Positions 1-64,000 of a stretch of 64,000 nucleotides of DNA are shown here, piece by piece. This stretch comes from Tepidamorphus gemmatus (GTDB lineage Bacteria > Pseudomonadota > Alphaproteobacteria > Rhizobiales > Tepidamorphaceae). The DNA lies in NCBI RefSeq assembly GCF_004346195.1, contig NZ_SMAK01000005.1:1-64000 (forward strand), read 5' to 3'. The notes below the pieces were generated by a model, which worked only from the letters and a program-made list of their open reading frames with translations, had not been told where the DNA came from and ran no database searches. The translations under genes and the position numbers were made by a program. Each line of letters starts with the position of its first letter. Position 1 is the first letter of the stretch.

Positions 1-35
1 AGATCGGTCGGATAGGCACGGCGGCGGCGCCGCAT
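1..35 (-). CDS. IS5-family transposase, N-terminal fragment (cut by window edge)
   Basis: Only the first 11 codons are visible. They read MRRRRRAYPTD, which matches the usual opening of IS5-family transposases in alphaproteobacteria (an arginine-rich start, then YPTDL, normally followed by S/TDAQW). The gene would encode the enzyme that moves the element inserted here. The call rests on a very short stretch plus the terminal-repeat-like sequence beside it. A spurious start is possible but less likely. Confidence 0.5.
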   Translation of the reverse strand, partial: MRRRRRAYPTD

Positions 36-119
36 CGGTGTCGACCTCGGTTCGGAAAAGCCGACACCCCATGAATCATACAGGAGTCGCCCTGGAAATC
101 CCCCTTCTCAAACACGCTC
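1..119 (-). mobile_element. End of an IS5-family-like insertion sequence
   Basis: Read on the minus strand, a DNA methyltransferase gene runs normally to about base 120. The sequence then changes abruptly to GAGCGTGTTTGAGAAGGGGG, which resembles the terminal inverted repeat of IS5-group elements. A transposase-like start follows at base 35. The rest of the element lies left of the window, so neither its other end nor a target duplication can be seen. The junction position (about 119/120) is inferred from where methyltransferase similarity stops. Confidence 0.6.
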
Positions 120-1171
120 TTAGCGCTGTTATTCAGCATCGGCCGGCGCATGCACTCGACCGGCTTTTGGGTCCCGTGCGCCGTTGCCTCGTCCTCGTCA
201 CCAGCGTGTCCGATCTGCCAGATGGTCGACTGATCGCGTGCGCCCTGCCAATGGCCGTTCGCATTCTTACGGACGGCATAGAAACAGGGCTCGTGCTGCC
301 AGTGATAGTCGCCTCGGCCGAGCACGAAGCGGGGCTTCACCCAGATGATCTGTGACCGGATCGCCAGTCCGCAGGCTTCGAGACTCTCCGCGACGGTGCG
401 GCAGTGAACGCCGGCATGCCAGACATAGGCGACGTCGCCCGGGAACAGCGCCCAGGCCTCACGCCAGTCGGCGCGGTCGTCATTGGAGACACGGCCGGTG
501 CGCACCGTCGCCGATACGCCGGCTTCGTTGCGCCAGGCCGGGTCGTAGTCGACTCCGTAGGGCGGGTCCGTGACCATCAAGTGCGGGACCGCACCCGCGA
601 GCAGTCGCTCGACATCGGCGCCGCTCGTGGCGTCGCCGCAGAGCAGCCGATGCTTGCCAAGCAGCCAGAGGTCGCCCGGGCGTGTGACGGGATCCGCCGG
701 CGGCTCTGGGACGACGTCCTCACCGTCCGTGCCGCCATCGGGCCCGTTCAGGTCGTCGAGCAGGCGGTCGAGCTCGTCCTCGCCAAAGCCGAGGAGATCG
801 AGGTCGATCCCGTCCTCCTTGAGCCGCCCCAGCTCAGCTGCGAGCATCGCGTCATCCCAGCCGGCAAGCTCGGTCAGCTTGTTGTCGACGATGCGGTAGG
901 CACGCGCCTCCGCGTCGCTCAAGTGGTCGAGGCGGATGACCGGCACTTCCCTGAGCCCGATCTTCCGGGCCGCAAGCAGCCGGCCGTGACCGGCGACCAG
1001 CACACCGCGTTCATCGACAAGGCAGGGTGCGGTCCAGCCGAAGCGCACGAGGCTTTCGGCAAGCCTTGCCACCTGATCCTCACCGTGCACACGCGCGTTG
1101 CCCGCATAGGGGATGAGCCGGTCGACTGGCCAAAGCTCGATCGCCGAGGACTGGAAGCGAAGGTCTTTCAT
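120..1171 (-). pseudogene. ParB-like/DNA methyltransferase disrupted by an insertion sequence
   Basis: The reading frame starts at 1171 (MKDLRFQSSAIELWPVDRL) and stays open to about base 120, roughly 350 codons. The first 150 residues are a ParB-like nuclease domain with the VAGHGRLLAA motif. The methyltransferase domain follows, with the catalytic motif TDPPYGVDYDP and the late motif HGTQKPVECMRRP. The AdoMet-binding FxGxG motif, which should come next in a class-beta enzyme, is missing because the IS5-like end interrupts the gene after LNNSA. The product is therefore probably inactive. It is a paralogue of the neighbouring gene, and the two also share upstream sequence. Confidence 0.75.
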
Positions 1172-1282
1172 GATGGGCTCACAGGCGGACGACCAGGACA
1201 GCCGGGCGATGCTTTGCCAAACCCCGCCAAGCCTCGACGCGCCATGCCGGCCGCGCCGGCGCCCCTCCGGATTGCCTGCCCC
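1172..1282 (-). repeat. Leader shared with the neighbouring methyltransferase gene
   Basis: Read on the minus strand, this spacer contains GGCCGGCATGGCGCGTCGAG followed by GCTTGGCGGGG. The spacer above the intact paralogue (2690-2760) holds the near-identical GGCCGGCATGGCGTGTCGAG followed by GTTGGCGGGG. The two methyltransferase genes were therefore duplicated together with their upstream DNA, or the short GGC-rich repeat spread between them. No promoter could be defined. Confidence 0.55.
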
Positions 1283-2689
1283 TCAAGAGATCGGCGCAAG
1301 CCCAACGCCGCGCTGCCGTGCGACCGCTTCGAAGTCTTCGGTCCCACCATCGAGGAACACTGGCTGATCGGGAAAGAGCTGACGCCACCGCAGGAGCGCG
1401 ACGTCGACGTATTCCGGGGCAAGCTCGATCGCGCGCACCTGCCGGCCGGTCCGCTCGCCGGCAATGATGCTGGTGCCCGAGCCCGCAAACGGCTCGTAGA
1501 CAACATCGCCTTCATTGCTGTAGGCGTGCATCACGAACTCGGGCAGCGCCACCGGGAACACCGCCGGGTGCTCGGTTTCGATGCCGCGCGCCTTGTGCCG
1601 GGTAATGCGGATGACGTTGTCGGGAATGCGCGTGTCCTGCACGCCCTGGCCGGCGTGCGTCCATTCACCGACGTGACCGTCCTTGTTGCGCATGCCGCCG
1701 TGGGCGTCGTTGATGTGGCCGGCCCATTTGCAGGGCACGATCTTGTTCGGCTTGCGCGCCGAGCGATTGAAGTGGAACAGAAGCTCGAATGCGGGCGCCA
1801 GGCGCCCGTTCCAGTCGCCTGGAAGCCCCGGTCCCTGGTCCCAAACGTAGAGTCCGAAGCGGCGCCAGCCCTCAGCGCGCATCCAGTCGAGCCAATCCTG
1901 CCAATAGGGCTGCCACTCGTTGTCGCGATGGATCAGCCCGAGATTGACGAGCAGCTGCGCGTCGTCGGTCACCGGCAGGTTGGCAAACACCCCGCGCATC
2001 AGCGCGTCCCAGTCGCCGACCCCGCCGGTCGTGTAGTCGCGCTGGTTGCCGTAGGGCGGTGACGTGAAGACGAGCGCCGCGCGCTCGTCGTTCATCACGC
2101 GCTCGACGACAGCGGCATCCGTGCTGTCGCCGCAGAGCAGGCGATGATCGCCGAGCCGCCAGAGGTCGCCCGGTCGGCTGACCGGGTTGCGCGGCGGCTC
2201 TGGCGCTTCGTCCGCGGCGCTGCCTTCTTCGGTGTCGCCGTCAGGCGACATCGCCTCCGTGTCGTCGAGCGGCGCCATCAGTCGGTCGAGCTCGGCTTCG
2301 TCGAAGCCTGTGAGCGCCAGGTCGAAGCCGTCGCCGTTCAGCGCATACAGCTCGGCGGCAAGCAGCTCCTCGTTCCAGCCGGCAAGCTCGGTGAGCTTGT
2401 TGTCGGCAAGGCGATAGGCGCGGCGCTGAGCCGGCGTGAGATGCGAGATCCGGATCACCGGCACGCTCTTAAGGCCGAGACGCTGCGCCGCCAGCACGCG
2501 GCCATGCCCCGCGATCAGCGTGCCCTCGTCGTCAACCAGGCAGGGCACCAGCCAGCCATATTCCACCAGGCTTCCCGCCAGGAGGCCGATCTGGCGCTCG
2601 TCGTGGGTCCTGGCGTTTGCCGCATAGGCCACAAGCTTCTCGATCGGCCACTGCTCGATGGCCGAGGCCTGAAAGCGAAGATCACGCAT
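1283..2689 (-). CDS. ParB-domain DNA adenine/cytosine-N4 methyltransferase (phage type)
   Basis: This 468-residue protein starts MRDLRFQASAIEQWP. Residues 1-150 form a ParB/Srx-like domain (LIAGHGRVLAAQ). After a linker, a class-beta amino-methyltransferase domain carries the catalytic TSPPYGNQRDY motif and, near the C terminus, the AdoMet-binding EPFAGSGTSIIAGER motif. Such proteins methylate adenine N6 or cytosine N4 and are common orphan methylases of prophages, where they protect phage DNA or mark replication sites. The start matches the paralogue to the left, which also begins M-K/R-DLRFQ. It appears intact. Its target sequence cannot be read from the protein. Confidence 0.85.
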   Translation of the reverse strand: MRDLRFQASAIEQWPIEKLVAYAANARTHDERQIGLLAGSLVEYGWLVPCLVDDEGTLIAGHGRVLAAQRLGLKSVPVIRISHLTPAQRRAYRLADNKLTELAGWNEELLAAELYALNGDGFDLALTGFDEAELDRLMAPLDDTEAMSPDGDTEEGSAADEAPEPPRNPVSRPGDLWRLGDHRLLCGDSTDAAVVERVMNDERAALVFTSPPYGNQRDYTTGGVGDWDALMRGVFANLPVTDDAQLLVNLGLIHRDNEWQPYWQDWLDWMRAEGWRRFGLYVWDQGPGLPGDWNGRLAPAFELLFHFNRSARKPNKIVPCKWAGHINDAHGGMRNKDGHVGEWTHAGQGVQDTRIPDNVIRITRHKARGIETEHPAVFPVALPEFVMHAYSNEGDVVYEPFAGSGTSIIAGERTGRQVRAIELAPEYVDVALLRWRQLFPDQPVFLDGGTEDFEAVARQRGVGLAPIS

Positions 2690-2699
2690 GGTTGTTTGG

Positions 2700-3010
2700 A
2701 TCAGTCCGTGGCAAGCCGCCTTGCCGTGCGCAGCCCCGCCAACCTCGACACGCCATGCCGGCCATGACTTGCCCCGCCCAGGCTTGCCCGGCCCTTCCGG
2801 ACCAGAACCAGCCATGCGGCACCTGCCGTGCCAAGCCTCACCACGCCTGAGCCAGCCCAGTCACGCCAGACCCCGCCAGCGGCGCCCAGGCATGCGACGC
2901 CGCGTCCCACCGTGCGCGGCCAAGCCACGCCTTACCCGAACCGAATCGGCCTTGCCGGCCGAGCCCCGATGCACCGAGCCTTGCCGCGCCCATCCCTGCC
3001 TTGCCTTCGA
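2700..3010. repeat. Degenerate GGCNN pentanucleotide repeat tract
   Basis: This gene-free stretch is dominated, on the minus strand, by pentamers of the form GGCNN (GGCAA, GGCTC, GGCAT, GGCGT). They run in a 5-base rhythm with phase slips, for example GGCGCGGCAAGGCTCGGTGC. The period is not a multiple of three, so every frame stays open and reads as spurious Gly/Ala/Arg-rich protein. No coding or promoter signal stands out. It sits just upstream of the intact methyltransferase gene, and a shorter version precedes the broken paralogue. Confidence 0.65.
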
Positions 3011-3016
3011 AGCCGA

Positions 3017-3523
3017 TCACGCTGCCACTGGCGGCAGCGCCGCCTCGATCTCATCAAGCGCGGCGAAGAAACTGGAGAACTCGACAAGATCGGCATAGCG
3101 GCGTCGCAGCGCCTGGAAATCCTCCCAGGCCTGGCGCAGCACGATGGCGCGCCGCGCGGGGTCCGACAGCGCGACGGCGGACGTGGTGTAGTACTGCCGA
3201 TCGCCGTCTTTCACATTCACGAAGGCGACTACACGTCTCGCCCCATCGCCGGGACCGGCGCGGTAGCGCACCACGACCGAGCGGATCAGAGCGCGCGCCT
3301 GCACGAGGCGGTATTGATGGGCTGCCTCCGCCTCGTCCCACTCGAACAGCGGATGCAGCGGCGAAGCCGAATGGCGAGCATCCGCAACGACCGCTTCCGG
3401 CGTCAGTTCGCCACCGCCGGCGGCCCGCAACTGTTCCAGCCGCTCGCCCGCCGCTTGCGCCGCCACCCGCGCACCCTTCTGCAGCCGCGCGCCGTCACGC
3501 CAAGCGTATTCGAACCGGTCCAT
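3017..3523 (-). CDS. Phage-associated protein of unknown function
   Basis: The protein has 168 residues and starts MDRFEYAWRDGARLQ. It is mostly helical and charged, with a central part (HPLFEWDEAEAAHQYRLVQA) followed by a predicted beta segment (ALIRSVVVRYR). No catalytic motif, signal peptide or membrane segment is visible. The start codon overlaps the stop codon of the gene upstream (TGATG), so it is translationally coupled to that conserved phage protein. Function is unknown. I recognise it only as a type seen in alphaproteobacterial prophage early regions. Confidence 0.65.
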   Translation of the reverse strand: MDRFEYAWRDGARLQKGARVAAQAAGERLEQLRAAGGGELTPEAVVADARHSASPLHPLFEWDEAEAAHQYRLVQARALIRSVVVRYRAGPGDGARRVVAFVNVKDGDRQYYTTSAVALSDPARRAIVLRQAWEDFQALRRRYADLVEFSSFFAALDEIEAALPPVAA

Positions 3524-4191
3524 CACGCGGCCTCCGTAACAAGGCGCCGCATCTCCTCCGCCGTCGCCACATGGAACATGCCGAACTGGCCGTCCTTCTC
3601 GGGACGCCACTCGCCGATGCCCACACCGAACCCCGCCGTGTTGAACAGGTTCACGATCTGCGCCGCGCTCAGCACATTGGCGTTGTAGCGCACCCGCACC
3701 GTGGCATGCCAGGGCCAGAACTGCCCGCGGTAGCGGATGTCGGCAGTGCCCATGGCGATCCGCACCATGTCCTCGCGCATCTCCGGCTCCGATCCCAGAA
3801 TGCGCACCAGGTCCATGCGCATCAGCGCGCCTTTGAAGGCGCCGCGCACTGCCGATTGCGCGCCCACCACATGGAACGCCTGGCGCGCCGCCACCTTGGT
3901 GATGCCGGCAACCGAAGTGCAGGCGGTGACGGCTGCCGCCTTGAATGCGACCGACGGGAAGCCATAGCCGCCGCCTTCGATCCGATAGAGGCTCTGCTGA
4001 AAGTCCTCGTGCGGGTCCTTCGCCTCCTTAGCCGGCTTGGCCCGCTTCATCTGCTTGCCCAGCATCTCGCGCTTGGCTTTCTCCGACCAGGCGTGCGAGA
4101 TCAGCGGGGTGTCGCCGACAAGGGTAACTTCGATGATTTCCAGGTTGAGCGGCGGAAGCTCGATCTGGGTCGTTTCCTTGACTGCTGCCAT
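3523..4191 (-). CDS. Conserved phage early protein of unknown function
   Basis: The protein has 222 residues and starts MAAVKETTQIELPPL. The start at 4191 was chosen over one four codons upstream because GGAG lies about seven bases before it. Recognisable family features are VTLVGDTPLISHAWSEKAK near the N terminus, YGFPSVAFKAAAV in the middle, REDMVRI and GVGIGEWRPEKDGQFGMF near the C terminus. The same pattern occurs in many prophage replication/recombination regions, but no activity has been assigned that I know of. It is the first gene of a short minus-strand unit running to the methyltransferases. Confidence 0.75.
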   Translation of the reverse strand: MAAVKETTQIELPPLNLEIIEVTLVGDTPLISHAWSEKAKREMLGKQMKRAKPAKEAKDPHEDFQQSLYRIEGGGYGFPSVAFKAAAVTACTSVAGITKVAARQAFHVVGAQSAVRGAFKGALMRMDLVRILGSEPEMREDMVRIAMGTADIRYRGQFWPWHATVRVRYNANVLSAAQIVNLFNTAGFGVGIGEWRPEKDGQFGMFHVATAEEMRRLVTEAA

Positions 4192-4200
4192 GTTGGTCTC

Positions 4201-4272
4201 CATCGGGTCCGGCGCGGCCACGCCCCGGACGCGAGTCAGGGGGTCACACGAATGCGACCACCGGACCCGATG
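4201..4272. repeat. Perfect 12-bp inverted repeat upstream of the phage protein gene
   Basis: CATCGGGTCCGG (4201-4212) and CCGGACCCGATG (4261-4272) are exact reverse complements separated by 48 bases. They could form a long-loop hairpin in the leader of the 3523-4191 gene or be a paired binding site. The left arm touches the alternative upstream start codon of that gene. Confidence 0.6.
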
Positions 4273-4407
4273 AAGCTCGAATCGCACATGGTCGCGTCTC
4301 ATCCCCGGTGGCCGCCGGGGAATGCCGAAAGGCAACGGGTCTTCAGAACGAGCCCGGTCGTCACCCGACGTGTCGGGCGGCCGGGCGGCAGGCGATATCG
4401 ATCGAGT

Positions 4408-4523
4408 GGTAACCGTGGTGCGGGTTACCGGGCTGGCGTTACCAGCCTGGTAGTGCACGCAAGGCGCGACGGGCCAAAGGCTTAGCGGCGCTATCGAAGG
4501 CGCGCGGCCCGGTAACTGGTAAC
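4408..4523. promoter_or_regulatory. Cluster of GGTAACC-type repeats, probable regulator-binding array
   Basis: Three copies occur at exact 15-base steps: GGTAACC (4408), GGTTACC (4423) and GTTACC (4438). Two further GGTAAC copies lie at 4511 and 4518. The array sits in the gene-free stretch 4204-4683 between the minus-strand phage genes and the plus-strand higBA pair, where a repressor or activator site would be expected. The binding protein is unknown. Apart from this array, the inverted repeat at 4201 and the higB promoter, I see nothing else in the stretch. Confidence 0.5.
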
Positions 4524-4633
4524 TCAATTCGCAGGGCTGGCGGTGGCGAACTTCCGGGCCATTGCCGCCAGCATACGATCTTGGCCAGGGAGGAACCGTG
4601 ATTTCAAATGGTTAGGCAGATACCGTACCTCCT

Positions 4634-4681
4634 TGCGGTACGTTCCGATTGACATTACGTAACGTGGTGCGGTACGTTCCG
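4634..4681 (+). promoter_or_regulatory. higBA promoter with flanking direct repeats
   Basis: A perfect -35 box TTGACA lies at 4649-4654, and 18 bases later a weak -10, TACGTT (4673-4678). Two identical copies of TGCGGTACGTTCCG (4634-4647 and 4668-4681) flank the -35; the second covers the -10. This is what is expected for an operator where the HigA antitoxin represses its own promoter. Transcription would begin within a few bases of the GTG start of higB, and no ribosome-binding site precedes that codon, so the message may be leaderless. Confidence 0.55.
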
Positions 4682-4683
4682 GC

Positions 4684-4965
4684 GTGATCAAGACGTTCGG
4701 CGACAAACGCACCGCTGCGATCTTTGCGGGCTATGCCGTTCGCGGGCTGCCGCCGCAGATTCAGGAGCGAGCCCGAGCCAAGCTCTTGGCGATCGACGCC
4801 GCCAAGCGACTTGACGACCTGCGCCAGCCGCCGGGCAACAGGCTGGAAGCCTTGGCGGGCGACCGCAAGGGCCAACACAGCATCCGCATCAATGATCAAT
4901 GGCGGATATGTTTTGTATGGCGAGACGGTGAGGCCTTCGATGTCGAGATTGCCGACTACCATTGA
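4684..4965 (+). CDS. higB: HigB/RelE-type mRNA interferase toxin
   Basis: The protein has 93 residues. It matches the HigB branch of the RelE/ParE superfamily, with MIKTFGDKRTAAIFAG at the start, the helical AKRLDDLRQPPGNRLEALAGDRKGQ segment, and the C-terminal core SIRINDQWRICFVW. Such toxins cleave mRNA on the ribosome. The start is GTG at 4684, inside the promoter/operator region. The stop is 12 bases before the antitoxin gene. Toxin-before-antitoxin order is typical of hig loci. It probably stabilises the mobile element that carries it. Confidence 0.85.
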   Translation: MIKTFGDKRTAAIFAGYAVRGLPPQIQERARAKLLAIDAAKRLDDLRQPPGNRLEALAGDRKGQHSIRINDQWRICFVWRDGEAFDVEIADYH

Positions 4966-4977
4966 GGAGCAAGACAG

Positions 4978-5331
4978 ATGAGCATCAAGCGTGAAGACAT
5001 CGACAAAGGGGCAATCGACTTCTCTGACGTGCGCTCCGGCCGACGCCTGCCGCCTGTCCATCCGGGCACGATCCTCCGTGACGAATTTCTGACTCCGATG
5101 GAGATCAGTGTCTACGAGCTTGCCAATGCGATTAAGGCGCCGCGCTCGCGCGTCAATGACATCGTGCTCGGCCGGCGCGCGATTACCACGGACACCGCCC
5201 TGCGGCTTGGGCGCTATTTCGGGACGTCGCCGGAATTCTGGATCAATCTGCAAGCGCGCTACGATCTCGATGTCGCCAATCGCACCGTCCGTCGCAAGAT
5301 CGAGCAGGAGGTTGCGCCGCGCGCCACATGA
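4978..5331 (+). CDS. higA: HigA-type antitoxin, Xre-family DNA-binding protein
   Basis: The protein has 117 residues. The hallmark HPGTILRDEFLTPMEIS is followed by a helix-turn-helix (VYELANAIKAPRSRVNDIVLGRRAIT) and the conserved tail LGRYFGTSPEFWINLQ. It should bind and neutralise HigB and repress the shared promoter through the direct repeats upstream of higB. Compared with minimal HigA proteins it has about 25 extra N-terminal residues (MSIKREDIDKGAIDFSDV). A small open frame starts within its stop codon. Confidence 0.87.
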   Translation: MSIKREDIDKGAIDFSDVRSGRRLPPVHPGTILRDEFLTPMEISVYELANAIKAPRSRVNDIVLGRRAITTDTALRLGRYFGTSPEFWINLQARYDLDVANRTVRRKIEQEVAPRAT

Positions 5332-5501
5332 AAAACAGAACCCAGAAGCGATCGCGGCGCTTGGCGTGGCGGAGCCATGTTGTCCGCGCCAATCGGCACC
5401 GCCTGCGGGCTGACAGTTTGAAGGCTCTGCTTGCCGCTGCGCCGCTGGAAGATGTCGATATTTCGCGAGCTCAAGATCACGGCCGCGAACCACTGTTATG
5501 A
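5328..5501 (+). CDS. Small protein of unknown function, possible antitoxin remnant
   Basis: This is a 57-codon frame whose ATG overlaps the higA stop (ATGA) and whose stop overlaps the start of the next fragment (TTATGA). The first 30 residues are very basic. The last 25 (LKALLAAAPLEDVDISRAQ and on) look like a genuine protein tail of the kind seen on small antitoxins, but I cannot assign a family. The overlaps on both sides suggest remains of a coupled toxin-antitoxin operon. Confidence 0.35.
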   Translation: MKNRTQKRSRRLAWRSHVVRANRHRLRADSLKALLAAAPLEDVDISRAQDHGREPLL

Positions 5502-5737
5502 AACGGCTGTACTTGGAGCCTGAGTACAGCGGCTTGAGCGACGAGTTCGCCACCAATGCCGACACTGTGCGGCGATGGCAGTTCTTCACGAGCTGCAACG
5601 TCCTGAGCGAGCAGCCGGGTTCCTTGGCGGACGTAGTCGCGGCATTGCGCGGCTTTCTGATGCCGGTGATCCGACTGGCAGCCGGATCGGAAGCCGATGC
5701 CATCCTGTGGCCACCAAGCGGGCCTTGGAGCCGGTAG
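5498..5737 (+). pseudogene. C-terminal remnant of an AbiEii-type nucleotidyltransferase toxin
   Basis: The 79 residues resemble the end of AbiEii/AbiGii nucleotidyltransferases: DEFATNADTVRRWQFFTSC, then LADVVAALRGFLMPVIRLAAG, then the terminal WPPSGPW signature. The nucleotidyltransferase core (GSxxD motif and about 200 residues) is absent, so this is a decayed fragment of an abortive-infection or toxin-antitoxin gene. It lies directly behind higBA. No AbiEi antitoxin is recognisable nearby. Confidence 0.5.
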
Positions 5738-5842
5738 CCGTCTGCGCGCGTCTCGCCCGAGCCTGGCGCTTGGCATAGCCGAATTCGCCGCGGTCTGTCT
5801 CAGGAGCCGATGTCTCACCGAAAATTGTCTCACGCACCGAAA

Positions 5843-6280
5843 TCATCTTGACAGGGCGCGCGTGCCTTCAACGACGAACCGCCGCGACCGCTTCGCTGGC
5901 GGACGCCGGCCATTGAGCCGCCAGGCGATCACGCTCAAGGCATACTCCCAGTGCCGGTGCGCGGTGGCGCGGCTGATGCCGAACCGCCAGCAGATCATCT
6001 TCCAGGGCGTGCGCTCGACACGCGCCCAGACGAGCTTGGCGTCCTCGGCGTCGAGCCAACGCAGCCAGTCGAGCGCCTCCTCCATGCGGGAGATGGCCTC
6101 CGGCGCCGGCGGCGGGCGCTTGAGGCGCGGCGGCTCCTGGCCGACGAGATCGGCGAACTCATGGAGCACCTTGGGCCAGAGATTGTAGTAGCCCTGCACG
6201 CGCACCGGCGGCAGGCGGCGCATGACATCGGCGGCTTCGCTCAAGCGCTCCTCGACCCGCTCGCGCGTCCAGTCAGTCAT
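5843..6280 (-). CDS. Phage helix-turn-helix protein (DUF6362-like)
   Basis: The protein has 145 residues and starts MTDWTRERVEERLSEAADVM. The N-terminal half is helical (RRLPPVRVQGYYNLWP). The C-terminal half has an apparent helix-turn-helix (KMICWRFGISRATAHRHWEYAL) resembling a sigma-factor region 4 recognition unit. It is probably a small DNA-binding regulator of the phage module. The family label comes from pattern recognition. It overlaps the small gene upstream by eight bases, within the run of overlapping minus-strand genes from 11,591 to 5,843. Confidence 0.7.
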   Translation of the reverse strand: MTDWTRERVEERLSEAADVMRRLPPVRVQGYYNLWPKVLHEFADLVGQEPPRLKRPPPAPEAISRMEEALDWLRWLDAEDAKLVWARVERTPWKMICWRFGISRATAHRHWEYALSVIAWRLNGRRPPAKRSRRFVVEGTRALSR

Positions 6281-6473
6281 GGTGATGCTCCTCGCCGCGG
6301 CGGCGTTCGCCATAGAGCTTCTCGCCGAGCTGGCGCACGAGCTCGCGCTCGGGCCAGGTCAGGCGCGGATCGTGCGGGCTGACGACGAGGAGGTTCTGCT
6401 TGCGCCAGCCTTCGCGCTTGAGCTCCTCGAGCGAGCGGCGCCTGCCGCCATAGCCCTTGGGCCAATACCTCAT
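6273..6473 (-). CDS. Small phage-type protein of unknown function
   Basis: The protein has 66 residues and starts MRYWPKGYGGRRRSLEELKR. It is strongly charged, with a basic start and a C terminus rich in Glu and His. The ATG overlaps the stop of the DUF6378-like gene (ATGA), and its own end overlaps the next gene. Tight coupling and clean codon bias support a real gene. No domain is recognised. Confidence 0.6.
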   Translation of the reverse strand: MRYWPKGYGGRRRSLEELKREGWRKQNLLVVSPHDPRLTWPERELVRQLGEKLYGERRRGEEHHHD

Positions 6474-6727
6474 CGTGTGACCTCGGCGAGCACCGCGGCA
6501 TAGCCCGCGACATCGAGGATCGAGTCGGTGTGGTGCGGATCGCGGGCAAGCCGCGCGAGCTTGAGGTCGATGAGGCACAAAACCACCTGGGCTGGGGTCA
6601 CGGGATACCCGAGCGTGATCGACCAGCGCTTGGCGACCGCCTCCATGGAGCGCCGCGGTTCGCCGTAGAGCGCGCGGCGCGCATCGACCACGGCCGCGGC
6701 GCGTCGCAGCATAGCCTTGCCTTTCAT
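6470..6727 (-). CDS. DUF6378-like phage protein
   Basis: The protein has 85 residues. Family-like features are RRALYGEPRRSMEAVAKRWS, then TPAQVVLCLIDLKLARLARD, then HTDSILDVAGYAAVL. Proteins of this pattern are widespread in phage genomes and have no proven function. Start and stop overlap the neighbouring genes by four bases on each side, so it belongs to one minus-strand operon with the RuvC-like and primase genes. Confidence 0.7.
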   Translation of the reverse strand: MKGKAMLRRAAAVVDARRALYGEPRRSMEAVAKRWSITLGYPVTPAQVVLCLIDLKLARLARDPHHTDSILDVAGYAAVLAEVTR

Positions 6728-7260
6728 GAGACGCCTCCTCGGGTCTCGACGGCCCAGAGCAGGATCGCGAGCGCGTCGGCCTCATTGTCGTCCTCGGGAT
6801 CGAAGCCGCGCGCGCGGACGGCTTCGATCACGAGAGCCTTGTCGGCATTGCCCTTGCCGGTGATGTGGCGTTTGATGCTGCCGACCGGCACGCCCTCGTA
6901 AGCGATGCCGTGCTCTTCGCACCAGGCGCTGAGCGTGGCGAGGAACCCCCCGTAGAGATGCGCCGCATCGGTGCCGATGTGGCGACGCACTTCCTCGAAG
7001 TAGATCGCTTCGATGCCGCCCGCGTCGGCGAGAAGGCCATCGAGAAAGCCGCGGAAGCGAAGGAAGCGCATGCCGCCGCCGTCGAAGCGGCTGCCGCGGA
7101 AGGAGACGCTGCCGCTGTGGACCATGCCGCCGGCGAGCCGGAGTGCCCAGCCGGTGGTGGAGCCGAGGTCGAGGGCGAGGAGGGCGCGGGGCTGCGCGGT
7201 GGTTGCGATGCGGCGCGTTTGCGATGACAGCGGGGCGCCGTGGGCCTGAAGGCGGCGCAT
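6724..7260 (-). CDS. RuvC-like crossover-junction endonuclease (phage resolvase)
   Basis: The protein has 178 residues with an RNase H-like fold predicted from four acidic motifs. These are LALDLGSTTGWAL near residue 35, IYFEEVRRHIG in the middle, and EDDNEADALAI near the end; SIKRHITGKGNADKAL adds the conserved basic segment. Such enzymes cut Holliday junctions during phage replication or packaging. The start at 7260 overlaps the stop of the primase gene (TGATG). The first 25 residues are not conserved. Confidence 0.82.
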   Translation of the reverse strand: MRRLQAHGAPLSSQTRRIATTAQPRALLALDLGSTTGWALRLAGGMVHSGSVSFRGSRFDGGGMRFLRFRGFLDGLLADAGGIEAIYFEEVRRHIGTDAAHLYGGFLATLSAWCEEHGIAYEGVPVGSIKRHITGKGNADKALVIEAVRARGFDPEDDNEADALAILLWAVETRGGVS

Positions 7261-10214
7261 CACAGCACCTCCTTCAGCCAAGCGGGCGGGTTTTCAGTGG
7301 GGGAACGTTCGAAGGCACGTTCCCCGGCATGTTCCCCGGCGCAAGTGCTTGGCAGGCCTTGCGTTGGGGAACGTGGGGAAGGTGGGGAACGTTTTTCCGC
7401 CTCTTTATTATTATTGTCAGGCGCGCGCGACCGCTCACGCGCTAGCATTGAAAAACGTTCCCCACCTTCCCCATGTTCCCCGAGCCCTTCATTTTCAATG
7501 ACTTCGGCCGGGGAACGTGTGGGGGAACGTTGGTCGCACGTTCCCCCCTCCGAGTGGCTGTAGCCCTCGGAAAAACGTTCCCCACGTTCCCCGTGGGTCG
7601 ATGGCCCTTCCTCGATGGCTAGCTGCCAGCGCTGGGCCTGGTGGGAGATGCCTGTTGCACGGACGCGCAGACGAAGTGCATCGAAGGCGAACACGCGATC
7701 GCGCATCCGCCCAAGGGCCTTGCCGAGGCGGGTCCGCTGCGAGCGGTCGCTGCCGTTGCCGAGCGGCAGCGGCGGCTCGCATTCTCCGGCAATCGGAAAC
7801 AGATCGGAGGTGCCGACCTCCGCCGTGCCGAAGCGATCCCACCAGGCGGCAACGAAGCTGCGCCACATGATTCCTTCGGCATCCGAAGCCTCGTAGAGCT
7901 CGTCTGCGTTGGCGAGGAATCCGGGCACTCCGGCGACATCGAGAATGCCACCCACGATCTCGGACCAGGACTCGAAGCTGCCGAGGGTCGTGCGCTGATA
8001 GCGAGGCCTTCCGGCCTCGACCCAGGCGCGGCCGAGCGTGAGGCAGGCGGCGACGAGCGGACCCCGATTGGCGTGGATCCAGGCGAGCAGATTGGGATGG
8101 CGGAAGCCGTCCCGCTGCCAGGGCCGGTCCATGTGGGCATCGAGACGGATGCGCACGGTGCGGCGGGCGATTTCGTTCGAGAGCTGAGGGTTGTTGCCGG
8201 TTGCGACCCATGCGCAGCGGACCGGCATGCGGACGATGTCGGAGCGGCCCAGAATGCGGTCCTCCCAATACGGGGCGGTGAGCGCGGCGGCGAGGGGTGC
8301 GGCATCGAGGGGACGGCGCAGGTTGTCGATCACGACCATGAGCGGTGAGGAGCGCAGCTTGGCGGTGAGCCGCTTGCGCCATTCCTCCTCGTCGCGGCCT
8401 TCGGTCATGATCGAGGCCGAATGTCCGGTTGCGACGACGGCAACGGCATCGACCAGGAGCGTGGCCCCGGTTCCCGGCGTGGGCTTTTCGATGAGGTGCA
8501 AGGGCGTCGGTCCTTCGATCAGCGGGCGGACGAAGGGCAGGAGCAGGAGGGCGAGCGCGTGCGCGCGCTCGGCCTCGGAGGTGAAGGGAAAATCGCCCAA
8601 GAGATCATCGAGGAGCAGCGAGCGCGCGGCGGCGACTTCGGAGTTGCTCGGATGTACGGGGATAGGTGGAAGCGCGAAGCCTGGCGGCGGTTCGTGCAGC
8701 AAGCGCGTTGCCGGGTGATAGCCGCTCATCGTGACGAGCTCGCCCGCGCGACCGAAGACGGGCGCGGCGACGATGCCGGCGAGCACCGGCAGGTCGGGAT
8801 TGGGGGTCGCGAGCAGAGCCTTGACGAGCGGCATCGGTGGAGGCGCGGGTACGAGATCGCCTTCCCGATTGCGCTTGCGCCAATCGATGAGGTGGGCGAG
8901 CGCGAGTCTCAAGCGGTCCTCGGTGAGATGGAGGGCCATGGCCCGGCCGTCGTCGTCGCGGGCAACCCAGGCGAGCATGGCACCCATGCGGTAGAGCCAG
9001 GGCCGCTCATTGCACTCCGAAAGCAGCGCGCGGGTCTGTTCTGCGAGCACGGCGAGATCGCCGTTGTCGGCGCGCAACCGCGGCCGCATCCCCGTGATGA
9101 TCGGAAATCCGACCGGCAGGTTCGGCGCGTCGCTGCGGCCAGCCGCCAAGCGAGCGGCATCGCTTGTCGGCGCCGACGGCCTCCATTCTGCGGCCGATTC
9201 GACGACCGCGCGCACCGCCTGTGCACCCGCGCGGCGCAGCAGATCGTTGAAATCGTCTCCTTCCTGGGGCGGCAGCGCGATGAAGACGCGACAGCCCTGC
9301 TGATGCAGCGTGAGGGCGGCCGCTTCGGCCGCTCGTTGTCCGGCGCCCGACGCATCGTGGTCGGCAAGGATGATGACGCGCGCGATGCCGGGCGGAAGCT
9401 CGATCTGTTCGAGATTGGAGGCGGACAGGGTCGCCCAGACGGGCATGTCCGGACAGGCCGTCATCACCGCGAGCGCGGTCTCGATGCCCTCGGCGAGCGC
9501 GAGCAGACCATCGATGGGGGCGGACAAGCGCACGGCCCCGCCGCCCGACTTGCCCAGCATCTTGCGGTTGGGCGTCAGTGGCGCCTTGCCGGTGCCGTCG
9601 GGCGCGAGCCAGGTGCGATGCAGTCCGATCGCCTCGTCTTTGGCATCGCGGATCACCGCGACCATCGCCGGTGAGCCGGTCCTGGTCTCCCAATGAACGA
9701 GATCGGGATGGAAGCGGAGATCCTCGCATGACGGAACGGTGAGCCCACGCGCGCGCAGGTAGGTCTCCGCGAGCGTGCCGGCGATCGGCACGGTGCGGGC
9801 GAGAATGATCGCGATCTCCCGCGTGCTGTCCTTCTCTTTCGGAGGCGGCGGGGGATCGCGTCGGACGGGCGGCGTCGTGCTCCAACCGGTGATCGTGGCG
9901 GCATGGGCGTAGAGATCGCGCCCGGCAAGTCCGGTGGCGTGCTGGAGTGCGTTGAGCGGACCGCCACCCTCGCCGCCGTCGTGATCGTACCAATCGCCGG
10001 CGTGCGCGCCTTGGAGCGCGATCACGCAGGAGCCGTTCTTGCGCGGGGCGCGTCCGGTAATGTCGGCCAGGCGCCAGACGTCGCCGTCTCGGCGACCATT
10101 GGGAAAATGCTTTGGTACCCAGCTTGCCGCAGTGTCGCGCAGGCCGGCGACGATCGCATCGAGATCGTAATGGATGTGGGGCGCGGGCGGAGCGACGTCG
10201 TTGAGGTCGATCAT
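7260..10214 (-). CDS. Toprim-domain phage primase/helicase-like replication protein
   Basis: The protein has 984 residues. The N-terminal region (VWRLADITGRAPRKNG...GDWYDHDGGEGG) resembles phage/plasmid primases with DUF7146-type starts. A Toprim domain follows at about 235-330, with catalytic Glu in LALAEGIETALAV and the acidic pair in IILADHDASGAG. Residues 560-720 look like a helicase-type ATPase: a degenerate Walker A (PTPGTGATLL, with no Lys), Walker B (PLMVVIDNL) and sensor 1 (AWVATGNNP). The last 110 residues repeat GERGERFS and GEHGEGGERFS because the DNA carries GGGGAACGT repeats. It should prime and initiate element replication. Confidence 0.82.
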   Translation of the reverse strand: MIDLNDVAPPAPHIHYDLDAIVAGLRDTAASWVPKHFPNGRRDGDVWRLADITGRAPRKNGSCVIALQGAHAGDWYDHDGGEGGGPLNALQHATGLAGRDLYAHAATITGWSTTPPVRRDPPPPPKEKDSTREIAIILARTVPIAGTLAETYLRARGLTVPSCEDLRFHPDLVHWETRTGSPAMVAVIRDAKDEAIGLHRTWLAPDGTGKAPLTPNRKMLGKSGGGAVRLSAPIDGLLALAEGIETALAVMTACPDMPVWATLSASNLEQIELPPGIARVIILADHDASGAGQRAAEAAALTLHQQGCRVFIALPPQEGDDFNDLLRRAGAQAVRAVVESAAEWRPSAPTSDAARLAAGRSDAPNLPVGFPIITGMRPRLRADNGDLAVLAEQTRALLSECNERPWLYRMGAMLAWVARDDDGRAMALHLTEDRLRLALAHLIDWRKRNREGDLVPAPPPMPLVKALLATPNPDLPVLAGIVAAPVFGRAGELVTMSGYHPATRLLHEPPPGFALPPIPVHPSNSEVAAARSLLLDDLLGDFPFTSEAERAHALALLLLPFVRPLIEGPTPLHLIEKPTPGTGATLLVDAVAVVATGHSASIMTEGRDEEEWRKRLTAKLRSSPLMVVIDNLRRPLDAAPLAAALTAPYWEDRILGRSDIVRMPVRCAWVATGNNPQLSNEIARRTVRIRLDAHMDRPWQRDGFRHPNLLAWIHANRGPLVAACLTLGRAWVEAGRPRYQRTTLGSFESWSEIVGGILDVAGVPGFLANADELYEASDAEGIMWRSFVAAWWDRFGTAEVGTSDLFPIAGECEPPLPLGNGSDRSQRTRLGKALGRMRDRVFAFDALRLRVRATGISHQAQRWQLAIEEGPSTHGERGERFSEGYSHSEGGTCDQRSPTRSPAEVIENEGLGEHGEGGERFSMLARERSRAPDNNNKEAEKRSPPSPRSPTQGLPSTCAGEHAGERAFERSPTENPPAWLKEVL
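7300..7600. repeat. Iteron-like GGGGAACGT repeat cluster inside the primase gene
   Basis: About a dozen copies of GGGGAACG or its complement CGTTCCCC occur within 300 bases, in both orientations (for example near 7302, 7320, 7373, 7388, 7455, 7513, 7524, 7540 and 7575). The arms GGGGAACGTTTTTC (7388) and GAAAAACGTTCCCC (7448) form an inverted repeat. The cluster covers the 3' end of the primase gene and dictates its low-complexity tail. Clustered short repeats next to a replication gene suggest an origin or a binding site for the replication protein. Confidence 0.6.
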
Positions 10215-10981
10215 GCGCCCGCCTCCCAGCAGCGGCGCGCATAGGGACAGGCGCGGCAGAGGTAGAAGTCGGATGCTGCGGCGATGCGTGGCAACAGCTC
10301 ACCGGACTCCGCTGCACGGAGGATGGCGACGGCCTTGTCGGAGAGGGCCTGGGCCTGAGCGGGGTCCAACGCGACCACCTCGTGGTGGAGCGCCTGGGTA
10401 TCCTTGTTGAGGGCCGTGAAGAAGGTAGTCTCGACCTCGAGATAGGCCATGTAGAGCTGGACTTGCGCGAAGTAGATCGGCTTCGACGCTGCGAGACCTC
10501 GCTTGACCAGATCGTTCCAGCTCTTGGCGTTCAGGGCCTTGTGTTCCCAAAGCGCCGGCCAGGCGATGCCGATGGCAGGGCCATCCACGATGACGCCGTC
10601 GATATGGCCGCGCAGCCTGCCGCCGGCGGCCGAGAAGGAGAATTGGCTTCCGTCCCGACGTTCGGTGCGCAGATCGAAGCCAGCGGCGCGCAACCAGCGG
10701 GCGGAGAGCCGCTCGAACAGATGCCCGGCCTCGAAGATGCGCAGTGCTGCGGCATCCACCTCGCATCCCTCGTCCGGCGGCGCATGGGTGATCTCGTAGA
10801 CGAGGCGACGCGCGCAGGGCTCGCCGATGCGGCTTGCGCCAAGATAGTCGCGCGGCGGCGTGTGTTCCCGTTCGGCGGTAAGAGCGGCATCGATGAGGGC
10901 GTTGATGCGGGCAGCGGGGCCTTCGCCTTGCGTCGGACGCCCGTAGATGAAGTCCGAGCCGTGGTTCAAATCGAGAAGCAT
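10211..10981 (-). CDS. Cas4-like PD-(D/E)XK exonuclease with iron-sulfur cysteines
   Basis: The protein has 256 residues and starts MLLDLNHGSDFIYGRPTQG. The nuclease core shows GHIDGVIVDGP followed by PALWEHKALNAKSW, the D...ExK pattern of PD-(D/E)XK enzymes. One cysteine near residue 55 (RIGEPCARRL) and three at the end (CRACPYARRC) match the 4Fe-4S arrangement of Cas4/AddB-type nucleases. In phages these act in DNA end processing with a recombinase. It lies between the primase and other replication genes, not beside the CRISPR operon, so a role in spacer acquisition is unlikely. Confidence 0.8.
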   Translation of the reverse strand: MLLDLNHGSDFIYGRPTQGEGPAARINALIDAALTAEREHTPPRDYLGASRIGEPCARRLVYEITHAPPDEGCEVDAAALRIFEAGHLFERLSARWLRAAGFDLRTERRDGSQFSFSAAGGRLRGHIDGVIVDGPAIGIAWPALWEHKALNAKSWNDLVKRGLAASKPIYFAQVQLYMAYLEVETTFFTALNKDTQALHHEVVALDPAQAQALSDKAVAILRAAESGELLPRIAAASDFYLCRACPYARRCWEAGA

Positions 10982-10986
10982 GTCTC

Positions 10987-11358
10987 TCAAAACGGCAAAG
11001 GGTCGTTCAATCCATCGTCCCGTGCCCGCTTCTCGGCGGCCTGGCGCTGCATCGACGCCTGGAAGCCGTCGATGCAGGCTTCGATGAGTCGATCGATCTC
11101 TTCCGCCGTGCGGTCGTGGAAGGGTCCCATGAGCCCGAGCTCGGTGAGCGCCTCCGCGAAATACCGCCGCGCCTCCTTGATCGCCTGCTTCTCGAGATCG
11201 GTCTTGTCGATCATGCCGTGCATCCTTTGAGCGAGCGCCGCTGCCGCATCGAGGCAGCGCATGGAGCAGAAGCGGTAGAAGGGGTAGCGGTCGAAAGCCA
11301 GCCGGTGGCAGTAGCCGAAGCCGCGTGCCTCGCGCCCGCACAAGGCGCAGAGGCTTAC
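10987..11358 (-). CDS. Zinc-finger phage protein (DUF6511-like), start codon uncertain
   Basis: About 123 residues are visible. A treble-clef-like zinc site (CALCGREARGFGYC then YRFCSMRC) is followed by a helical region (MIDKTDLEKQAIKEARRYF). Members of this family are small phage proteins of unknown role. The expected start overlaps the stop of the upstream gene, where relatives usually read GGGTGAGCC (stop TGA, start GTG). Here it reads GGGTAAGCC, so the start would be GTA. Either translation begins at a rare start elsewhere in the frame, or the gene is weakened. The coordinate at 11358 is that inferred position. Confidence 0.6.
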   Translation of the reverse strand, partial: VSLCALCGREARGFGYCHRLAFDRYPFYRFCSMRCLDAAAALAQRMHGMIDKTDLEKQAIKEARRYFAEALTELGLMGPFHDRTAEEIDRLIEACIDGFQASMQRQAAEKRARDDGLNDPLPF

Positions 11359-11591
11359 CCGAGCAAGAGCTTTCCGATCGGGTCGTCCTGAGGCCAGCCT
11401 TGCCGTGCGAGGCGCTCCGATTGCAGGACGATCCAGCGCGAGATGGCATTGCTCGCCATGGCTTCGAGATCGGCCATGGTGAGCGAGGCGATGGGGCTTT
11501 GCAGTCTTCCAGCGCCGCGCCCTTCGAGCCATCGGCCGATCTCTCTTGCCGCCTCGTGCGTGAGGTGGGCCTGCCACACGTCATCGGTCAT
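11355..11591 (-). CDS. Small phage-type protein of unknown function
   Basis: The protein has 78 residues and starts MTDDVWQAHLTHEAAREIG. It is helical, with the conserved-looking stretch SLTMADLEAMASNAISRWIV. It resembles a small protein regularly found just before the DUF6511-like zinc-finger gene in related prophage regions. It ends in TAA where the downstream gene would have needed TGA to provide a GTG start. No motif reveals its activity. Confidence 0.65.
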   Translation of the reverse strand: MTDDVWQAHLTHEAAREIGRWLEGRGAGRLQSPIASLTMADLEAMASNAISRWIVLQSERLARQGWPQDDPIGKLLLG

Positions 11592-11596
11592 GGCCG

Positions 11597-12313
11597 TCAG
11601 CCGTTGAGCCAGGCGGGGCCGGCAGACTTAGCCGGCTGTTGCGGCTGCGGTTGCGTTTCCCGTGCTGCGGTCGCCCAGGCCGGTGTCACGGATGGTGCCG
11701 GCGGCTGCGCGGTGGCGGGGCGATTCCAGGCCGGCTGCGCAGACGGCTGCGCGGTTGCCGGTACCGCGCGACGGCTCGGGCTCGGCGGCACCTCGCGGCC
11801 CTCCATCACCGCCTTCCACTCCTTCTCGTTGGGCAGCACGACCCGATCGAGCCGGTTCTGATCGCGGTAGGCGGGGTTGTCGGAGGGCTCGACCCGGATC
11901 TTGGCCACGAACACGATCCCGTTGAGGTCGGCTAGACCCCGCAGAATGCGCTTCGACTTCGCCGCCTCGCTCATGTCGTTGGGATCGAGGCCGAGTGCCG
12001 AGTCGATCATGGCGCGGAAGGTGCTCTTCGAGATCTTCCAGCCCATCGAGACGCCCTGCTCGTCCACCTTGCCGCCCTGAACCGTGAACATCTGCCGGAA
12101 CTTGCGCCGGGCATGGGGGCCCTCGACTACGGTGAACTCGCAATCGAGCAGGAGCACATCGCTCGAGGTCGAGGCCTTGAGCAGGCCGCGATCGATCTCG
12201 TCCGGACCGTCGATCCCGCCCGGGCGAATCGTCATGGCGACCTTGGCAAACGTGCCGTCGGGGATGAGCTCGCTTGCGCGCTGCGGCTCGGCGTCGTTCA
12301 TGTCGAGGGGCAT
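11597..12313 (-). CDS. Probable phage single-strand DNA-binding protein
   Basis: The protein has 238 residues. The first 165 residues form a beta-rich domain (TFAKVAMTIRPGG, VLLLDCEFTVVEGPHARRKFRQMF, GIVFVAKIRVEP) resembling DUF669-type phage proteins that are proposed single-strand DNA binders. The last 60 are rich in Pro, Ala and Gln and end WLNG, like the flexible tail of an SSB, although there is no acidic tip. It directly precedes no gene but follows the RecA-like ATPase by five bases in the same operon, the usual place for an SSB partner. SD AAAGGA lies seven bases before the start. Function is inferred. Confidence 0.55.
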   Translation of the reverse strand: MPLDMNDAEPQRASELIPDGTFAKVAMTIRPGGIDGPDEIDRGLLKASTSSDVLLLDCEFTVVEGPHARRKFRQMFTVQGGKVDEQGVSMGWKISKSTFRAMIDSALGLDPNDMSEAAKSKRILRGLADLNGIVFVAKIRVEPSDNPAYRDQNRLDRVVLPNEKEWKAVMEGREVPPSPSRRAVPATAQPSAQPAWNRPATAQPPAPSVTPAWATAARETQPQPQQPAKSAGPAWLNG

Positions 12314-12317
12314 GGGG

Positions 12318-13148
12318 TCATCCTTTCCTGGTGGCGTTGATCTTGGCGATGAGGGCGGAGAGGTCGGGGGGCTCGGTCACGTCGAGGCGCCCGGAGCGGT
12401 CCTTGGCGGGCAGGCCGTAAGGGTTGGGGCGGCAGACGAGGCGGCGGATCTCGCCGCGCTCGGGCTCGTGGCGGAGACCCTCGCCCTCCGCAACGAACAG
12501 GCTCATGGAGACGACCTGGTCGACGATACCGGGGAGCTCGCGACCCGCCTTGCCGCCCTCGAGCTGCGGTTGCCAGTGGACGCGATTGAGCTCGTCGGTG
12601 ACCTTCTCCAGGATGCCGACGAAGATCACCGTCTTCGCCTGCGCGTGCTGCAGGTGCTTCAAGAGCGCAATCACCTCGCGCGCGAGCAGCCCGTAGGCGC
12701 CGCGCGTATCCGGCCTGCCGCTGCGCTCCGAGAAGGCCTCCGGCCGCGTCTTCGCCCAGGCCATGGCCTGGCGGGTGAGATCGGTGATCGAGTCGACGAA
12801 GACGATGCGCTTGTCCGCGATCAGGCGGAGGAGGTCGGGGTAGGTTGCGGCGACATGGCGGTGGTGTGCTTCCGAGAAGAACGCATCGGCGGGCGCAGCG
12901 GGGTCGATGCCGCCGACGAGACAGGCGACGTCGAGCGCATCGAGCCACGTGCGCACGGGGATCGATAGGCCGGGCCAGTCCTGCACCGACTTCATGCCCG
13001 CCTCGAGATCGATGCACAGCGTCTCGTCGGCGGGCAGCGTCTTGAGCAGCGAGGTCTTGCCGACACCGGAAGGGCCGAAGATCGCGATCGTGGTCTTGAC
13101 GGCGGCCTCCGCGAGGCGCTCGTCGGCACTGACGATCCTGAGCGCCAT
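12318..13148 (-). CDS. RecA-like phage ATPase (Sak4-type recombination protein)
   Basis: The protein has 276 residues and starts MALRIVSADERLAEAAVKTT. Walker A is IFGPSGVGKTSLL at about residue 25. A LCIDLEAGMKSVQDW motif follows, and Walker B is RIVFVDSITDL. The single RecA-fold domain without further domains matches phage AAA_24/Sak4-like single-strand annealing or recombination ATPases. The gene lies next to the putative SSB, and a Cas4-like nuclease is three genes further on, so the operon holds the parts of a phage recombination system. The start overlaps the stop of the next small gene by one base. Confidence 0.8.
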   Translation of the reverse strand: MALRIVSADERLAEAAVKTTIAIFGPSGVGKTSLLKTLPADETLCIDLEAGMKSVQDWPGLSIPVRTWLDALDVACLVGGIDPAAPADAFFSEAHHRHVAATYPDLLRLIADKRIVFVDSITDLTRQAMAWAKTRPEAFSERSGRPDTRGAYGLLAREVIALLKHLQHAQAKTVIFVGILEKVTDELNRVHWQPQLEGGKAGRELPGIVDQVVSMSLFVAEGEGLRHEPERGEIRRLVCRPNPYGLPAKDRSGRLDVTEPPDLSALIAKINATRKG

Positions 13149-13441
13149 CAGCGGCCCCCATCGGCGAGCAGGTCGATCGGTCGCTCGCAGCCGAGCGCCC
13201 CGGCTTCGCGGGCGAGCACGTAGAGCCGGCGCAAAGCGTGGAGCCGATCGCCGACCGCATTGAATTCGGCTTCGATCCCGCGCAGGGCGAAGGCGATGTC
13301 GTCGAGGGTCGCGTCCTCGATTCTCTTCACGGCCGCCTCGGGGCGGCGCGCACCGAGCGCGGGAACGACGATGGTGTCGGGGATGGCCTCGAGGCCATAG
13401 TGGCGCTTGCGCAGCGCGGCCATGCGAGTGAAGTCGCTCAT
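13148..13441 (-). CDS. Small phage-type protein of unknown function
   Basis: The protein has 97 residues and starts MSDFTRMAALRKRHYGLEAI. The C-terminal half is a long helix (IAFALRGIEAEFNAVGDRLHALRRLYVLA) that may form a coiled coil. There are no catalytic motifs. It overlaps both neighbours by one to four bases in the phage operon, so it is probably co-translated with the RecA-like ATPase downstream. Confidence 0.6.
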   Translation of the reverse strand: MSDFTRMAALRKRHYGLEAIPDTIVVPALGARRPEAAVKRIEDATLDDIAFALRGIEAEFNAVGDRLHALRRLYVLAREAGALGCERPIDLLADGGR

Positions 13442-13926
13442 CGGGATTCCTCGAGCATGAGACGGAAGGTCGGCTTGCCGGTCCGCACCGTGCGGGCCGG
13501 CGAGAAGGCTTGGCGGATGGCTTCGGGCCAGGCGGTGAAGGCACGCTCGGACACCTTGATCTCGATGGAGACGTAGTCGGCCACTTTCTCGCCGCTCGCC
13601 CGCATGCGCTCGACGAGCGTGGCAAGCAGGTCCTGGTCCCACTCGACCCGCTTCGGCAGGTCGGCAACGACGGTTACTGGGCCGTCATCGAAGCGCACCG
13701 TGCCCGTGTCCTTGCCTTGCGCGGCGCGCAAGCGCGCGGCCTCCTCGCCGTAGCGAAGCGCGATCGCGCCCTCGAGCCAGTCCTTGGTTCGCTTGGCCGC
13801 GTTCAGTGCTTCCTCTGCCTCGTCCTGCAGCAGCGCGAGATGTTCCGCCGGCAGCCTGGCGATCTCGCCGACCGGCATCGTCCGGATGTCGGCGAGCTGC
13901 GGCCGATTGCTGCGCTCCGTTGCCAT
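13438..13926 (-). CDS. Phage protein of unknown function
   Basis: The protein has 162 residues and starts MATERSNRPQLADIRTMP. A predicted coiled coil (LALLQDEAEEALNAAKRTKDWLEG) is followed by AIALRYGEEAARLR and a C-terminal domain containing VEWDQDLLATLVERMRASGE. The pattern recurs in prophage early regions. I know no assigned function. Start and stop overlap neighbouring genes. Confidence 0.6.
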   Translation of the reverse strand: MATERSNRPQLADIRTMPVGEIARLPAEHLALLQDEAEEALNAAKRTKDWLEGAIALRYGEEAARLRAAQGKDTGTVRFDDGPVTVVADLPKRVEWDQDLLATLVERMRASGEKVADYVSIEIKVSERAFTAWPEAIRQAFSPARTVRTGKPTFRLMLEESR

Positions 13927-14267
13927 CACGCGACCTCCTCGAGCAGGAATGAGCCGAGCGATGCCGAAGCGCGCCTCGGCTTCGGCCGCGCGATCGCGAG
14001 ATAGCCGTAGTCGTCGGGGCCGTGCCGCCGCTGCACGAGATGCACGAGCCCAAGTTCGGCCGCCCACCAGGCGCGGCGCGCCACGCGGGCAAGCTCGGCG
14101 CGGTCGCGCTCGGTGAGCCGCGTGCCCTGCTCGGTGACATCGAGAGCGAGGAAGCCCCGATGGTATTCGAGCATGTCGCCGGGCATGGCCTGCCCGATCC
14201 AGCCGCAAAGATCGATCTCCTTGAGGCGGAGGCGGGCAGCGGGAAACCTGGTGATGGAGCGCGTCAT
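13926..14267 (-). CDS. Phage protein of unknown function
   Basis: The protein has 113 residues and starts MTRSITRFPAARLRLKEIDL. It has an amphipathic central helix (TERDRAELARVARRAWWAAELG) and a short beta-like stretch (LVHLVQRRHGPDDYGYLAIAR). It is the second gene of the operon after the sigma-like regulator, 34 bases downstream of it. No domain is recognised. Confidence 0.6.
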   Translation of the reverse strand: MTRSITRFPAARLRLKEIDLCGWIGQAMPGDMLEYHRGFLALDVTEQGTRLTERDRAELARVARRAWWAAELGLVHLVQRRHGPDDYGYLAIARPKPRRASASLGSFLLEEVA

Positions 14268-14301
14268 GGGCTTCTCCTACTCATGGGCAGGCCGAAGCGT
14301 C

Positions 14302-14877
14302 TCACGCGGCCTTGAGGCCATGAGCCGTCAGGGCAAGGCGGATGTGCTCGAGGCGGCGGTAGAGCGTGCTGCGCGAGCCACGACCTTGCGCCGCAAGCCG
14401 CTCGATCGTGGTGTGCGCAAGCGCAGCGCAGAGCGCGCCGTCACGGCGATCGAGCAACCCGAGGCCGCGCTCGACAGCAAGACGCTGCTCAATCGCGGCA
14501 AAGCCATCGACCCGCTGGCCGAGCCAGGCGGAAAGCTCTTCCTCCTCGCCGACCAGTTCCCCACGGGTAGCGCCATCGTGAGCGGGCACCACCTCGTCGA
14601 GGGAAACGGGCGCGGTACCGAACATCGCGCGCTCGCGCTTGATCCTGGCCGCGATGCGCGTTGCCTGATTCCGCAGCACCAGTCCTGCGAACGCGCCGAG
14701 CGAGCCGCGCTGACGATCGAAGGCCGGCAGCCGGGCGATGAGATCCACCAACAGGTCCTGGCGGATGTCGTCGAGATCCTCCTTGGAAAGATGCAGCTTG
14801 CGGATCAATCGGCGGGCGGCAATGTCGGCCTCATGCAGCAGGGTCTGCAGATCGGCGTGCGAAATCGGAGATTGCAT
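14302..14877 (-). CDS. Sigma-70-family-like regulator of the phage module
   Basis: The protein has 191 residues. The first half resembles sigma region 2: LIRKLHLSKEDLDDIRQDLLVDLIARLP, then GSLGAFAGLVLRNQATRIAARIKR. The C-terminal part contains a helix-turn-helix (ERLAAQGRGSRSTLYRRLEHIR) like region 4. It is the first gene of the long minus-strand operon, so it may direct or modulate the module's own transcription. It is shorter than housekeeping sigma factors and may be an ECF-like or non-functional relative. Confidence 0.7.
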   Translation of the reverse strand: MQSPISHADLQTLLHEADIAARRLIRKLHLSKEDLDDIRQDLLVDLIARLPAFDRQRGSLGAFAGLVLRNQATRIAARIKRERAMFGTAPVSLDEVVPAHDGATRGELVGEEEELSAWLGQRVDGFAAIEQRLAVERGLGLLDRRDGALCAALAHTTIERLAAQGRGSRSTLYRRLEHIRLALTAHGLKAA

Positions 14878-14987
14878 TGGTCGAATCCTCGGTCTCGAAT
14901 GATGACCGCAGGATGCCGATCGCCTTTCGCCGCCAGGTGCGCTTAAAGTGGGGATGTCGTGGGAGCTGTGTGGGAGCGCCTAAAACA

Positions 14988-15971
14988 TCAGTTTCGCAGG
15001 TCGATCGCGTCCGCCGCCAGCGTCAATCGCCAACCCCGATTGCGCTTGTTCTCAATGAGTCGGCGAACGGCGTCTGGCTCGGATGCACCGGCCGCGAGTG
15101 CTTCTCGAAGTTCGCGAACAACGTCTCGCGCCGGGCGAGAAACGCGATGGAGTGACGCACCCCAAATTTCCTGCTCGATGTCGCGGGTCGTGGCGAACGG
15201 TTGGTCACCTCGTGCCCGCGCGGCCAGGAGACATAGAAGCTTGAACGTCTGATCCGATAGGGCGCAATCGATGCCATCAAGGCTGACGGACTTTATTGAA
15301 CGCGCGATCACGAGACGCGGCTCGCCCACTATGTGAGGTGCAAGGCGAGCAGGGTCGAGAGCCCAGGCTGCCCCATTGTGGCCGATGGCATCTCTCACTG
15401 CCACCAGATGAATTCCCGCCTGCTTGAACTGTTGCCGTTCGGACGTCGGTAACGGCGGCGCAACAAGTGTCACCGGCTGACCGCGCGCCGCCGCTCTCAT
15501 CGCGACGATCAGGCCGGGCTGCATGGCGGCGCTGATTGAAAGCACGCCGAATACCGCTCGCTTCGATCCGAGCCGACCAAGATGCCAGATCCCCGGCAAA
15601 ACAAGTTCCGGTTCGTCAGGGATCCCCGAAGCGGCCGCAATTTCCTTGATCAGGACTTCGCCGTCAATTCGAAAGCTGCGCAGATCATCATTGTCGAGGG
15701 TGACATCACAGCGGTGATCATAGGGACAAGGCGCAATATAGCGATCTCCGACCGCCTGAACCGGACGCGCGTCAAGTCCGCATTCGCAAGAGGCGCAAAC
15801 CGGCCATTCGGTCGCCGGCGCCTGCTCCACGAGAATGCGCCGTGCGAGCAGGCGTTCGAACTCGCTCCCCAAATGTGGCTTGGCCTGTCGGCCCCAAAGC
15901 GTTGCGGTTTCGCCCGCCTCACTGAGCCGCAACAGCAAGGTTTCGAGGCTCTCGCTCACGACACAGCCCAT
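14988..15971 (-). CDS. Protein of unknown function with possible winged-helix C terminus
   Basis: The protein has 327 residues. The N-terminal part holds four cysteines (CASCECGL...CPYDHRC) that could bind zinc. The middle alternates beta and alpha (AVFGVLSISAAMQPGLIVAMRAA, PVTLVAPPLPTS). The end (ALSDQTFKLLCLLAARAR ... NRGWRLTL) resembles a winged-helix DNA-binding domain of the OmpR kind. It overlaps the end of the upstream gene by 53 bases; a GTG at 15959 is an alternative start. Function is unknown. It probably acts together with that upstream protein. Confidence 0.6.
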   Translation of the reverse strand: MGCVVSESLETLLLRLSEAGETATLWGRQAKPHLGSEFERLLARRILVEQAPATEWPVCASCECGLDARPVQAVGDRYIAPCPYDHRCDVTLDNDDLRSFRIDGEVLIKEIAAASGIPDEPELVLPGIWHLGRLGSKRAVFGVLSISAAMQPGLIVAMRAAARGQPVTLVAPPLPTSERQQFKQAGIHLVAVRDAIGHNGAAWALDPARLAPHIVGEPRLVIARSIKSVSLDGIDCALSDQTFKLLCLLAARARGDQPFATTRDIEQEIWGASLHRVSRPARDVVRELREALAAGASEPDAVRRLIENKRNRGWRLTLAADAIDLRN

Positions 15972-17160
15972 TGCGCCGCAGGAGCGTCATGATCTGACCC
16001 TCGAAGCGCTCACGTTTGAACATCGCAGAACCGGGCGGCTTGAGTTTGACGGTCACGCGCGCGGGCCGTTCGCCTACAGGCTCAATCTGCACCCGAAACA
16101 CGATATGGTTGAGGCGATAACCATCCTGCGCAAAGACTATCCGGCGCGCCTCGCTACCGAGTCTGAAAAGCGCGTTGCTGCTGTCGTGCATCGTCAATGA
16201 CCAGGAGCGCCGTTCCTCACCTGACCGAGGATCGATCGTAATCCGATCGGTCTGAGCTTCGACAATCTGAACGCGGCGGATGGTTGGGTCAAAGGCATGG
16301 TCGAAGGTAAATCCAAAGCCCGCCGCCTCGACCGGCTCCAGTGTGTAAAGATTTTGAGCATCCGGAGCAGCGAAGAACTTGGGACGCTCCAGCATGATCG
16401 CCGCGAACGCCTCCGCGAAATCGGCGCATCGCGCTTTGCTCACGCCACCAACTTTAAGGCGGCCGGCCGGCGCGGAATAGGACAGCACCGCCTGCTCGGT
16501 CGTAGTGAAACTGATAATGCGTTCCTCACCGCCCTCCACAACCGGAACTGTTGTGATCGGGGTGCCATGCGTTACGACGACCTTGATCTCGTCATCGTCC
16601 TCGTACCAACCGACCCGGCAGTAGTTACCGTGCAAGTCCGCTTCGAATAGTCGCGCCGCGGCCTGCTCGAATGCTTTTCGAGTTTGTTCATCGAGGCGTG
16701 GTTCGACACCCTCGTCGAGCCCGGCGAACTCGGCAGGTGAGGTCAGCCGCATCAACGCGACGAGGTCCGATGCCGCATTGAAGACGGCTGGATGATCGAG
16801 AAATGCCCGCAGCGCCAGCTGCTTGGGATCAATGCGATATTCCGCGGCGGCGGCATCCTGCGCCGGAACGAGCACAATGCTCATCGCTCGGGCTCGCTCC
16901 AGCAGCATGTTCATGCCGGTGCGGGTACCGACCTCCGCGATCCGATGCAGATCCGCCACCAGGCCGCGTGGATAGTTCTGTTCCGGCCCGGCGAAAAAAT
17001 CGAGCAACGCCTGCCTGGCCCGGTCCGGATCGCGATCAAGGAGCCCGAGGTCCACCCCCTGCAGCTGACCACTATGGCGGTCGAAGAGGCGCCGCAGGAG
17101 GCTCAGGTCGACGGTCTTGAGAAAGCGCGGATTGACGAATTTCCTTAAGTTCTTGGCCAT
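15919..17160 (-). CDS. Large protein of unknown function, paired with the downstream gene
   Basis: The protein has 413 residues and starts MAKNLRKFVNPRFLKTVDLS. It begins with helical segments (LLRRLFDRHSGQLQGVDLGL, LDFFAGPEQNYPRGLVADLH). The second half is beta-rich and includes a putative lipid- or DNA-binding region (RVTVKLKPPGSAMFKRERFEG). No known catalytic motif is visible. Together with the gene it overlaps it forms a two-gene unit, separated from the phage operon and next to the recombinase pair. That is a usual position for cargo such as defence genes, but I cannot assign it to any described system. Confidence 0.6.
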   Translation of the reverse strand: MAKNLRKFVNPRFLKTVDLSLLRRLFDRHSGQLQGVDLGLLDRDPDRARQALLDFFAGPEQNYPRGLVADLHRIAEVGTRTGMNMLLERARAMSIVLVPAQDAAAAEYRIDPKQLALRAFLDHPAVFNAASDLVALMRLTSPAEFAGLDEGVEPRLDEQTRKAFEQAAARLFEADLHGNYCRVGWYEDDDEIKVVVTHGTPITTVPVVEGGEERIISFTTTEQAVLSYSAPAGRLKVGGVSKARCADFAEAFAAIMLERPKFFAAPDAQNLYTLEPVEAAGFGFTFDHAFDPTIRRVQIVEAQTDRITIDPRSGEERRSWSLTMHDSSNALFRLGSEARRIVFAQDGYRLNHIVFRVQIEPVGERPARVTVKLKPPGSAMFKRERFEGQIMTLLRRNGLCREREPRNLAVAAQ

Positions 17161-17246
17161 GGCGGCCACCCAACGAATCGGTGTGTACGTTCCTATTATG
17201 TTCCGACTCGGCTGCAACTCCGAGTCGATCCTGGGCACCTCAACAT

Positions 17247-17531
17247 TCACCTGAATTCACCCGCCGGAGCCATGGGACGCTTTCCGATGCCGGCGAGTAG
17301 AGGGCTCAAGGAAAGGAATTCTCCGGCTGCGCCGCCCCCATGTCCGCTCGCCGCCGTCCGCATCCACCAGCCGCCGTCCATCTCGACGAGATCGCCGCGA
17401 TCCTCGCTCTCGGAGTGCTGCGGCTCCTCAGCCCGCATCCGCGCCAACACACGAATGACATCAATGGCTTGGGAGACTTTCCGCTGGACTTGCCGGCAAA
17501 ACGGAGCGTCTGTCGTCACGAACCGGCCCAA
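17247..17531 (-). CDS. Doubtful small open frame
   Basis: A 94-residue frame starts MGRFVTTDAPFCRQVQRKVS, and its N-terminal part (AIDVIRVLARMRAEE) looks helical and plausible. The rest (GGWWMRTAASGHGGG...) looks less protein-like. It lies divergent to the DUF2924 gene in the gene-free stretch 17161-17545. Apart from this frame I see no feature there other than possible promoters for the flanking divergent genes. Confidence 0.3.
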   Translation of the reverse strand: MGRFVTTDAPFCRQVQRKVSQAIDVIRVLARMRAEEPQHSESEDRGDLVEMDGGWWMRTAASGHGGGAAGEFLSLSPLLAGIGKRPMAPAGEFR

Positions 17532-17545
17532 GGCAGGGAGGCGCG

Positions 17546-17989
17546 ATGACGACCCCCATCCTCAAGCAGATCGCTGCGCTCCACGATCTCGACCATGGCG
17601 AGCTCAAGGCGCTCTGGCGCGAGTACTACGGCAGCGAGCCGCCCGGCTACCGGCGCGGCTTCCTGATCAAGGCGCTCGCCTATCGCATCCAGGAACTCAC
17701 CTACGGCGGATTGTCGAAGGAGGCGCGCGAGGAACTCGACGCCCGCATCAAGGGCGAGGCACCCAGGGGCAAGTCGCGCCATAGCCTGCCCAAGGACCGC
17801 CCCGTCGCCGGCACGCGGCTGATCCGCGAATGGCAGGGCGTCGAGCACCACGTCACCGTGCTCACCGACGGCTACGAATACCAGGGCCGCAAATACAGGT
17901 CGCTCTCGGCCATCGCCCGCGCGATCGCCGGCACCCGCTGGAACGGGCCGCTGTTCTTCGGCCTGCGCCGACCCGGGAGCCTGACATGA
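17546..17989 (+). CDS. DUF2924 protein, partner of serine recombinase
   Basis: The protein has 147 residues. Family features are LKALWREYYGSEPPGYRRGFLIKALAYRIQEL, then GTRLIREWQGVEHHVTVL, then YRSLSAIARAIAGTRWNGPLFFGL. DUF2924 proteins are almost always encoded immediately before a large serine recombinase in alphaproteobacterial mobile elements. The stop overlaps the recombinase start (ACATGAG). They may assist recombination, but their biochemical role is not established. Confidence 0.9.
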   Translation: MTTPILKQIAALHDLDHGELKALWREYYGSEPPGYRRGFLIKALAYRIQELTYGGLSKEAREELDARIKGEAPRGKSRHSLPKDRPVAGTRLIREWQGVEHHVTVLTDGYEYQGRKYRSLSAIARAIAGTRWNGPLFFGLRRPGSLT

Positions 17990-19368
17990 GCAAGGTCCCC
18001 GTCCGCAAGGTCCGCTGCGCCATCTACACGCGCAAATCGAGCGAGGAAGGCCTCGAGCAGGAGTTCAACAGCCTGCAGGCCCAACGGGAAGCCTGCGAGG
18101 CCTATATCGCAAGCCAACGTCACGAGGGCTGGGTGCTCGTTTCCTACCGCTACGATGACGGCGGCGTCTCCGGCGGCACGCTCGAACGCCCCGCCCTCAA
18201 GCGCCTCATCGCCGACGTCGAGGCCGGCCGCATCGACGTCGTGGTCGTCTACAAGGTCGATCGCCTCACGCGCTCGCTCATGGACTTCGCCAAGCTCGTC
18301 GACGCCTTCGAGCGCAACGACGTCTCGTTCGTCTCCATCACGCAGCAGTTCAACACCACGACCTCGATGGGGCGGCTCACCCTCAACATCCTGCTCTCCT
18401 TCGCCCAGTTCGAGCGTGAGGTGATTGGCGAACGCATTCGCGACAAGTTTGCCGCCTCGCGCAGGAAGGGCCTGTGGATGGGCGGCCATCCGCCGCTCGG
18501 CTATGACGTCAAGCACCGCAAGCTCGTCATCAACGAGGCCGAGGCCGAGCTCGTGCGGCACATCTTCCGGCGCTTCGTCATTCTGCGTTCCGCTACCGCC
18601 CTCGTGAAGGAGCTCAATGCCGAGGGTCGCCGCACCAAGTCCTGGGTCACGGCTGAAGGCCGCACGCGCGAAGGCCGGCCCTTCCACAAGGGCACGCTCT
18701 ACCGGCTCCTCAACAACCGGGTCTATCTCGGCGAGGCCGTCCACAAGGGCACCCCGCATCCCGGCGAGCACGGGGCGATCGTGCCGCGGGAGCTCTGGGA
18801 CAAGGTGCATGCGATCCTCGCCGAGCACTGGCGCCGGCGCGCGGCCCGCAGCCGTGCCGCCACGCCCGCGCCGCTCAAGGGTCTCATCCGCTGCGCCCTG
18901 CACGGCTGCGCGATGACGCCGACCCACACGCGCAAGCGGGGCAAGCAGTACCGCTATTATGCCTGCGTGCATGCCGCCAAGACGAGCAGCGATGCCTGTC
19001 CCCTCGGTTACGTCCCCGCCGGCGAGATCGAGAGTGCGGTGATCGCGCAGGTTCGCGCGCTCTTGCGCACGCCGGAAATGGTCGCGCGCACGCTGCGCGC
19101 CGTCCGCGCCGCGGCAGGCGAGACGGCGCCGAGCCGCGAGGAGACCATCGCAGCGCTGCGCGAGATCGACAAGGTCTGGGAGGAACTCTTCCCCGCGGAG
19201 CAGGCGCGCATCCTGCACCTCCTCATCGAGCGGCTCGCAGTGGGAACCGAAGGCGTCGATCTGAGGCTCCGCGCCGAAGGCCTCCACAGCGTCGTCGCCG
19301 AGCTGCGCGACGTCGGGCCTCCCCTGCACCAGGAGGTGCACCCGCAACACGCAGAGGCGGTCGCATGA
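17986..19368 (+). CDS. Large serine site-specific recombinase
   Basis: The protein has 460 residues and starts MSKVPVRKVRCAIYTRKSSE. The resolvase catalytic domain contains the serine in YTRKSSEEG and the arginine motif DVVVVYKVDRLTRS, plus the helix RLTLNILLSFAQFEREVIGERIRDK. A recombinase domain (GGHPPLGYDV) and a zinc-ribbon domain (LIRCALHGCAMTPTH ... YYACVHAAKTSSDACPLG) follow. It should insert and excise DNA at short att sites and is the only integrase-type enzyme visible in this accessory block. It is shorter than phage phiC31 integrase but typical of the DUF2924-linked group. Confidence 0.92.
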   Translation: MSKVPVRKVRCAIYTRKSSEEGLEQEFNSLQAQREACEAYIASQRHEGWVLVSYRYDDGGVSGGTLERPALKRLIADVEAGRIDVVVVYKVDRLTRSLMDFAKLVDAFERNDVSFVSITQQFNTTTSMGRLTLNILLSFAQFEREVIGERIRDKFAASRRKGLWMGGHPPLGYDVKHRKLVINEAEAELVRHIFRRFVILRSATALVKELNAEGRRTKSWVTAEGRTREGRPFHKGTLYRLLNNRVYLGEAVHKGTPHPGEHGAIVPRELWDKVHAILAEHWRRRAARSRAATPAPLKGLIRCALHGCAMTPTHTRKRGKQYRYYACVHAAKTSSDACPLGYVPAGEIESAVIAQVRALLRTPEMVARTLRAVRAAAGETAPSREETIAALREIDKVWEELFPAEQARILHLLIERLAVGTEGVDLRLRAEGLHSVVAELRDVGPPLHQEVHPQHAEAVA

Positions 19369-19559
19369 GGGTCGCGCCGGAGCCGGCCGAACGAGCGGCC
19401 GCACGTCCGCAAAAGGGGCGCACACGTTCGACCACGGCAGCGGCACGGCACGAGCGGGCGGACGGCACCGCGCGGAACGACCGGCCGAACGGCACCGGGG
19501 CCTTCTTCCCTCGACCCTAAAACGGTTTTCCTCGATCCCACAATGGAACCCAACCAAAG

Positions 19560-19940
19560 GTGGAGCTTGACGGTCTGTCGATCCGCATCCCGATGATGCT
19601 GCGCCGCCGCGGCGGCCGCAAACTCGTCATCGTGCCCGACGGCCTTAAGACCTCCGCGCCGCAACCCGCCTTCGATCCCGTTCTCATCAACGCGCTCGTG
19701 CGCGCGCACCACTGGCGGCGGGAGATCGAGAGCGGGGAATTCCGTTCCGCCTCCGAGCTCGCCGCCCACGAGAATCTCACCGACTCCTTCGTCGCGCGCA
19801 TGCTGTGCCTCACCCTCCTTGCCCCGGACATCACGCAGGCCATCCTCGAGGGCCGACACCCCAAGGGCCTCAAGCTCGCCACGCTGCTGCGCGGAATGCC
19901 GCTCGCATGGGAGGAGCAGCGGCGGCTCTTCTGGACATAG
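19560..19940 (+). CDS. Recombinase-associated helix-turn-helix-like protein
   Basis: The protein has 126 residues and uses GTG at 19560. It contains RIPMMLRRRGGRKLVIVPDG, then a region with an Xre/ParB-like helix pattern (SASELAAHENLTDSFVARMLCLTLLAPDI), ending AILEGRHPKGLKL...EEQRRLF. This type of protein regularly follows the DUF2924/recombinase pair. The 190 bases between the recombinase and this gene hold only a low-complexity basic frame starting at 19365, perhaps a decayed N-terminal extension. Its role in element mobility is not known. Confidence 0.65.
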   Translation: MELDGLSIRIPMMLRRRGGRKLVIVPDGLKTSAPQPAFDPVLINALVRAHHWRREIESGEFRSASELAAHENLTDSFVARMLCLTLLAPDITQAILEGRHPKGLKLATLLRGMPLAWEEQRRLFWT

Positions 19941-20057
19941 CTCGCCCATGCGCAGACACTGATCCCATATTACTCTTGTTGCGAATGACGAAAATGCGCA
20001 TCGTCCGAAATTTATCGACGGCCGCTCGCAGCCGATCCGAAATAGCCTGACGTCGGC

Positions 20058-20963
20058 TCAAGAGAGAGACCACGTTCCCTCGGCAGTTATGATCCACCGT
20101 GCTGGGGATTGAGCGCGCGAGCCCGGGCTCCATAACGGGCCGGCGATGCGCTGGATGACGTTCCTGTCATAATCCCAACCGCCGATCGCCTCCTGGTCGC
20201 CAATGATTGCCGCAGGAGCGTTGCCGTTACCCTTGTTCGCATTGTCCTTCGGTTGGGAATTCACCTGCCCGTGGGCCAAAAGCGTGTCCGCCGCAACAAC
20301 GGGCTGCTCTTGCTCACACGTTACGTCCAGACGAAATATCCGCGAGTCGGCCTCCATGCCGTCGATACGTCGCAATCGTCCCAAGCCATAGCGCGAATCT
20401 CCGCCCACGCTGATAGTCTCAAGTTTCGCGAGGTTCGGTTCGCCCTCAGCGCGGGTCAGTACATATCCCTTGAGGGCGACCGGGCCTGCCGGGGTTCCAT
20501 CCTCGTTTCGCCAATGCGTATTGATGCATTCGGTTTCCCGCAGGCTGCCCTCGGCGGCCGTATCCGAATTGGGATCGATTGCAGTGGCCGCACGCGTGCT
20601 CACGAGCCGGGCACGCATCTTCCGGTCGGACAGGCCGTCATCGTCATCCCGGCGGTCTTCCCGTTTCCAAACCAAACCCTTGTCCTCTTCGTAGCGCGGC
20701 AGCCAGGCACGCCACTCTCTGCCGTCATACTCCGCGGGATAGAGATAGGTGAAACGAGCGTCTTTCCGCAGGCGCTCCCCCACGGCGGGATAGTCGGGAT
20801 CACCGCTTCCAACTTCTCGGCGCGCGAGCTCGGCGGTCAAGGCGCCCCACAGCGCACGCGCCGGCACATAAAGCCGACAACGATTAAGACTCCCGGCCGG
20901 CGCAATGCCAATATGAACGGGGCCTTCTACCTCCCATATCCAACGGAAGAGCGACCACGTCAT
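20058..20963 (-). CDS. cmr3: Type III CRISPR RAMP protein, Cmr3/Cas5-like
   Basis: The protein has 301 residues and is the last gene of the effector operon. It starts with FRWIWEVEGPVHIGIAPAGS, the first RAMP strand, followed by SLNRCRLYVPARALWGALT. The glycine-rich loop GGDSRYGLGRLRR near residue 195 is typical of Cas5-group RAMPs. By elimination and position it should cap the 5' tag end of the crRNA, as Cmr3 does. It overlaps cmr5 by four bases. The exact RAMP subgroup (Cmr3 versus another Cas5) is inferred. Confidence 0.7.
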   Translation of the reverse strand: MTWSLFRWIWEVEGPVHIGIAPAGSLNRCRLYVPARALWGALTAELARREVGSGDPDYPAVGERLRKDARFTYLYPAEYDGREWRAWLPRYEEDKGLVWKREDRRDDDDGLSDRKMRARLVSTRAATAIDPNSDTAAEGSLRETECINTHWRNEDGTPAGPVALKGYVLTRAEGEPNLAKLETISVGGDSRYGLGRLRRIDGMEADSRIFRLDVTCEQEQPVVAADTLLAHGQVNSQPKDNANKGNGNAPAAIIGDQEAIGGWDYDRNVIQRIAGPLWSPGSRAQSPARWIITAEGTWSLS

Positions 20964-21310
20964 GCCAATTCCCTGCTGCCCTTGGCGTGATAGCGGCCGT
21001 AGACGAAAGCCTGGCGCAGAAGATCTTTGGCAAAGAGAAGTTTATCGAGGTCCTGCGCCAGCGTCTTGAGCGCCTCGAAAACATTGCCATCGGCAAGCAA
21101 TGGAGCGCCCTCCGGTACCTTTCGAAGAAAGTCGGTGCAACTCTTGCTGATCTTCTTCCCATCATCTCCGCCCCGTGCCTGCAAAAACAAAAAACAAGCG
21201 TAAACGCCCTGCTCCTCAAGCACGGAAAGGGAGTCCGTCAGGACCTTTTCATTCGTGTCCTTAGCAAGATTGCGGCCAAGCTCCGCGCATTCAAGATCGA
21301 GGTTACGCAT
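20960..21310 (-). CDS. cmr5: Type III CRISPR small subunit, Cmr5/Cas11-like
   Basis: The protein has 116 all-helical residues: MRNLDLECAELGRNLAKDT, VLEEQGVYACFLFLQARGG, and LKTLAQDLDKLLFAKDLLRQ. Length, predicted helices and the GVYACFLFL helix fit Cmr5/Cas11 subunits, which line the inner face of the effector and contact target RNA. It overlaps cmr4 by eight bases and cmr3 by four. The sequence is diverged from model Cmr5 proteins, so part of the call depends on operon position. Confidence 0.68.
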   Translation of the reverse strand: MRNLDLECAELGRNLAKDTNEKVLTDSLSVLEEQGVYACFLFLQARGGDDGKKISKSCTDFLRKVPEGAPLLADGNVFEALKTLAQDLDKLLFAKDLLRQAFVYGRYHAKGSRELA

Positions 21311-22298
21311 TGGCGACCCCCGCGTTCACACGCGCTGCCGGAACAGCGCCTGTTTCGCCCTCACGCGAGGACCGCTCTTGAACATGGAGGACGCGCAGGC
21401 GGCCCATGCCGCGCGTTCCCATGCCGCCGATCCCGAGATGCTCAAGGTATGGATGGGCCGCGCACACAACGTCCATCACCTTCTCACAAGAATCGACCGC
21501 ACTGACCGATGACTCTTTTGATTCTTTGACCTTGAAGTGCGCCGGGTTTCGGCACGTCACGTTCCAGGCGAGGATCGTGGCCCGCGGCAGCGCTTCGTAG
21601 GTGAAGAGCGCACCTTCTTCCGCCGCGCCTGTTTCCGGATCGATCGACACCGACGTACGAACTTCGAGATTGCTGTTGACGATGTGGGTGAACAGCTTGT
21701 CGGACACGACGCCGACTTTTCCCTCTACAAAGCGAGGAACATTCCCGGCGGTCAACGCGTTGCGGACTTTGTCCCATCGATCAAGCGTCTTCACCGGCAG
21801 CAGAAGCCAGCCGAGATTGAGCTGAGCACCGTCGTTCTCGCGATACAACGCGGTTTCATCACAACCATTGCCGAGATCGACGCCGATGAACCGCAACGCC
21901 TCAGGAGACGTGATCCACAATGGCCCTTCGCGCGTGGCGACGGGAAAGAGAAACACCTGCGCGTCGCTGAAAGCCGCAAGCCCGGCAAAGCCACCGCCCT
22001 CTCCGCGTGCGAAGCCGAAGACCATGCAGATGGGGCAGTCCGGCTGGCCGCAGTGCCCCTTGTTGCCGTCCCTGCCGGGCTGGCCCTGACCCGCACAGGT
22101 CGGATATTTGCCCTTCGCCATCGCCGCGGAAGCGCGAGAGACTCCCGCAAGACTTGATCCGGGGATCTTCGGCACCCGCGTCACCGGATCCCGCACGATC
22201 GAGAGGTCCACCCGTCCGAGCCGGGCGCCGCCCGTGCCCACATGGATCGGGTCGACGGCTTGAGCAGTCACGATATACGGCTTGAAGCTTTCCGCCAT
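21303..22298 (-). CDS. cmr4: Type III CRISPR backbone RNase Cmr4 (Cas7 group)
   Basis: The protein has 331 residues. The start AVDPIHVGTGGARLGRVDLS is the Cmr4 signature. Asp31 in GRVDL aligns with the catalytic Asp26 of Pyrococcus furiosus Cmr4, so target-RNA cleavage by the backbone looks possible. KIPGSSLAGVSRA and the knuckle CAGQG...CGQPDCPICMVFGFARG follow. The glycine-rich RAMP loop is LGIGGMGTRGMGRL near the end. Several copies should form the backbone that holds crRNA. It follows the Csx11 gene by three bases. Confidence 0.85.
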   Translation of the reverse strand: MAESFKPYIVTAQAVDPIHVGTGGARLGRVDLSIVRDPVTRVPKIPGSSLAGVSRASAAMAKGKYPTCAGQGQPGRDGNKGHCGQPDCPICMVFGFARGEGGGFAGLAAFSDAQVFLFPVATREGPLWITSPEALRFIGVDLGNGCDETALYRENDGAQLNLGWLLLPVKTLDRWDKVRNALTAGNVPRFVEGKVGVVSDKLFTHIVNSNLEVRTSVSIDPETGAAEEGALFTYEALPRATILAWNVTCRNPAHFKVKESKESSVSAVDSCEKVMDVVCAAHPYLEHLGIGGMGTRGMGRLRVLHVQERSSREGETGAVPAARVNAGVANA

Positions 22299-22301
22299 GG
22301 C

Positions 22302-25300
22302 TTAGCCCTCCACCCCCTCCTTGAGCCACGTGAGGTGCCATTCGAGTGCATGTTCGAGCGCGCCGTCCGCCGCTGCCTCGACAAGCGCGTCCAGTGCCGC
22401 GCCCATTACCGCAAGGCGCTGAGCGAGCACGGCGCGCGCCAGCTCACGCCATTCCTCCTTCGCGCCGGGCAGCCAGTCGCCCTCCGGCGCACGCCATTCT
22501 CTCTTGCGCGCTTCAAGCTCCGCCCAAGCGCCCCGCAACGCCGCCGAGCTTGGGGAGACCCGCCGCAACAGCCTCCAGATGTCGCGCATGCGCTGGAAAT
22601 CAGATAACAGCCGCGCTTCGATGCGCTCGAAGCGCCGGGCCGTGGTGTCGAGGAACACCGCGGCCAGACGGCTCGGATCAACGCGCACGCCGGCGCCCGG
22701 CCGCAGATCGCACACGTGCCGGAAGATTTGGCCTTCGGGGTGTTGGAAATCGCGCGGGAACCTCACTTCGCGATCCTCGACGCGCATGTAAGGATAGAAG
22801 ACATCCTCGCGCCCGTCGGGAAGCAAGGTCGGGACAAGGACGAGATCACGGCCGCGGTCTTGCCGCTCGAAGACGAGGGCCGCAGTACCGTTTCGCGTCT
22901 CGGTGCTGCAGACGCGCCAGCTCTCGCACTTGCCGTTCGAAACGACCTCTTCGAGGTTCCGCGTCGCCTCGATGACCGCCTGGAAGGGCGTCAGGCGCGG
23001 AAACGCGACCACGCCGATCGAAAGGGGCAGGCGATCGAACACGCGGGCAAACTCTTCGCGCCATTTGGCGATTGCGTGCTCGATGCAGTGGGTCGCGGCT
23101 TCCAGCGGCACAAGGATGCGAAACCGCAGGGGGCGTTTGTCGAGCACGATCACAGGGTGGTAGACGCCCAAGTCGCCGTCAGCAGGCGTAACCTTCGAGA
23201 TCTGGAGGTCGTGCAGTTTTCCGTCTTCGTCCTTGAGCCGGATCGTCTGCTTCACCGGCGAGGCGCCGTTGTCTGCCTCGCCCAGCACGCGGGCAAGATT
23301 GCAGATCGTAAGGAACCGGCCGTTCTTATAGAGAAGCTCGAACGGGGCGTTGTTGTGGTGGCCGAGATAGGTTTCGTTCTCCTGCCATTCTCCGTTTTTT
23401 GCCTCAACGAGCAGCCGGCGGGTACGCCAGCGGTTGGGATGCGCCGCGGCCAATTCCCTGAACCGGCTCTCGAGCTCATCGAAGAATTCTTCGGCCGCAC
23501 GCCAGAAGCGATAGACGCGGCCGGGCGACGGCAGCTTGCGGAAGAGCTGGTGGACGAGCCAGCGTGCGCATTTGTCATCGTCGAGTGAGCCCCACGAAAG
23601 GGCCCCGGAGCGGTCCTCAACGATCTTGCTGAAAAACGGCGGCCAGTCGCTCTCATGCTGATAGCCCTGCTGAAGGCTCCGGAGAACGGGATCGTTCTTG
23701 TCGAACGATGACAGCTTAGAGCGAACGTAAGACACAAGCGCGTCGTGCGGTTTATCAGGTCTATCCGCCGAGATCGGATTATCCTTGCTTTCCAGTTTCG
23801 GGTTGTGTCGCCTCCATTCGGCAATGCTCTGGCCGCGCAGGGAGTCGACATGAGTACCATCGAGCCATGGTTCGAGGCCAAGGCTCAGCGTGAGCAGCGC
23901 GACCCGGTCGTTGTCGTCGGCAACCTCCGAAATCCAGAGCGTCTCCGTGCCGCCCTTGAACCATTCGTCGAGCCGTCCCTTGCGGCGCTCGCGGCACACA
24001 CTGCAGGGTTTTTGTTTCTTGACGTTGGATTGCTCGCCGCTGCTTTCCCCATTGAACCGCACGCGACACACCGGACACACATGCCCGCGCGCTTCCTTGT
24101 CCGCGCAGGGGATGGTCCACGCCCGGTGGATCGGGACGGCGAGCTTATTTCGCGCCTTCCGCCGCTCTTCGATCATGCCGATGAAGGAGCGGGTCGACCC
24201 CGACAACCTACAGAACGGTGGCGTTTCGAACTTGTAGGCGTAAGCGTATTCGTCGATCTGACGTTCGATCGCGACCCGCAGTGAGTCCGCCGTGTTATTA
24301 TCGAGGCTGCCCGCGGTCGCATCGGCTCGCAAGCCGGGAAAGGTGAACGCCATGGTATTGGTGTCGCGATAGACGAGCGAGCCCACGGTCAGATCGACCT
24401 CGATCAACTTGCGGATCTTCTCGAAGAAATGCTCGATATCGCGCCGGGCGCCGGCCCAGTCGCCGATGCGCACCGCCCGCGCCTCGTAATGATCGGTGCC
24501 GAAGCCGATCGTGAGCACGCGCCAGCGCGTCTTCTGTTTGATCTCGGCGTCGTTCCAATCGAAGGAATCGTTGACCAGGACGGCGCCCGCGACCGCACTC
24601 TTGAAGAGCGCCGCCGCGACATATGACTGATCCCACAGCGTCACGTCGTTGTTGGGAAGGCGGGTCTCCGCAAGCGTGGAGAGGAAGGCGTGGCGCAGCC
24701 GACCCTCTTCGCCGATGGCGCTTTCGCGCCACTTCCACCAATCATCGACCGAATGTTCCCAGGTCGCGCTGGCGCTCGTGCCGAGCTGCTCGAGCTCCCT
24801 GAGCAGTTTATCGATGCCGTCCACCAGCGCCGCCCAGCCCCCATCCTTGAGCACGTCCGGCGGATTGCTCAAAAGATTGCGACGAGGATGACCGAACGGG
24901 GAGACGAGCCACAGGTGCGTGGCGTCTTGGGCGAGATATCGGACGGTATGGTCGGGATAACTCTGCTTTTCGATGCCCGAAGCCATGGCGTGGCCGGCCT
25001 GCAGCAAACCGAGGAGACCCGGGTTACGACCTGTATGTTGGCTGACAAAGGCTTCGAGGGAGGAAGGCCAGGCTTTGCCGCTGAGAGGAAAGTCATCCTT
25101 GATCCACGCGATTCGATCGGACCACGGAAACGGCGGATTCTCGAGAGCAAACCACTGTTGGTAGTCGTATTCGTTGAGCTGACCGGCGTGTCTGCGAAGG
25201 AACGCGGCATTGGCTTTCCCCGCCATGTGCAGCCAGCCGATGGCTTCGCAGGCGAGCAACAGCGGGCGCGAAGCGCGCAGCCTGTCGAGCAAGCCGGAGC

Positions 25301-25319
25301 CCTGCGGGCCGGCGGTCAT
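22302..25319 (-). CDS. csx11: Csx11-family Cas10 large subunit, apparently without intact HD or GGDD sites
   Basis: The protein has 1,005 residues. The N terminus (LLLACEAIGWLHMAGK) aligns with the HD-domain motif LLHDxGK of Csx11/Cas10, but the Asp is Met32. A first palm domain lies at about 265-330 (WRVLTIGFGTDHYEARAVRIGDW). A zinc ribbon uses Cys415, 418, 439 and 442 (CPVC...CSVC). A second palm-like region at about 715-790 (LRFRILVPLEAATHCIEHAI ... RLPLSIGVVAFPR) has no GGDD or other acidic pair. Subtype III-C Cas10 is known for a lost cyclase site. The start at 25319 overlaps the previous stop (ATGA). It organises the complex but probably makes no cyclic oligoadenylate. Confidence 0.82.
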   Translation of the reverse strand: MTAGPQGSGLLDRLRASRPLLLACEAIGWLHMAGKANAAFLRRHAGQLNEYDYQQWFALENPPFPWSDRIAWIKDDFPLSGKAWPSSLEAFVSQHTGRNPGLLGLLQAGHAMASGIEKQSYPDHTVRYLAQDATHLWLVSPFGHPRRNLLSNPPDVLKDGGWAALVDGIDKLLRELEQLGTSASATWEHSVDDWWKWRESAIGEEGRLRHAFLSTLAETRLPNNDVTLWDQSYVAAALFKSAVAGAVLVNDSFDWNDAEIKQKTRWRVLTIGFGTDHYEARAVRIGDWAGARRDIEHFFEKIRKLIEVDLTVGSLVYRDTNTMAFTFPGLRADATAGSLDNNTADSLRVAIERQIDEYAYAYKFETPPFCRLSGSTRSFIGMIEERRKARNKLAVPIHRAWTIPCADKEARGHVCPVCRVRFNGESSGEQSNVKKQKPCSVCRERRKGRLDEWFKGGTETLWISEVADDNDRVALLTLSLGLEPWLDGTHVDSLRGQSIAEWRRHNPKLESKDNPISADRPDKPHDALVSYVRSKLSSFDKNDPVLRSLQQGYQHESDWPPFFSKIVEDRSGALSWGSLDDDKCARWLVHQLFRKLPSPGRVYRFWRAAEEFFDELESRFRELAAAHPNRWRTRRLLVEAKNGEWQENETYLGHHNNAPFELLYKNGRFLTICNLARVLGEADNGASPVKQTIRLKDEDGKLHDLQISKVTPADGDLGVYHPVIVLDKRPLRFRILVPLEAATHCIEHAIAKWREEFARVFDRLPLSIGVVAFPRLTPFQAVIEATRNLEEVVSNGKCESWRVCSTETRNGTAALVFERQDRGRDLVLVPTLLPDGREDVFYPYMRVEDREVRFPRDFQHPEGQIFRHVCDLRPGAGVRVDPSRLAAVFLDTTARRFERIEARLLSDFQRMRDIWRLLRRVSPSSAALRGAWAELEARKREWRAPEGDWLPGAKEEWRELARAVLAQRLAVMGAALDALVEAAADGALEHALEWHLTWLKEGVEG

Positions 25320-26221
25320 GGCGTCCCCCCGCTCGTCAGCAGCGTCGGAAGCGCGGCCTTCACCTCCTCCAGGCTCCCTTCTTTCTCGCCTGCGCGGCCG
25401 ATTACCTTCACCTTTGTGATCGTGGCCGCTCCCCAGCCGGCCGTACGCTTGGCCGAAAAGCCATAGACCGTGAGCAAATCCCACACGGCATCGAGCAGTT
25501 GGCTGATCGCGGCCGGGCGATCGAGCTGCGCATGCCCTTCCGCTTCAGGGAGCGGAGAGTAGAGCAGTTTGAGTGTACCTTTCGTTCCGGCCGGCACGAC
25601 TTCGTAAGGGATCGGCTGCGTTCCCGCTCGCGTCTTGCGGCTGTGGGGGTTGATGACCTCGAAGCCGATCTTCGAGAACCAAGTGGGATAGAAGGCGAGC
25701 GCGCCGCGCTGAAAAAGGTCGCGCTCCCCTTTCTCGTTGCCGAAGAGGTGGAGTACGGCCAATTCCGCCTCCCGACGCTTCCGCTCGTCCTTCACGGGTT
25801 CCGGACCGATCAGACCCATGGTCATGCGCATCGCCCAGCGAAGAAGTCCCTTCCAGCTCGCCGCCGCCATGAACGGCACGCCGAAGACGCGATCCTTGCG
25901 CAGGGGGTTGTCGAGCACGTGGAAGGGACGATCGTCCTTCGAATACCACGGGCCCGTGAGCGTGAACGTGATCTTGATTGCAAGCCAACCCGGCAGGAGG
26001 GGCTGCGGCTCGGGGTCCAGCGCCAAGGCGTCTTCAAGACGCAGATCGGCGGACTTCGCGTGTTTCGTGTAGCAATTTCGCGCGTCGTTCTTGCCCTTGC
26101 CGTCCCATGCCGAGAAGGCGGTGCAACCGTCGACGAAACCCGATACGAGCCCGCACGGAAGAGGTCCGCTTTTTGGGCACACCTGCAAGGCAGCAAGGTC
26201 GGCGTAAAGGTCGAACGTCAT
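25316..26221 (-). CDS. cmr6: Type III CRISPR RAMP protein, Cmr6-like (Cas7 group)
   Basis: The protein has 301 residues. Features are PFHVLDNPLRKDRVFGVPFM, AASWKGLLRWAMR (the RAMP helix after the first strand), a Cmr6-like FEVINPHSRKTRAGTQPIPYE, and the C-terminal glycine-rich loop GFSAKRTAGWGAATI. In Cmr complexes Cmr6 sits with Cmr1 at the crRNA 3' end. It overlaps cmr1 and csx11 by four bases each. Assignment to Cmr6 rather than another Cas7-group RAMP is likely but not certain. Confidence 0.68.
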   Translation of the reverse strand: MTFDLYADLAALQVCPKSGPLPCGLVSGFVDGCTAFSAWDGKGKNDARNCYTKHAKSADLRLEDALALDPEPQPLLPGWLAIKITFTLTGPWYSKDDRPFHVLDNPLRKDRVFGVPFMAAASWKGLLRWAMRMTMGLIGPEPVKDERKRREAELAVLHLFGNEKGERDLFQRGALAFYPTWFSKIGFEVINPHSRKTRAGTQPIPYEVVPAGTKGTLKLLYSPLPEAEGHAQLDRPAAISQLLDAVWDLLTVYGFSAKRTAGWGAATITKVKVIGRAGEKEGSLEEVKAALPTLLTSGGTP

Positions 26222-27222
26222 TCGGTCGCTCCACCCCCCTCGCCGAGCAAGCGATCGAGCAGCGCCGGACCTTCGATGAACTCTTCGTCTTTAAGATCCG
26301 ACCAGGTCTGCTTCAACCTCTGGCGCATCGCCACGAAATCGATAACTCCGGGCTTCACGAAGCCGAACGTGCGCGGCGGATCCTTGAAGCTGAAGACCTT
26401 CTTGCTTTCTTGTTGCTTACCAGCAAGCCACTTGTCGACACATTCCGCTTTGTCGCGAAGCTGCTGACCCTGATTCTTCGGCTCTTTGCGTCCAAGAACG
26501 CGATTGAACGTGCTCTCATTTCCGTTCTGGCGGACCAGATAGCGGCCAGGGACGCACCAGAAGTTCGCGAGCGACGCCCAGGCATAAGCTCCGTGGTTCA
26601 ACGTCCGCCATTCGCTCCTGGACACGTATGCCTTTAGCTGATTGAGTTTTCTCTTCTCAATTGTCGGCGCCCCGTTAATCTGCACAATCCCATAATCCCT
26701 GTGATGCGCTTGGCTCTGCCGTGCCGACTCATCCGACGGCTTGTAAACCGTCTTGCCGCCGATGGCGCCGTACTTCGCGATCAGGCGGAGCGTGAGGTCG
26801 AGAAGCGCCCACTCTTCTTGCTCAATCCGGCGAAGCGGGGTGAAACGCAGCTTGAAAGCGTTGTCCTTCTTGATCTGGGTCGTCTTGATCTGTTCGTTGC
26901 CATCCAACACATCGAAACGAAACTTCCGCGCCCAGCCGGTGCATCCGAAGAGCTCGCACACCACGCAGTGATGACCGGCTTCGTGCAGCTTCTTCTGGCG
27001 ATCCGGACATTGGTGCTCGGTCGGATCGCAGGCGCTGCCGCCGAGCCCGCGCACCACCACCTCGAACCACCAGCGGATCGAGCCCAGCAGTCCCGTCGGG
27101 ATGAGGCGGTCGCCCTTCCGCTCGGCGTCGCCCGTCCAGATGTCCGTGAGAGCCTTCAGGCACCAGGTCCTGGGCGCCCCAGGCGCGTCAGCACCATGTG
27201 GGGTTCGGTCCAATTCGCTCAC
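26218..27222 (-). CDS. cmr1: Type III CRISPR RAMP protein Cmr1
   Basis: The protein has 334 residues from GTG at 27222, with GGGGGA a few bases before it. The Cmr1 pattern is clear: WCLKALTDIWTGDAERKGD, LLGSIRWWFEVVVRGLGGSA, CVVCELFGCTGWARKFRF, and YGAIGGKTVYKP. Cmr1 binds the 3' end of crRNA in Cmr effector complexes. It is the first gene of the six-gene operon, whose promoter should lie in the 500-base spacer to the tRNA gene. The frame continues open upstream, but no conserved residue lies there. Confidence 0.86.
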   Translation of the reverse strand: MSELDRTPHGADAPGAPRTWCLKALTDIWTGDAERKGDRLIPTGLLGSIRWWFEVVVRGLGGSACDPTEHQCPDRQKKLHEAGHHCVVCELFGCTGWARKFRFDVLDGNEQIKTTQIKKDNAFKLRFTPLRRIEQEEWALLDLTLRLIAKYGAIGGKTVYKPSDESARQSQAHHRDYGIVQINGAPTIEKRKLNQLKAYVSRSEWRTLNHGAYAWASLANFWCVPGRYLVRQNGNESTFNRVLGRKEPKNQGQQLRDKAECVDKWLAGKQQESKKVFSFKDPPRTFGFVKPGVIDFVAMRQRLKQTWSDLKDEEFIEGPALLDRLLGEGGGATE

Positions 27223-27730
27223 GGCATCCCCCGTCCATCGTCGTCGCACCGTGATCACCGGCCCAGACTGCAGCGCCGCGCGATGAATCAGGCTGGCGAT
27301 TGCAGCACGCTTGCGGAGTGCCAACAAGATTAACGTACAATCATCGCGTGCAGCAATCTTGCGTTCACTACAGGGCGTGCGCAAGGTTGGTCGAGGCGAC
27401 TGCGGCGGATCATTGCCGGTCAGCCGAGGATGCAGATTGGAGTGATTGATCCTGCTGTCAGCGAAAAGGCGCGAGAAGGAAATTGCTCAAGCACAGGGGT
27501 TCCGAACCAGCGCGCGCCCCACGGTCAGATTGACCTTGATTTCCCATAGTTTTCAAACCCGTACCATCCGTGCCCAAGTGCGGATCAGTCGGAGAAAAAT
27601 GCCCTGGAGAGAATGAATTCGGTCCGATTTGGGTCTGCCGTGCGCGGCGCAAGGTGCGGATGTCGTGCCGCAAACCCGCCCGTTTCCTGCGGCGCTCTCG
27701 CGGGCGAGAGAAAATCTCTGAAACAAGGAC
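27223..27730. other. Spacer between the type III operon and tRNA-Ser; no CRISPR array
   Basis: I looked here for repeats of 25-40 bases with regular spacing, as a CRISPR array would show, and saw none. The stretch has no convincing gene. It should contain the promoter of cmr1 and the junction between integrated element and chromosome. A weak sigma-70-like pair may occur around 27310-27345 on the minus strand, but the match is too poor to annotate. Confidence 0.6.
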
Positions 27731-27820
27731 TGGCGGAGGGAGAGGGATTCGAACCCTCGATACGGTTTCCCGTATACACGCGTTCCAGGCGTGCGCCTTC
27801 AACCACTCGGCCACCCCTCC
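27731..27820 (-). tRNA. tRNA-Ser (anticodon GGA)
   Basis: Read on the minus strand from 27820, the sequence folds as a class II tRNA. The acceptor stem is GGAGGGG paired with TCCCTCC, the anticodon loop is CTGGAAC (anticodon GGA, serine codon UCC), a long variable arm is present, and the T arm is GAGGGTTCGAATCCCTC. The discriminator is G and CCA is encoded. Its 3' end faces the accessory block to the left, the usual orientation for an integration site. Confidence 0.95.
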
Positions 27821-27958
27821 GCAATCGCAGTGGTCCGGATACACCGGGCCGGTCCCGCGATGCAAGGGCAGCGAGCGCAACCGGGCCGGGTTGCGGCTTG
27901 GCCGTGGCGGCGGGCCGGGATATGAAAGGCAATCGCGTCGATCGGCGGACCACCGGAC

Positions 27959-28285
27959 ATGCTTCGCTTCCTCGCCCGAACGATTGGCCTGTGGCTGATG
28001 GCCGGGGCGCTGGTCGCGCTGGTCGTCGACGGGGCGAAGTCGATCGCGGCCGGGAGCATCGTCACCACCCCGCTCGGCCAGCTCTGGTATGATCTCGATC
28101 CGGCCAGCCTCAACATCGTCCAGGCAGCGATCGAGCGGCATGTCCATCCCGGGCTCTGGGATCCGGTGATCCTGTCGATCCTGCTCGCCCCGACCTTCTC
28201 GGTAATCGGCATCCTCGGCGTGCTGCTGATGCTCGCCGGCCGCAGGAAGGAAGCGCCCCGGCTTTCGGAGCTGGATTTCGGCTGA
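27959..28285 (+). CDS. Small integral membrane protein of unknown function
   Basis: The protein has 108 residues with two membrane segments (about 8-30, [20 protein letters not shown], and 70-92, [21 protein letters not shown]). They are separated by a conserved-looking soluble loop ([30 protein letters not shown]). The type is common in Hyphomicrobiales, often annotated as hypothetical or PetM-like. It is the first gene on the chromosomal side of the tRNA. No function is assigned. Confidence 0.75.
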
Positions 28286-28496
28286 CCTGTGACGGGGATG
28301 GCGCCGCGAGCGAGGGCACCCTTGCGCGCTGGCGCCCGTCGCGATGGTGCCCCATATGCCAGAGCGGTCAATCGCTTCGCGGAGCGGACCCGGTGATCCG
28401 CTCGAGCGCGGTGTCGACCCGCAGTTCCTGACGGAGAACCCGTTTCCATGTCTCCGCGCAGTGCTATGCTCCGATAGGCTCGCGATGGAGGGTGCG

Positions 28497-29153
28497 ATGT
28501 TCCTGTTCCGCAAACCCGCCGCCATGCCCGATCCGGCCGAGACGCTGCCGGGCCGGCCTGAACCGATCCCGACCGCTGAGACCCACTTCGTCAGCGGCCG
28601 GCCGCTCAAGGGTCCGTATCCGCCGGGCATGCGCCTCGCCGATTTCGGCCTCGGCTGCTTCTGGGGCGCCGAGAAAGCGTTCTGGAAGCTGCCCGGCATA
28701 TGGGTGACGGCGGTCGGCTATGCGGCGGGCACGACACCGAACCCGACCTACCGGGAGGTTTGCAGCGGCATGACCGGCCACAACGAGGTCGTGCGCGTCG
28801 TCTACGATCCCGCGGCCATCGCCTACGAAAGTCTGTTGAAGGTCTTCTGGGAAAGCCACGACCCGACCCAGGGCATGCGCCAGGGCAACGACGTCGGCAC
28901 CCAGTACCGCTCCGGCATCTACGTTCACGATGCCGACCAGAAGGCCGCCGCCGAAGCCTCGCGGGAAGCCTATGGCGCTGTCCTCGCACGCTACGGCTAT
29001 CCGCCGATCACGACCGAGATCCTGGAGGCCGGACCGTTCTATTTCGCCGAGGACTACCACCAGCAATATCTGGCCAAGAACCCGGCCGGCTATTGCGGGC
29101 TGGGCGGCACCGGCGTCGCCTGCCCGGTCGGCACCGGCGTCGCAGCCGGCTGA
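28497..29153 (+). CDS. msrA: Peptide-methionine (S)-S-oxide reductase MsrA
   Basis: The protein has 218 residues. The catalytic cysteine lies in [42 protein letters not shown] and [19 protein letters not shown] are full family motifs. The C-terminal cysteines ([14 protein letters not shown]) can recycle the enzyme. It reduces methionine-S-sulfoxide in oxidised proteins using thioredoxin. The start at 28497 was chosen because GGAGGG lies just upstream; ATG at 28485 is an alternative. It has about 45 residues before the catalytic motif, as in other alphaproteobacterial MsrA. Confidence 0.93.
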
Positions 29154-29186
29154 CCGCCGGCCGTCGCCGGCACGGCCGCGACACCG

Positions 29187-30182
29187 TCATGGCCGCGGCC
29201 GCGGCAGGGGAACCGCGCCCGCAGCGGCCGGCATCGCGCCCGCCTCCAGCACCACCCGGCATTCGCCGGGCAGGTCGGCCATCGTCAGTGGCCTGGCCGG
29301 CGCCGGCGGCGGCGCGCCGGGCCTCGGCACCCATGGCTCGTCCGACAGCCACCAGTCCAGTTCGCTGCCGCAACCGTCTCCGGCCGGCGGCGGATCTTGG
29401 TCCGAACAGCCGACGCTGCCCGCCGGACAGGCGATGCGAATGTGGAAATGGTAGTGATGACCCCACCAGGGACGCACCTTGTGCAGCCAGGCCCGGTCGC
29501 TGCCGGCGGTCTCGCAGAGGGCCTTCTTGATGCCGGGATGGACGAAGATCCGCGCCGTCTCGGGGTACTTTGCCGCCCGCCGGATGACGCCGGCATGGGC
29601 CGGCGTGAACACGGCCGGGTCGACATGGCGGGAGCCCGGCTTCAGCATCGAGATGGCCGGCATCTCCTCGCGCTCGGTGCGGCTCAGCCTCCGGTCCGGC
29701 ATCGGCGTCAGCCAGATGTCGGCGTCGAGCCCGATCTGATGGCTGGAATGACCCGAGGTCATCGGCCCGCCGCGCGGTTGGGCCAGATCGCCGACGAGGA
29801 GGCCGTTCCACCCGTCCGCCCGGGCGTCGGCCGACAGCCGCTCGAGCAGCCGGATGAGGTCGGGGTGGCCCCAGTTGCGGTTGCGCGACAGACGCATGAC
29901 CTGCCACGTCGGCCCGTCCACCGCGAGTGGCACCGCCCCGGCGAGACATCCCTTCGCGTAGGAGCCGATCGCCCGCGCCGCAAGCGGCGCAGGCGTCGTC
30001 GCCTTGCCGAACAGATCGCGGGCGGGCGTCTGCGCCGCGGCGGGCGCGGGCGCGCCGCACAGTCCAGCCGATGCGATCAGCACCGCGCCCAGGATGCCCG
30101 CCAGAGGCCGGCCGGGCCGCCGATACCGGGACGCCTGGCGACGCCCGGCCGGCCCTGCGGCTGTGCATGCGCTCGGGGGCAT
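29187..30182 (-). CDS. mepA: Penicillin-insensitive murein endopeptidase MepA
   Basis: The protein has 331 residues. A signal peptide (about 1-50, PLAGILGAVLIASAGLCGAP) leads to a LAS-family metallopeptidase domain. Zinc-site motifs are SGHSSHQIGLDADIW and WWGHHYHFHIRIACP, with RIFVHPGIKKALC between them. MepA cleaves D-alanyl-meso-diaminopimelate cross-links in peptidoglycan in the periplasm. The start at 30182 gives a normal length; the frame remains open upstream but that part is not protein-like. The C-terminal 45 residues are Pro/Ala rich. Confidence 0.9.
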   Translation of the reverse strand: MPPSACTAAGPAGRRQASRYRRPGRPLAGILGAVLIASAGLCGAPAPAAAQTPARDLFGKATTPAPLAARAIGSYAKGCLAGAVPLAVDGPTWQVMRLSRNRNWGHPDLIRLLERLSADARADGWNGLLVGDLAQPRGGPMTSGHSSHQIGLDADIWLTPMPDRRLSRTEREEMPAISMLKPGSRHVDPAVFTPAHAGVIRRAAKYPETARIFVHPGIKKALCETAGSDRAWLHKVRPWWGHHYHFHIRIACPAGSVGCSDQDPPPAGDGCGSELDWWLSDEPWVPRPGAPPPAPARPLTMADLPGECRVVLEAGAMPAAAGAVPLPRPRP

Positions 30183-30229
30183 CGGTCTCCTCGCCTCGTC
30201 GTGCCGGCTGCCGCGGCGGCCCGTTGCGC

Positions 30230-31192
30230 TCATGCTCGCCGGGTCGGGTTGGCAGCCTGTTGACCCTGTGGCCGTCCTTGCCGCCCGCACGCCGCGACGG
30301 CGGCCGGCGCCGCATCGGGCGCGACGATCTCGACCGTCGTATGATGAATGTCGAGATCGGCTTCCAGCCGGCGCTTGATCTCCGCAACCGCGCCCAGTGC
30401 ATCGGCCCCCGGCTCGATCTCCGCATCGAGCGTCACCAGCGGGCGATCCTGATCGAGCGCCCAGACATGGATGTGGCGGACGGCCCTCAGACCGGCGATG
30501 TCCTCTCCGATCACCGCCCGGATCTTCTGCGGCGCGAGGCCGCGCGGCGCGCCCTCCAGCAGGATGTGCCCCGAATCCCGCGCAAGACGGACCGCCGCAG
30601 CGATGATCAGCAGCGCGACGAGTACCGACAGCAACGGGTCGATCGGCGTCCAGCCGCTCGCAAGGATGACGATTGCGGCCAAGATCGCCGCAAGCGACCC
30701 GAGCAGGTCGCCTGCGACATGCAGAAGCGCGCCGCGCACGTTCAGATTGCCGCGCTCGCCGGTTGCCAGGACGAGGAACGCCGCGATGTTGACCAGAAGC
30801 CCCGTCACCGCGACGACAAGCATCGGCCCGGCCAGGATCTCGACCGGTTCGGCGAAGCGCTGTGCCGCCTCGAGCAGGATGAAGGCGGCGAGCATCATGA
30901 TCGCGATCGCATTGGCGAAGGCAATCAGGACCGGAAACCGGCGATTGCCGAACGTACGCTCGGCGGTCGGCGGATTGGCGGCGATGCGGAACGCCCACCA
31001 GGCGAAGCCGAGCGAGACGGTATCGGTCATCATGTGGGCGGCGTCGGCGAGCAGCGCCAGCGAGCCGGTGACGATGCCACCGATGGCCTCGGCCACCATG
31101 AATCCCGCAGTCAGCAGCGCGGCGATCCCGAGCCGACGCCGACTGCTGCCGGAACCATGGTCATGCTGGCCGTGGTGATGGTCAGCGCCCAT
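30230..31192 (-). CDS. Cation diffusion facilitator (Zn/Co/Cd efflux) transporter
   Basis: The protein has 320 residues. It starts with a His-rich tip (MGADHHHGQHDHG) and continues with six membrane helices. The metal-binding motifs in helices 2 and 5 are LLADAAHMMTD and LLHVAGDLLGS, followed by a cytoplasmic metal-binding domain (VRHIHVWALDQDRPLVTL). It exports divalent metal ions in exchange for protons. It belongs to the CzcD/ZitB branch. The exact metal cannot be told. It lies 47 bases upstream of mepA on the same strand, possibly co-transcribed. Confidence 0.9.
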   Translation of the reverse strand: MGADHHHGQHDHGSGSSRRRLGIAALLTAGFMVAEAIGGIVTGSLALLADAAHMMTDTVSLGFAWWAFRIAANPPTAERTFGNRRFPVLIAFANAIAIMMLAAFILLEAAQRFAEPVEILAGPMLVVAVTGLLVNIAAFLVLATGERGNLNVRGALLHVAGDLLGSLAAILAAIVILASGWTPIDPLLSVLVALLIIAAAVRLARDSGHILLEGAPRGLAPQKIRAVIGEDIAGLRAVRHIHVWALDQDRPLVTLDAEIEPGADALGAVAEIKRRLEADLDIHHTTVEIVAPDAAPAAVAACGRQGRPQGQQAANPTRRA

Positions 31193-31320
31193 GCCGGGGC
31201 CAATCCCTGGATAGGTCGTGGACTGGCCCGTCTTTACAGCACGGCAAGCTCTGCCGACAATGGTGCGCACGGGGAGGAAAGCCGACCGAGCGGCGCGCGC
31301 CGGCAGACTCGGGGTGTGTC

Positions 31321-31746
31321 ATGCGCCGATTCGTTTCCGTCGTCGTCCTCGCCGTGATCATCGCCGTCCTGCCAGCCGTAGCCCGCGCGGGCGTCGTCGC
31401 CAGAATCTCGCTGTCGACGCAGACCATGCAGGTCTATGTCGATGGCGCTCCAAAGTACAGCTGGGCGGTCTCCGCCGCCCGCAAGGGATACCGGACACCG
31501 GTCGGCAGCTTCCGCCCGACACGGATGCACCGGACATACTACTCGCAAAAATACGACAATGCGCCGATGCCCCACTCGATCTTCTTTCACGGCGGCTATG
31601 CGATCCACGGCACGACCTACGTGAACAGCCTCGGGCAGCCCGCCAGCCATGGCTGCATCCGCCTGCATCCGGCCAATGCCGCTGCGCTGTTCAGCCTGGT
31701 CCAGCGCCATGGCCCAGGCAACACGCGGATCGTCATCATCCGCTGA
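31321..31746 (+). CDS. L,D-transpeptidase (YkuD domain)
   Basis: The protein has 141 residues with a signal peptide (1-23, ending VARA). The domain begins ARISLSTQTMQVYVDGAPKYSW and has the catalytic segment IHGTTYVNSLGQPASHGCIRLHP with the active cysteine in HGCIRL. It makes 3-3 cross-links in peptidoglycan or attaches proteins to it in the periplasm. It is a minimal single-domain form and is divergent from the transporter gene upstream. Confidence 0.92.
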   Translation: MRRFVSVVVLAVIIAVLPAVARAGVVARISLSTQTMQVYVDGAPKYSWAVSAARKGYRTPVGSFRPTRMHRTYYSQKYDNAPMPHSIFFHGGYAIHGTTYVNSLGQPASHGCIRLHPANAAALFSLVQRHGPGNTRIVIIR

Positions 31747-31856
31747 CGGGTCGCGGCGAGGCGGCCGTGTCCGGTGCGGCTTGCCAAGCCCTCGCTGATC
31801 GCGCCAAGCTTCAGATCGGCCGGAGCGATGCGGCCGGGCGATACGGGAGGGATGAC

Positions 31857-32219
31857 ATGCTCACGCCCGTCTGGGGGCTTCCGGAAGGGGTCGTCGCCTT
31901 CGAGGCGAGCGGCCGGGTCACCAATGCCGACTACAAGGAACGCCTCATTCCCGCGCTGGAAGCTGCGATCGCCGAGCATGGCCGGATCCGGTTCCTCTAT
32001 GTGCTTGGCGAAGCGTTCGAAGGCTACGACGCCAGCGCCCTGTGGGACGATACCTTCTTCGGCCTCAAGCACATCAAGGATTTCGAGAAGGTCGCAGTCG
32101 TTGCCGACGATCCGCTTTATGCCGGAGCGGTGAGGATGTTCGCGCCGATGCTGCCGTGCGAGGTGAAGCTGTTCCCGCTCGCCGAGCGTGCGGAGGCGAA
32201 ACGCTGGATCGCCGCCTGA
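31857..32219 (+). CDS. SpoIIAA-like STAS-domain protein
   Basis: The protein has 120 residues and starts MLTPVWGLPEGVVAFEASGR, with GGGAGG just upstream. Strand-helix alternation (VVAFEASGRVTNADYKERLIPAL, RIRFLYVLGEAFEGYD, FEKVAVVADDPLYAGAVRMF) matches the SpoIIAA-like/STAS family of small soluble proteins. The exact role is unknown; relatives are linked to membrane or stress regulation. Confidence 0.8.
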   Translation: MLTPVWGLPEGVVAFEASGRVTNADYKERLIPALEAAIAEHGRIRFLYVLGEAFEGYDASALWDDTFFGLKHIKDFEKVAVVADDPLYAGAVRMFAPMLPCEVKLFPLAERAEAKRWIAA

Positions 32220-32286
32220 TCGGCGCGACTGGTCGACGCGGGCCGGATCGGACGGAACGGCAGCTGCAATCAGGGATCATCGGGAC

Positions 32287-32445
32287 GTGGGCAAGACGAT
32301 CGCCGTCATCCTCGCGCTTGCGATGCTTGCCCAGATCATCAAGCCCTTCGGCCTGCCGGGGCTCAGACGGCGCTCCGACGCCTGGAAGATCGCGCTGTTC
32401 GCGCTGGCGATCATGGTGCTCGTGGTAGGCCTCAGACCGAACTGA
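32287..32445 (+). CDS. Small membrane protein
   Basis: The protein has 52 residues from GTG. It has two short membrane segments (TIAVILALAMLAQIIKPFG and AWKIALFALAIMVLVVGL) joined by a basic loop PGLRRRSD. Similar short proteins with the IIKPFGLPGLRRRSD signature are common in Hyphomicrobiales. Function is unknown. The ATG frames further upstream are not conserved. Confidence 0.65.
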   Translation: MGKTIAVILALAMLAQIIKPFGLPGLRRRSDAWKIALFALAIMVLVVGLRPN

Positions 32446-32582
32446 CGTCCTGCATCCGTCTCCATCCCGCCGCGATCCACGCCCGCTCGCCTGCGGCCAT
32501 GCGCCGCCTTGGAACGATACGCGCCCGACCGTGTTGGTTCCCCGGATACCCGCACCGACCCCAAACCTCGGAGCCCCTCGTC

Positions 32583-32867
32583 ATGTACAAGACAGCCATC
32601 GCCGGCATCGCGCTGCTGACCCTCGCCGGCTGCAACCACACACCGCAGTCCGGGGCGCTGACCGGCGCCGCTGTCGGCGCCGGTGCCGGCGCAGTAGTCG
32701 GTGGCATCGCCAGCGGAACGGCGACGGGGGTAGCGGTGGGCGCGGCGGTCGGCGGCGCGGCCGGCGCGATCATCGGGGCGGTCGCCAGCCGGCCGGGCTA
32801 CTGTTACGCACGGGACGCTTACGGGAACCGGATCATCGTCGCGTGCCCACCCGGCTACCGGGGCTGA
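32583..32867 (+). CDS. Glycine-zipper outer-membrane lipoprotein
   Basis: The protein has 94 residues. A lipobox LTLAGC with the modified Cys near residue 17 follows a short signal. A glycine-zipper domain (GALTGAAVGAGAGAVVGGI ... AVGGAAGAIIGAVA) can insert into or span membranes, and the short tail is YCYARDAYGNRIIVACPPGY. This is a YMGG/SlyB-like small envelope lipoprotein. It may help outer-membrane stability. Its function is not proven. Confidence 0.82.
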   Translation: MYKTAIAGIALLTLAGCNHTPQSGALTGAAVGAGAGAVVGGIASGTATGVAVGAAVGGAAGAIIGAVASRPGYCYARDAYGNRIIVACPPGYRG

Positions 32868-32957
32868 TCCCGGCATCGGCGCGAGCCACCGCGCGAACCG
32901 ACATGCCGAATGCCGTTGCGGCAGGGAGTCTGCCGATGGCCATGGCGCGGGGGCGTG

Positions 32958-33875
32958 TCAGAGCCGGTAGAACCGGATGGCGTTGTCGTGGAACAGCAGG
33001 CGCTGCTCCGCCTCACCGAGATCGGCGACAGCCGCCCGAAATCCGGCGAAGATCGTCGCGAACGGGCCTGCCAGCCTGTCGACGGGATAGTTGCTGGCGA
33101 ACATGCAACGGTCCACGCCGAAGATCGCGATCGCGTCGCGAATGATGGGGCCATTCGCCTCCACTGTCCAGGGCAGACCCGGCCGCCCGAGACCGGAGAT
33201 TTTCAGGGCCACGTTGGGGCGTGCCGCGACCTCCTGCAGCGCGCGTCGCCAGCCGGCGAGCCCCTCCGGGCTGCGGTCGGCGGGAAGTCCGGTGTGATTG
33301 ATGATGATTTGCGTGGCGGGGAAGTCGGCGGCGAGATCGGCCGCTGCAGGAAGATGCCACCACGGTGTCTGCAGATCGTAGGACAGGCCGAACCGCTCGA
33401 GCAGCGCATAGCCGGCCCGCCATTTGGGATCGTCCATCGACCCCTTGGCGCCGCGCCGCGCCTCGTCCGGCCGCGCGGCAGCTGCCGGCTTGTGGCGGAT
33501 GCCGCGCACCAGCGGCGAGGCGGCGTGCCCGGCCAGAACCTCCTCGATGTCGTCGCGGTCGGGCTCGGCATGGCCGACAATGGCGCTGGGCAGGCCGTGT
33601 TCGGCAGCGACCGACTCCAGCCAGCGGGTCTCCGCGACCGGAGTGCTGCGGTCCCATTCCGCCTCGACATGGACGGTCTTGACGATCCGGTGGCCGGCCG
33701 AGTCCACCCGGTAGTCGGACGGCATGTAGGTGCGCCGGATCGCCGAATAGTCACCGTAGCGGAACGCGATCGGCTCGGGATCGCAAAGCCAGGGATGGTA
33801 ATTGCGCTCAAGATCCCAGAAATGCTGATGCGCGTCGACGATCGGGAAATCGTCCGGCATCTGCCGCCCGCTCAC
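32958..33875 (-). CDS. Amidohydrolase-2 family metal-dependent hydrolase
   Basis: The protein has 305 residues. The N-terminal metal motif is IVDAHQHFWD. Later features are TVHVEAEWD, GIRHKPA, IIINHTGLP and the C-terminal FASNYPVDRL, the pattern of L-fuconolactonase / 2-pyrone-4,6-dicarboxylate lactonase-like enzymes. It hydrolyses a lactone or cyclic ester in a catabolic route. It overlaps pdxA-like by four bases, so both are translated from one transcript divergent to the TRAP genes. The substrate cannot be deduced. Confidence 0.85.
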   Translation of the reverse strand: MSGRQMPDDFPIVDAHQHFWDLERNYHPWLCDPEPIAFRYGDYSAIRRTYMPSDYRVDSAGHRIVKTVHVEAEWDRSTPVAETRWLESVAAEHGLPSAIVGHAEPDRDDIEEVLAGHAASPLVRGIRHKPAAAARPDEARRGAKGSMDDPKWRAGYALLERFGLSYDLQTPWWHLPAAADLAADFPATQIIINHTGLPADRSPEGLAGWRRALQEVAARPNVALKISGLGRPGLPWTVEANGPIIRDAIAIFGVDRCMFASNYPVDRLAGPFATIFAGFRAAVADLGEAEQRLLFHDNAIRFYRL

Positions 33876-34885
33876 GCCGCTGCCCGCGCCCGGCGGGCGC
33901 GGCCGAGCGAGACCAGCGTCTCGAACGCCCTTATCGTCGCCGACGGGTCGGCAATGCCGCGCCCCGCAATGTCATAGGCAGTGCCGTGTGCCGGCGTCGC
34001 GATCGGGATCGGGAAGCCCCCGAGGATGGTGACACCGCGCTCGAAGCCCATCAGCTTGAGCGCGATCTGTCCCTGATCGTGATACATGCTGAGCACCACG
34101 TCGTAGTCGCCCCGCCGTGCCTTGAGCCAGATCGTGTCCGCTGGGAACGGTCCCTCGACAGCATAGCCGCGCCGCCGTGCCTCTGCCACGGCCGGTGCGA
34201 TGATATCGATCTCCTCCGTGCCGAACAGCCCGCCCTCGCCGGCATGCGGATTGAGACCGGCCACCGCGATCCGCGGCGCGGACTGCCCGGCCGCCGTGAC
34301 CGTCGCGGACGCCGCCTCGATGGCAGCGACCACCCGCTCGACCGAGAGCAGACCGGCCACCTCCCTCAGGGGCTCGTGCGAGGTGACACGGGCGTTCCAC
34401 AGATTATCAAGCCGGTTGTACTCGCTGCACGGCCCGGTCCACTCCAGCACCGAGGCCGCCCAGCGGATCTCGTCGGGGAACGGATTGCCCGCCCGCTTGA
34501 GCGCCAGCTTGTTGAACGGGGTGAACATCACCGCGTCGATGCGCCCGGCCTTTGCCAGCATCAGCACCTCGCGGAAATTGCGCATGGCGAAGGTACCGCC
34601 CGCCGCGCTCGCCTCTGCCGGCGGCACATCGGCGGGGTTGAGATGCTCAAGATCGACCAGCACCGGTCTGCCCGGTGCGGCCGGACCGGCCTCGGCCGGA
34701 GCGATGTCGACGGTCAGGCCCGCCACCGCCGCGCCGGCCGCCAGAACCCGCCGGTCGCCCACCACCGTCACCGCCGCCTGCGCCATCAGATCGGCACGGG
34801 CGATCAGCTTCGCCAGCAGCTCGGGGCTGATACCTGCGGGATCGCCCATGGCGATGCCAATTCGGGGGAAATCGTTGTCCGACAT
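33872..34885 (-). CDS. PdxA-family 4-phosphate dehydrogenase (PdxA2-like)
   Basis: The protein has 337 residues. The NAD-dependent decarboxylating dehydrogenase fold of PdxA is clear: RIGIAMGDPAGISPELLAKL, MFTPFNKLALKRAG, VTSHEPLREV, LNPHAGEGGLFGTEE, MYHDQGQIALKLMGF, AHGTAYDIAGRG. Catabolic PdxA2 enzymes oxidise D-threonate or D-erythronate 4-phosphate. This one lies beside a TRAP transporter and GntR regulator, not with vitamin B6 genes, so a catabolic role is more likely than pyridoxal synthesis. No D-threonate kinase (DtnK) is seen in the window. Confidence 0.85.
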   Translation of the reverse strand: MSDNDFPRIGIAMGDPAGISPELLAKLIARADLMAQAAVTVVGDRRVLAAGAAVAGLTVDIAPAEAGPAAPGRPVLVDLEHLNPADVPPAEASAAGGTFAMRNFREVLMLAKAGRIDAVMFTPFNKLALKRAGNPFPDEIRWAASVLEWTGPCSEYNRLDNLWNARVTSHEPLREVAGLLSVERVVAAIEAASATVTAAGQSAPRIAVAGLNPHAGEGGLFGTEEIDIIAPAVAEARRRGYAVEGPFPADTIWLKARRGDYDVVLSMYHDQGQIALKLMGFERGVTILGGFPIPIATPAHGTAYDIAGRGIADPSATIRAFETLVSLGRARRARAAA

Positions 34886-34922
34886 GCGGTGCCTCTCCGA
34901 TGATGTCCGCTGTCTATTCGAA

Positions 34923-34934
34923 TTGCATATTGCA
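34923..34934. promoter_or_regulatory. Possible GntR operator between pdxA-like and dctP genes
   Basis: TTGCATATTGCA lies in the divergent spacer between the PdxA-like and DctP genes. A near-identical TTGCATTTTGCA occurs at 39806-39817, beyond the last gene of the same block. The repeat and its positions suggest the site of the FCD-type GntR regulator encoded at 38096. The motif is in AT-rich DNA that could also hold both promoters. Confidence 0.45.
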
Positions 34935-35017
34935 TTCAATCCTGCCATTGGGCAATCTTCGGTTCAGGAGGCGCCAGTCCTCCAGGCCAAACGAACACCT
35001 CTTGGGAGGACGATTCG

Positions 35018-36013
35018 ATGACTGCTTTCGTTCGACTGACCGCATTCGCCGCGGCCGCATTCGCGCTTGCCGTGCCCGATCTTGCCGCGGCGCAGACCGT
35101 CCTGCGCTATGCCCATGTCGGCGCCGAGGGTGAATCGCAGACCCGTTACGCCGCCGAGCTCGCCGAACTTGTCAAGGAGAAGACCGACGGCCGCGTCGTC
35201 ATCCAGGTGTTTCCGGGCTCCCAGCTCGGCAATCTGAGCGAGATGATCGACGGGGTGCGCATCGGCTCGATCCAGATGGCCCATCACGACTTTTCCTCGC
35301 TCGACCGGATCGAGCCGGACGTCGCGGTGTTCAACGCACCATTCGCCTATCGCAATCCCGAACACGCGATGAAGGCGACCGCCGAGGCCACCTCGCCGGT
35401 GATGCGGGAGATCAATAAGAAGCTTGTCGAGAAGGGTGGCGTGCGGATCGTCGGCAACTTCTATCGCGGCGCTCGCCAGCTGACCGCCCGCTATCCCGTC
35501 TATTCGCCCAAGGACATGGAAGGGAAGAAGTTCCGTGCCGTGCCGGTGCCGCTGTGGAACTCGATGATCAAGGGCATGGGCGCGATCCCGACCCCGGTCG
35601 AGATCTCCGAGATCATGCCGGCGCTGATGACCGGCCTGGTCGAGGGTCAGGAGAATCCGCTCAACAACATCATCGCCCGCAAGATGTACGAGGCGAACAA
35701 GTACGTCATGATGACCAGCCACATGGAGTCGGTGCTGGCGGTGTTCGTCAACGAGGAGGCCTGGCAGAAGATTCCCGAGGCCGACCGCGCCCTGATGCAG
35801 GAAGCCTTCGACGAGATGGCGCAGCGCTCGCTCCAATGGGCGAGGGACGCCGAGGCCGGCGAGATCCAGTTTCTGAAGGACAACGGCGTCACGATCATCG
35901 ACGCGTCCAACGGACTCGACATCGAGGCGTTTCGCGAGGCGGTCGGCAAGCAGATTCGCGCCGACTATCCCGGCTGGAGCGCCTATCTCGAGCAAATCGC
36001 GGCGATTGAGTAG
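35018..36013 (+). CDS. dctP: TRAP transporter substrate-binding protein, DctP family
   Basis: The protein has 331 residues with a signal peptide (1-26, ending DLAAAQ). Family motifs are TRYAAELAELVKEKTDGRVVIQVFPGSQLG, KDMEGKKFRAVPVPLWNSM and the ligand loop VEGQENPLNNI. It binds an organic acid in the periplasm and hands it to DctQM. The ligand is probably a carboxylate, possibly a sugar acid, judging from the PdxA-like and 3-hydroxyisobutyrate dehydrogenase-like neighbours. Confidence 0.92.
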   Translation: MTAFVRLTAFAAAAFALAVPDLAAAQTVLRYAHVGAEGESQTRYAAELAELVKEKTDGRVVIQVFPGSQLGNLSEMIDGVRIGSIQMAHHDFSSLDRIEPDVAVFNAPFAYRNPEHAMKATAEATSPVMREINKKLVEKGGVRIVGNFYRGARQLTARYPVYSPKDMEGKKFRAVPVPLWNSMIKGMGAIPTPVEISEIMPALMTGLVEGQENPLNNIIARKMYEANKYVMMTSHMESVLAVFVNEEAWQKIPEADRALMQEAFDEMAQRSLQWARDAEAGEIQFLKDNGVTIIDASNGLDIEAFREAVGKQIRADYPGWSAYLEQIAAIE

Positions 36014-36143
36014 CAGTCCGGGGCGCGGTCGGCCCGAGCGCCACCCGGCAGACGTCATGCCCGCCGACGCGTGACGCAGAGTCGACCGCCCTCCTGGGTC
36101 AGGACCGGTCGTAACCGGCCGTCTCGCGGCGGCAGGGGAAAGG

Positions 36144-36166
36144 ATGCCCGGGCTCGACCCGGGCAT
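36144..36166. repeat. ATGCCCGGG palindromic intergenic element
   Basis: ATGCCCGGG-CTCGA-CCCGGGCAT is a perfect 9-bp inverted repeat with a 5-base loop between dctP and dctQ. The same palindrome is a familiar dispersed repeat of alphaproteobacterial intergenic DNA. As a stable mRNA hairpin it may lower expression of the membrane subunits relative to the binding protein. It also generates a false upstream start (MPGLDPGM) for dctQ. Confidence 0.75.
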
Positions 36167-36230
36167 GACGTGGCAGGGAGCAGAGGCCGGGCCGTTGCCC
36201 GCCTCGACAGACGGCAGCAGGGCACAACAC

Positions 36231-36719
36231 ATGGACACCCTCTGGCAATATGTCGAACGCCTGCTCAGCGCGATCGCGATGACCGCGCTCGCCGCGCTCG
36301 TGCTGCTGCCGGCGACGCAGGTGTTCCTGCGCGACGTCTTCTCCGCTCCGATCATCGGGCTCGAGGAGGCGACGCGCTGGTCGCTGATCATTCTCGTGTT
36401 CGCGGCCGCGCCGCTCCTGATTTCGACCAACCAGCAGATCCGCCTCGCGGAGTTCACCCTGCTGCTGCCGGCGGGCGTCCGCAATCTGCTCGAGCGCATC
36501 ACCCTGCTCGCGGGCGGCATCGTGCTCGGCATCATCGCCTGGTCGGGGTTGCTGTCGATCCTGCGCAATTCCGGCACGCGCACGCCGACGCTCGACATCC
36601 CGTTCTGGCTGTTTGCGCTGCCCATGCTGGCCGGCTTCGGGCTGGCCGCGATCGGTTACGTCTGGTTCGCCCTGCGCCGCGCCGCACCCCCCGTGGGCGG
36701 CGAGGGGCAGATCACCTGA
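36231..36719 (+). CDS. dctQ: TRAP transporter small membrane subunit DctQ
   Basis: The protein has 162 residues with four predicted membrane helices (LLSAIAMTALAALVLLPA, WSLIILVFAAAPLLIST, ITLLAGGIVLGIIAW, WLFALPMLAGFGLAAIGYVW) and the conserved VFLRDVFSAPIIGLEEATRW. It pairs with DctM to carry the DctP ligand inward with sodium. The start at 36231 begins MDTLWQYVERLLSA. An earlier frame start at 36144 is an artefact of the palindrome there. Confidence 0.9.
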   Translation: MDTLWQYVERLLSAIAMTALAALVLLPATQVFLRDVFSAPIIGLEEATRWSLIILVFAAAPLLISTNQQIRLAEFTLLLPAGVRNLLERITLLAGGIVLGIIAWSGLLSILRNSGTRTPTLDIPFWLFALPMLAGFGLAAIGYVWFALRRAAPPVGGEGQIT

Positions 36720-36811
36720 GCGGCAGGATGCCCGCGCTGATGTTCCGGCCCCCGCAGCCGCGGCGGCTGGCCGCCCGCCTTGTCCGGACCTGGAAACGGA
36801 GCTGACCCCGC

Positions 36812-38092
36812 ATGGATCTCGGCCTTGTGGTCATCCTCGCCTTCTTCGTGCTGTTCCTGCTGGGCTTTCCGGTAGTGTTCGCGATCCTGATTCCCTCCGT
36901 CACCTACATCTGGTGGCAGGAGATCCCGCTCGCCGTGGTCGGCCAGCGCGTGCTCTACGCGCTCGATTCCTTTCCGCTGGTCGCCGTGCCGGTGTTCATC
37001 CTGGTCGGCAACCTGATGAACGCGGCGGGGATCACCGAGAAGCTGTTCCGCTTCGCCGATGTGCTGGTCGGCCGGCTCTATGGCGGGCTTGCCCAGGTCA
37101 ATATCGTCGCAAGCCTGATCTTCTCGGGTGTGTCCGGCGCCGCACTCGCCGATGTCGGCGGGCTGGGGCGGATCGAGATCAAGGCGATGAAGGATCGCGG
37201 CTTCAAGCTTCCCTTCGCCGCCGCCGTCACCGGCGCCTCGGCGATCGTCGGGCCGATCTTTCCGCCCTCGATCCCGCTCATCATCTACGCCTCGGTGACC
37301 TCGGTCTCGGCACTGCAACTGCTAGTCGCAGGCATCGTGCCCGCGCTCCTCTGCGTCGCCATGCTGATGGGGGCGACCGCCATTGTCGCCATGCGGTTCG
37401 ACTTGCCGCGCGCCGACCGCTGGCCACGCCCGCGCGAACTGTGGACCGCCTTCTGGCCGGCCTTTCCGGCGCTGCTCGCCCCGGTCGTGCTGATCGGCGG
37501 CATGATGTCGGGCAGCTTCACACCGACCGAAGCCTCGGCGGTCTGCGTCATCTATGTGCTGGCGGTCGGGATCTTCTACTACCGCGACATGAGCTGGCGC
37601 TTCATCCGCGAGGCCGCCGTCAACACCGTGCGCGGCACCGCCGCGATCCTGATCATCGTCGCGGCCGCGGCGATGTTCGGCTGGATCCTCGCCGTCGAGC
37701 AGGTGCCGCAGGCCTTTTCCGCCTGGACGTCGGGCATTGCCGGCAACCCGTACCTGTTGCTCCTGATCGTCAACATCATATTCTTCATCGCCGGCATGTT
37801 CATCGATTCCACGACCGCGACGCTGCTGCTGGTGCCGATCATCGCGCCGCCGCTGGTCGCCGCCGGTGTCGATCCGATCCATCTCGGCATCATCATCATC
37901 TTCAACCTGATGATCGGTACGATAACCCCGCCCTTCGGCCTGTCGCTGTTCCTGCTGTCCAGCATGACCGGCGTCCCGATGATGAAGCTGCTGCGGGCCA
38001 TGGTGCCGTTCTACCCTGCCCTGTTCGCGACGCTGGCATTGATCGTACTGTTGCCGGGTATGGTGCTGTGGCTCCCCTCGATGCTCAGGTGA
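36812..38092 (+). CDS. dctM: TRAP transporter large permease DctM
   Basis: The protein has 426 residues and about twelve membrane helices. Family motifs are GFPVVFAILIPSVTYI, VPVFILVGNLMNAAGITEKLFRFAD, IFPPSIPLIIYASV, GSFTPTEASAVCVIYVL and GTITPPFGLSLFL. It is the transport channel of the tripartite system. The stop is only three bases before the GntR gene start, so transporter and regulator are probably co-transcribed. Confidence 0.93.
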   Translation: MDLGLVVILAFFVLFLLGFPVVFAILIPSVTYIWWQEIPLAVVGQRVLYALDSFPLVAVPVFILVGNLMNAAGITEKLFRFADVLVGRLYGGLAQVNIVASLIFSGVSGAALADVGGLGRIEIKAMKDRGFKLPFAAAVTGASAIVGPIFPPSIPLIIYASVTSVSALQLLVAGIVPALLCVAMLMGATAIVAMRFDLPRADRWPRPRELWTAFWPAFPALLAPVVLIGGMMSGSFTPTEASAVCVIYVLAVGIFYYRDMSWRFIREAAVNTVRGTAAILIIVAAAAMFGWILAVEQVPQAFSAWTSGIAGNPYLLLLIVNIIFFIAGMFIDSTTATLLLVPIIAPPLVAAGVDPIHLGIIIIFNLMIGTITPPFGLSLFLLSSMTGVPMMKLLRAMVPFYPALFATLALIVLLPGMVLWLPSMLR

Positions 38093-38095
38093 CCC

Positions 38096-38857
38096 ATGAC
38101 CTCAACAACCGGCTCAGACCTCGCGGACAGCGTCCGGTCCACAAGGCCCGATGCCGGCGGCCCGCTCGGCTGGCGTTCCCTGCACGAGACGGTCACGCAG
38201 CGGCTGCGCGACCTGATCGTCGAGGGACACCTCAAGGAAGGCAGCCGCATCGTCGAGCGCGAGCTCTGCGAGAAGCTCGGCGTCTCGCGCACACCATTGC
38301 GCGAGGCCTTCAAGGTGCTGGCCGGCGAGGGCCTGGTCGAGCTTCATCCCAATCGCGGCGCCGTGGTCAGTACGCTCGGCCCGGTCGAGGCGCGCGACAT
38401 GCTGCGCGTCATCGCCAGACTGGAGGCGCTGGCCGGTGAACTTGCCTGCGCCGAGGCGAGCGACGAGGAGATCGCGATGATCCGGCGGATGCATGACCGG
38501 ATGGTGGAACTCTACCACCAGGCCGACCGCTCGCCCTATTTCCGGCTCAACCAGGACATTCACCTCGCCATCGTCACTGCGGCCCGCAATCCCGTCCTGT
38601 CGGCAGTGCATGGCCGGCTGCACGCGCGGATGAAACGCATCCGCTTCCGCGGCAACGACGTGCCAGCGAACTGGGCGGCCGCGGTGGCCGATCACAATGA
38701 GATCATAGCGGCGCTGGAGCGCCGCGACGGGCCTGCGACGGCCGCAGCCCTGCAGCGCCATCTCGACAGGGCATGGGTGCGGCTCGCCGAGAGCCTCGGG
38801 ATCGACCCGGACACGATGCGGCCCCTGGACGGACAAGCGGCGAAGGAGGACACGTGA
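38096..38857 (+). CDS. GntR-family regulator, FCD subfamily
   Basis: The protein has 253 residues. A winged helix-turn-helix (VTQRLRDLIVEGHLKEGSRIVERELCEKLGVSRTPLREAFKVL) is followed by the all-helical FCD ligand domain. Metal-binding histidines lie in RLNQDIHLAIVTAARN and AVADHNEIIAALE. It likely senses the substrate of the surrounding catabolic block and represses it, perhaps through the TTGCATWTTGCA sites at 34923 and 39806. It overlaps the next gene by one base (TGATG). Confidence 0.9.
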   Translation: MTSTTGSDLADSVRSTRPDAGGPLGWRSLHETVTQRLRDLIVEGHLKEGSRIVERELCEKLGVSRTPLREAFKVLAGEGLVELHPNRGAVVSTLGPVEARDMLRVIARLEALAGELACAEASDEEIAMIRRMHDRMVELYHQADRSPYFRLNQDIHLAIVTAARNPVLSAVHGRLHARMKRIRFRGNDVPANWAAAVADHNEIIAALERRDGPATAAALQRHLDRAWVRLAESLGIDPDTMRPLDGQAAKEDT

Positions 38858-39729
38858 TGAGCGAAACGGTCGGCTTCATCGGTCTAGGGCTGATGGGCGA
38901 GGGCTTCACCCGCCGGCTCCTCGCGACGGGTCATCGCGTCGTCGGCTACGACATCGAACCGGCCAGGGTCGCCGCGGCGACCGGCTGGGGTGTCGAGGCC
39001 GCCGCCTCACCCGCCGAGGTCGCCCGCACCGCCGAGATCGTCCTCGTCTGCGTCGTCAATACCACGGCCGTCGAGGCGGTTGCTGCCGACATCGCCGGCG
39101 CCGGACGGCTCGACGGCAAGGTGCTGGTCGATCATTCGACGACAGAGATCGCCGCCACCCGTCGCATCGCGACAATGCTCCACGAACGCGCCGGCATGGG
39201 CTTCGTCGATGCGCCGGTGTCCGGCGGCCCGGAAGCCGCGCTCAAGGGAACGCTCGCCATCATGGCTGGTGGAAGCGATGCTGCGATCGCGAAGATCCGT
39301 CCGGTCGTCGAACGGCTCGGCAATCTCACCCATATGGGCGGCGTGGGCACCGGCCAGGCGACCAAGCTCGTCAACCAGACTATCGTCCTGACGAACTACT
39401 GCGTGCTTGCCGAGGCGCTCAGGCTCGCCCAGGCGCATGGCGTCGACGCGGCCCGCATTCCCGAGGCGCTGAAGGCCGGCCATGCCGGCTCCAACCTGCT
39501 TCCCGTGGCCTTCCAGCGGATGATCGCCGAGGACTTTGCCCCGCGCGGGTATACCCGCCAGGTGTTGAAGGATCTCGAGATGCTGCAGGCGGACGCCCGC
39601 GAGCATCATCTCGCCATGCCGATGGCGTCGCAGGCATTGACCCTGTTCCGCCTGCTCTACGCCAGCGGCAAGTCCGAGCTCGACGGCATGGCGGTCGTCA
39701 CGCTCTATCCCCGACCGCAGCCGCACTGA
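38857..39729 (+). CDS. 3-hydroxyisobutyrate dehydrogenase-family NAD(P) oxidoreductase
   Basis: The protein has 290 residues. The Rossmann start is VGFIGLGLMGEGFTRRLLATG, the substrate motif is FVDAPVSGGPEAALKGTLAI, and the catalytic lysine lies in GTGQATKLVNQ. The branch includes beta-hydroxyacid dehydrogenases such as L-threonate dehydrogenase (LtnD), tartronate semialdehyde reductase and 3-hydroxyisobutyrate dehydrogenase. In this block, with a PdxA-like enzyme, a four-carbon sugar acid is a reasonable substrate, but this is inference. Confidence 0.88.
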   Translation: MSETVGFIGLGLMGEGFTRRLLATGHRVVGYDIEPARVAAATGWGVEAAASPAEVARTAEIVLVCVVNTTAVEAVAADIAGAGRLDGKVLVDHSTTEIAATRRIATMLHERAGMGFVDAPVSGGPEAALKGTLAIMAGGSDAAIAKIRPVVERLGNLTHMGGVGTGQATKLVNQTIVLTNYCVLAEALRLAQAHGVDAARIPEALKAGHAGSNLLPVAFQRMIAEDFAPRGYTRQVLKDLEMLQADAREHHLAMPMASQALTLFRLLYASGKSELDGMAVVTLYPRPQPH

Positions 39730-39805
39730 ACCCACCCCCGCTGCCTCGCCCGCGCCAGTCCCGCGGGCCGGCCCGGTGCGGCGGCCCCTGCCCTCATCTT
39801 GGCCA

Positions 39806-39817
39806 TTGCATTTTGCA
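39806..39817. promoter_or_regulatory. Second copy of the TTGCATWTTGCA motif
   Basis: TTGCATTTTGCA lies in the 341-base gene-free stretch 39730-40070, just after the dehydrogenase gene and upstream of the AraC regulator. It matches 11 of 12 bases of the motif at 34923. It may be another operator of the GntR regulator, extending control to the next unit. Nothing else definite is seen in the stretch. Confidence 0.4.
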
Positions 39818-40070
39818 CGGCATGTCGCACTGTTGAGCCTCGACAAGGCCTCGGGCTGCAGTTCTGCACCCAGCCGCAACAGAGCGCGCACTCCGCGACA
39901 AGCGGGGCGTGGCAAGTGGTGATTGAATAGTCGAGGACCTCGACAGCCCACAGGCAAGGGGCGCGAAGTCGTTCTCGCGATAATGGCTGCGAGGGGCCGG
40001 CGGTGCGCCGGGGGAGACGGGAACCTCTCCAGGCGCCGAACTCCGGCGGCTGTGGAACGGGAGGTTCGGA

Positions 40071-41048
40071 ATGCGGGTCAGCTATTCGGCTGCGCAAGCC
40101 GCACCGGAGGAGCGGAAGCGCTTCTGGGACGAGGTGATCTCGCGCACCTATTTCCCGCTTGAGCTCCAGTTCCACGACACGCCCAGCTTCTCAGGCTCCG
40201 TCGATGCCTGGTCGCTCGGGGCGGTGTCGCTGTCGCGCAACGTCTCCGACGGAATGGTCTACCGACGCCACGAACGTCATCTGCTGCACGAGCGCGAGGA
40301 GCACTACCTGATCACCATCCCGGAGCGTTCCGAGATCTGCTTTACCCAAGACGGCAAGGACGTCCGCTGCCGGCCCGGCGCGTTTCTCGTCGAGCGCAGC
40401 CATCTGCCCTACGAGTTCAGCTACGCCGATCCGAACGCACTTTGGGTTCTCAAGGTACCGGCGGCAACGCTGCGGGCCCGCATCGGCCATCCCGAACGGC
40501 TCGCCACCCTGAGTTTCGATGCAACCCGCGGCATCGGTGCCCTGTTCGTCGACATGGTGCGGCTCGCCGCCCCGAGGCTTGACGAGATGGACGAGGCCGC
40601 GCGCGGCCTCACCGGCAGGCACATGGTCGAACTGCTGGCGATGTCGGTGGAGGCCGACGACCGGGTGCTGGCCAGCGGCGCAAGCCCCGTGCAGAGTGCC
40701 CACCTGCATCGCGTCGAGCGCTTCATCCGCGCCCATCTGGCGCGGTCCGACCTGACCCCGCAGACGATCGCCGAAGGTTGCGGGATCTCGGTGCGTTACC
40801 TGCACCAGCTGTTCGAGAACCAGGGTGCGACGGTCAGCGAATGGGTCCGCCGCCAGCGGCTGATGATGTGCGACGAGGCGCTGTCCGATCCCAACTGCCG
40901 GCAATCGATCTCCGATCTCGCCTATCAATGGGGCTTCAGCGACCAGGCGCAGTTCAGCCGCCACTACAAGGCATTCTTCGGCCGCACGCCGAGCGAAACG
41001 CGGGCGCTTGCCCGTGCCAGGCTTGTCGCCGCGGCCTCCGAGCCATAG
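40071..41048 (+). CDS. AraC-family transcriptional regulator
   Basis: The protein has 325 residues. The N-terminal ligand-sensing domain has the AraC_binding_2/NphR type start (EERKRFWDEVISRTYFPLEL). The C-terminal AraC DNA-binding domain contains two helix-turn-helices (TPQTIAEGCGISVRYLHQLFE and SISDLAYQWGFSDQAQFSRHYKAFFG). It is encoded 110 bases upstream of the hydantoinase genes on the same strand, so it probably activates them. The inducer is unknown. Confidence 0.9.
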   Translation: MRVSYSAAQAAPEERKRFWDEVISRTYFPLELQFHDTPSFSGSVDAWSLGAVSLSRNVSDGMVYRRHERHLLHEREEHYLITIPERSEICFTQDGKDVRCRPGAFLVERSHLPYEFSYADPNALWVLKVPAATLRARIGHPERLATLSFDATRGIGALFVDMVRLAAPRLDEMDEAARGLTGRHMVELLAMSVEADDRVLASGASPVQSAHLHRVERFIRAHLARSDLTPQTIAEGCGISVRYLHQLFENQGATVSEWVRRQRLMMCDEALSDPNCRQSISDLAYQWGFSDQAQFSRHYKAFFGRTPSETRALARARLVAAASEP

Positions 41049-41158
41049 CCGCACCGGCGGCCGCCGGCCGACCGGTACTTCATCCTTCGGCGACGGGGCG
41101 GGCCATCCGCGTGATGGGCAGGCCTCGGCCGGACCGATCACCAAAGAGGAGAGGACGC

Positions 41159-43186
41159 TTGCAGAACCTGCGTGTTGCGGTCGATGTCGGTGGAACCTTC
41201 ACCGACATCTGCATCATGGATGAGACGACGGGTCTCATCCGTATCGAGAAGACAGCCTCGTCCGCCGATCCGATCGACGGCATCATGGCCGGTGTCGAGA
41301 AGGCGGGGATCGAGCTCGACAGGGTCGCACTGTTCTCGCACGGCACGACGGTTGCGACGAACGCTCTCATCACCCGCCGCCTGCCCCGCACCGCGATGGT
41401 CTGCACCAAGGGCTTCCGCGATGTGATCGAGATCCGCCGTGCCAACAAGGAGGATCTCTGGGACACCTACAAGGACGTGGTCAGGCCCTATGTGCCGCGC
41501 CGCGACCGGCTGGTCGTCGTCGAACGCGTCGACACCCAGGGCAACATCGTCACCCCGCTCGACGAGGAGGGAGCCCGCAACGTCGCCCGCATCCTCAAGC
41601 GGCGCGGCGTAGAGGCCGTCGCCGTCTGCTTCATGAACGCCTACATGAACGGCGCCAACGAACGGCGCATGAAGGAGATCCTCGAGGAGGAGCTGCCCGG
41701 CGTGCCGGTGTCGATCTCCTCCGAGGTACTGCCCGAGATCTTCGAGCACGAGCGCTTCTCGACCACCGTCGCCAACGCCGCGTTGAGCCCTGTGGTGGTA
41801 AGCTATACCGCCCGCCTCGGCGAGCGGTTGAAGCAGGAGGGCTACCAGCGCGACCTGTTGCTGCTGCACACCGGCGGCGGCGTGATGACGCCCAACTCCG
41901 TCAAGGACTTCGCCGCGCGGCTGGCCGGCTCCGGCATCGCCGCCGGCGCGATCGCCAGCCGGCACATCGCCATGCTGTGCGGCTACCGGAACTCGATCGG
42001 CCTCGACATGGGCGGCACGTCGACCGACGTCTCGATGGCCTATGAGGGCAATCTGCGCGTCACCAAGGACTGGTACGTCGAGTACGGCTATCCGATCCGC
42101 TTCTCCTCCATCGAGGTCCTGACCATCGGCGCCGGCGGCGGCTCGCTGGCCTGGACCGACGAGGCCGGCTCGCTGCGCAATGGCCCGCAGTCGGCCGGCG
42201 CCTACCCCGGCCCCGCCTGCTACGGCAACGGCAACACGCAGCCGACCAACACCGATGCCAACGTGGTGCTCGGCCGCCTCGGCACCAGTCTCGCCGGCGG
42301 CAAGATCACGCTCGATCCGGCGCTCGCCGAGGCTGCGGTCCGCAAGGGTGTCGCCGAGCCGTTCGGGCTCGAGCTGCACGCCGCCGCCGACGCCATCATC
42401 CGCGTCGCCAATGCCAACATGTCGGATGCGGTGCGTCTGATCTCGATCAGCCGCGGCTACGACCCGCGCGACTTCGCGCTGGTCGCCTTTGGCGGCGCCG
42501 GCGCGCTGCACGGGGTGGCGATCGCCCGCGAGCTGTCGATCCCGACGGTGATCGTTCCCCCCAATCCCGGCGTCACGTCGGCGCTCGGCTGCCTGCTGGT
42601 CGACATCCAGCACGATTTCTCGGAAAGCTATCTGAAGGCGGCTGCCGAGGCCGATCCTGCCGACATCGAGGCTGCCTTCGCGCGCATCGAGGCCGAAGCG
42701 ATCAACCGTCTGGCCCATGAGGGCGTTGCGGCCGACGACGTGATCCTGCAGCGCTCGATCGACATGATGTATCAGGGCCAGTGGCGATCCCTGGCGGTCA
42801 GTGCGCCGCGGCCGATCACATCGGTGCCAGCGCTGATCGAGGAGTTTCATCGCGAGCATGCCCGCGAGTACAACTTCCGCCGCGACGACGCTCCCGTCGG
42901 CCTGTTCCGGCTGAACCTGAAGGCGATCGGCGTCGTCCCGAAGGCCGAGCTCGCGGTTCACGAGCCGACCGGCCGGACGCCCGAACCGGTCTTGCGCCGG
43001 CCGGTCTGGTTCGATGCTGAGCAGAGCCTCGACACGCCGGTCTACAACCGCGACGACCTGCCGGCCGGACTGGAACTGCAAGGCCCGGCCATCGTCGAAC
43101 AGGTCGATTCCACCGTGCTGATCCCGCCGGGAACCACGGCACAGGTTGACAAGTACCTCAACATCATCATTCGCGTGAAGGACTGA
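41159..43186 (+). CDS. hyuA: Hydantoinase/oxoprolinase family protein, subunit A
   Basis: The protein has 675 residues from TTG at 41159, with GAGGAGAGGA just upstream. ATP-binding features of the ASKHA fold are VDVGGTFTDICIMD, FSHGTTVATNALITRR, IGLDMGGTSTDVSM and FGGAGALHGVAIARE. HyuA-type subunits, with HyuB, use ATP to open cyclic amides such as N-methylhydantoin, 5-oxoproline or caprolactam, or to carboxylate ketones. The substrate here is unknown. It is followed after four bases by hyuB. Confidence 0.9.
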   Translation: MQNLRVAVDVGGTFTDICIMDETTGLIRIEKTASSADPIDGIMAGVEKAGIELDRVALFSHGTTVATNALITRRLPRTAMVCTKGFRDVIEIRRANKEDLWDTYKDVVRPYVPRRDRLVVVERVDTQGNIVTPLDEEGARNVARILKRRGVEAVAVCFMNAYMNGANERRMKEILEEELPGVPVSISSEVLPEIFEHERFSTTVANAALSPVVVSYTARLGERLKQEGYQRDLLLLHTGGGVMTPNSVKDFAARLAGSGIAAGAIASRHIAMLCGYRNSIGLDMGGTSTDVSMAYEGNLRVTKDWYVEYGYPIRFSSIEVLTIGAGGGSLAWTDEAGSLRNGPQSAGAYPGPACYGNGNTQPTNTDANVVLGRLGTSLAGGKITLDPALAEAAVRKGVAEPFGLELHAAADAIIRVANANMSDAVRLISISRGYDPRDFALVAFGGAGALHGVAIARELSIPTVIVPPNPGVTSALGCLLVDIQHDFSESYLKAAAEADPADIEAAFARIEAEAINRLAHEGVAADDVILQRSIDMMYQGQWRSLAVSAPRPITSVPALIEEFHREHAREYNFRRDDAPVGLFRLNLKAIGVVPKAELAVHEPTGRTPEPVLRRPVWFDAEQSLDTPVYNRDDLPAGLELQGPAIVEQVDSTVLIPPGTTAQVDKYLNIIIRVKD

Positions 43187-43190
43187 CCCG

Positions 43191-45161
43191 ATGGCCGACA
43201 AGACCGTTCTCGATCCCGTCACCTTCGAGGTTCTGAAGAATTCCTTCATCACCAGCGTCGATCAGATGGCGGAACAGATCCTCAGGACCTGCTACTCCTT
43301 CGTGATCTACAACCGCGACTTCTCCGACGCCCTGCACGACGCGCAGGGCAACTGTGCCGCTCAGGGCAACCAGGACATCGCGGTTCACGTCGGAACCCTG
43401 CATTTTACCTGCAAGGACGTGATGCGCGTCTTCGAAGGCGACATGCATCCCGGCGACGTCTACGCCATAAACGATCCATATGCCGGCGGCACCCACTTCT
43501 CGGACGTACGCCTGATCCGTCCGATCTTCGCGGACGGCAGGATCATCGCCTTCAGCCAGTCGAACGGGCACTGGTCGGATGTCGGCGGAAGCGTTCCCGG
43601 CTCCTTCGACGTCACCGCCCGAGAGATGTTCAAGGAAGGCCTGCGCATCACCCCGGTCCGGCTGTTCGACAAGGGCCGGTTCTGCAAGGACGTGGCGATG
43701 CTGATCGCCAACAACACCCGCGACCCGGCCTCGATCATCGGCGACATCCATGCCCAGGCCGAGGCGACGGCGGTGTGTGAGCGCGAGATCCTGCGCCTCG
43801 TCGGCAAGTATGGCCGCGAGACCGTGGAAACCGGGCTCGCCGCGGTGCAGGACTATGTCGAACGCGCCATGCGCCAGCGCATCGCCGCACTGCCCGACGG
43901 CGAGTGGGAGACGCAGGACTTCATCGACCGCGACCCGGCCGGCGACGAGGGACTGATCCCGATCAAGGTGAAGCTTACCATCAAGGGCGACAAGGTGATC
44001 TACGACTTCACCGGCAGTCACCCGACCATTTCCTCGATCTACAATTCGGCAGCCGGCGCCACCTTCTCGGCGGTGGCTGCGGGCATGAAGACGTTCTTCC
44101 CCGACCTGCCGCTCAACAGCGGCTTCTACAGGGTGTTCGAGATCATCGCGCCGGAGGGCTCGATCGTCGATGCCCGCTGGCCGGTCGCCGTCACCGGCTT
44201 CCTGATGCCGTTCGAGAAGATCATGAACGCCATCTACGAGATGTGGTCGAACATCATTCCCGAGCGGGCGATCGCCTGCGCCTTCAATCTCGAATACCTG
44301 CTCACCGGCGGGCTTGATGCCAGGCGCAAGGACAAGCCGATCTTCATGTTCTACGACTGGCTGCCTGGTGGCTGGGGCGGACGCAACGGCAAGGATGGCA
44401 GCAACGTCACAACCGCCTGTTTCGGCACCGGCCTGATGGCCCAGCCGGTCGAGGGTCAGGAGCGGGCCAACCCGATCCTCACCACCGAGTTCGAGATCCT
44501 CACCGACTCGCCGGGGCCGGGCAAATGGCGCGGCGGCGCCGGCGTCCGCAAGACGTCGGTGATGCTCGAGGCCGAGAAGACGGTGATCTCCTACATCTGC
44601 GACCGCGAGCGGGCGATCGTCTGGGGGATCGAGGGCGGCCTGCCGTCAATGCCGCACGGACTGAGCCTGAAGCGGGCCGGCGCCGACAGCGAACAGTGGC
44701 TCGGCTCGGTATTCTCCGACGTGCCGATCGGCCCCGGCGACGAGTTCAGCCGTCCGACCGCCGGCGGCGGCGGCTTCGGCGACCCGCTGGAGCGCGATCC
44801 CGAACTGGTGCTGCAGGACGTCATCGACGACTATGTCTCGATCGAGCGGGCAGCGCGCGATTACGGGGTGGTGATCGAGGCGGTCGATCCCGAGATCTGC
44901 GAATACCGGATCGACTACGCTGCCACCGAGGCGGAGCGTGCCTGCATCCGCGATCTGAGGCACGGCTGGCTCGCCACCGACCCCGAGAAGGTGGCGCAGA
45001 TGTACCGCGACGGCGAGATCGACACCTTCGACGTCGTGCGGCGCTATGCCGTGGTGCTCGACTGGTACACGGGCGAACTGCTGCCGAAATCCACCGCACA
45101 GTTCCGCGAGATGTTCCACAAGCGGTCTGCCTCGAAGTGGGCCCGGCCGGCGGCAACCTGA
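43191..45161 (+). CDS. hyuB: Hydantoinase B/oxoprolinase family protein, subunit B
   Basis: The protein has 656 residues, full length for the family. Motifs include LDPVTFEVLKNSFITSVDQMAEQILRTCYS, FSDALHDAQGNCAAQGNQDIAVHVGTLHF, DPYAGGTHFSDVRLIRP, GHWSDVGGSVPGS and TAGGGGFGDPLERDPELVLQD. It is the catalytic partner of the A subunit. The C-terminal 100 residues continue beyond the core, as in acetone carboxylase-like relatives. Confidence 0.92.
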   Translation: MADKTVLDPVTFEVLKNSFITSVDQMAEQILRTCYSFVIYNRDFSDALHDAQGNCAAQGNQDIAVHVGTLHFTCKDVMRVFEGDMHPGDVYAINDPYAGGTHFSDVRLIRPIFADGRIIAFSQSNGHWSDVGGSVPGSFDVTAREMFKEGLRITPVRLFDKGRFCKDVAMLIANNTRDPASIIGDIHAQAEATAVCEREILRLVGKYGRETVETGLAAVQDYVERAMRQRIAALPDGEWETQDFIDRDPAGDEGLIPIKVKLTIKGDKVIYDFTGSHPTISSIYNSAAGATFSAVAAGMKTFFPDLPLNSGFYRVFEIIAPEGSIVDARWPVAVTGFLMPFEKIMNAIYEMWSNIIPERAIACAFNLEYLLTGGLDARRKDKPIFMFYDWLPGGWGGRNGKDGSNVTTACFGTGLMAQPVEGQERANPILTTEFEILTDSPGPGKWRGGAGVRKTSVMLEAEKTVISYICDRERAIVWGIEGGLPSMPHGLSLKRAGADSEQWLGSVFSDVPIGPGDEFSRPTAGGGGFGDPLERDPELVLQDVIDDYVSIERAARDYGVVIEAVDPEICEYRIDYAATEAERACIRDLRHGWLATDPEKVAQMYRDGEIDTFDVVRRYAVVLDWYTGELLPKSTAQFREMFHKRSASKWARPAAT

Positions 45162-45178
45162 AGCAAGACCGAAGCTGG

Positions 45179-45214
45179 CAGCAGTCCGGGGCGAGACCCT
45201 GCCCCGGTCCGCTG
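45179..45214 (+). terminator. Hairpin after hyuB
   Basis: CAGCAGTCCGGGGC and GCCCCGGTCCGCTG form a 14-base stem (12 pairs) with an 8-base loop 17 bases after the hyuB stop. No U-run follows, so it may act as a processing signal or a weak terminator and not as a full intrinsic terminator. Confidence 0.4.
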
Positions 45215-45344
45215 CGATGCTGCCACGTAACCGCGACACCGGATTGTGTTTGGACGGCCCGGCGCAGCCATTATCATCGGCTGTCCGGGCCGCTTCGCAG
45301 CCGCGAAATGCCCCGGCGACGGGATCAACACCGGGAGGCGGAGC

Positions 45345-46304
45345 ATGTTCGTGGCCTTGAAATCGGAAGACTTCGATCCGGAGCGACGGGTCGACGCGTT
45401 CCAGAGCGCCGCGGAGAACATCTGCAAGCTGCAGATCACACCGGCAGAGGACCGTGAGTACCGGTCGCAGACGATGATCGCGGTCCTGCCCGATCTCGTT
45501 CTCGCCGACACCTCACATACCGCCTGCACCACGCTGCGCACATCCGAACTGGCGGCCGAGACCGGCGACAATCTGCTGATCCACATTCCACTCGCCGGCG
45601 GTTTCGAGATCTGCCAGCGCGGCGGCGACACCGTTGCGTGCGGGCCGGGCGAGGTTTATCTCGATCCGACCGAAGTGCCCGGGATCGCGACCTTCGCCGG
45701 GGCGCGGGCGAATGTCCTCTACATCTCGATCCCGCGGGCCCTTGTCGCCATGGCGGGGGCAGTTCCCGACACGGGGCTCAGGAACGTGACGGCGCTGACG
45801 CCGCAGTGGCGGCTGCTGCTCGGCTATGTCCGCTGCCTGCATGCCGAGCTGCCGCATCTGCCGCCGGAGCAGGCAACGCACTGCGCCGCGCATGTTCATG
45901 ATCTTGCGGTGATGGCGCTCGGCGCCAGCCGCGATGCCGCCGAGGTGGCGGCTGGGCGCGGCGTCCGCGCTGCGCGGCTCAGGGCGGTCAAGGACGACAT
46001 CGAACGCAATCTGGTCGCCTCGTCACTGTCGGCCGAGTGGATCGCCGCGCGGCATGGCATCTCGCCACGCTACATCCGCGCGCTGTTCGCCGGCGAAGGC
46101 ACGTCGTTCGGCGACTACGTCGCGAACCGCCGGCTGTTGATGGCGCGCCGCATGCTGAGCGATCCGTCGCAGGCCGCGCGCAGCATCAGCGACATCGCGC
46201 TGAGCGCCGGCTTCGGCGACCTCTCCTGGTTCAACGCCCGCTTCCGGCGCGCCTTCGCGATGACCCCCTCCGAGGTGCGGGCGCAGGCGAGGAAGAACCT
46301 CTAG
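45345..46304 (+). CDS. AraC-family transcriptional regulator
   Basis: The protein has 319 residues and starts MFVALKSEDFDPERRVDAFQ, with GGGAGG upstream. The N-terminal sensor is cupin-like (LLIHIPLAGGFEICQRGGD, CGPGEVYLDPTEVPG). The C-terminal DNA-binding domain contains SAEWIAARHGISPRYIRALFAGEG and SISDIALSAGFGDLSWFNARFRRAF. It is the second AraC regulator flanking the hydantoinase genes. Which of the two controls them is not clear. Confidence 0.87.
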   Translation: MFVALKSEDFDPERRVDAFQSAAENICKLQITPAEDREYRSQTMIAVLPDLVLADTSHTACTTLRTSELAAETGDNLLIHIPLAGGFEICQRGGDTVACGPGEVYLDPTEVPGIATFAGARANVLYISIPRALVAMAGAVPDTGLRNVTALTPQWRLLLGYVRCLHAELPHLPPEQATHCAAHVHDLAVMALGASRDAAEVAAGRGVRAARLRAVKDDIERNLVASSLSAEWIAARHGISPRYIRALFAGEGTSFGDYVANRRLLMARRMLSDPSQAARSISDIALSAGFGDLSWFNARFRRAFAMTPSEVRAQARKNL

Positions 46305-46459
46305 CGTCTCCCCGCCCGCGCCCGATTGGTGCCGCCAGCCCCAGGCGACAGTTCCGTTCTCCCCAAGACTGTCCCACGCCGGCCACGTACGCTTCCGAGC
46401 AGTCGTGTTCGTGGCCGGCCCTGCAGCTCAGGGTCGGCCGATCCAGGGATGGTCGCGCC

Positions 46460-48859
46460 ATGCACGGACGCTTTGCAGTCTTCGGGGCGGTGCTTGCCGT
46501 CACTCTCGCCCTCGCCGGCTCGGGTCGCGCCGAGCCCTTCGAGAGGGATACCGACCGGCCGGGACACGACATCGCCCGGATCGAGACCTCGGACGAGACC
46601 GCCTGCCGCCAGGCCTGCATCCGCGAGCCGGCCTGCGCCGCCTTCACCTTTGTGCCCCATGACGGGCGGACCGGCGCCTGCTGGCTGAAGGATGTCGTGC
46701 CGCTGGCGTATTCGGTGCCCGGCATGGTCTCCGGGCTGGTGACGGCGGCCGACCGGCAGCCGGCCCAGACGTCCCCCGCACCCCCAATGCTGGATCTGGC
46801 GGCGTCTGCGGCCGGCGCGCTGGGGTGCCAGCAACTGGTGAGTGCGGTCGTCGAGGCCGGCCGGGTGACGCTTCAGGGCGTGCATTTCGACTTCAACCGC
46901 GCCACGATCCGCCCCGACAGCCTGCCTGCACTGATTGCCGCGCGCGATGCGATCCGGACACTTGGCGGCGAATGGACGCTCGAGGGGCATACTGACAATA
47001 TCGGTGGCCGCAACTACAATCTGCGTTTGTCGATGGCCCGCGCGCAGGCGGTGGCCGACTGGCTGGTTGCGGCCGGGATCCCGATCGCTCAGCTGCGGTC
47101 GGAGGGGTTCAGCTTCGACAGGCCGGTCGCCGACAATGCCACCGACGAGGGCCGCGCCCGCAACCGCCGGGTAGAACTGGTCGCCCGCACACTTCCGCCC
47201 GGCACTGCCGGATTCGGTGGCCCGGCCGGCGTGGAGCCAGAGGGCTGCGCGGCGACGGCTGCCGAGGCCATCGCCGATGCCGCCGCATCCGGTGACGGCA
47301 GGCGCGAAGGAACTGATGCCGCCGCATCCGGCGAGGCCGTCGCGGGCGACATCGCCGGGTTCGATCGCGTCGCCGGGCCGGAATGGCTGCCGCATGCCTA
47401 CCTCATGCCGACGGGCCGATCCGCCGGCCCGCTCGGCGCCAGCTTCGAGATGGTCGATCTGGGACTCGGCGGCACGGCCCGCATGTGCCAGTCGATGTGC
47501 CTGTCCGAGGCCGGCTGCATGGGCTGGAGCTTCGAGCCGCAGGGCAGCAACTTCGTCGCGACGGGCCGCTGCTTTCGATGGGGCAGCGCAGCCGAGCTGA
47601 CTCTGCAGCGATCCGGATGGGAGCCATACTTCGCAGGCCTGAAACCGCAGGCGACGATCCTCGAGGTCGGCTCGGAAACGATCCTGGCCGAGATTGCCGA
47701 GGACGAGGCAGAACTCGCCCGATTCGCGGCCGCCGCCTCGATCGTCGCGCCGGCAAGCGTTCCCCCCGGGGCCACCTTCCCGGTCCGCGTGACGGGCCCC
47801 GGCCTGACGGGAGACTGGGTGGAGGTCTCGGGTATCGACGAGACCGGCGAGCCGTATGGCGGACTGTCCTGGACCCATGTCGAAGGCGCTGGTGGAACGG
47901 ATGGCGTCGTCGTCGAGCTTACCGCGCCGGAGGCGGGCGACTATGCGCTGCGCTACGTCGTCGAGCATCCCCGCGCCGGTCGGAGAATCGTCCACGAGGC
48001 GCCGCTGAGGGTCGAGGACAGCGCACCGCCGCCGGTGCTGCCGCCGGCGCAGCGTTCCGGACTGGCACCCATGCACTCGTCGCCCCGAAGGACCACATCG
48101 ACATCCGGGGGAGCCGCGCCTGTCGGCACCCCGTCCTTCGAGACGGAGGGGATGGGCGAGGACACCGGCTACTACTGCCCGGCCGACGCCCTGCCCTGCC
48201 GGTTCGAGGACGAGGCGACCGGGCTCGTCTTCCTGCTAATGCCGGGCTTCCACATCGGTTTTCCCTACGTCTACGAGACGGCAGCCGGCGTCCGCGCCGC
48301 CCTTCCCTCCACCTCGATGGTCCGCAGCCGGGACGGGCAACCGGTCGCCGCCCTCAATCCACGCCAGTGGCCAGCCGATCTCGGCCCGTGCGAGATCGGC
48401 CCGGCTGGTCAGATCTGTCTCCACGCACCCGGAGGCGTCGAGACACTGGATCCGCAGGTGCGGACTGCCTTCGGGGTCTTCACGGCCTCGCTCGGCCTCC
48501 TGGCGCGCAGCAGTACCGAATCTCCGCTGCGTCCGGCTGTCGAACCGGCCGCGGCCGAGCCAGACCCCGGCGCGGCTTTCCTCCGCAACTTGATCGGCCG
48601 GAGCAGCATCGGCGCTGCGATCGGCGAAGCGGCGGGAGAAGATCCCGACACGGAGCGGATGCTCAAGGTGCTTGGCAGCATGGTCGGCCTCGGGGCCTCC
48701 GCCCCCGCAGGTCCGACGCATCGCATCGACGCGGACGCACCGGCAGCGGCCCCGCCTGCCCTGCAATCGCTGCGCGGCGCCCGTCTGGCGACCGGTGGCA
48801 TGAACGCTGCGGAAATCCGCGCACTGCTGCTGCCGCAGGCTCCGGGAGCAGCCGAATGA
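46460..48859 (+). CDS. Exported PAN/OmpA multidomain envelope protein
   Basis: The protein has 799 residues. A signal peptide (1-24) leads into a PAN/Apple-like domain with three to four cysteines (ETACRQACIREPACAAFTFVP ... GACWLKDV). At about 120-245 lies an OmpA-type peptidoglycan-binding domain (HFDFNRATIRPDSLPAL, LEGHTDNIGGRNYNLRLSM with the Asp and Arg that bind diaminopimelate). A second PAN-like unit follows (MCQSMCLSEAGCMGWSFEPQ), then an immunoglobulin-like segment (PGATFPVRVTGPGLTGDWVEV) and a novel C terminus. It probably anchors to peptidoglycan and displays binding modules. The next gene overlaps it by four bases. Confidence 0.75.
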   Translation: MHGRFAVFGAVLAVTLALAGSGRAEPFERDTDRPGHDIARIETSDETACRQACIREPACAAFTFVPHDGRTGACWLKDVVPLAYSVPGMVSGLVTAADRQPAQTSPAPPMLDLAASAAGALGCQQLVSAVVEAGRVTLQGVHFDFNRATIRPDSLPALIAARDAIRTLGGEWTLEGHTDNIGGRNYNLRLSMARAQAVADWLVAAGIPIAQLRSEGFSFDRPVADNATDEGRARNRRVELVARTLPPGTAGFGGPAGVEPEGCAATAAEAIADAAASGDGRREGTDAAASGEAVAGDIAGFDRVAGPEWLPHAYLMPTGRSAGPLGASFEMVDLGLGGTARMCQSMCLSEAGCMGWSFEPQGSNFVATGRCFRWGSAAELTLQRSGWEPYFAGLKPQATILEVGSETILAEIAEDEAELARFAAAASIVAPASVPPGATFPVRVTGPGLTGDWVEVSGIDETGEPYGGLSWTHVEGAGGTDGVVVELTAPEAGDYALRYVVEHPRAGRRIVHEAPLRVEDSAPPPVLPPAQRSGLAPMHSSPRRTTSTSGGAAPVGTPSFETEGMGEDTGYYCPADALPCRFEDEATGLVFLLMPGFHIGFPYVYETAAGVRAALPSTSMVRSRDGQPVAALNPRQWPADLGPCEIGPAGQICLHAPGGVETLDPQVRTAFGVFTASLGLLARSSTESPLRPAVEPAAAEPDPGAAFLRNLIGRSSIGAAIGEAAGEDPDTERMLKVLGSMVGLGASAPAGPTHRIDADAPAAAPPALQSLRGARLATGGMNAAEIRALLLPQAPGAAE

Positions 48860-49608
48860 TCGGTCTGCGCTTCGTTATCACGGCCTTTGGCCTCTGGCTG
48901 ATCGCGCCGCAGGCCGCCACCGCCACCACGACAGTCGCAACCTGCAAGCTCGGCGGATGCCAATGCAGTCTCAGCCCGCTTGCAGCCGAGGACATCAGCT
49001 TCGTCTGGGGTTTCGAGACGCCCGCCATCGCACCGACCGATCTGTCCTCGGCGACACTGGTCGTCGATCTCGATCACGATGCGGTCTACTGGACGGACGC
49101 ATCGCGCCAATCGATCGACCGCGCCTATCAGGGCGACGGGAACTGTCCGATCGAGCTGTTTGCGGACGACGCCGTCATTCCCCGCGACGGGACCTGGCGC
49201 TGGCAGGTGACCGGAACGTCGATCGGCGGTTGCCCGCCGATGCTCGCCGCCGCCCTCGGCACCAATCTGCCAGACAGCCACATGGTCCGAGTCGACTGGG
49301 GCGGCCGCTTCGATCCGGCCCTGCTCGCCACCAGCCCGGAAATGTCCGTCTATCGCTGGCGCGACACCGGCGGCAACAGCGCCGCGAGCGAGCCGCTTGG
49401 TGGCCGCGACTGCGACGCCGGCACCTGTTCCTCCGTCTGGGTCCGCCTCTGGATGACCCTGATCACGCCGGAGACGATCCGCGGCCACATGGTCCTGAAG
49501 ACCCGCGCAGACCCCCCGGATCCGGCCGGCGCAAACGTGCTCGCCGCCATTGGCATTGGCGCCTGCGACGTTGTCGTCGGTTACCGGATCGACCACATCG
49601 CGGACTGA
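48856..49608 (+). CDS. Exported protein of unknown function, partner of the PAN/OmpA protein
   Basis: The protein has 250 residues with a signal peptide (1-24, ending TATT). The mature part is rich in cysteines (TCKLGGCQCSLSP, GNCPIELF, GGCPPML, RDCDAGTCSS) and beta strands, consistent with a disulfide-bonded periplasmic or surface protein. No known family is recognised. The ATG overlaps the stop of the PAN/OmpA gene (ATGA), so the two are translationally coupled and probably function together. Confidence 0.65.
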   Translation: MIGLRFVITAFGLWLIAPQAATATTTVATCKLGGCQCSLSPLAAEDISFVWGFETPAIAPTDLSSATLVVDLDHDAVYWTDASRQSIDRAYQGDGNCPIELFADDAVIPRDGTWRWQVTGTSIGGCPPMLAAALGTNLPDSHMVRVDWGGRFDPALLATSPEMSVYRWRDTGGNSAASEPLGGRDCDAGTCSSVWVRLWMTLITPETIRGHMVLKTRADPPDPAGANVLAAIGIGACDVVVGYRIDHIAD

Positions 49609-49662
49609 CCGAACCGACCGTCGGTACCGGAAGACGCCGTAGCCCGGCTCGGCGAGACCGCT

Positions 49663-50035
49663 TCATGTTCTGACCGAAAGCGCATCCGGCGTCGGCGATG
49701 CAGTTGCTGCCCTCGCCGGGTTGAATCGTGGCGGCGAGTGCTCCGATCCGTCGCCAGCTGGCCTCGACCGTGCATCTCCGGGCGATCCGCGTCTGGTGTC
49801 TGATCCTGGCGAAGGCCTGGCCGATCGGGCCGTCGAAGACGCAGGCAGCGGGGAATCGGTGGCAGCGCAGCGCGCCGAGGAAGGTCAGCGTGCGCCAGTG
49901 GCCTGTGGCACGACGGCCCGAAGCCATTCGCCGTCTGCCCCCATCCGTGCGGCGGCGCCATGAGGGTCCCGATCCGGGTCTCGTCTCGGGAGAAGATCCG
50001 TTCGTCGTCGTGCTCATGATGGCTCCACCTCCTCA
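49663..50035 (-). pseudogene. Decayed IS630-family transposase
   Basis: On the minus strand the frame reads DETRIGTLMAPPHGWGQTAN, then after a frameshift GHWRTLTFLGALRCHRF, CVFDGPI, and QAFARIRHQTRIARRCTVEA, followed by SWRRIGAL. These match successive parts of IS630 transposases (TNMA..GW, HWKTMTFLAALR, DGPIN, FAKLKH, RTVEA.WRRIG). The central catalytic DDE part (VMDNL, LPKYSPDLNPIE) is deleted. It fills most of the 563-base stretch between the previous gene and aioX, leaving little promoter space at the right end. Confidence 0.65.
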
Positions 50036-50171
50036 AGGTTTGGAGCCTCCGCCAAACCCGGCGCGGTTCACATGGCCCCGGGAGCCATCCCATCTCATGG
50101 GTCATGGCCACGGACAGCACCTTGCGTGCTTCGGGATTGGATCGCTAACATTCCAGCGGGAGAGGATGCCG

Positions 50172-51023
50172 ATGAGGAGGAGAACGGTCCTTGGCGGGAT
50201 CGCATCGAGTGCGATCATCGCCATGCCGGCGCTCGTGCGAGCCGCGGCAGCCTTCCGGCTGGGGCTGACACCTGTCTTTCTCGACAACGACGCCGTGGTC
50301 ATCGAGAGGCTGCGAGCGGCGCTGTCGGAAGCCCTCGGCGAACCCGTCGAACTGGTCCAGCGCAGGACCTACCAGGAAATCACGGCGGCTCTTCTCGACG
50401 GAACGCTCGATGCAGCCTGGATCTGCGGCTATCCCTTCCTGCAGCAGCGCGAAAGGCTCGAGCTGGTTGGCGTTCCCGTCTGGCGCGGACGACCGTTCTA
50501 TCAATCCTATCTGATCGTCGGCGCCGATGACGAGGCGCAGTCTCTGGCGGATCTGCGAGGCGGAACCCATGCCTTCTCCGATCCCGACAGCAATTCCGGA
50601 TACCTCGTGACCGCCTCCGATCTCAGCCGGATGGGCGAAACGCCTGAAGGGTTCTTCTCGCGGACCATCTACACCTATGGCCACAGGAATGTCGTGCGCG
50701 CCGTTGCGGGGGCGCTGACGAGATCGGGCAGTGTCGATGGCTATGTCTGGGAATCGCTTGCTTTGGTGGAACCTGCCCTGACGGCGGGCACGCGCGTCAT
50801 CGCCCGGTCCGAATGGCTCGGATTCCCGCCATTCACAGCGCGCGCGGATCGCCGCAGCTCGGCCGAGGTCGAAGGATTCGCCGAGGTTCTGACGACCCTC
50901 GAGGCGACACCCGCCGGCAAGGATATCCTGCGCCTGCTGTTCCTCGATCGCATCGTGGCCGGCGATCCTGCATGGTTCGACGGCATCGCCTTGCGGATGG
51001 CCGATGTGAGGGCGCGCCGATGA
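50172..51023 (+). CDS. aioX: Periplasmic arsenite sensor AioX (PhnD-like binding protein)
   Basis: The protein has 283 residues with an arginine-led signal peptide (MRRRTVLGGIASSAIIAMPA). The PhnD/TctC-like binding fold has FRLGLTPVFLDNDAVVIERL and DGTLDAAWICGYPFLQQ. Cys85 in AWICGYP is the likely counterpart of Agrobacterium AioX Cys108, which binds arsenite. AioX binds As(III) and signals through AioS/AioR. ATG at 50172 is preferred over 50166 because GGGAGAGG then lies at good distance. It overlaps aioS by four bases. Confidence 0.85.
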   Translation: MRRRTVLGGIASSAIIAMPALVRAAAAFRLGLTPVFLDNDAVVIERLRAALSEALGEPVELVQRRTYQEITAALLDGTLDAAWICGYPFLQQRERLELVGVPVWRGRPFYQSYLIVGADDEAQSLADLRGGTHAFSDPDSNSGYLVTASDLSRMGETPEGFFSRTIYTYGHRNVVRAVAGALTRSGSVDGYVWESLALVEPALTAGTRVIARSEWLGFPPFTARADRRSSAEVEGFAEVLTTLEATPAGKDILRLLFLDRIVAGDPAWFDGIALRMADVRARR

Positions 51024-52447
51024 TGACCGGGCGTTTCGGCACCTGGCCGATCACCGTCCGCGTCGTGCTCGTGACCGCCGCCCTGATGATCCTGCTCGGT
51101 GTCATCGCCTCGCAGCAGGTTCTGTCCACCCTCGGCCGGCTCCAGAATGACCGCCTGCAGGAATTCGCCCGGCTGCACCTCGAGGGGCTGGCCGTGGCGC
51201 TCGGTCCCTTCGCCTTGCACAAGGACATCTGGGAAGTCTACGACACACTCGACCGCGCCCGCATCAGTGCCTCGGGAGAGCGCATCCGCCTGACGGTCGT
51301 GGCTGACGAAAACGGCCGGGTCCTCGCTGCGACGGATCCGGTCCGCGCGCCGATCGACGCGTCGATCGAGGCGTTTTCGAACGGGGCACACGCCATCGAC
51401 GACGTGACCGCCGGCAGTGGCGAATCGGTCGTCCGCGTTGCCGCACCACTGGTGGTCCAGGGACGCAATGTCGGCCTCGTGGTATCGGAACTCGATATCA
51501 GCGACCTCGTGGCCGAGCGCCGGACCGCGACCCTGGCGCTTCTCGCCGGCAATGCCGCGGCGACGGTCATCGTCGTGCTCGCCGGCTACATCGCCGTGGC
51601 GCGCATTCTCGAACCGATCGAGCTGCTGGCCCGCCACATGGGCGAGGCGGGCGATGCACCGCGCCCGATTCCCGAGGCGGCGATCCCGCGCTCGGATACC
51701 CTCCTGTCCAGATTGCTGCGCAATTTCAATGACATGGCCGGAGCCATCGACGCGCGTCGGGAGGTCGAACGCCGTCTTGCGGAACGCGAGCGCTTCGTCA
51801 GTCTGGGTCGTCTGGCGTCTTCTCTTGCCCACGAGATCAACAATCCGCTCGGCGGTCTCGTCAATGCCGCCGATACGATCCGCGCCTATGCGGATCGGCC
51901 GGAGGTCGTCCGACGATCAGCCGATCTCCTCGACCGCGGGTTGCGACACCTGCGCGACGTGAGCCGGGTAATCCTCGAGGAGAACCGGCTGGATCGGTCG
52001 GCACGTCCCCTGTCATCCACCGATTTCGATGACCTGCGGCTGCTGTTCGAGCCCGAGACCGTGCGTCGCCGGCAGCGGCTGGGTTGGCAGATTCCGCCCC
52101 CTCAGGAATTGGTCGGGCACTATCCGTCGGCTGCGATACGGCAGATTTCGCTCAATCTGCTCCTGAACGCCGCATCGGCAGCACCGGAGGGAGGCGAGGT
52201 ATCATTCACCGTCGCCTGCACCTGCGACCATCTCCATCTCACCGTCACCGACAACGGGCCCGGGCTGTCGCCCGCCGCGCTCGATCGCCTGGTCTCGGCC
52301 GCGCCGCTGGCACCGGGGGGCGGGGTCGGGCTGCGCCTGGTGAGGGATCTGGTGCTCGGTCTCGACGGCGACATCCTTCATGAACGCCGTGACGGACGAA
52401 CCCTGATCAGGGTCATCGTGCCCAGTCGGGAACAAGCATCATGCTGA
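51020..52447 (+). CDS. aioS: Sensor histidine kinase AioS
   Basis: The protein has 475 residues and starts MMTGRFGTWPITVRVVLVTA. Two membrane helices (about 12-35 and 175-200) enclose a periplasmic sensing region. A HAMP-like segment, the H-box (LASSLAHEINNPLGGLVNAAD), N-box (LNLLLNAASAAP) and ATP-binding G-boxes (VTDNGPGLSP, GGVGLRLVRDL) follow. It should phosphorylate AioR when AioX reports arsenite. It overlaps aioX by four bases and aioR by seven. Confidence 0.87.
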   Translation: MMTGRFGTWPITVRVVLVTAALMILLGVIASQQVLSTLGRLQNDRLQEFARLHLEGLAVALGPFALHKDIWEVYDTLDRARISASGERIRLTVVADENGRVLAATDPVRAPIDASIEAFSNGAHAIDDVTAGSGESVVRVAAPLVVQGRNVGLVVSELDISDLVAERRTATLALLAGNAAATVIVVLAGYIAVARILEPIELLARHMGEAGDAPRPIPEAAIPRSDTLLSRLLRNFNDMAGAIDARREVERRLAERERFVSLGRLASSLAHEINNPLGGLVNAADTIRAYADRPEVVRRSADLLDRGLRHLRDVSRVILEENRLDRSARPLSSTDFDDLRLLFEPETVRRRQRLGWQIPPPQELVGHYPSAAIRQISLNLLLNAASAAPEGGEVSFTVACTCDHLHLTVTDNGPGLSPAALDRLVSAAPLAPGGGVGLRLVRDLVLGLDGDILHERRDGRTLIRVIVPSREQASC

Positions 52448-53655
52448 AGGGACGCTATCTCGTGCTCATCGAGGACGACACCCTGATGGGCAGTTCGCTC
52501 GTCCAGCGCCTCGAGCTCGAAGGGGCAACGGTCACCTGGCTCAGGCAGGTCGTCCGCGGCATCGCGGCCGTCCGAACCCCACGCCGACCCGTCGACGCGG
52601 TGATCTGTGACATCCGCCTTCCTGACGGCACCGGCGAGGACATCTTCAGCGCGGTCTCCCGTTCGATGGCACCTCCGCCATTCCTGTTCATCACCGGTCA
52701 AGGCGAAATCGATCAGGCGGTGCGGCTGTTGCGGGCCGGTGCCGCCGATTACCTGACCAAACCGTTCGACCTTCCGACCTTCCTGCAGCGCCTGTCGCTG
52801 GTCATGCGCCCGGACGTTGCCAACGACATGCCTCCGCAAGCCGGCATCTCCCTGCTGGCGCGCCAGGTCGATTCCCTGGTCCTCGCCGCCGCCCGGCATG
52901 ACATGCCGGTCCTGATCCGCGGTCAGAGAGGGCTCGGCAAGGCCCGCCTGGCCCGTCGCATCCACGAGCTTTCGGACCGCAGGCTGGCGCCCCTCGTCAC
53001 CATCGATGTCTTCCGCGACGAGTCCGGCGAGCGAGCCATCGCGGCTGCGCTCGACGCAGCCTCGGAGGGAACGCTGTTCGTCAACGGGATCGGCCGGCTC
53101 GATCCGGCCGCGCAGCGCCGGCTGATGGCCGCCATCGGACAGGTGGACGTTCGGGTGATCGGTACTTGCGGGACGCGGATCGACGAGAAGATCGCCGCCG
53201 GCCGGTTCCGGTCGGACCTGCATTGCGCCCTGGTCGCCAACGAAATCGTCGTACCGCCGCTGTCACAGCGCATCGAGGATGCCGTATGGCTCGCCGGACA
53301 GATGTTCCAGGCCTTCGGTCCGCGACGACAGACCAGGTTGAAGGGACTGTCCGAGCTTGCCCTTGCTGCCATCCGCGATCACGACTGGCCGGGTAACGGC
53401 CGGGAGGTGAGGTCGCGCCTGCTGCGCGCCATCGACGCTGCGCGCGGCGAATGGATCTATCCCGCCGACCTCTTTCCGGAGTTCAACCTCGACGATCGCG
53501 AGGTGCTGACACTCGCCGATGCACGCGAGCGGGCGGAACGGCGCCAGATCCTGAAGGTGCTCGCCCAGACCGGCGGTCAGATCGGCGAGGCCGCCCGCCT
53601 GCTGAAGGTGTCGCGCACGACGCTCTGGGAGAAGATGCAGAAGCTGGGAATCTGA
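52441..53655 (+). CDS. aioR: Response regulator AioR with degenerate AAA+ domain
   Basis: The protein has 404 residues. The receiver domain has acidic pocket LIEDD and phospho-acceptor Asp57 (VICDIRLPDG), with Lys in DYLTKPFD. The middle resembles an NtrC-type sigma-54 activator, but Walker A is GQRGLGKA, the Walker B Asp-Glu is replaced (GTLFVNGIG for GTLFLDEIG), and the segment that should carry the GAFTGA loop is missing. A Fis-type helix-turn-helix ends the protein (GQIGEAARLLKVSRTTLWEKM). It should bind DNA upstream of aioB, but classical sigma-54 activation by ATP hydrolysis looks unlikely. Confidence 0.85.
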   Translation: MLKGRYLVLIEDDTLMGSSLVQRLELEGATVTWLRQVVRGIAAVRTPRRPVDAVICDIRLPDGTGEDIFSAVSRSMAPPPFLFITGQGEIDQAVRLLRAGAADYLTKPFDLPTFLQRLSLVMRPDVANDMPPQAGISLLARQVDSLVLAAARHDMPVLIRGQRGLGKARLARRIHELSDRRLAPLVTIDVFRDESGERAIAAALDAASEGTLFVNGIGRLDPAAQRRLMAAIGQVDVRVIGTCGTRIDEKIAAGRFRSDLHCALVANEIVVPPLSQRIEDAVWLAGQMFQAFGPRRQTRLKGLSELALAAIRDHDWPGNGREVRSRLLRAIDAARGEWIYPADLFPEFNLDDREVLTLADARERAERRQILKVLAQTGGQIGEAARLLKVSRTTLWEKMQKLGI

Positions 53656-53665
53656 GCCGACTGTC

Positions 53666-53683
53666 TGTTCGGAATTCCGAACA
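53666..53683. promoter_or_regulatory. Perfect 18-bp palindrome upstream of aioB
   Basis: TGTTCGGAATTCCGAACA is an exact palindrome 11 bases after the aioR stop and about 120 bases before aioB. It is the best candidate for an AioR dimer site. A second, smaller inverted repeat, TTGGG-AGA-CCCAA, lies at 53712-53724. The only GG-N10-GC pair in the spacer would start transcription at the aioB start codon, so no proper sigma-54 promoter is visible. Confidence 0.6.
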
Positions 53684-53802
53684 TCGACGATCATTCAATT
53701 ATTTCAGATATTTGGGAGACCCAATCGGGTTCTGTCCGATCCCCCTGGGGCCGTCTGTCTCCGCTAGACTCGGCGTCACATCAGCTTGGGGAGGAGATGA
53801 CC

Positions 53803-54327
53803 ATGAAATGTTACCGGCTGGTCGATGTCGGCCGCCGCGAGTTCCTGCGCGGCGGCCTGTTTGGCGCCGCAGGAGCGGCAGCGGCGACGGTCATGCCCGC
53901 GGCATCGGCACGGGCGGAGGGGCTCGCGCGGGTGAGCTATCCGTCCAACAGGCTCGCGAACATCGCGGATCTGAAGGTCGACGAACCCGTCGAGATCGCC
54001 TATCCCGACCCGGACAGCCCCGGCGTGCTGCTCAAGCTCGGCAAGGCCGTCCCTGGTGGGGTCGGGCCGGACGGCGATATCGTCGCCTTCTCGATCCTGT
54101 GCCCGCACAAGGGCTGGCTTCTGACCTACAACGCCGGCGACCGCACCCTGAACTGCCCGGGCCACTACTCGCGCTTCGATTGCGAAGCCGGTGGCCAACA
54201 GACCTGGGGCCATGCGACGCAGAACCTGCCGCAGTTCGAGCTGCGGATCGACGCTCAGGGCGACATCTACGCCGAGGGCGTGGATGAACTGATCTACGGC
54301 CGCCTGTCGAACGTGCTGAGTGCGTGA
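53803..54327 (+). CDS. aioB: Arsenite oxidase small subunit AioB (Rieske protein)
   Basis: The protein has 174 residues. A twin-arginine signal (GRREFLRGGLFGAAGAA) directs folded export with its partner. The Rieske 2Fe-2S ligands are in CPHKGWLLTYN (C-x-H) and CPGHYSRFDC (C-x2-H), followed by the typical QQTWGHATQNLPQFEL. It passes electrons from the molybdenum subunit to the respiratory chain. ATG at 53803 sits eight bases after GGAGG; ATG at 53797 is too close to it. It is followed after 14 bases by aioA. Confidence 0.93.
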   Translation: MKCYRLVDVGRREFLRGGLFGAAGAAAATVMPAASARAEGLARVSYPSNRLANIADLKVDEPVEIAYPDPDSPGVLLKLGKAVPGGVGPDGDIVAFSILCPHKGWLLTYNAGDRTLNCPGHYSRFDCEAGGQQTWGHATQNLPQFELRIDAQGDIYAEGVDELIYGRLSNVLSA

Positions 54328-54341
54328 AGGGGGGAGTGGAC

Positions 54342-56807
54342 ATGACCTACAAGCGCTTCACCGACCGCCTGCCCATCATCCCTGCGGACGCCAAGGAGTT
54401 CAACGTCACCTGCCACTACTGCATCGTCGGCTGCGGCTACAAGGCCTATACTTGGCCGCTCAACAGGCAGGGCGGCCTGGCACCGGCCGAAAACAAGTTC
54501 GGTGTCGACCTGCGTGAGCAGCAGCCGCTCGAGACCGAGGCCTGGTACGCGCCGTCCATGTACAATGTCGTCAAGCAGAACGGCCGCGACGTGCATCTGG
54601 TCATCAAGCCCGACGTGAACTGTGTCGTGAACTCGGGCCTGGGGTCCGTTCGCGGCGCCCGGATGGCGGAGAACCGGCGGTCCGACGTCACCGGTACCCA
54701 GCAGCAACGTCTTACCGATCCGATGGTCTGGCGATACGGCACCTGGCAACCGACGACCTGGGACGATGCGCTGGATCTTGTCGCCCGCGTCACCGCCCGA
54801 TTCATCGACATGGACAATGAAGATGATCTCTTCGTCTCCATGTTCGATCATGGCGGCAGCGCCGGCGGCTACGAGAACACCTGGGGCACTGGCAAGCTCT
54901 ACTTCGGCGCGATGAAGGTTCGGAACTGCCGGATCCACAATCGACCCGCCTACAATTCCGAGGTGCACTCCTCGCGCGACATGGGTGTCGATGAACTCAA
55001 TTATGCCTACGAGGACTATACCCTCACAGACACGATCATGATCGTCGGCGCCAACCCGCTCGAATGCCAGACCAATCTTTTCCTCAACCATATGGTGCCG
55101 GGTCTGCGCAATGGCGCCAAGGCGATCATCATCGATCCGCGCAGAACGGTGACGGTCCGCGCCTGCGAGGAAGCGGCCGGAGCAGAGAATGTGCTGCACC
55201 TGCAGCCGAACTCGGGAACCGACCTGGCCCTGCTGAATGCGATGTTCACCTATATCGCCGATCAGGGCTGGGTGGACCGCGACTTCATCGCCGCCTCGAC
55301 GTTTGCGGACGGCATCGCGGTACCGGAGGACAGCGCACATCCGGCAGCGCTCGGCAGTTTCGACAGGGCGCGCGAAGCCTGCCGCATGTCGATCGCAGAA
55401 GCCGCCGGCATCTGCGGTCTTGCCGAGGCCGACATAATAAAGGCCGCCGAATGGTATGCGCGGCCGCACGAGGACGGCAGCCGCCGCAAGGCGGTCATCG
55501 CCTACGAGAAGGGAATCATCTGGGGCAACGACAATTACCGGACGATCGGTGCCCTGGTGAACCTGGCGCTCGCGACCGGCAACATCGGCCGCGAGGGCGG
55601 CGGCGTCTGCCGGCTGGGCGGCCATCAGGAGGGCTATTTCCGGCCGTCGGACGCTTTCATCGGCCGCCCCGCCCCCTATTTCGATCAGCTGCTGACATCC
55701 GGTCGGGGTCGCGTCCACCACATCTGGGCCTGCGACCACTACAAGACCACGCTCAACGCCTCCGTCTTCAAGCGGGAATACAACCGTCGCACCAACATGG
55801 TGAAGGAGGCGATGGATTCGGCCGCCGGTGCAACCCGCGAGGAGCTGGTGAGCGCCATCGAGGGCGCCATCCGCGCCGGCGGCCTGTTCTCGGTCAATGT
55901 CGACATCATCCACAGTCAGATCGGCCAGGCGGCACATGTCATTCTGCCGGCCTGCGAATCCGGGGAGATGAACCTCACCTCGATGAACGGCGAGCGGCGG
56001 TTGCGGCTCGTCGAGCGCTACATGGATCCGCCCGGACAGGCGATGCCTGACTGCCTGATCGCGGCCCGTCTGGCCAATCATCTCGAGCGGGTCCTGACCG
56101 AGGAAGGCCGAACCGAGTATGCGGCCCGGTTCAAGGGCTTCGACTGGCAGTCGGAGGAAGACGCCTTCATGGACGGCTATCACCAGGCCAATCCCGAGGT
56201 GACTTATGAACGCCTCCGCGCAATGGGCAACAACGGCGTGCAGGAGCCGGTCGTCGGCTACAAGGATGGCAAGCTCATCGGTACGGTTCGGCTCTATGCC
56301 GACGGCGTCTTCACCCGGCATGGACGTGCGGATGGCAAGGCGCTGTTCTGCCTCGGCGGATGGCGGGGACTGCAGGCTCCCGGAAAGGCCCAACAGAAGG
56401 CGAATTATCGGTTCCTGATCAACAACGGACGATCGAACATCAACTGGCAGAACTGGTTCCTTGACCAGGACAATGATTTCGTGATCGACCGCTTCCCGTT
56501 GCCATTCCTGCAGATCAACCCCGATGACGCTGCCGAACTCGGCGTGAACAACGGCGACATGGTCGAAGTCTACAACGATGTCGGCGCAACCCAGGCGATG
56601 ATCTATATCGAACCGACGGCGCGCCGAAACGAGACGTTCATGCTGTTCGGTGCGCCATCCGGCACCCAGGGCAATGTCATCAATGCCGGCGTGAACGAAC
56701 TCATCCTGCCGAACTACAAGCAGACCTGGGCGAACATACGCAAGATCGCCGATGCCAGCCCGGCCACGGCGCCGCTCAGCTTCAAGTCGTGGGAGGTAAG
56801 GCTCTGA
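54342..56807 (+). CDS. aioA: Arsenite oxidase large subunit AioA (molybdopterin)
   Basis: The protein has 821 residues, the usual length. The 3Fe-4S cluster ligands are Cys24, Cys27 and Cys31 (CHYCIVGC). Molybdopterin-binding regions of the DMSO-reductase superfamily follow, with AioA-specific stretches MFDHGGSAGGYENTWGTGKLYF, NCRIHNRPAYNSE and GQAAHVILPACESGEMNLTS. It oxidises arsenite to arsenate in the periplasm. It has no signal of its own and is carried by the Tat signal of AioB. The start at 54342 has GGGGGGAG six bases upstream. Confidence 0.96.
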   Translation: MTYKRFTDRLPIIPADAKEFNVTCHYCIVGCGYKAYTWPLNRQGGLAPAENKFGVDLREQQPLETEAWYAPSMYNVVKQNGRDVHLVIKPDVNCVVNSGLGSVRGARMAENRRSDVTGTQQQRLTDPMVWRYGTWQPTTWDDALDLVARVTARFIDMDNEDDLFVSMFDHGGSAGGYENTWGTGKLYFGAMKVRNCRIHNRPAYNSEVHSSRDMGVDELNYAYEDYTLTDTIMIVGANPLECQTNLFLNHMVPGLRNGAKAIIIDPRRTVTVRACEEAAGAENVLHLQPNSGTDLALLNAMFTYIADQGWVDRDFIAASTFADGIAVPEDSAHPAALGSFDRAREACRMSIAEAAGICGLAEADIIKAAEWYARPHEDGSRRKAVIAYEKGIIWGNDNYRTIGALVNLALATGNIGREGGGVCRLGGHQEGYFRPSDAFIGRPAPYFDQLLTSGRGRVHHIWACDHYKTTLNASVFKREYNRRTNMVKEAMDSAAGATREELVSAIEGAIRAGGLFSVNVDIIHSQIGQAAHVILPACESGEMNLTSMNGERRLRLVERYMDPPGQAMPDCLIAARLANHLERVLTEEGRTEYAARFKGFDWQSEEDAFMDGYHQANPEVTYERLRAMGNNGVQEPVVGYKDGKLIGTVRLYADGVFTRHGRADGKALFCLGGWRGLQAPGKAQQKANYRFLINNGRSNINWQNWFLDQDNDFVIDRFPLPFLQINPDDAAELGVNNGDMVEVYNDVGATQAMIYIEPTARRNETFMLFGAPSGTQGNVINAGVNELILPNYKQTWANIRKIADASPATAPLSFKSWEVRL

Positions 56808-56814
56808 ACCCAAC

Positions 56815-56849
56815 GGGCCGCGCGCCCAGCCTTCGCGCGCGGCCCTTGT
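56815..56849 (+). terminator. Terminator after aioA
   Basis: GGGCCGCGCGC and GCGCGCGGCCC form a perfect 11-bp stem with a 9-base loop eight bases after the aioA stop, followed by TTGTCAT. The GC-rich stem with a short T-bearing tail fits an intrinsic terminator of the aio operon. It separates aioA from the convergent TPP-enzyme gene. Confidence 0.7.
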
Positions 56850-57088
56850 CATCACTCAGCGCAATTCCCGCAGACGGGGAACCGGTTCGCCATCGAGGTA
56901 TTGCTTGGAAACACGTCGAAGCGGATCATCCGGTCCCGGCACCGGGTAACCGTTGCGGGACACCCCTCGTCCTGGCGTCACCGTCAGGGCAGCCCGGTCG
57001 CGGACGGGCGGCCTCTGGCCGTCGCAGCGAGACGGCCTGCTTGTCCGCCATCCCCCAGCCGGTGTCCGGAGCGTCGTCCTCGGCCTCG

Positions 57089-58960
57089 TCAGTCCCGCAC
57101 GAGCCGACGGCCGAAGGTGGGCGCCACCTCGGGAATCGGCGGCATCTGCCAGGTACCGGTGATCGGAATGCCGGTGTCGCGGTTGATCACCACATCGAGT
57201 ACGGTCGGCACGTCGGAGCCGATCGCCTCGGCATAGGCGTCGGCGAACTCGTCGGGGTGCTCGATGCGGATGCCGCGCCCGCCCATCGCCTCGGTCATCC
57301 GGACGAAATCCGGATTCCACAGTTCGCCGGTACTCTCCTTGATGAAGCTGGTGCCAAGCTCGCGGCCACCGAGATAGGCACGCTGCAGGTCGCGGATCGT
57401 GCCGATGGCATAGTTGTTGAGCAGCACCCAGACCGCCGGCAGGCCGTATTCGACGGCCGTCGCCACCGCGTGCGGCGTCATCATGAAGCCGCCGTCGCCG
57501 CACAGCGTCACGCACGGACTGTGGGGTCGCGCCAGGCGGGCGCCGAGCACGCCGCAGACGCCGAAGCCCATCGCCGCGAACCCGCCGGCGGTCATGTGGT
57601 TGCCTGGCGTCCGCACCTCCCAGTACTGTTCCGACCAGACCTGGCAATTGCCGACGTCGTCGACCATCACCGTGTCCGGCGGCGACAGGCGGTTCATCTC
57701 GGCAAGGATGCGGCGCGGCTCGATCGGGGTCTCGCGGCTCGTGCTGTAAGGCGCACAGAAGTTGCGCCACTCGGACTGCCAGCCGGCGATTTCCTGCCGC
57801 CACCCCGCCGTGTCGGCGCGCCGACCACGGCTGCGGGCAGCCGTCAGCAGCTTGCCGAGGAACTCCTTCGCGTCCGCCGTGATCCCCAGTTCGACGGGAT
57901 AGTTGCGACCGATCTCGTTGTCGTCGATGTCGACCTGGATCAGCCGGGTCGGTGGGATGTTGTAGACATAGCCCTTGATCCAGGATCCGGTGTGCAGGTC
58001 GTTGAAGCGGGCGCCGATCGCAAGGATGACGTCGGCGTTGCGCGCAGCTTCCGTCGCCGGATATTCGCCCCAGACGCCGCCGACGCCAAGATGCAGGTAA
58101 TGATCGTGCGGCAGCGCGCCCTTGCCCATGAAACTCGTGTAGACTGGAATGTCGAGCTGTTCGGCGACCGCCCTGAGCTCGCCGAACGCCCCGGCAACCC
58201 GAATGCCGCCACCGGCAAGGATCAACGGCTTGCGGCCCCCCAGCATGAGGTCGAGCACCCGGGACACGGTCATGTCCGACAGGCCCATCCGCCAGCCGCC
58301 GCCGGCACCGTTGGTGTGCGGCTCCGGTACCGACACCGGAGAGGTCTCGATATAGAGATTGTACGGCATGTCGATATGGACGGGGCCCGGCCGGCCCGAC
58401 CGCATCAGGGCGAAGGCTTCGGGCAGCGCCACACACAGATCCTCGACCCGCTCGATGCGGAACGACTTCTTCACGATCGGCGCGAACAGCGATGACATGG
58501 TGCCGTTGTAACGGTAGTCGTCCTGCAGCGCCCCGGAGTTGAGCTGTGTCGTCGGGACGTTGCCGGTGATCACCAGGAAGGCGGAATTGTCGTAGAAGGC
58601 GTTCGCCACCGAGATCATCAGGTTCATCGGCCCGGGCCCCGTCGAGGCGTAGACCACAAGCGGCTTGCCGGTGAGGCGGAAATAGACATCGGCCATGAAT
58701 CCTGCTGCCTGCTCGATACGCGGGCTGATATGGCGGATGCGGTCGGTCTGCCTGTAGATGCCATCGAGCAGCCCGATGGCACCGTGCCCCGCGTAGCCGA
58801 GGATCACCGGCACCCCCTCCCTGACAAGGTACTCGGCAATGATGTCGGTGCCGCGCATCTCGTTGCTGCCGGCCATGCCGCTGTAGCTGCGCGAGGGCGA
58901 GAAACTTCCGTACGAACCGCCGAACCGCGAGGTCGAGCGGTATTGCGAACGCCGGTCCAT
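57089..58960 (-). CDS. Acetolactate synthase-like TPP-dependent enzyme
   Basis: The protein has 623 residues. The N-terminal TPP-binding part has VREGVPVILGYAGHGAIGLL and the catalytic glutamate in RIEQAAGFMADVYF. STGPGPMNLM, a central FAD/ADP-type domain (PLILAGGGIRVAGA) and the C-terminal diphosphate motif GDGGFMMTPHAVATAVEYGL...NN follow. Members decarboxylate 2-oxo acids and join or transfer the fragment. The substrate is unknown. The start at 58960 has GGGAGG six bases upstream, and a Ser/Arg/Tyr-rich leader (RSTSRFGGSYGSFSPSRSYS) precedes the core. Confidence 0.88.
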   Translation of the reverse strand: MDRRSQYRSTSRFGGSYGSFSPSRSYSGMAGSNEMRGTDIIAEYLVREGVPVILGYAGHGAIGLLDGIYRQTDRIRHISPRIEQAAGFMADVYFRLTGKPLVVYASTGPGPMNLMISVANAFYDNSAFLVITGNVPTTQLNSGALQDDYRYNGTMSSLFAPIVKKSFRIERVEDLCVALPEAFALMRSGRPGPVHIDMPYNLYIETSPVSVPEPHTNGAGGGWRMGLSDMTVSRVLDLMLGGRKPLILAGGGIRVAGAFGELRAVAEQLDIPVYTSFMGKGALPHDHYLHLGVGGVWGEYPATEAARNADVILAIGARFNDLHTGSWIKGYVYNIPPTRLIQVDIDDNEIGRNYPVELGITADAKEFLGKLLTAARSRGRRADTAGWRQEIAGWQSEWRNFCAPYSTSRETPIEPRRILAEMNRLSPPDTVMVDDVGNCQVWSEQYWEVRTPGNHMTAGGFAAMGFGVCGVLGARLARPHSPCVTLCGDGGFMMTPHAVATAVEYGLPAVWVLLNNYAIGTIRDLQRAYLGGRELGTSFIKESTGELWNPDFVRMTEAMGGRGIRIEHPDEFADAYAEAIGSDVPTVLDVVINRDTGIPITGTWQMPPIPEVAPTFGRRLVRD

Positions 58961-59372
58961 GCCATGCCTCCCAGACGGCCTCTGCGGGCGGTCCCGGAAG
59001 CCTAGCGCCGCTACGGAAAGCCGGCAATCATCCGCAGATTGCCGGTCGTCGCGATGTCGCCTCCGGCAGGTCCGACCGATCGGGATGGGCTGGGAAGAGG
59101 GATGGGAGACAGCGGAATTGGGGTCGCGATCGACGCTGCCTCCCACCCAGTCCGGGCTGACTACGCACGACCAGATGCCAGCCTGCCACATCCCCCTGCA
59201 AGCCTGCTGCCAGGTAGGGTTAACGTGACTCGACCCAACATCTGGTGGTCATCTGGGGTAGCCGCTACTGCATGGTGGGCAGCGGCCGCGGCCGGCGGCC
59301 AACCCGCGTCGCATTCTGCAAGCCATTTCGCAATTTGCGACGGGCCCGGTCGGGAACGCAGGCGTTGGCCGC

Positions 59373-60104
59373 CTACTCAGCGGCTTCGCGACGGCCGCGG
59401 GCATCGCTGTCCAGCCAGAGGCTCAGGAAGTTCTCGAGCCAGCGACGGATCTCCGGATCGTAGACCGACCGCCCCTCGAAGTGGCGGGCCCTCGCCTGGG
59501 CGCCGGGCATGGCCAGCCGTTCGGCGCCGCGCACCGTCCAGCGATGCATCATCGCCAAGGTCAGCTCGGCATGGAATTGTATGCCGTAGGCGCACGGCCC
59601 CACGGCAATCGCCTGGTTGCGGAACATGTCGCCGGTGGCCAGCAGACGCGCACCGCGCGGCACCTCGAAGCCTTCACGGTGCCACTGGTAGACCATGTGC
59701 GGCCAGGGGCCGAGCGAGCGGCCTTCCGGTGTCGGATAGATCGGATAGTAGCCAACCTCGGCGCAGCCGTCGCGGTGCGGTTCGACCTTGCCGCCGAGTG
59801 TGCGCACCATCTGCTGGGCGCCCAGGCAGATGCCGAGGAACGGCGCCTGTTCCTTTAGCGGAATGTTGATCCAGTCGATCTCGCGGCGGATGTAGTCGAG
59901 ATCGTCGTTGGCGCTCATCGGGCCGCCGAAGATGATCGCCCCCGCATGACCATCCATCGTCTCGGGCAGCGGATCGCCAAGCACGGGGCGGCGGATGTCG
60001 AGCGCGTAGCCGCGCGCCGCGAGGATCTGGCCGATCCGGCCGGGCGTCGAGGTCTCCTGGTGAAGGACGATCAGGATCGTCTCGGTCTGGATGGTGCTGC
60101 GCAT
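59373..60104 (-). CDS. Class I glutamine amidotransferase-like protein
   Basis: The protein has 243 residues. The catalytic cysteine is in FLGICLGAQQMVRTLGG, and the His/Glu pair in GIQFHAELTLAMMHRW. AIIFGGPMSANDDLDYIRREIDWI completes the GMP-synthase-like GATase fold. Stand-alone members hydrolyse gamma-glutamyl amides or act as glutaminase units. It follows an SDR gene on the same strand by 18 bases and likely belongs to the same unit. The acceptor substrate is not known. Confidence 0.87.
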   Translation of the reverse strand: MRSTIQTETILIVLHQETSTPGRIGQILAARGYALDIRRPVLGDPLPETMDGHAGAIIFGGPMSANDDLDYIRREIDWINIPLKEQAPFLGICLGAQQMVRTLGGKVEPHRDGCAEVGYYPIYPTPEGRSLGPWPHMVYQWHREGFEVPRGARLLATGDMFRNQAIAVGPCAYGIQFHAELTLAMMHRWTVRGAERLAMPGAQARARHFEGRSVYDPEIRRWLENFLSLWLDSDARGRREAAE

Positions 60105-60122
60105 GGCCTCGGGGCGCCACTA

Positions 60123-60929
60123 TCACATGGCGCTCAATCCTCCGTCGAGCTTGAGCTCGGCTCCGGTCATGAAACGCGATTCATCGCTGGCAAGGTATAT
60201 CGCCGCCCAGGCGACGTCCTCCACGGTGCAGAGCCGGCCAAGCGGGATCTGGGCCGCGAGTTTCGCCGTCTGCTCCGCGCTGAGCGGCCGGCGCTCACCG
60301 CCGCGCGCGAACAGATCCTGGAGCAGCGGGGTGGCGATGAAGGCCGGATGGATGGAGTTGGCGCGGATGTCATCGCCCTTGCGCGCCGCCGACAGCGCGG
60401 TCGATTTGGTGAGCATCCAGACCGCCGCCTTCGACGTGTTGTAGGCGGCGATGTTGGGGCCGGCGACGAGACCGGCGACCGAGGACACGTTGATGATCGA
60501 GGCGGGCTGGTTCTCCCTCAGCAACGGCATCGCCAGCCGGGTGCCGAGATAGACCGAGTCGAGATTGATCGACATGCAGCGCCGCCAGCTGTCCGGCTCG
60601 GTGTCATCGACGGCGCCGATTGCCCAGATGCCTGCGTTGTTGACCAGAACGCTCAGGCCTCCGAAAGCCTGCCGACACGCCGCAAGGGCCGCGTTCCAGT
60701 CGCTCTCCGAGGTGACATCATGGGCGCAGCTCGCCGCGCAACCGGGATGGTGCGCATTGATCCCGGCGGCGATGCCGGCAGCGGCCGCGCCATCGATGTC
60801 GCTGACCATCACGCGAGCGCCTTCGCCGGCGAAGGCTCGGGCAATCCCGCTGCCGATGCCTCCCGCCCCGCCCGTGATGAGCGCGATCTTGCCGTCAAGC
60901 CGGCCACGCGGCCGCGTCGCTGTGCTCAA
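60123..60929 (-). CDS. Short-chain dehydrogenase/reductase (SDR)
   Basis: The protein has 268 residues. Motifs are ALITGGAGGIGSGIARAFAGEG (NAD(P) binding), NNAGIW, and the catalytic INVSSVAGLVAGPNIAAYNTSKAA (Ser...Tyr-x3-Lys). The C-terminal part has HPAFIATPLLQDLF and DESRFMTGAELKLDGG. It oxidises or reduces an alcohol/ketone; Asp in SDIDG after the second strand favours NAD. The substrate is undefined. Confidence 0.92.
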   Translation of the reverse strand: MSTATRPRGRLDGKIALITGGAGGIGSGIARAFAGEGARVMVSDIDGAAAAGIAAGINAHHPGCAASCAHDVTSESDWNAALAACRQAFGGLSVLVNNAGIWAIGAVDDTEPDSWRRCMSINLDSVYLGTRLAMPLLRENQPASIINVSSVAGLVAGPNIAAYNTSKAAVWMLTKSTALSAARKGDDIRANSIHPAFIATPLLQDLFARGGERRPLSAEQTAKLAAQIPLGRLCTVEDVAWAAIYLASDESRFMTGAELKLDGGLSAM

Positions 60930-61008
60930 GCCATTTCGCTCCAGGCGCTGATCCGCCCGTCAGTATCTCCGGTTACAGTGCTTCGCAGGCCGACTCAAGC
61001 GCGAGGCC

Positions 61009-61039
61009 GGTCTGACCGGCCGTCTTGCCCGGTCAGACC
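61009..61039 (-). terminator. Hairpin spanning the terB-like stop codon
   Basis: GGTCTGACCGG and CCGGTCAGACC form a perfect 11-bp stem with a 9-base loop, overlapping the stop codon of the TerB-like gene. No T-run follows in the direction of that gene. It could separate terB from the SDR unit or stabilise its mRNA 3' end. Confidence 0.45.
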
Positions 61040-61506
61040 TCATCGTCGTTGTGATGCGGCGCATGCGCGACTCGCCGGCGCAGCATGATCCGGTCGCGCG
61101 ACGAGACGCCAAGCAGTTCGGCGACCCGCCAGATGAAGTTGTCCTCGAATTCGTGCACCGCCCCGTCGGCGTAGACGAGCTGCCAGAGCATCTCGACGAC
61201 GTCGTGCCGGCCCTCATCGTCGAGAGTGCGCTTCAGCACGCTTGTGAAGGCGTAAAGATCGATCGCCTCCATGTCGCGTCGACGCGCCTCCTCGATCAGC
61301 TGGGAGGTTTGCTTCTCGTCGAGGGCGAAATGGTCCTTCAGGATCGCGCGCAGCTTCGCCCGCTCGTCATCGCCGATGACACCATCGACGGCGATGGCAT
61401 GCACCGCGAGCGCGGCCGTCGCGACCTTCGGATCGCCGGCATCGAATGCCGGCTCGTCCGCGCCAGGCTTCAGGTTGCGTATCACCTTCTGGATCGCGTT
61501 GAACAT
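61033..61506 (-). CDS. TerB-family protein
   Basis: The protein has 157 residues and starts MFNAIQKVIRNLKPG. The TerB/DjlA-type helical domain carries acidic motifs VHAIAVDGVIGDDERAKLRAIL and WQLVYADGAVHEFEDNFIWRVAELLGVS, which probably bind divalent metal. Family members are linked to tellurite resistance and membrane stress, without a defined reaction. The N-terminal extension in front (MARGGAGKTDRVR) is excluded because MFNA is the common start. Confidence 0.85.
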   Translation of the reverse strand: MFNAIQKVIRNLKPGADEPAFDAGDPKVATAALAVHAIAVDGVIGDDERAKLRAILKDHFALDEKQTSQLIEEARRRDMEAIDLYAFTSVLKRTLDDEGRHDVVEMLWQLVYADGAVHEFEDNFIWRVAELLGVSSRDRIMLRRRVAHAPHHNDDEV

Positions 61507-61623
61507 CCGGACCCTATCAGTCTTGCCAGCACCGCCTCTCGCCACCTTCGTGCGCAGATTGTAGCGACGGTGAGGCTGCGACCAAGACCCGGGTGGACGT
61601 AAATCGCAATCGTGTCGTCCCGG

Positions 61624-63171
61624 TCACATTGTTGCGCCGATGACCCAGGGGGTGAATTCGTTATCGCCGAAGCCGAGCTGCTCGCTCTTCGACTTTTCGC
61701 CCGAGGCGACCCGCAGCAGCACGTCGAAGATCCGGCGCCCCATCTCCTCGACGCTCACGCCGTGCGAGAGGATCTCCCCGCAGTTCACGTCCATGTCGTC
61801 CGACATGCGCTCGTACATGGCCGTGTTGGTCGCCAGCTTCACGCTGGGCGCCGGCTTGAAGCCGAAGACCGAGCCGCGGCCGGTGGTGAAGCAGACGATG
61901 GTCGCCCCCGACGCCACCTCGCCGGTGATCGAGGCGGGGTCGTAGCCGGGCGAATCCATGAACACGAACCCCTTCGCCGTCACCGGCTCGGCGTACTTGT
62001 AGACGCCGACGAGATTGGTGGTTCCACCCTTGGCGGCTGCGCCGAGCGACTTCTCGAGAATGGTGGTCAGTCCGCCTGCCTTGTTGCCGGGCGAGGGGTT
62101 GTTGTTCATGTTGCCGCCGTTGCGGGCGGTGTAGCTCTCCCACCACTTGATGCGCTCGATCAGCTTTTCGGCCACCGCCCGGTCGGGCGCACGGCGGGTG
62201 AGCAGATGCTCGGCCCCGTAGATCTCGGGAGTCTCCGCCAGAATTGCCGTGCCGCCATTGCGTACCAGGATGTCGGCCGCGACCCCGAGCGCCGGGTTGG
62301 CAGTGATTCCTGACCAGGCGTCGGAGCCGCCGCACTGGAGGGCGAGCATCAGATGCTCCGCCGATACGGTCTCGCGTCGGACGGCATTGGCGGCGGGCAG
62401 CATCGCCTCGATGCGACGGATGCCCTCCTCGACCGCCTTGCGCGTGCCACCCCAGTCCTGGATGGTCATGTGCTGGAAACGGCTGTCGTCATTCAGTCCG
62501 TAGGCATCGATCAGGAAGCGGATCTGGTTCACCTCGCAGCCGAGTCCGACGAGCAGCACGCCCGCGCAGTTCGGGTGGCGGACATAGCCCCACATGGTCC
62601 TCTGCAGCGTGTCGAAGCCCTCGCCGGCATCGGCCAGCCCACAGCCGGTGCCGTGCACGAAGGCACTGACTCCGTCGACTTGGGGATAGGCGGCGAGCCG
62701 CTCCGGCGTGAAGTGGGCGGCGATCATCCGGGCGACGGTCGCCGAGCAGTTCACCGTGGAGACGATGCCGATGTAGTTGCGGGTCGCGACCCGTCCGTCG
62801 TGGCGAACGATGCCCTGGAACGTCGCCCGCTCCGCCTCCGGCACGAATTCGGTCGGCCGCGCCTCGGCCCCGAAGGCATAGTCGCGGGCGAAGTCGCCCA
62901 TCACGCAGTTATGCGTGTGCACGTGCTCGCCGGGGGCGATGTCGGAGGCGGCGAAGCCGATGATCTGGCCGTACTTGCGCACCTCGGCACCGGCAGGGAT
63001 GGCGGCGGTCGCGATCTTGTGGCCGGAGGGGATGTCGGTTGCGGCGACGACGCCCTCGCCGGGAACCGGCGTCCCGGCGGCGATGCGCCCGGTCGCGGTG
63101 ACCACGTTGTCGATCGGGTTGAGGCGGACGACGCGCACCGCCGCCTCGCGGATGGGGGATATCTCGTTCAC
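61624..63171 (-). CDS. UxaA/GarD-family sugar acid dehydratase (altronate dehydratase-like)
   Basis: The protein has 515 residues. An N-terminal SAF domain (VVRLNPIDNVVTATGRIAAG...HVHTHNCVMGDF) is followed by the UxaA C-terminal part (RVATRNYIGIVSTVNCSATVA, HGTGCGLADAGEGFDTLQR, LMLALQCGGSDAWSGITANP, NNNPSPGNKAGGLTTILEKS). It dehydrates an aldonate or aldarate to a 2-keto-3-deoxy acid using a metal ion. The full fused form is present. It is followed on the same strand by the SMP-30 gene's position upstream (30 bases), so the two form a sugar-acid unit. Confidence 0.9.
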   Translation of the reverse strand: MNEISPIREAAVRVVRLNPIDNVVTATGRIAAGTPVPGEGVVAATDIPSGHKIATAAIPAGAEVRKYGQIIGFAASDIAPGEHVHTHNCVMGDFARDYAFGAEARPTEFVPEAERATFQGIVRHDGRVATRNYIGIVSTVNCSATVARMIAAHFTPERLAAYPQVDGVSAFVHGTGCGLADAGEGFDTLQRTMWGYVRHPNCAGVLLVGLGCEVNQIRFLIDAYGLNDDSRFQHMTIQDWGGTRKAVEEGIRRIEAMLPAANAVRRETVSAEHLMLALQCGGSDAWSGITANPALGVAADILVRNGGTAILAETPEIYGAEHLLTRRAPDRAVAEKLIERIKWWESYTARNGGNMNNNPSPGNKAGGLTTILEKSLGAAAKGGTTNLVGVYKYAEPVTAKGFVFMDSPGYDPASITGEVASGATIVCFTTGRGSVFGFKPAPSVKLATNTAMYERMSDDMDVNCGEILSHGVSVEEMGRRIFDVLLRVASGEKSKSEQLGFGDNEFTPWVIGATM

Positions 63172-63201
63172 GTGTGTCGTTCCGTTGCTGTCTGCGGCCG
63201 T

Positions 63202-64000
63202 TCAGGGCAGCTGTGCGCCACTGACGCCCACGAAGACCGAGTAGAGCGAGCGCGTCGCGGTGATGAACAGCCGGTTGCGCTTCGGCCCGCCGAAGGTGAG
63301 GTTCGACACCATCTCGGGAATGCGGATGATGCCGATCAGCGTCCCGTCCGGCGCGTGGCAATGTATACCGTCCTGCGCGCTCGTCCAGACATTGCCCTCG
63401 ACATCGACCCGCATGCCGTCCGGCACGCCGGGCGAGACCTCGGTGAAGATGCGGCCATTGGCGAGCCGATCACCGTCGACCTCGAACACCCGGATATGGT
63501 GCGGTCCGTCCGGGTCGTGGCTGAGGCCGGAATCGGCGATGTAGAGCAGGCGCTCGTCGGGCGAGAAGGCGAGCCCGTTCGGTTTCACGAAATCGTCGGC
63601 CACGACACTGAGTTCCCCCGTCACCGGGTCGACGCGATAGACGAAGCAGCCGTCCTGTTCCTGCTTGCCCTTGTTGCCCTCGTAGTCGGACATGATGCCG
63701 TAGGTCGGATCGGTGAACCAGATCGAACCGTCCGACTTCACCACCACGTCGTTCGGCGAATTCAGCCGCTTGCCTCGGTACCTGTCGGCAATGACGGTGA
63801 TTGTCCCGTCCGGCTCGGTGCGGGTGACACGACGGTTGCCATGCTCGCAGGTCACCAGCCGGCCCTGCCGGTCGCGGGTGTTGCCGTTGGCGAATCCGGA
63901 ATCGTGGCGGAACACGCTTACGCCCCCGTCCGGCACCCAGCGCAGCATCCGCCGGTTGGGGATGTCGCTCCACACCAGATAGCCGCCGTCGGCGAACCAT
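63202..64000 (-). CDS. SMP-30/gluconolactonase-family protein, 5' end outside the window
   Basis: At least 266 residues are visible and the frame continues open past base 64000 (WFADGGYLVWSDIPNRRMLRW), so the N terminus is missing. Beta-propeller motifs include SGFANGNTRDRQGRLVTCEH, RLNSPNDVVVKSDGSIWFTDPTYG, KPNGLAFSPDERLLYIADSG and PDGMRVDVEGNVWTS. The residues N-S-P-N and D-S-G form the metal site of lactonases. It opens sugar lactones ahead of the dehydratase encoded next. Confidence 0.88.
   Translation of the reverse strand, partial: WFADGGYLVWSDIPNRRMLRWVPDGGVSVFRHDSGFANGNTRDRQGRLVTCEHGNRRVTRTEPDGTITVIADRYRGKRLNSPNDVVVKSDGSIWFTDPTYGIMSDYEGNKGKQEQDGCFVYRVDPVTGELSVVADDFVKPNGLAFSPDERLLYIADSGLSHDPDGPHHIRVFEVDGDRLANGRIFTEVSPGVPDGMRVDVEGNVWTSAQDGIHCHAPDGTLIGIIRIPEMVSNLTFGGPKRNRLFITATRSLYSVFVGVSGAQLP

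Follow-up and report, generated by a model that had tools for sequence, protein, structure and literature searches.

Loss of the GAFTGA loop from a clade of AioR regulators accompanies absence of the sigma-54 site at aioB

The literature describes arsenite oxidation as sigma-54 controlled through the response regulator AioR. Sigma-54 dependence has been reported for Rhizobium NT-26 and Agrobacterium tumefaciens 5A, and the accessible portion of PMC3834237 gives -24/-12 sites for all 12 aioXSR-bearing operons examined, its island list including Rhodobacter sp. SW2; we count that statement, as it stands in this portion, against a sigma-54-free reading of the locus described here. A different precedent is NtrC of Rhodobacter capsulatus, which the part of PMC10274813 available describes as loopless, as acting on sigma-70 and as needing ATP binding but not hydrolysis.

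We analyzed a 64,000-nucleotide stretch of the Tepidamorphus gemmatus genome (the window), which carries an aioXSR-aioBA locus. Its AioR is 40 to 42% identical to those of NT-26 and Agrobacterium (the Agrobacterium locus compared being that of CFBP6624, whereas the reported sigma-54 dependence concerns strain 5A), and it shares with them the gene order aioX-S-R-B-A, the kind of palindrome and the receiver and helix-turn-helix (HTH) residues. Features of those systems that are all missing from the window are the GAFTGA loop, the Walker B Asp-Glu pair, the tandem arrangement of palindromes and the -24/-12 promoter.

Results

The aioXSR-aioBA locus

The context is that of an AioR orthologue, with aioX-aioS-aioR adjoining aioBA (Table 1). 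Over the matched stretches, AioX and AioS are 48% and 39% identical to their NT-26 counterparts, and a HEINNP stretch was found in AioS. In Pfam, AioR matches PF00072 (receiver), PF14532/PF00158 (AAA+), PF25601 and PF02954 (Fis-type HTH), and it thus has the receiver, AAA+ and Fis-type HTH set of NtrC-type sigma-54 activators (bEBPs). Of the remaining bEBP features, the GAFTGA loop, the Walker B Asp-Glu pair and a target -24/-12 promoter are absent. Because aioR ends at 53655 and the gap to aioB occupies 53656-53796, the span 52441-53796 considered in the initial annotation comprises the gene plus its promoter region. An Rfam search of 53500-53900 at gathering thresholds gave no match, and no terminator-like site was found between aioR and aioB; we therefore rejected both an RNA element and a terminator in the gap.

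Table 1. Positions of genes, protein motifs and upstream elements at the aio locus of the window.
Feature	Position	Strand	Description	Support
aioX	50163..51023	+	periplasmic arsenite-binding protein, Phosphonate-bd fold; heads the signal chain	Pfam PF12974 3.9e-45
aioS	51017..52447	+	sensor histidine kinase	Pfam HisKA + HATPase_c
aioR	52441..53655	+	NtrC-type response regulator, 404 aa, stop included in coordinates	
Walker A GQRGLGK, residues 161-167	52921..52941	+	kept	
Walker B position TLFVNGIG, residues 211-218	53071..53094	+	Asp + Glu lost (N215 G216)	
Presumed AioR-binding palindrome TGTTCGGAATTCCGAACA	53666..53683	+		18/18 positions
IHF-like site TTTCAGATATTTG	53702..53714	+	read by hand; weak	2 mismatches to WATCAANNNNTTR
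-10-like hexamer TAGACT	53765..53770	+	91 bp from palindrome	
aioB	53797..54327	+	arsenite oxidase Rieske small subunit, target gene	TIGR02694 194.1 bits, cut-off 95.65
aioA	54324..56807	+	arsenite oxidase molybdopterin large subunit, target gene	TIGR02693 1138.5 bits, cut-off 359.05

AioR proteins fall into two classes

The initial annotation had reported that this AioR lacks a GAFTGA segment and reads VNG for LDE at Walker B. Alignment and the short Walker A-Walker B stretch bore out the former, and the latter is exact (TLFVNGIG against ILFLDEIG in NT-26 AioR). It had also proposed aligning AioR proteins from many genomes at these two positions, which we did. A search for AioA relatives confirmed 367 and listed the best 80, so that sampling leans to near relatives; seven loci judged to be duplicates (L107, L096, L120, L127, L062, L145 and L090) were omitted, 13 loci had no AioR match, and exclusion of fragments under 350 residues (L049, L091) left 112 of 114 proteins for the tree. 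Loop presence was scored with a relaxed pattern, either GA[FL][ST][GNS]A or GSFSGA, which admits GAFTSA and GAFTNA.

A GAFTGA-type loop was kept in 53/112 AioR proteins and absent from 59/112. Of the latter, 54 fall into a single Rhodobacterales-centred clade, to which the window AioR belongs; culturable members of this clade include Roseovarius sp. 217 and Rhodobacter sp. CZR27. Within this main clade, Walker B Asp is found in 1/54 proteins and Glu in 0/54, while the Walker A Lys, the receiver Asp and Lys and the sensor II Arg are present in 54/54. Walker A G164, G166 and K167 are likewise invariant in all 54, as are receiver Asp57 and Lys107, and the HTH is nearly so. The Walker A to Walker B distance is 43 residues both in the window AioR and as the clade median, compared with a median of 60 in GAFTGA-bearing proteins (17 more than in the window); from Walker B to sensor I, the window has 18, the clade median is 19 and GAFTGA-bearing proteins have 31. 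Since both stretches are reduced, two insertions are short, not one. The same state recurs in 54 clade proteins with frames open over more than 350 residues, which in practice excludes sequencing error, a pseudogene or chance.

We built the tree without the loop columns; the careful version holds 109 proteins, three loop-bearing sequences on long branches (L130, L142, L134) having been omitted. It requires four loop changes; over 200 bootstrap trees both the 5th and 95th percentiles are 4, the starred branches force 3, and a quick tree gave 2. Outside the main clade, small-loss lineages (L020/L045/L105, L050 and L131) have lost or altered the loop and lack the -24/-12 site. All five still carry an acidic Walker B pair, which is ED in L050 and DE in the other four, and 4/5 still have tandem palindromes. 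The loopless class is frequent among sampled Rhodobacterales and occurs on plasmids too; existing annotation labels some of these proteins as sigma-54 regulators. As AioR splits into two classes, with the two well-studied kinds of locus compared here (NT-26 and Agrobacterium) in the other one, the state of the window AioR is not a single-protein defect.

An AlphaFold2 model of AioR (mean pLDDT 87.5, pTM 0.57) served for fold comparison alone. Foldseek placed NtrX (PDB 5m7n/5m7o/5m7p) first by E-value. The fold says little on mechanism, because whole-chain TM-scores to NtrX were near 0.5 and sigma-54 activators followed close behind.

The sigma-54 site is mostly absent where the loop is absent

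The further claim that no usable GG-N10-GC lies upstream of aioB stood up to a matrix scan: the best sigma-54 score in the window's aioB upstream region was -6.9, where pair-shuffled sequences put the 99% level at 9.6. (For the sigma-54, -10 and IHF scans, neighbouring base pairs were permuted as blocks; these are not full dinucleotide shuffles.) The one GG-N10-GC on the plus strand of the gap, at 53772-53785, lies between the -10-like hexamer and aioB. We scanned 51 loci with the loop and 58 without, leaving out L102 and L130 (loop) and L138 (loopless), which have no usable aioB upstream region. A site above the null 99% level was present at 50/51 loci with the loop and 3/58 without it, and a plain consensus count gave 44/51 versus 3/60. 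On this contrast between loop classes, in both matrix and count, we rejected chance absence of the -24/-12 element. L134 is the single locus with a loop yet without a site, and L063, L014 and L136 are the loopless loci that pass the threshold; the L014 match is probably chance, since its host has no detectable rpoN.

Two points weigh the other way: the promoter label needs 8 changes on the tree compared with 4 for the loop, and an independent-pairs test offers 2 pairs on starred branches and 4 on all branches, too few for significance. In all four inferred events, GAFTGA loss goes along with a missing sigma-54 site, and the extent of further change varies. We conclude that loss of the GAFTGA-type loop together with the sigma-54 site is a lineage trait.

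A -10-like element stands at a fixed distance from the palindrome

The presumed AioR-binding palindrome TGTTCGGAATTCCGAACA is matched perfectly at this locus alone; elsewhere in the genome (3.78 Mb), three places match with 3 mismatches. It is retained in both AioR classes; a tandem copy, defined as 11 of 18 positions or better at 29-34 bp, occurs at 46/47 loci with the loop versus 2/52 clade loci. The -10-like hexamer downstream predicts an aioB start near 53777. A sigma-70 -10 matrix did not decide the matter (8/53 above the null 95% level), and we replaced it with a positional count. TAnnnT lay 90-93 bp from the palindrome at 49/52 clade loci, and outside offsets 85-98 no 4-bp range exceeded 8 loci. 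TAnnnT also occurs at 91 in two cases outside the 52-locus count: L138, an arx-like operon, and L139, an IS-split locus omitted because that stretch holds no palindrome and an IS element intervenes, and where TAnnnT is found at 22, 71 and 152 as well, among others. Across 50 loci, the palindrome to -10 spacing had an SD of 0.86 bp versus 5.4 bp for -10 to aioB, and much of the spacer between palindrome and promoter shows little conservation. At L013 the palindrome to -10 spacing is shorter by roughly one helical turn. Within -60..-25, TA..CT was found at 38/53 clade loci (2.9 expected) versus 2/51 with the loop (3.6 expected). No TTGACA-like -35 element was recognisable at the window or clade promoters, which explains why a sigma-70 scanner found no promoter at this locus.

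The IHF-like site read by hand, TTTCAGATATTTG, sits where the clade conserves CAANNNNTTG; the IHF consensus is WATCAANNNNTTR. The scripted best IHF match in the window, likewise with 2 mismatches, lies elsewhere than 53702..53714. Best matches with at most 1 mismatch occurred at 13/51 loci with the loop and 10/53 clade loci (about 1.5 and 1.9 expected), a moderate enrichment in both classes.

Fourteen clade hosts lack detectable rpoN

Since rpoN is present in the window genome, as is an NtrC-like activator with GAFTGA (L001), any argument from rpoN absence covers relatives and not the window. Among 45 clade hosts, rpoN was found in 28 and not detected in 17; one of the searches covered 23 of 25 chosen hosts, all but L046 and L060. 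Three of these negatives (L025, L070, L075) had no full rpoD match and were treated as incomplete, leaving 14/45 hosts in which rpoN was not detected and full rpoD was found; the aioR of one of the 14 (L091) is partial. L016 and L073 were scored positive on full-length matches below the TIGR02395 cut-off, and the short matches of the negatives L076 and L091 reached 20.8 and 20.3 bits (PF04552 cut-off 22.8). The 14 include three of the four nearest relatives (L013, L014, L017). In the loop-bearing class, all 24 hosts that were tested have rpoN. That the trait arose merely from loss of rpoN by the host was rejected, given that the window host and 28/45 clade hosts have it.

Discussion

The best explanation, and in our judgement a probable one, is that phosphorylated AioR turns on an RpoD-type promoter in the manner of GAFTGA-less NtrC-type proteins, needing neither sigma-54 nor ATP hydrolysis. 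AioX would sense arsenite and AioS would phosphorylate AioR at Asp57, as in characterised orthologues and in keeping with the receiver residues present. Phospho-AioR, probably as one dimer, would then bind the single palindrome, whose centre lies about 103 bp upstream of where transcription is predicted to start. It would recruit or activate RNA polymerase with the housekeeping sigma factor, presumably RpoD, at a TAnCCT-like -10 that lacks a recognisable -35. AioR probably binds nucleotide (Walker A is kept) without hydrolysing it (the Walker B Asp and Glu are lost), and would therefore do no remodelling work. Palindrome and promoter may be brought together by an IHF-like bend in the DNA between them.

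The different mode of control that the initial annotation drew from the agreement of protein and promoter is thus supported by their joint change, by the fixed -10-like element and by the 14 clade hosts without detectable rpoN; sigma-54 independence of the clade AioR is very likely. Its suggestion of "simple DNA binding" with sigma-70 is compatible with these findings as to sigma-70. The first half may understate the case, because G164, G166 and K167 are invariant and the palindrome is unusually far upstream; for plain activators of class I or II, sites usually lie nearer the start than about 100 bp.

The identity of the sigma factor could be questioned, as the missing TTGACA-like -35 would suit RpoH or an ECF-type sigma reading the TAnCCT element, and in NT-26 both an RpoD promoter and a mapped RpoE2 promoter serve aioX, according to the available part of PMC6011840. 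We regard this as unlikely, since T, A and T of TAnnnT are the most conserved hexamer positions. These three are also the conserved pattern of RpoD -10 elements. Retained sigma-54 control of aioBA, through a divergent -24/-12 or in trans through a second, intact activator, can draw on the rpoN and the NtrC-like activator of the host; it is very unlikely given the window's matrix score and the near relatives without detectable rpoN, and a second activator would leave the fixed palindrome-to--10 distance unexplained.

It is decidedly improbable that the clade AioR is a repressor or anti-repressor, with arsenite relieving repression of a constitutive RpoD promoter. Caulobacter NtrC, also GAFTGA-less and NtrC-type, does repress hvyA and sciP (PMC10274813, accessible portion). 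At aioB, the single palindrome stands far upstream of the -10 without overlap, 50/52 clade loci with a gap palindrome have no second copy 29-34 bp away, the promoter lacks a -35 as expected if it depends on an activator, and AioR orthologues are described as activators. A decaying AioR, with aioBA expressed by read-through of the aioXSR operon, is very unlikely: lost catalytic residues can mark decay and nothing terminator-like separates aioR from aioB, but the clade's open frames, invariant receiver residues and near-invariant HTH, and a tightly held palindrome-to--10 distance across a little-conserved spacer, argue otherwise. Read-through may still add to aioBA expression.

Activation by phospho-AioR at an RpoD-type promoter admits a bolder form, which we offer tentatively as a possibility somewhat short of probable: AioR would be a sigma-factor change caught in stages, in which a single dimer, fixed near -103 in rigid helical spacing, acts on an RpoD promoter that has no -35. 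The main clade would represent a further stage than the small-loss lineages, with Walker B, the pre-sensor I stretch and the second palindrome gone and the -10 locked at about 91 bp. If true, the activation geometry is unlike that of flexible enhancers and of ordinary class I/II activators, and an arsenite system would be able to live in bacteria without rpoN.

On the present evidence, the description of arsenite oxidation as sigma-54 controlled through AioR is valid for one class only; the loopless AioR class should be free of rpoN.

By its loop loss, AioR fits among the GAFTGA-less NtrC-type regulators. Like it, R. capsulatus NtrC is a response regulator of NtrC type in which the L1 GAFTGA loop is missing; it has far-upstream sites, and differs in signal, partner kinase and DNA site. 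NtrX also lacks GAFTGA in the alignment, and in the window genome's NtrX-like protein (L005), which has no GAFTGA, Walker B reads IDQ. HupR, TyrR, DhaR and VpsR descend from sigma-54 activators and have lost GAFTGA, the first three being reported as sigma-70 dependent and VpsR suspected to be so (PMC3162934, accessible portion). They differ from AioR in signals and promoters, and that portion of PMC3162934 reports no graded loss series with matching promoters for them. Because loop loss tracks absence of the sigma-54 site in four events, the AioR family forms a natural series for a joint sigma change of regulator and promoter, one that bears on how a -35-less promoter fires from a fixed site near -103.

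The window AioR belongs to a lineage that has lost the GAFTGA loop

The initial annotation described an AioR without GAFTGA and with VNG in place of LDE at Walker B, and our alignment bore out both points. Besides the missing GAFTGA-bearing loop, the protein has a shortened segment ahead of sensor I (18 residues versus 31 in proteins with the loop); its Walker A reads GQRGLGK. The comparison across many genomes that the annotation had suggested found the loop-less state to be recurrent, with a GAFTGA-type loop present in 53 and absent from 59 of 112 AioR proteins, each longer than 350 residues. A scan of genome contigs with AioA supplied 80 named loci (the best 80 of 367 confirmed relatives), to which we added loci from further genomes and 13 stretches of plasmid records.

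Features of the window discussed here
Feature	Position	Strand	Remark
Palindrome-like site	9098-9115		3 mismatches to AioR consensus; far from aio, may be chance
aioX	50163-51023	+	
aioS	51017-52447	+	
aioR	52441-53655	+	404 residues; receiver, AAA+, Fis-type HTH
aioR-aioB gap	53656-53796		
-10-like hexamer	53765-53770		TAGACT
aioB	53797-54327	+	
aioA	54324-56807	+	
Thiamine-pyrophosphate enzyme gene	57089-59191	-	convergent to aioA
Class-I glutamine amidotransferase domain protein	59373-60104	-	adjoins the preceding gene

The loop-less AioR is a lineage trait. On a tree from which the columns from the loop to Walker B were left out, 54 of the 59 loop-less proteins, including that of the window, formed one clade (SH-aLRT 100; hereafter the main clade), whose members are mostly labelled Rhodobacterales. 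The remaining five fell into three small-loss lineages: L020, L045 and L105 clustered together outside the main clade, and L050 (on a long branch) and L131 each stood alone. Loop state required four changes; given a loop-bearing outgroup, we interpret them as losses. In the careful, 109-row tree, the 5th and 95th bootstrap percentiles both came to 4 changes; its starred branches alone force three, and those of the quick tree two.

The window AioR nests among Rhodobacterales proteins, with Thermohalobaculum, Psychromarinibacter, Roseivivax and Tropicimonas as neighbors. Its host, by our inference, is of Hyphomicrobiales type, sharing its order with a genome taken to be Roseibium aquae (L072) and only its class with one taken to be Frigidibacter albus, and a genome of the host's own family (G204, locus L099) encodes an AioR with the loop. 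Regulator and promoter probably moved together as a cassette. Separately, a MAG labelled Verrucomicrobiaceae carries a Rhodobacterales-type aio cluster (L018), through mis-binning or transfer.

Judged by sequence, the main-clade AioR is not decaying: all 54 members keep receiver Asp57 and Lys107, Walker A G164, G166 and K167, Arg321 of sensor II and, in the HTH, R392, T393, T394, L395 and W396. The Walker B Asp survives in 1 of 54 and the Glu in none. Since nucleotide-binding residues are kept and catalytic ones dropped, nucleotide most likely serves as a structural cue. In Jhaorihella thermophila (L091), a one-frame match covered only the C-terminal part of aioR (query residues 238-404), with frameshift or sequencing error as candidate causes. 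Elsewhere in the window's genome, an NtrX-like protein (L005) also lacks GAFTGA and reads IDQ at Walker B, and an NtrC-like protein (L001) keeps GAFTGA.

The aioB promoter changed with the regulator

The promoter change follows the protein change. Scoring 25-110 bp upstream of aioB with a leave-one-out matrix, we found a sigma-54 site in 50 of 51 loop-bearing loci versus 3 of 58 loop-less ones; a plain consensus count gave 44/51 versus 3/60. The search recovered the NT-26 promoter TGGCACAACGATTGCA published in PMC6011840. All five small-loss loci were under the matrix threshold. In the window, the absence of a sigma-54 promoter at aioB had already been claimed and holds: the best 17-mer of the aioR-aioB gap scored -6.9 versus 9.6, the 99th percentile of shuffled sequence. 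On the tree the promoter label needs 8 changes and the loop 4, the excess coming from single-locus calls on either side; for a significance test of the association there were too few independent pairs.

Of the 53 main-clade loci, 38 carried TA..CT within -60 to -25 of aioB, where 2.9 would be expected (loci with the loop, 2/51 versus 3.6). Taking every TAnnnT without prior choice, we found one at offset 90-93 from the AioR palindrome in 49 of 52 main-clade loci; 4-bp ranges outside 85-98 never held more than 8 (mean about 1). Across 50 loci its spacing varied by an SD of 0.86 bp to the palindrome versus 5.4 bp to aioB. By arithmetic, L013 has the element at 81, roughly a helical turn nearer, and L067, with two palindromes, has it about 91-92 from the lower one; in plasmid loci L138 and L139 it lies at 91, L139 having three others too. 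Columns upstream of the element in the main clade contained no -35. Between palindrome and promoter the main clade keeps CAANNNNTTG, which resembles an IHF consensus site; read by hand, the window equivalent has two mismatches at the same place.

In the L138 locus (Cereibacter azotoformans ORIO plasmid, 4501-6000), an AioR-like regulator lacking GAFTGA is followed not by aioBA but by genes whose annotations are 4Fe-4S protein and molybdopterin oxidoreductase, in an arx-like order; the locus has tandem palindromes and, at 91 bp, TACCAT. Another arsenic oxidoreductase may be under the same switch. In L139 (Pseudosulfitobacter pseudonitzschiae plasmid, 5800-7139), an IS3-family transposase gene splits aioR from aioB, downstream of the palindrome and a -10-like element.

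The palindrome itself, TGTTCGGAWWTCCGAACA, is present in both classes and best conserved in the main clade. A second copy (at least 11/18) lies 29-34 bp away in 46/47 loci with the loop, 4/5 small-loss loci and 2/52 main-clade loci. The window copy is the genome's one perfect match; three further sites have 3 mismatches each. This points to aioBA as the chief target. At palindrome +38 to +53, many loop-less clade members also carry a GC-rich inverted repeat (TTGCCGC..GCGGCA-like) that is conserved in part and absent from the window. It lies some 50-65 bp ahead of the predicted start and may bind a second regulator.

Several main-clade hosts lack detectable rpoN

Each of the 24 hosts that we tested for the class with the loop has rpoN, as do all 5 small-loss hosts, the window's own genome and 28 of 45 main-clade hosts, two of the 28 with a full-length match under the TIGR02395 cut-off. 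The other 17 had no match over the PF04552 cut-off and none with TIGR02395; L076 and L091, among them, gave short sub-threshold PF04552 matches. Full rpoD was present in 14 of the 17, so their assemblies are free of gross gaps. Judged by record title, nine of these carry no MAG label: Tropicimonas IMCC6043, Psychromarinibacter sediminicola, Roseivivax isoporae, Gemmobacter aquaticus, Roseovarius A-2, Roseovarius 217, Phaeobacter J2-8, Frigidibacter RF13 and Jhaorihella thermophila (partial aioR). The hosts without detected rpoN include three of the four relatives closest to the window. If real, this absence makes AioR action through sigma-54 impossible there.

Discussion

Loss of the sigma-54 parts, a promoter changed to match, a fixed geometry and hosts without detectable rpoN are established, and we propose the following mechanism. 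AioS would phosphorylate AioR, a dimer of which would bind at about -103; AioR would bind nucleotide without hydrolyzing it, the DNA between palindrome and promoter would bend, and RpoD polymerase would be activated.

PMC7533571, PMC3834237 and PMC6011840 describe AioR acting with RpoN; PMC3834237 reports -24/-12 sites in all 12 aioXSR-bearing operons examined there and places Rhodobacter sp. SW2 on its island list. Our literature search found no paper naming AioR together with GAFTGA, and the abstract openings of papers on AioR with Rhodobacter, or on Roseovarius, aioS and arsenite oxidase, gave no report of a sigma-54-independent AioR. GAFTGA loss with sigma-70 dependence is reported for other regulators: HupR, TyrR and DhaR (PMC3162934) and R. 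capsulatus NtrC (PMC10274813). According to PMC10274813, which cites Bowman and Kranz 1998, R. capsulatus NtrC binds nucleotide with catalysis dispensable, as main-clade AioR most likely does.
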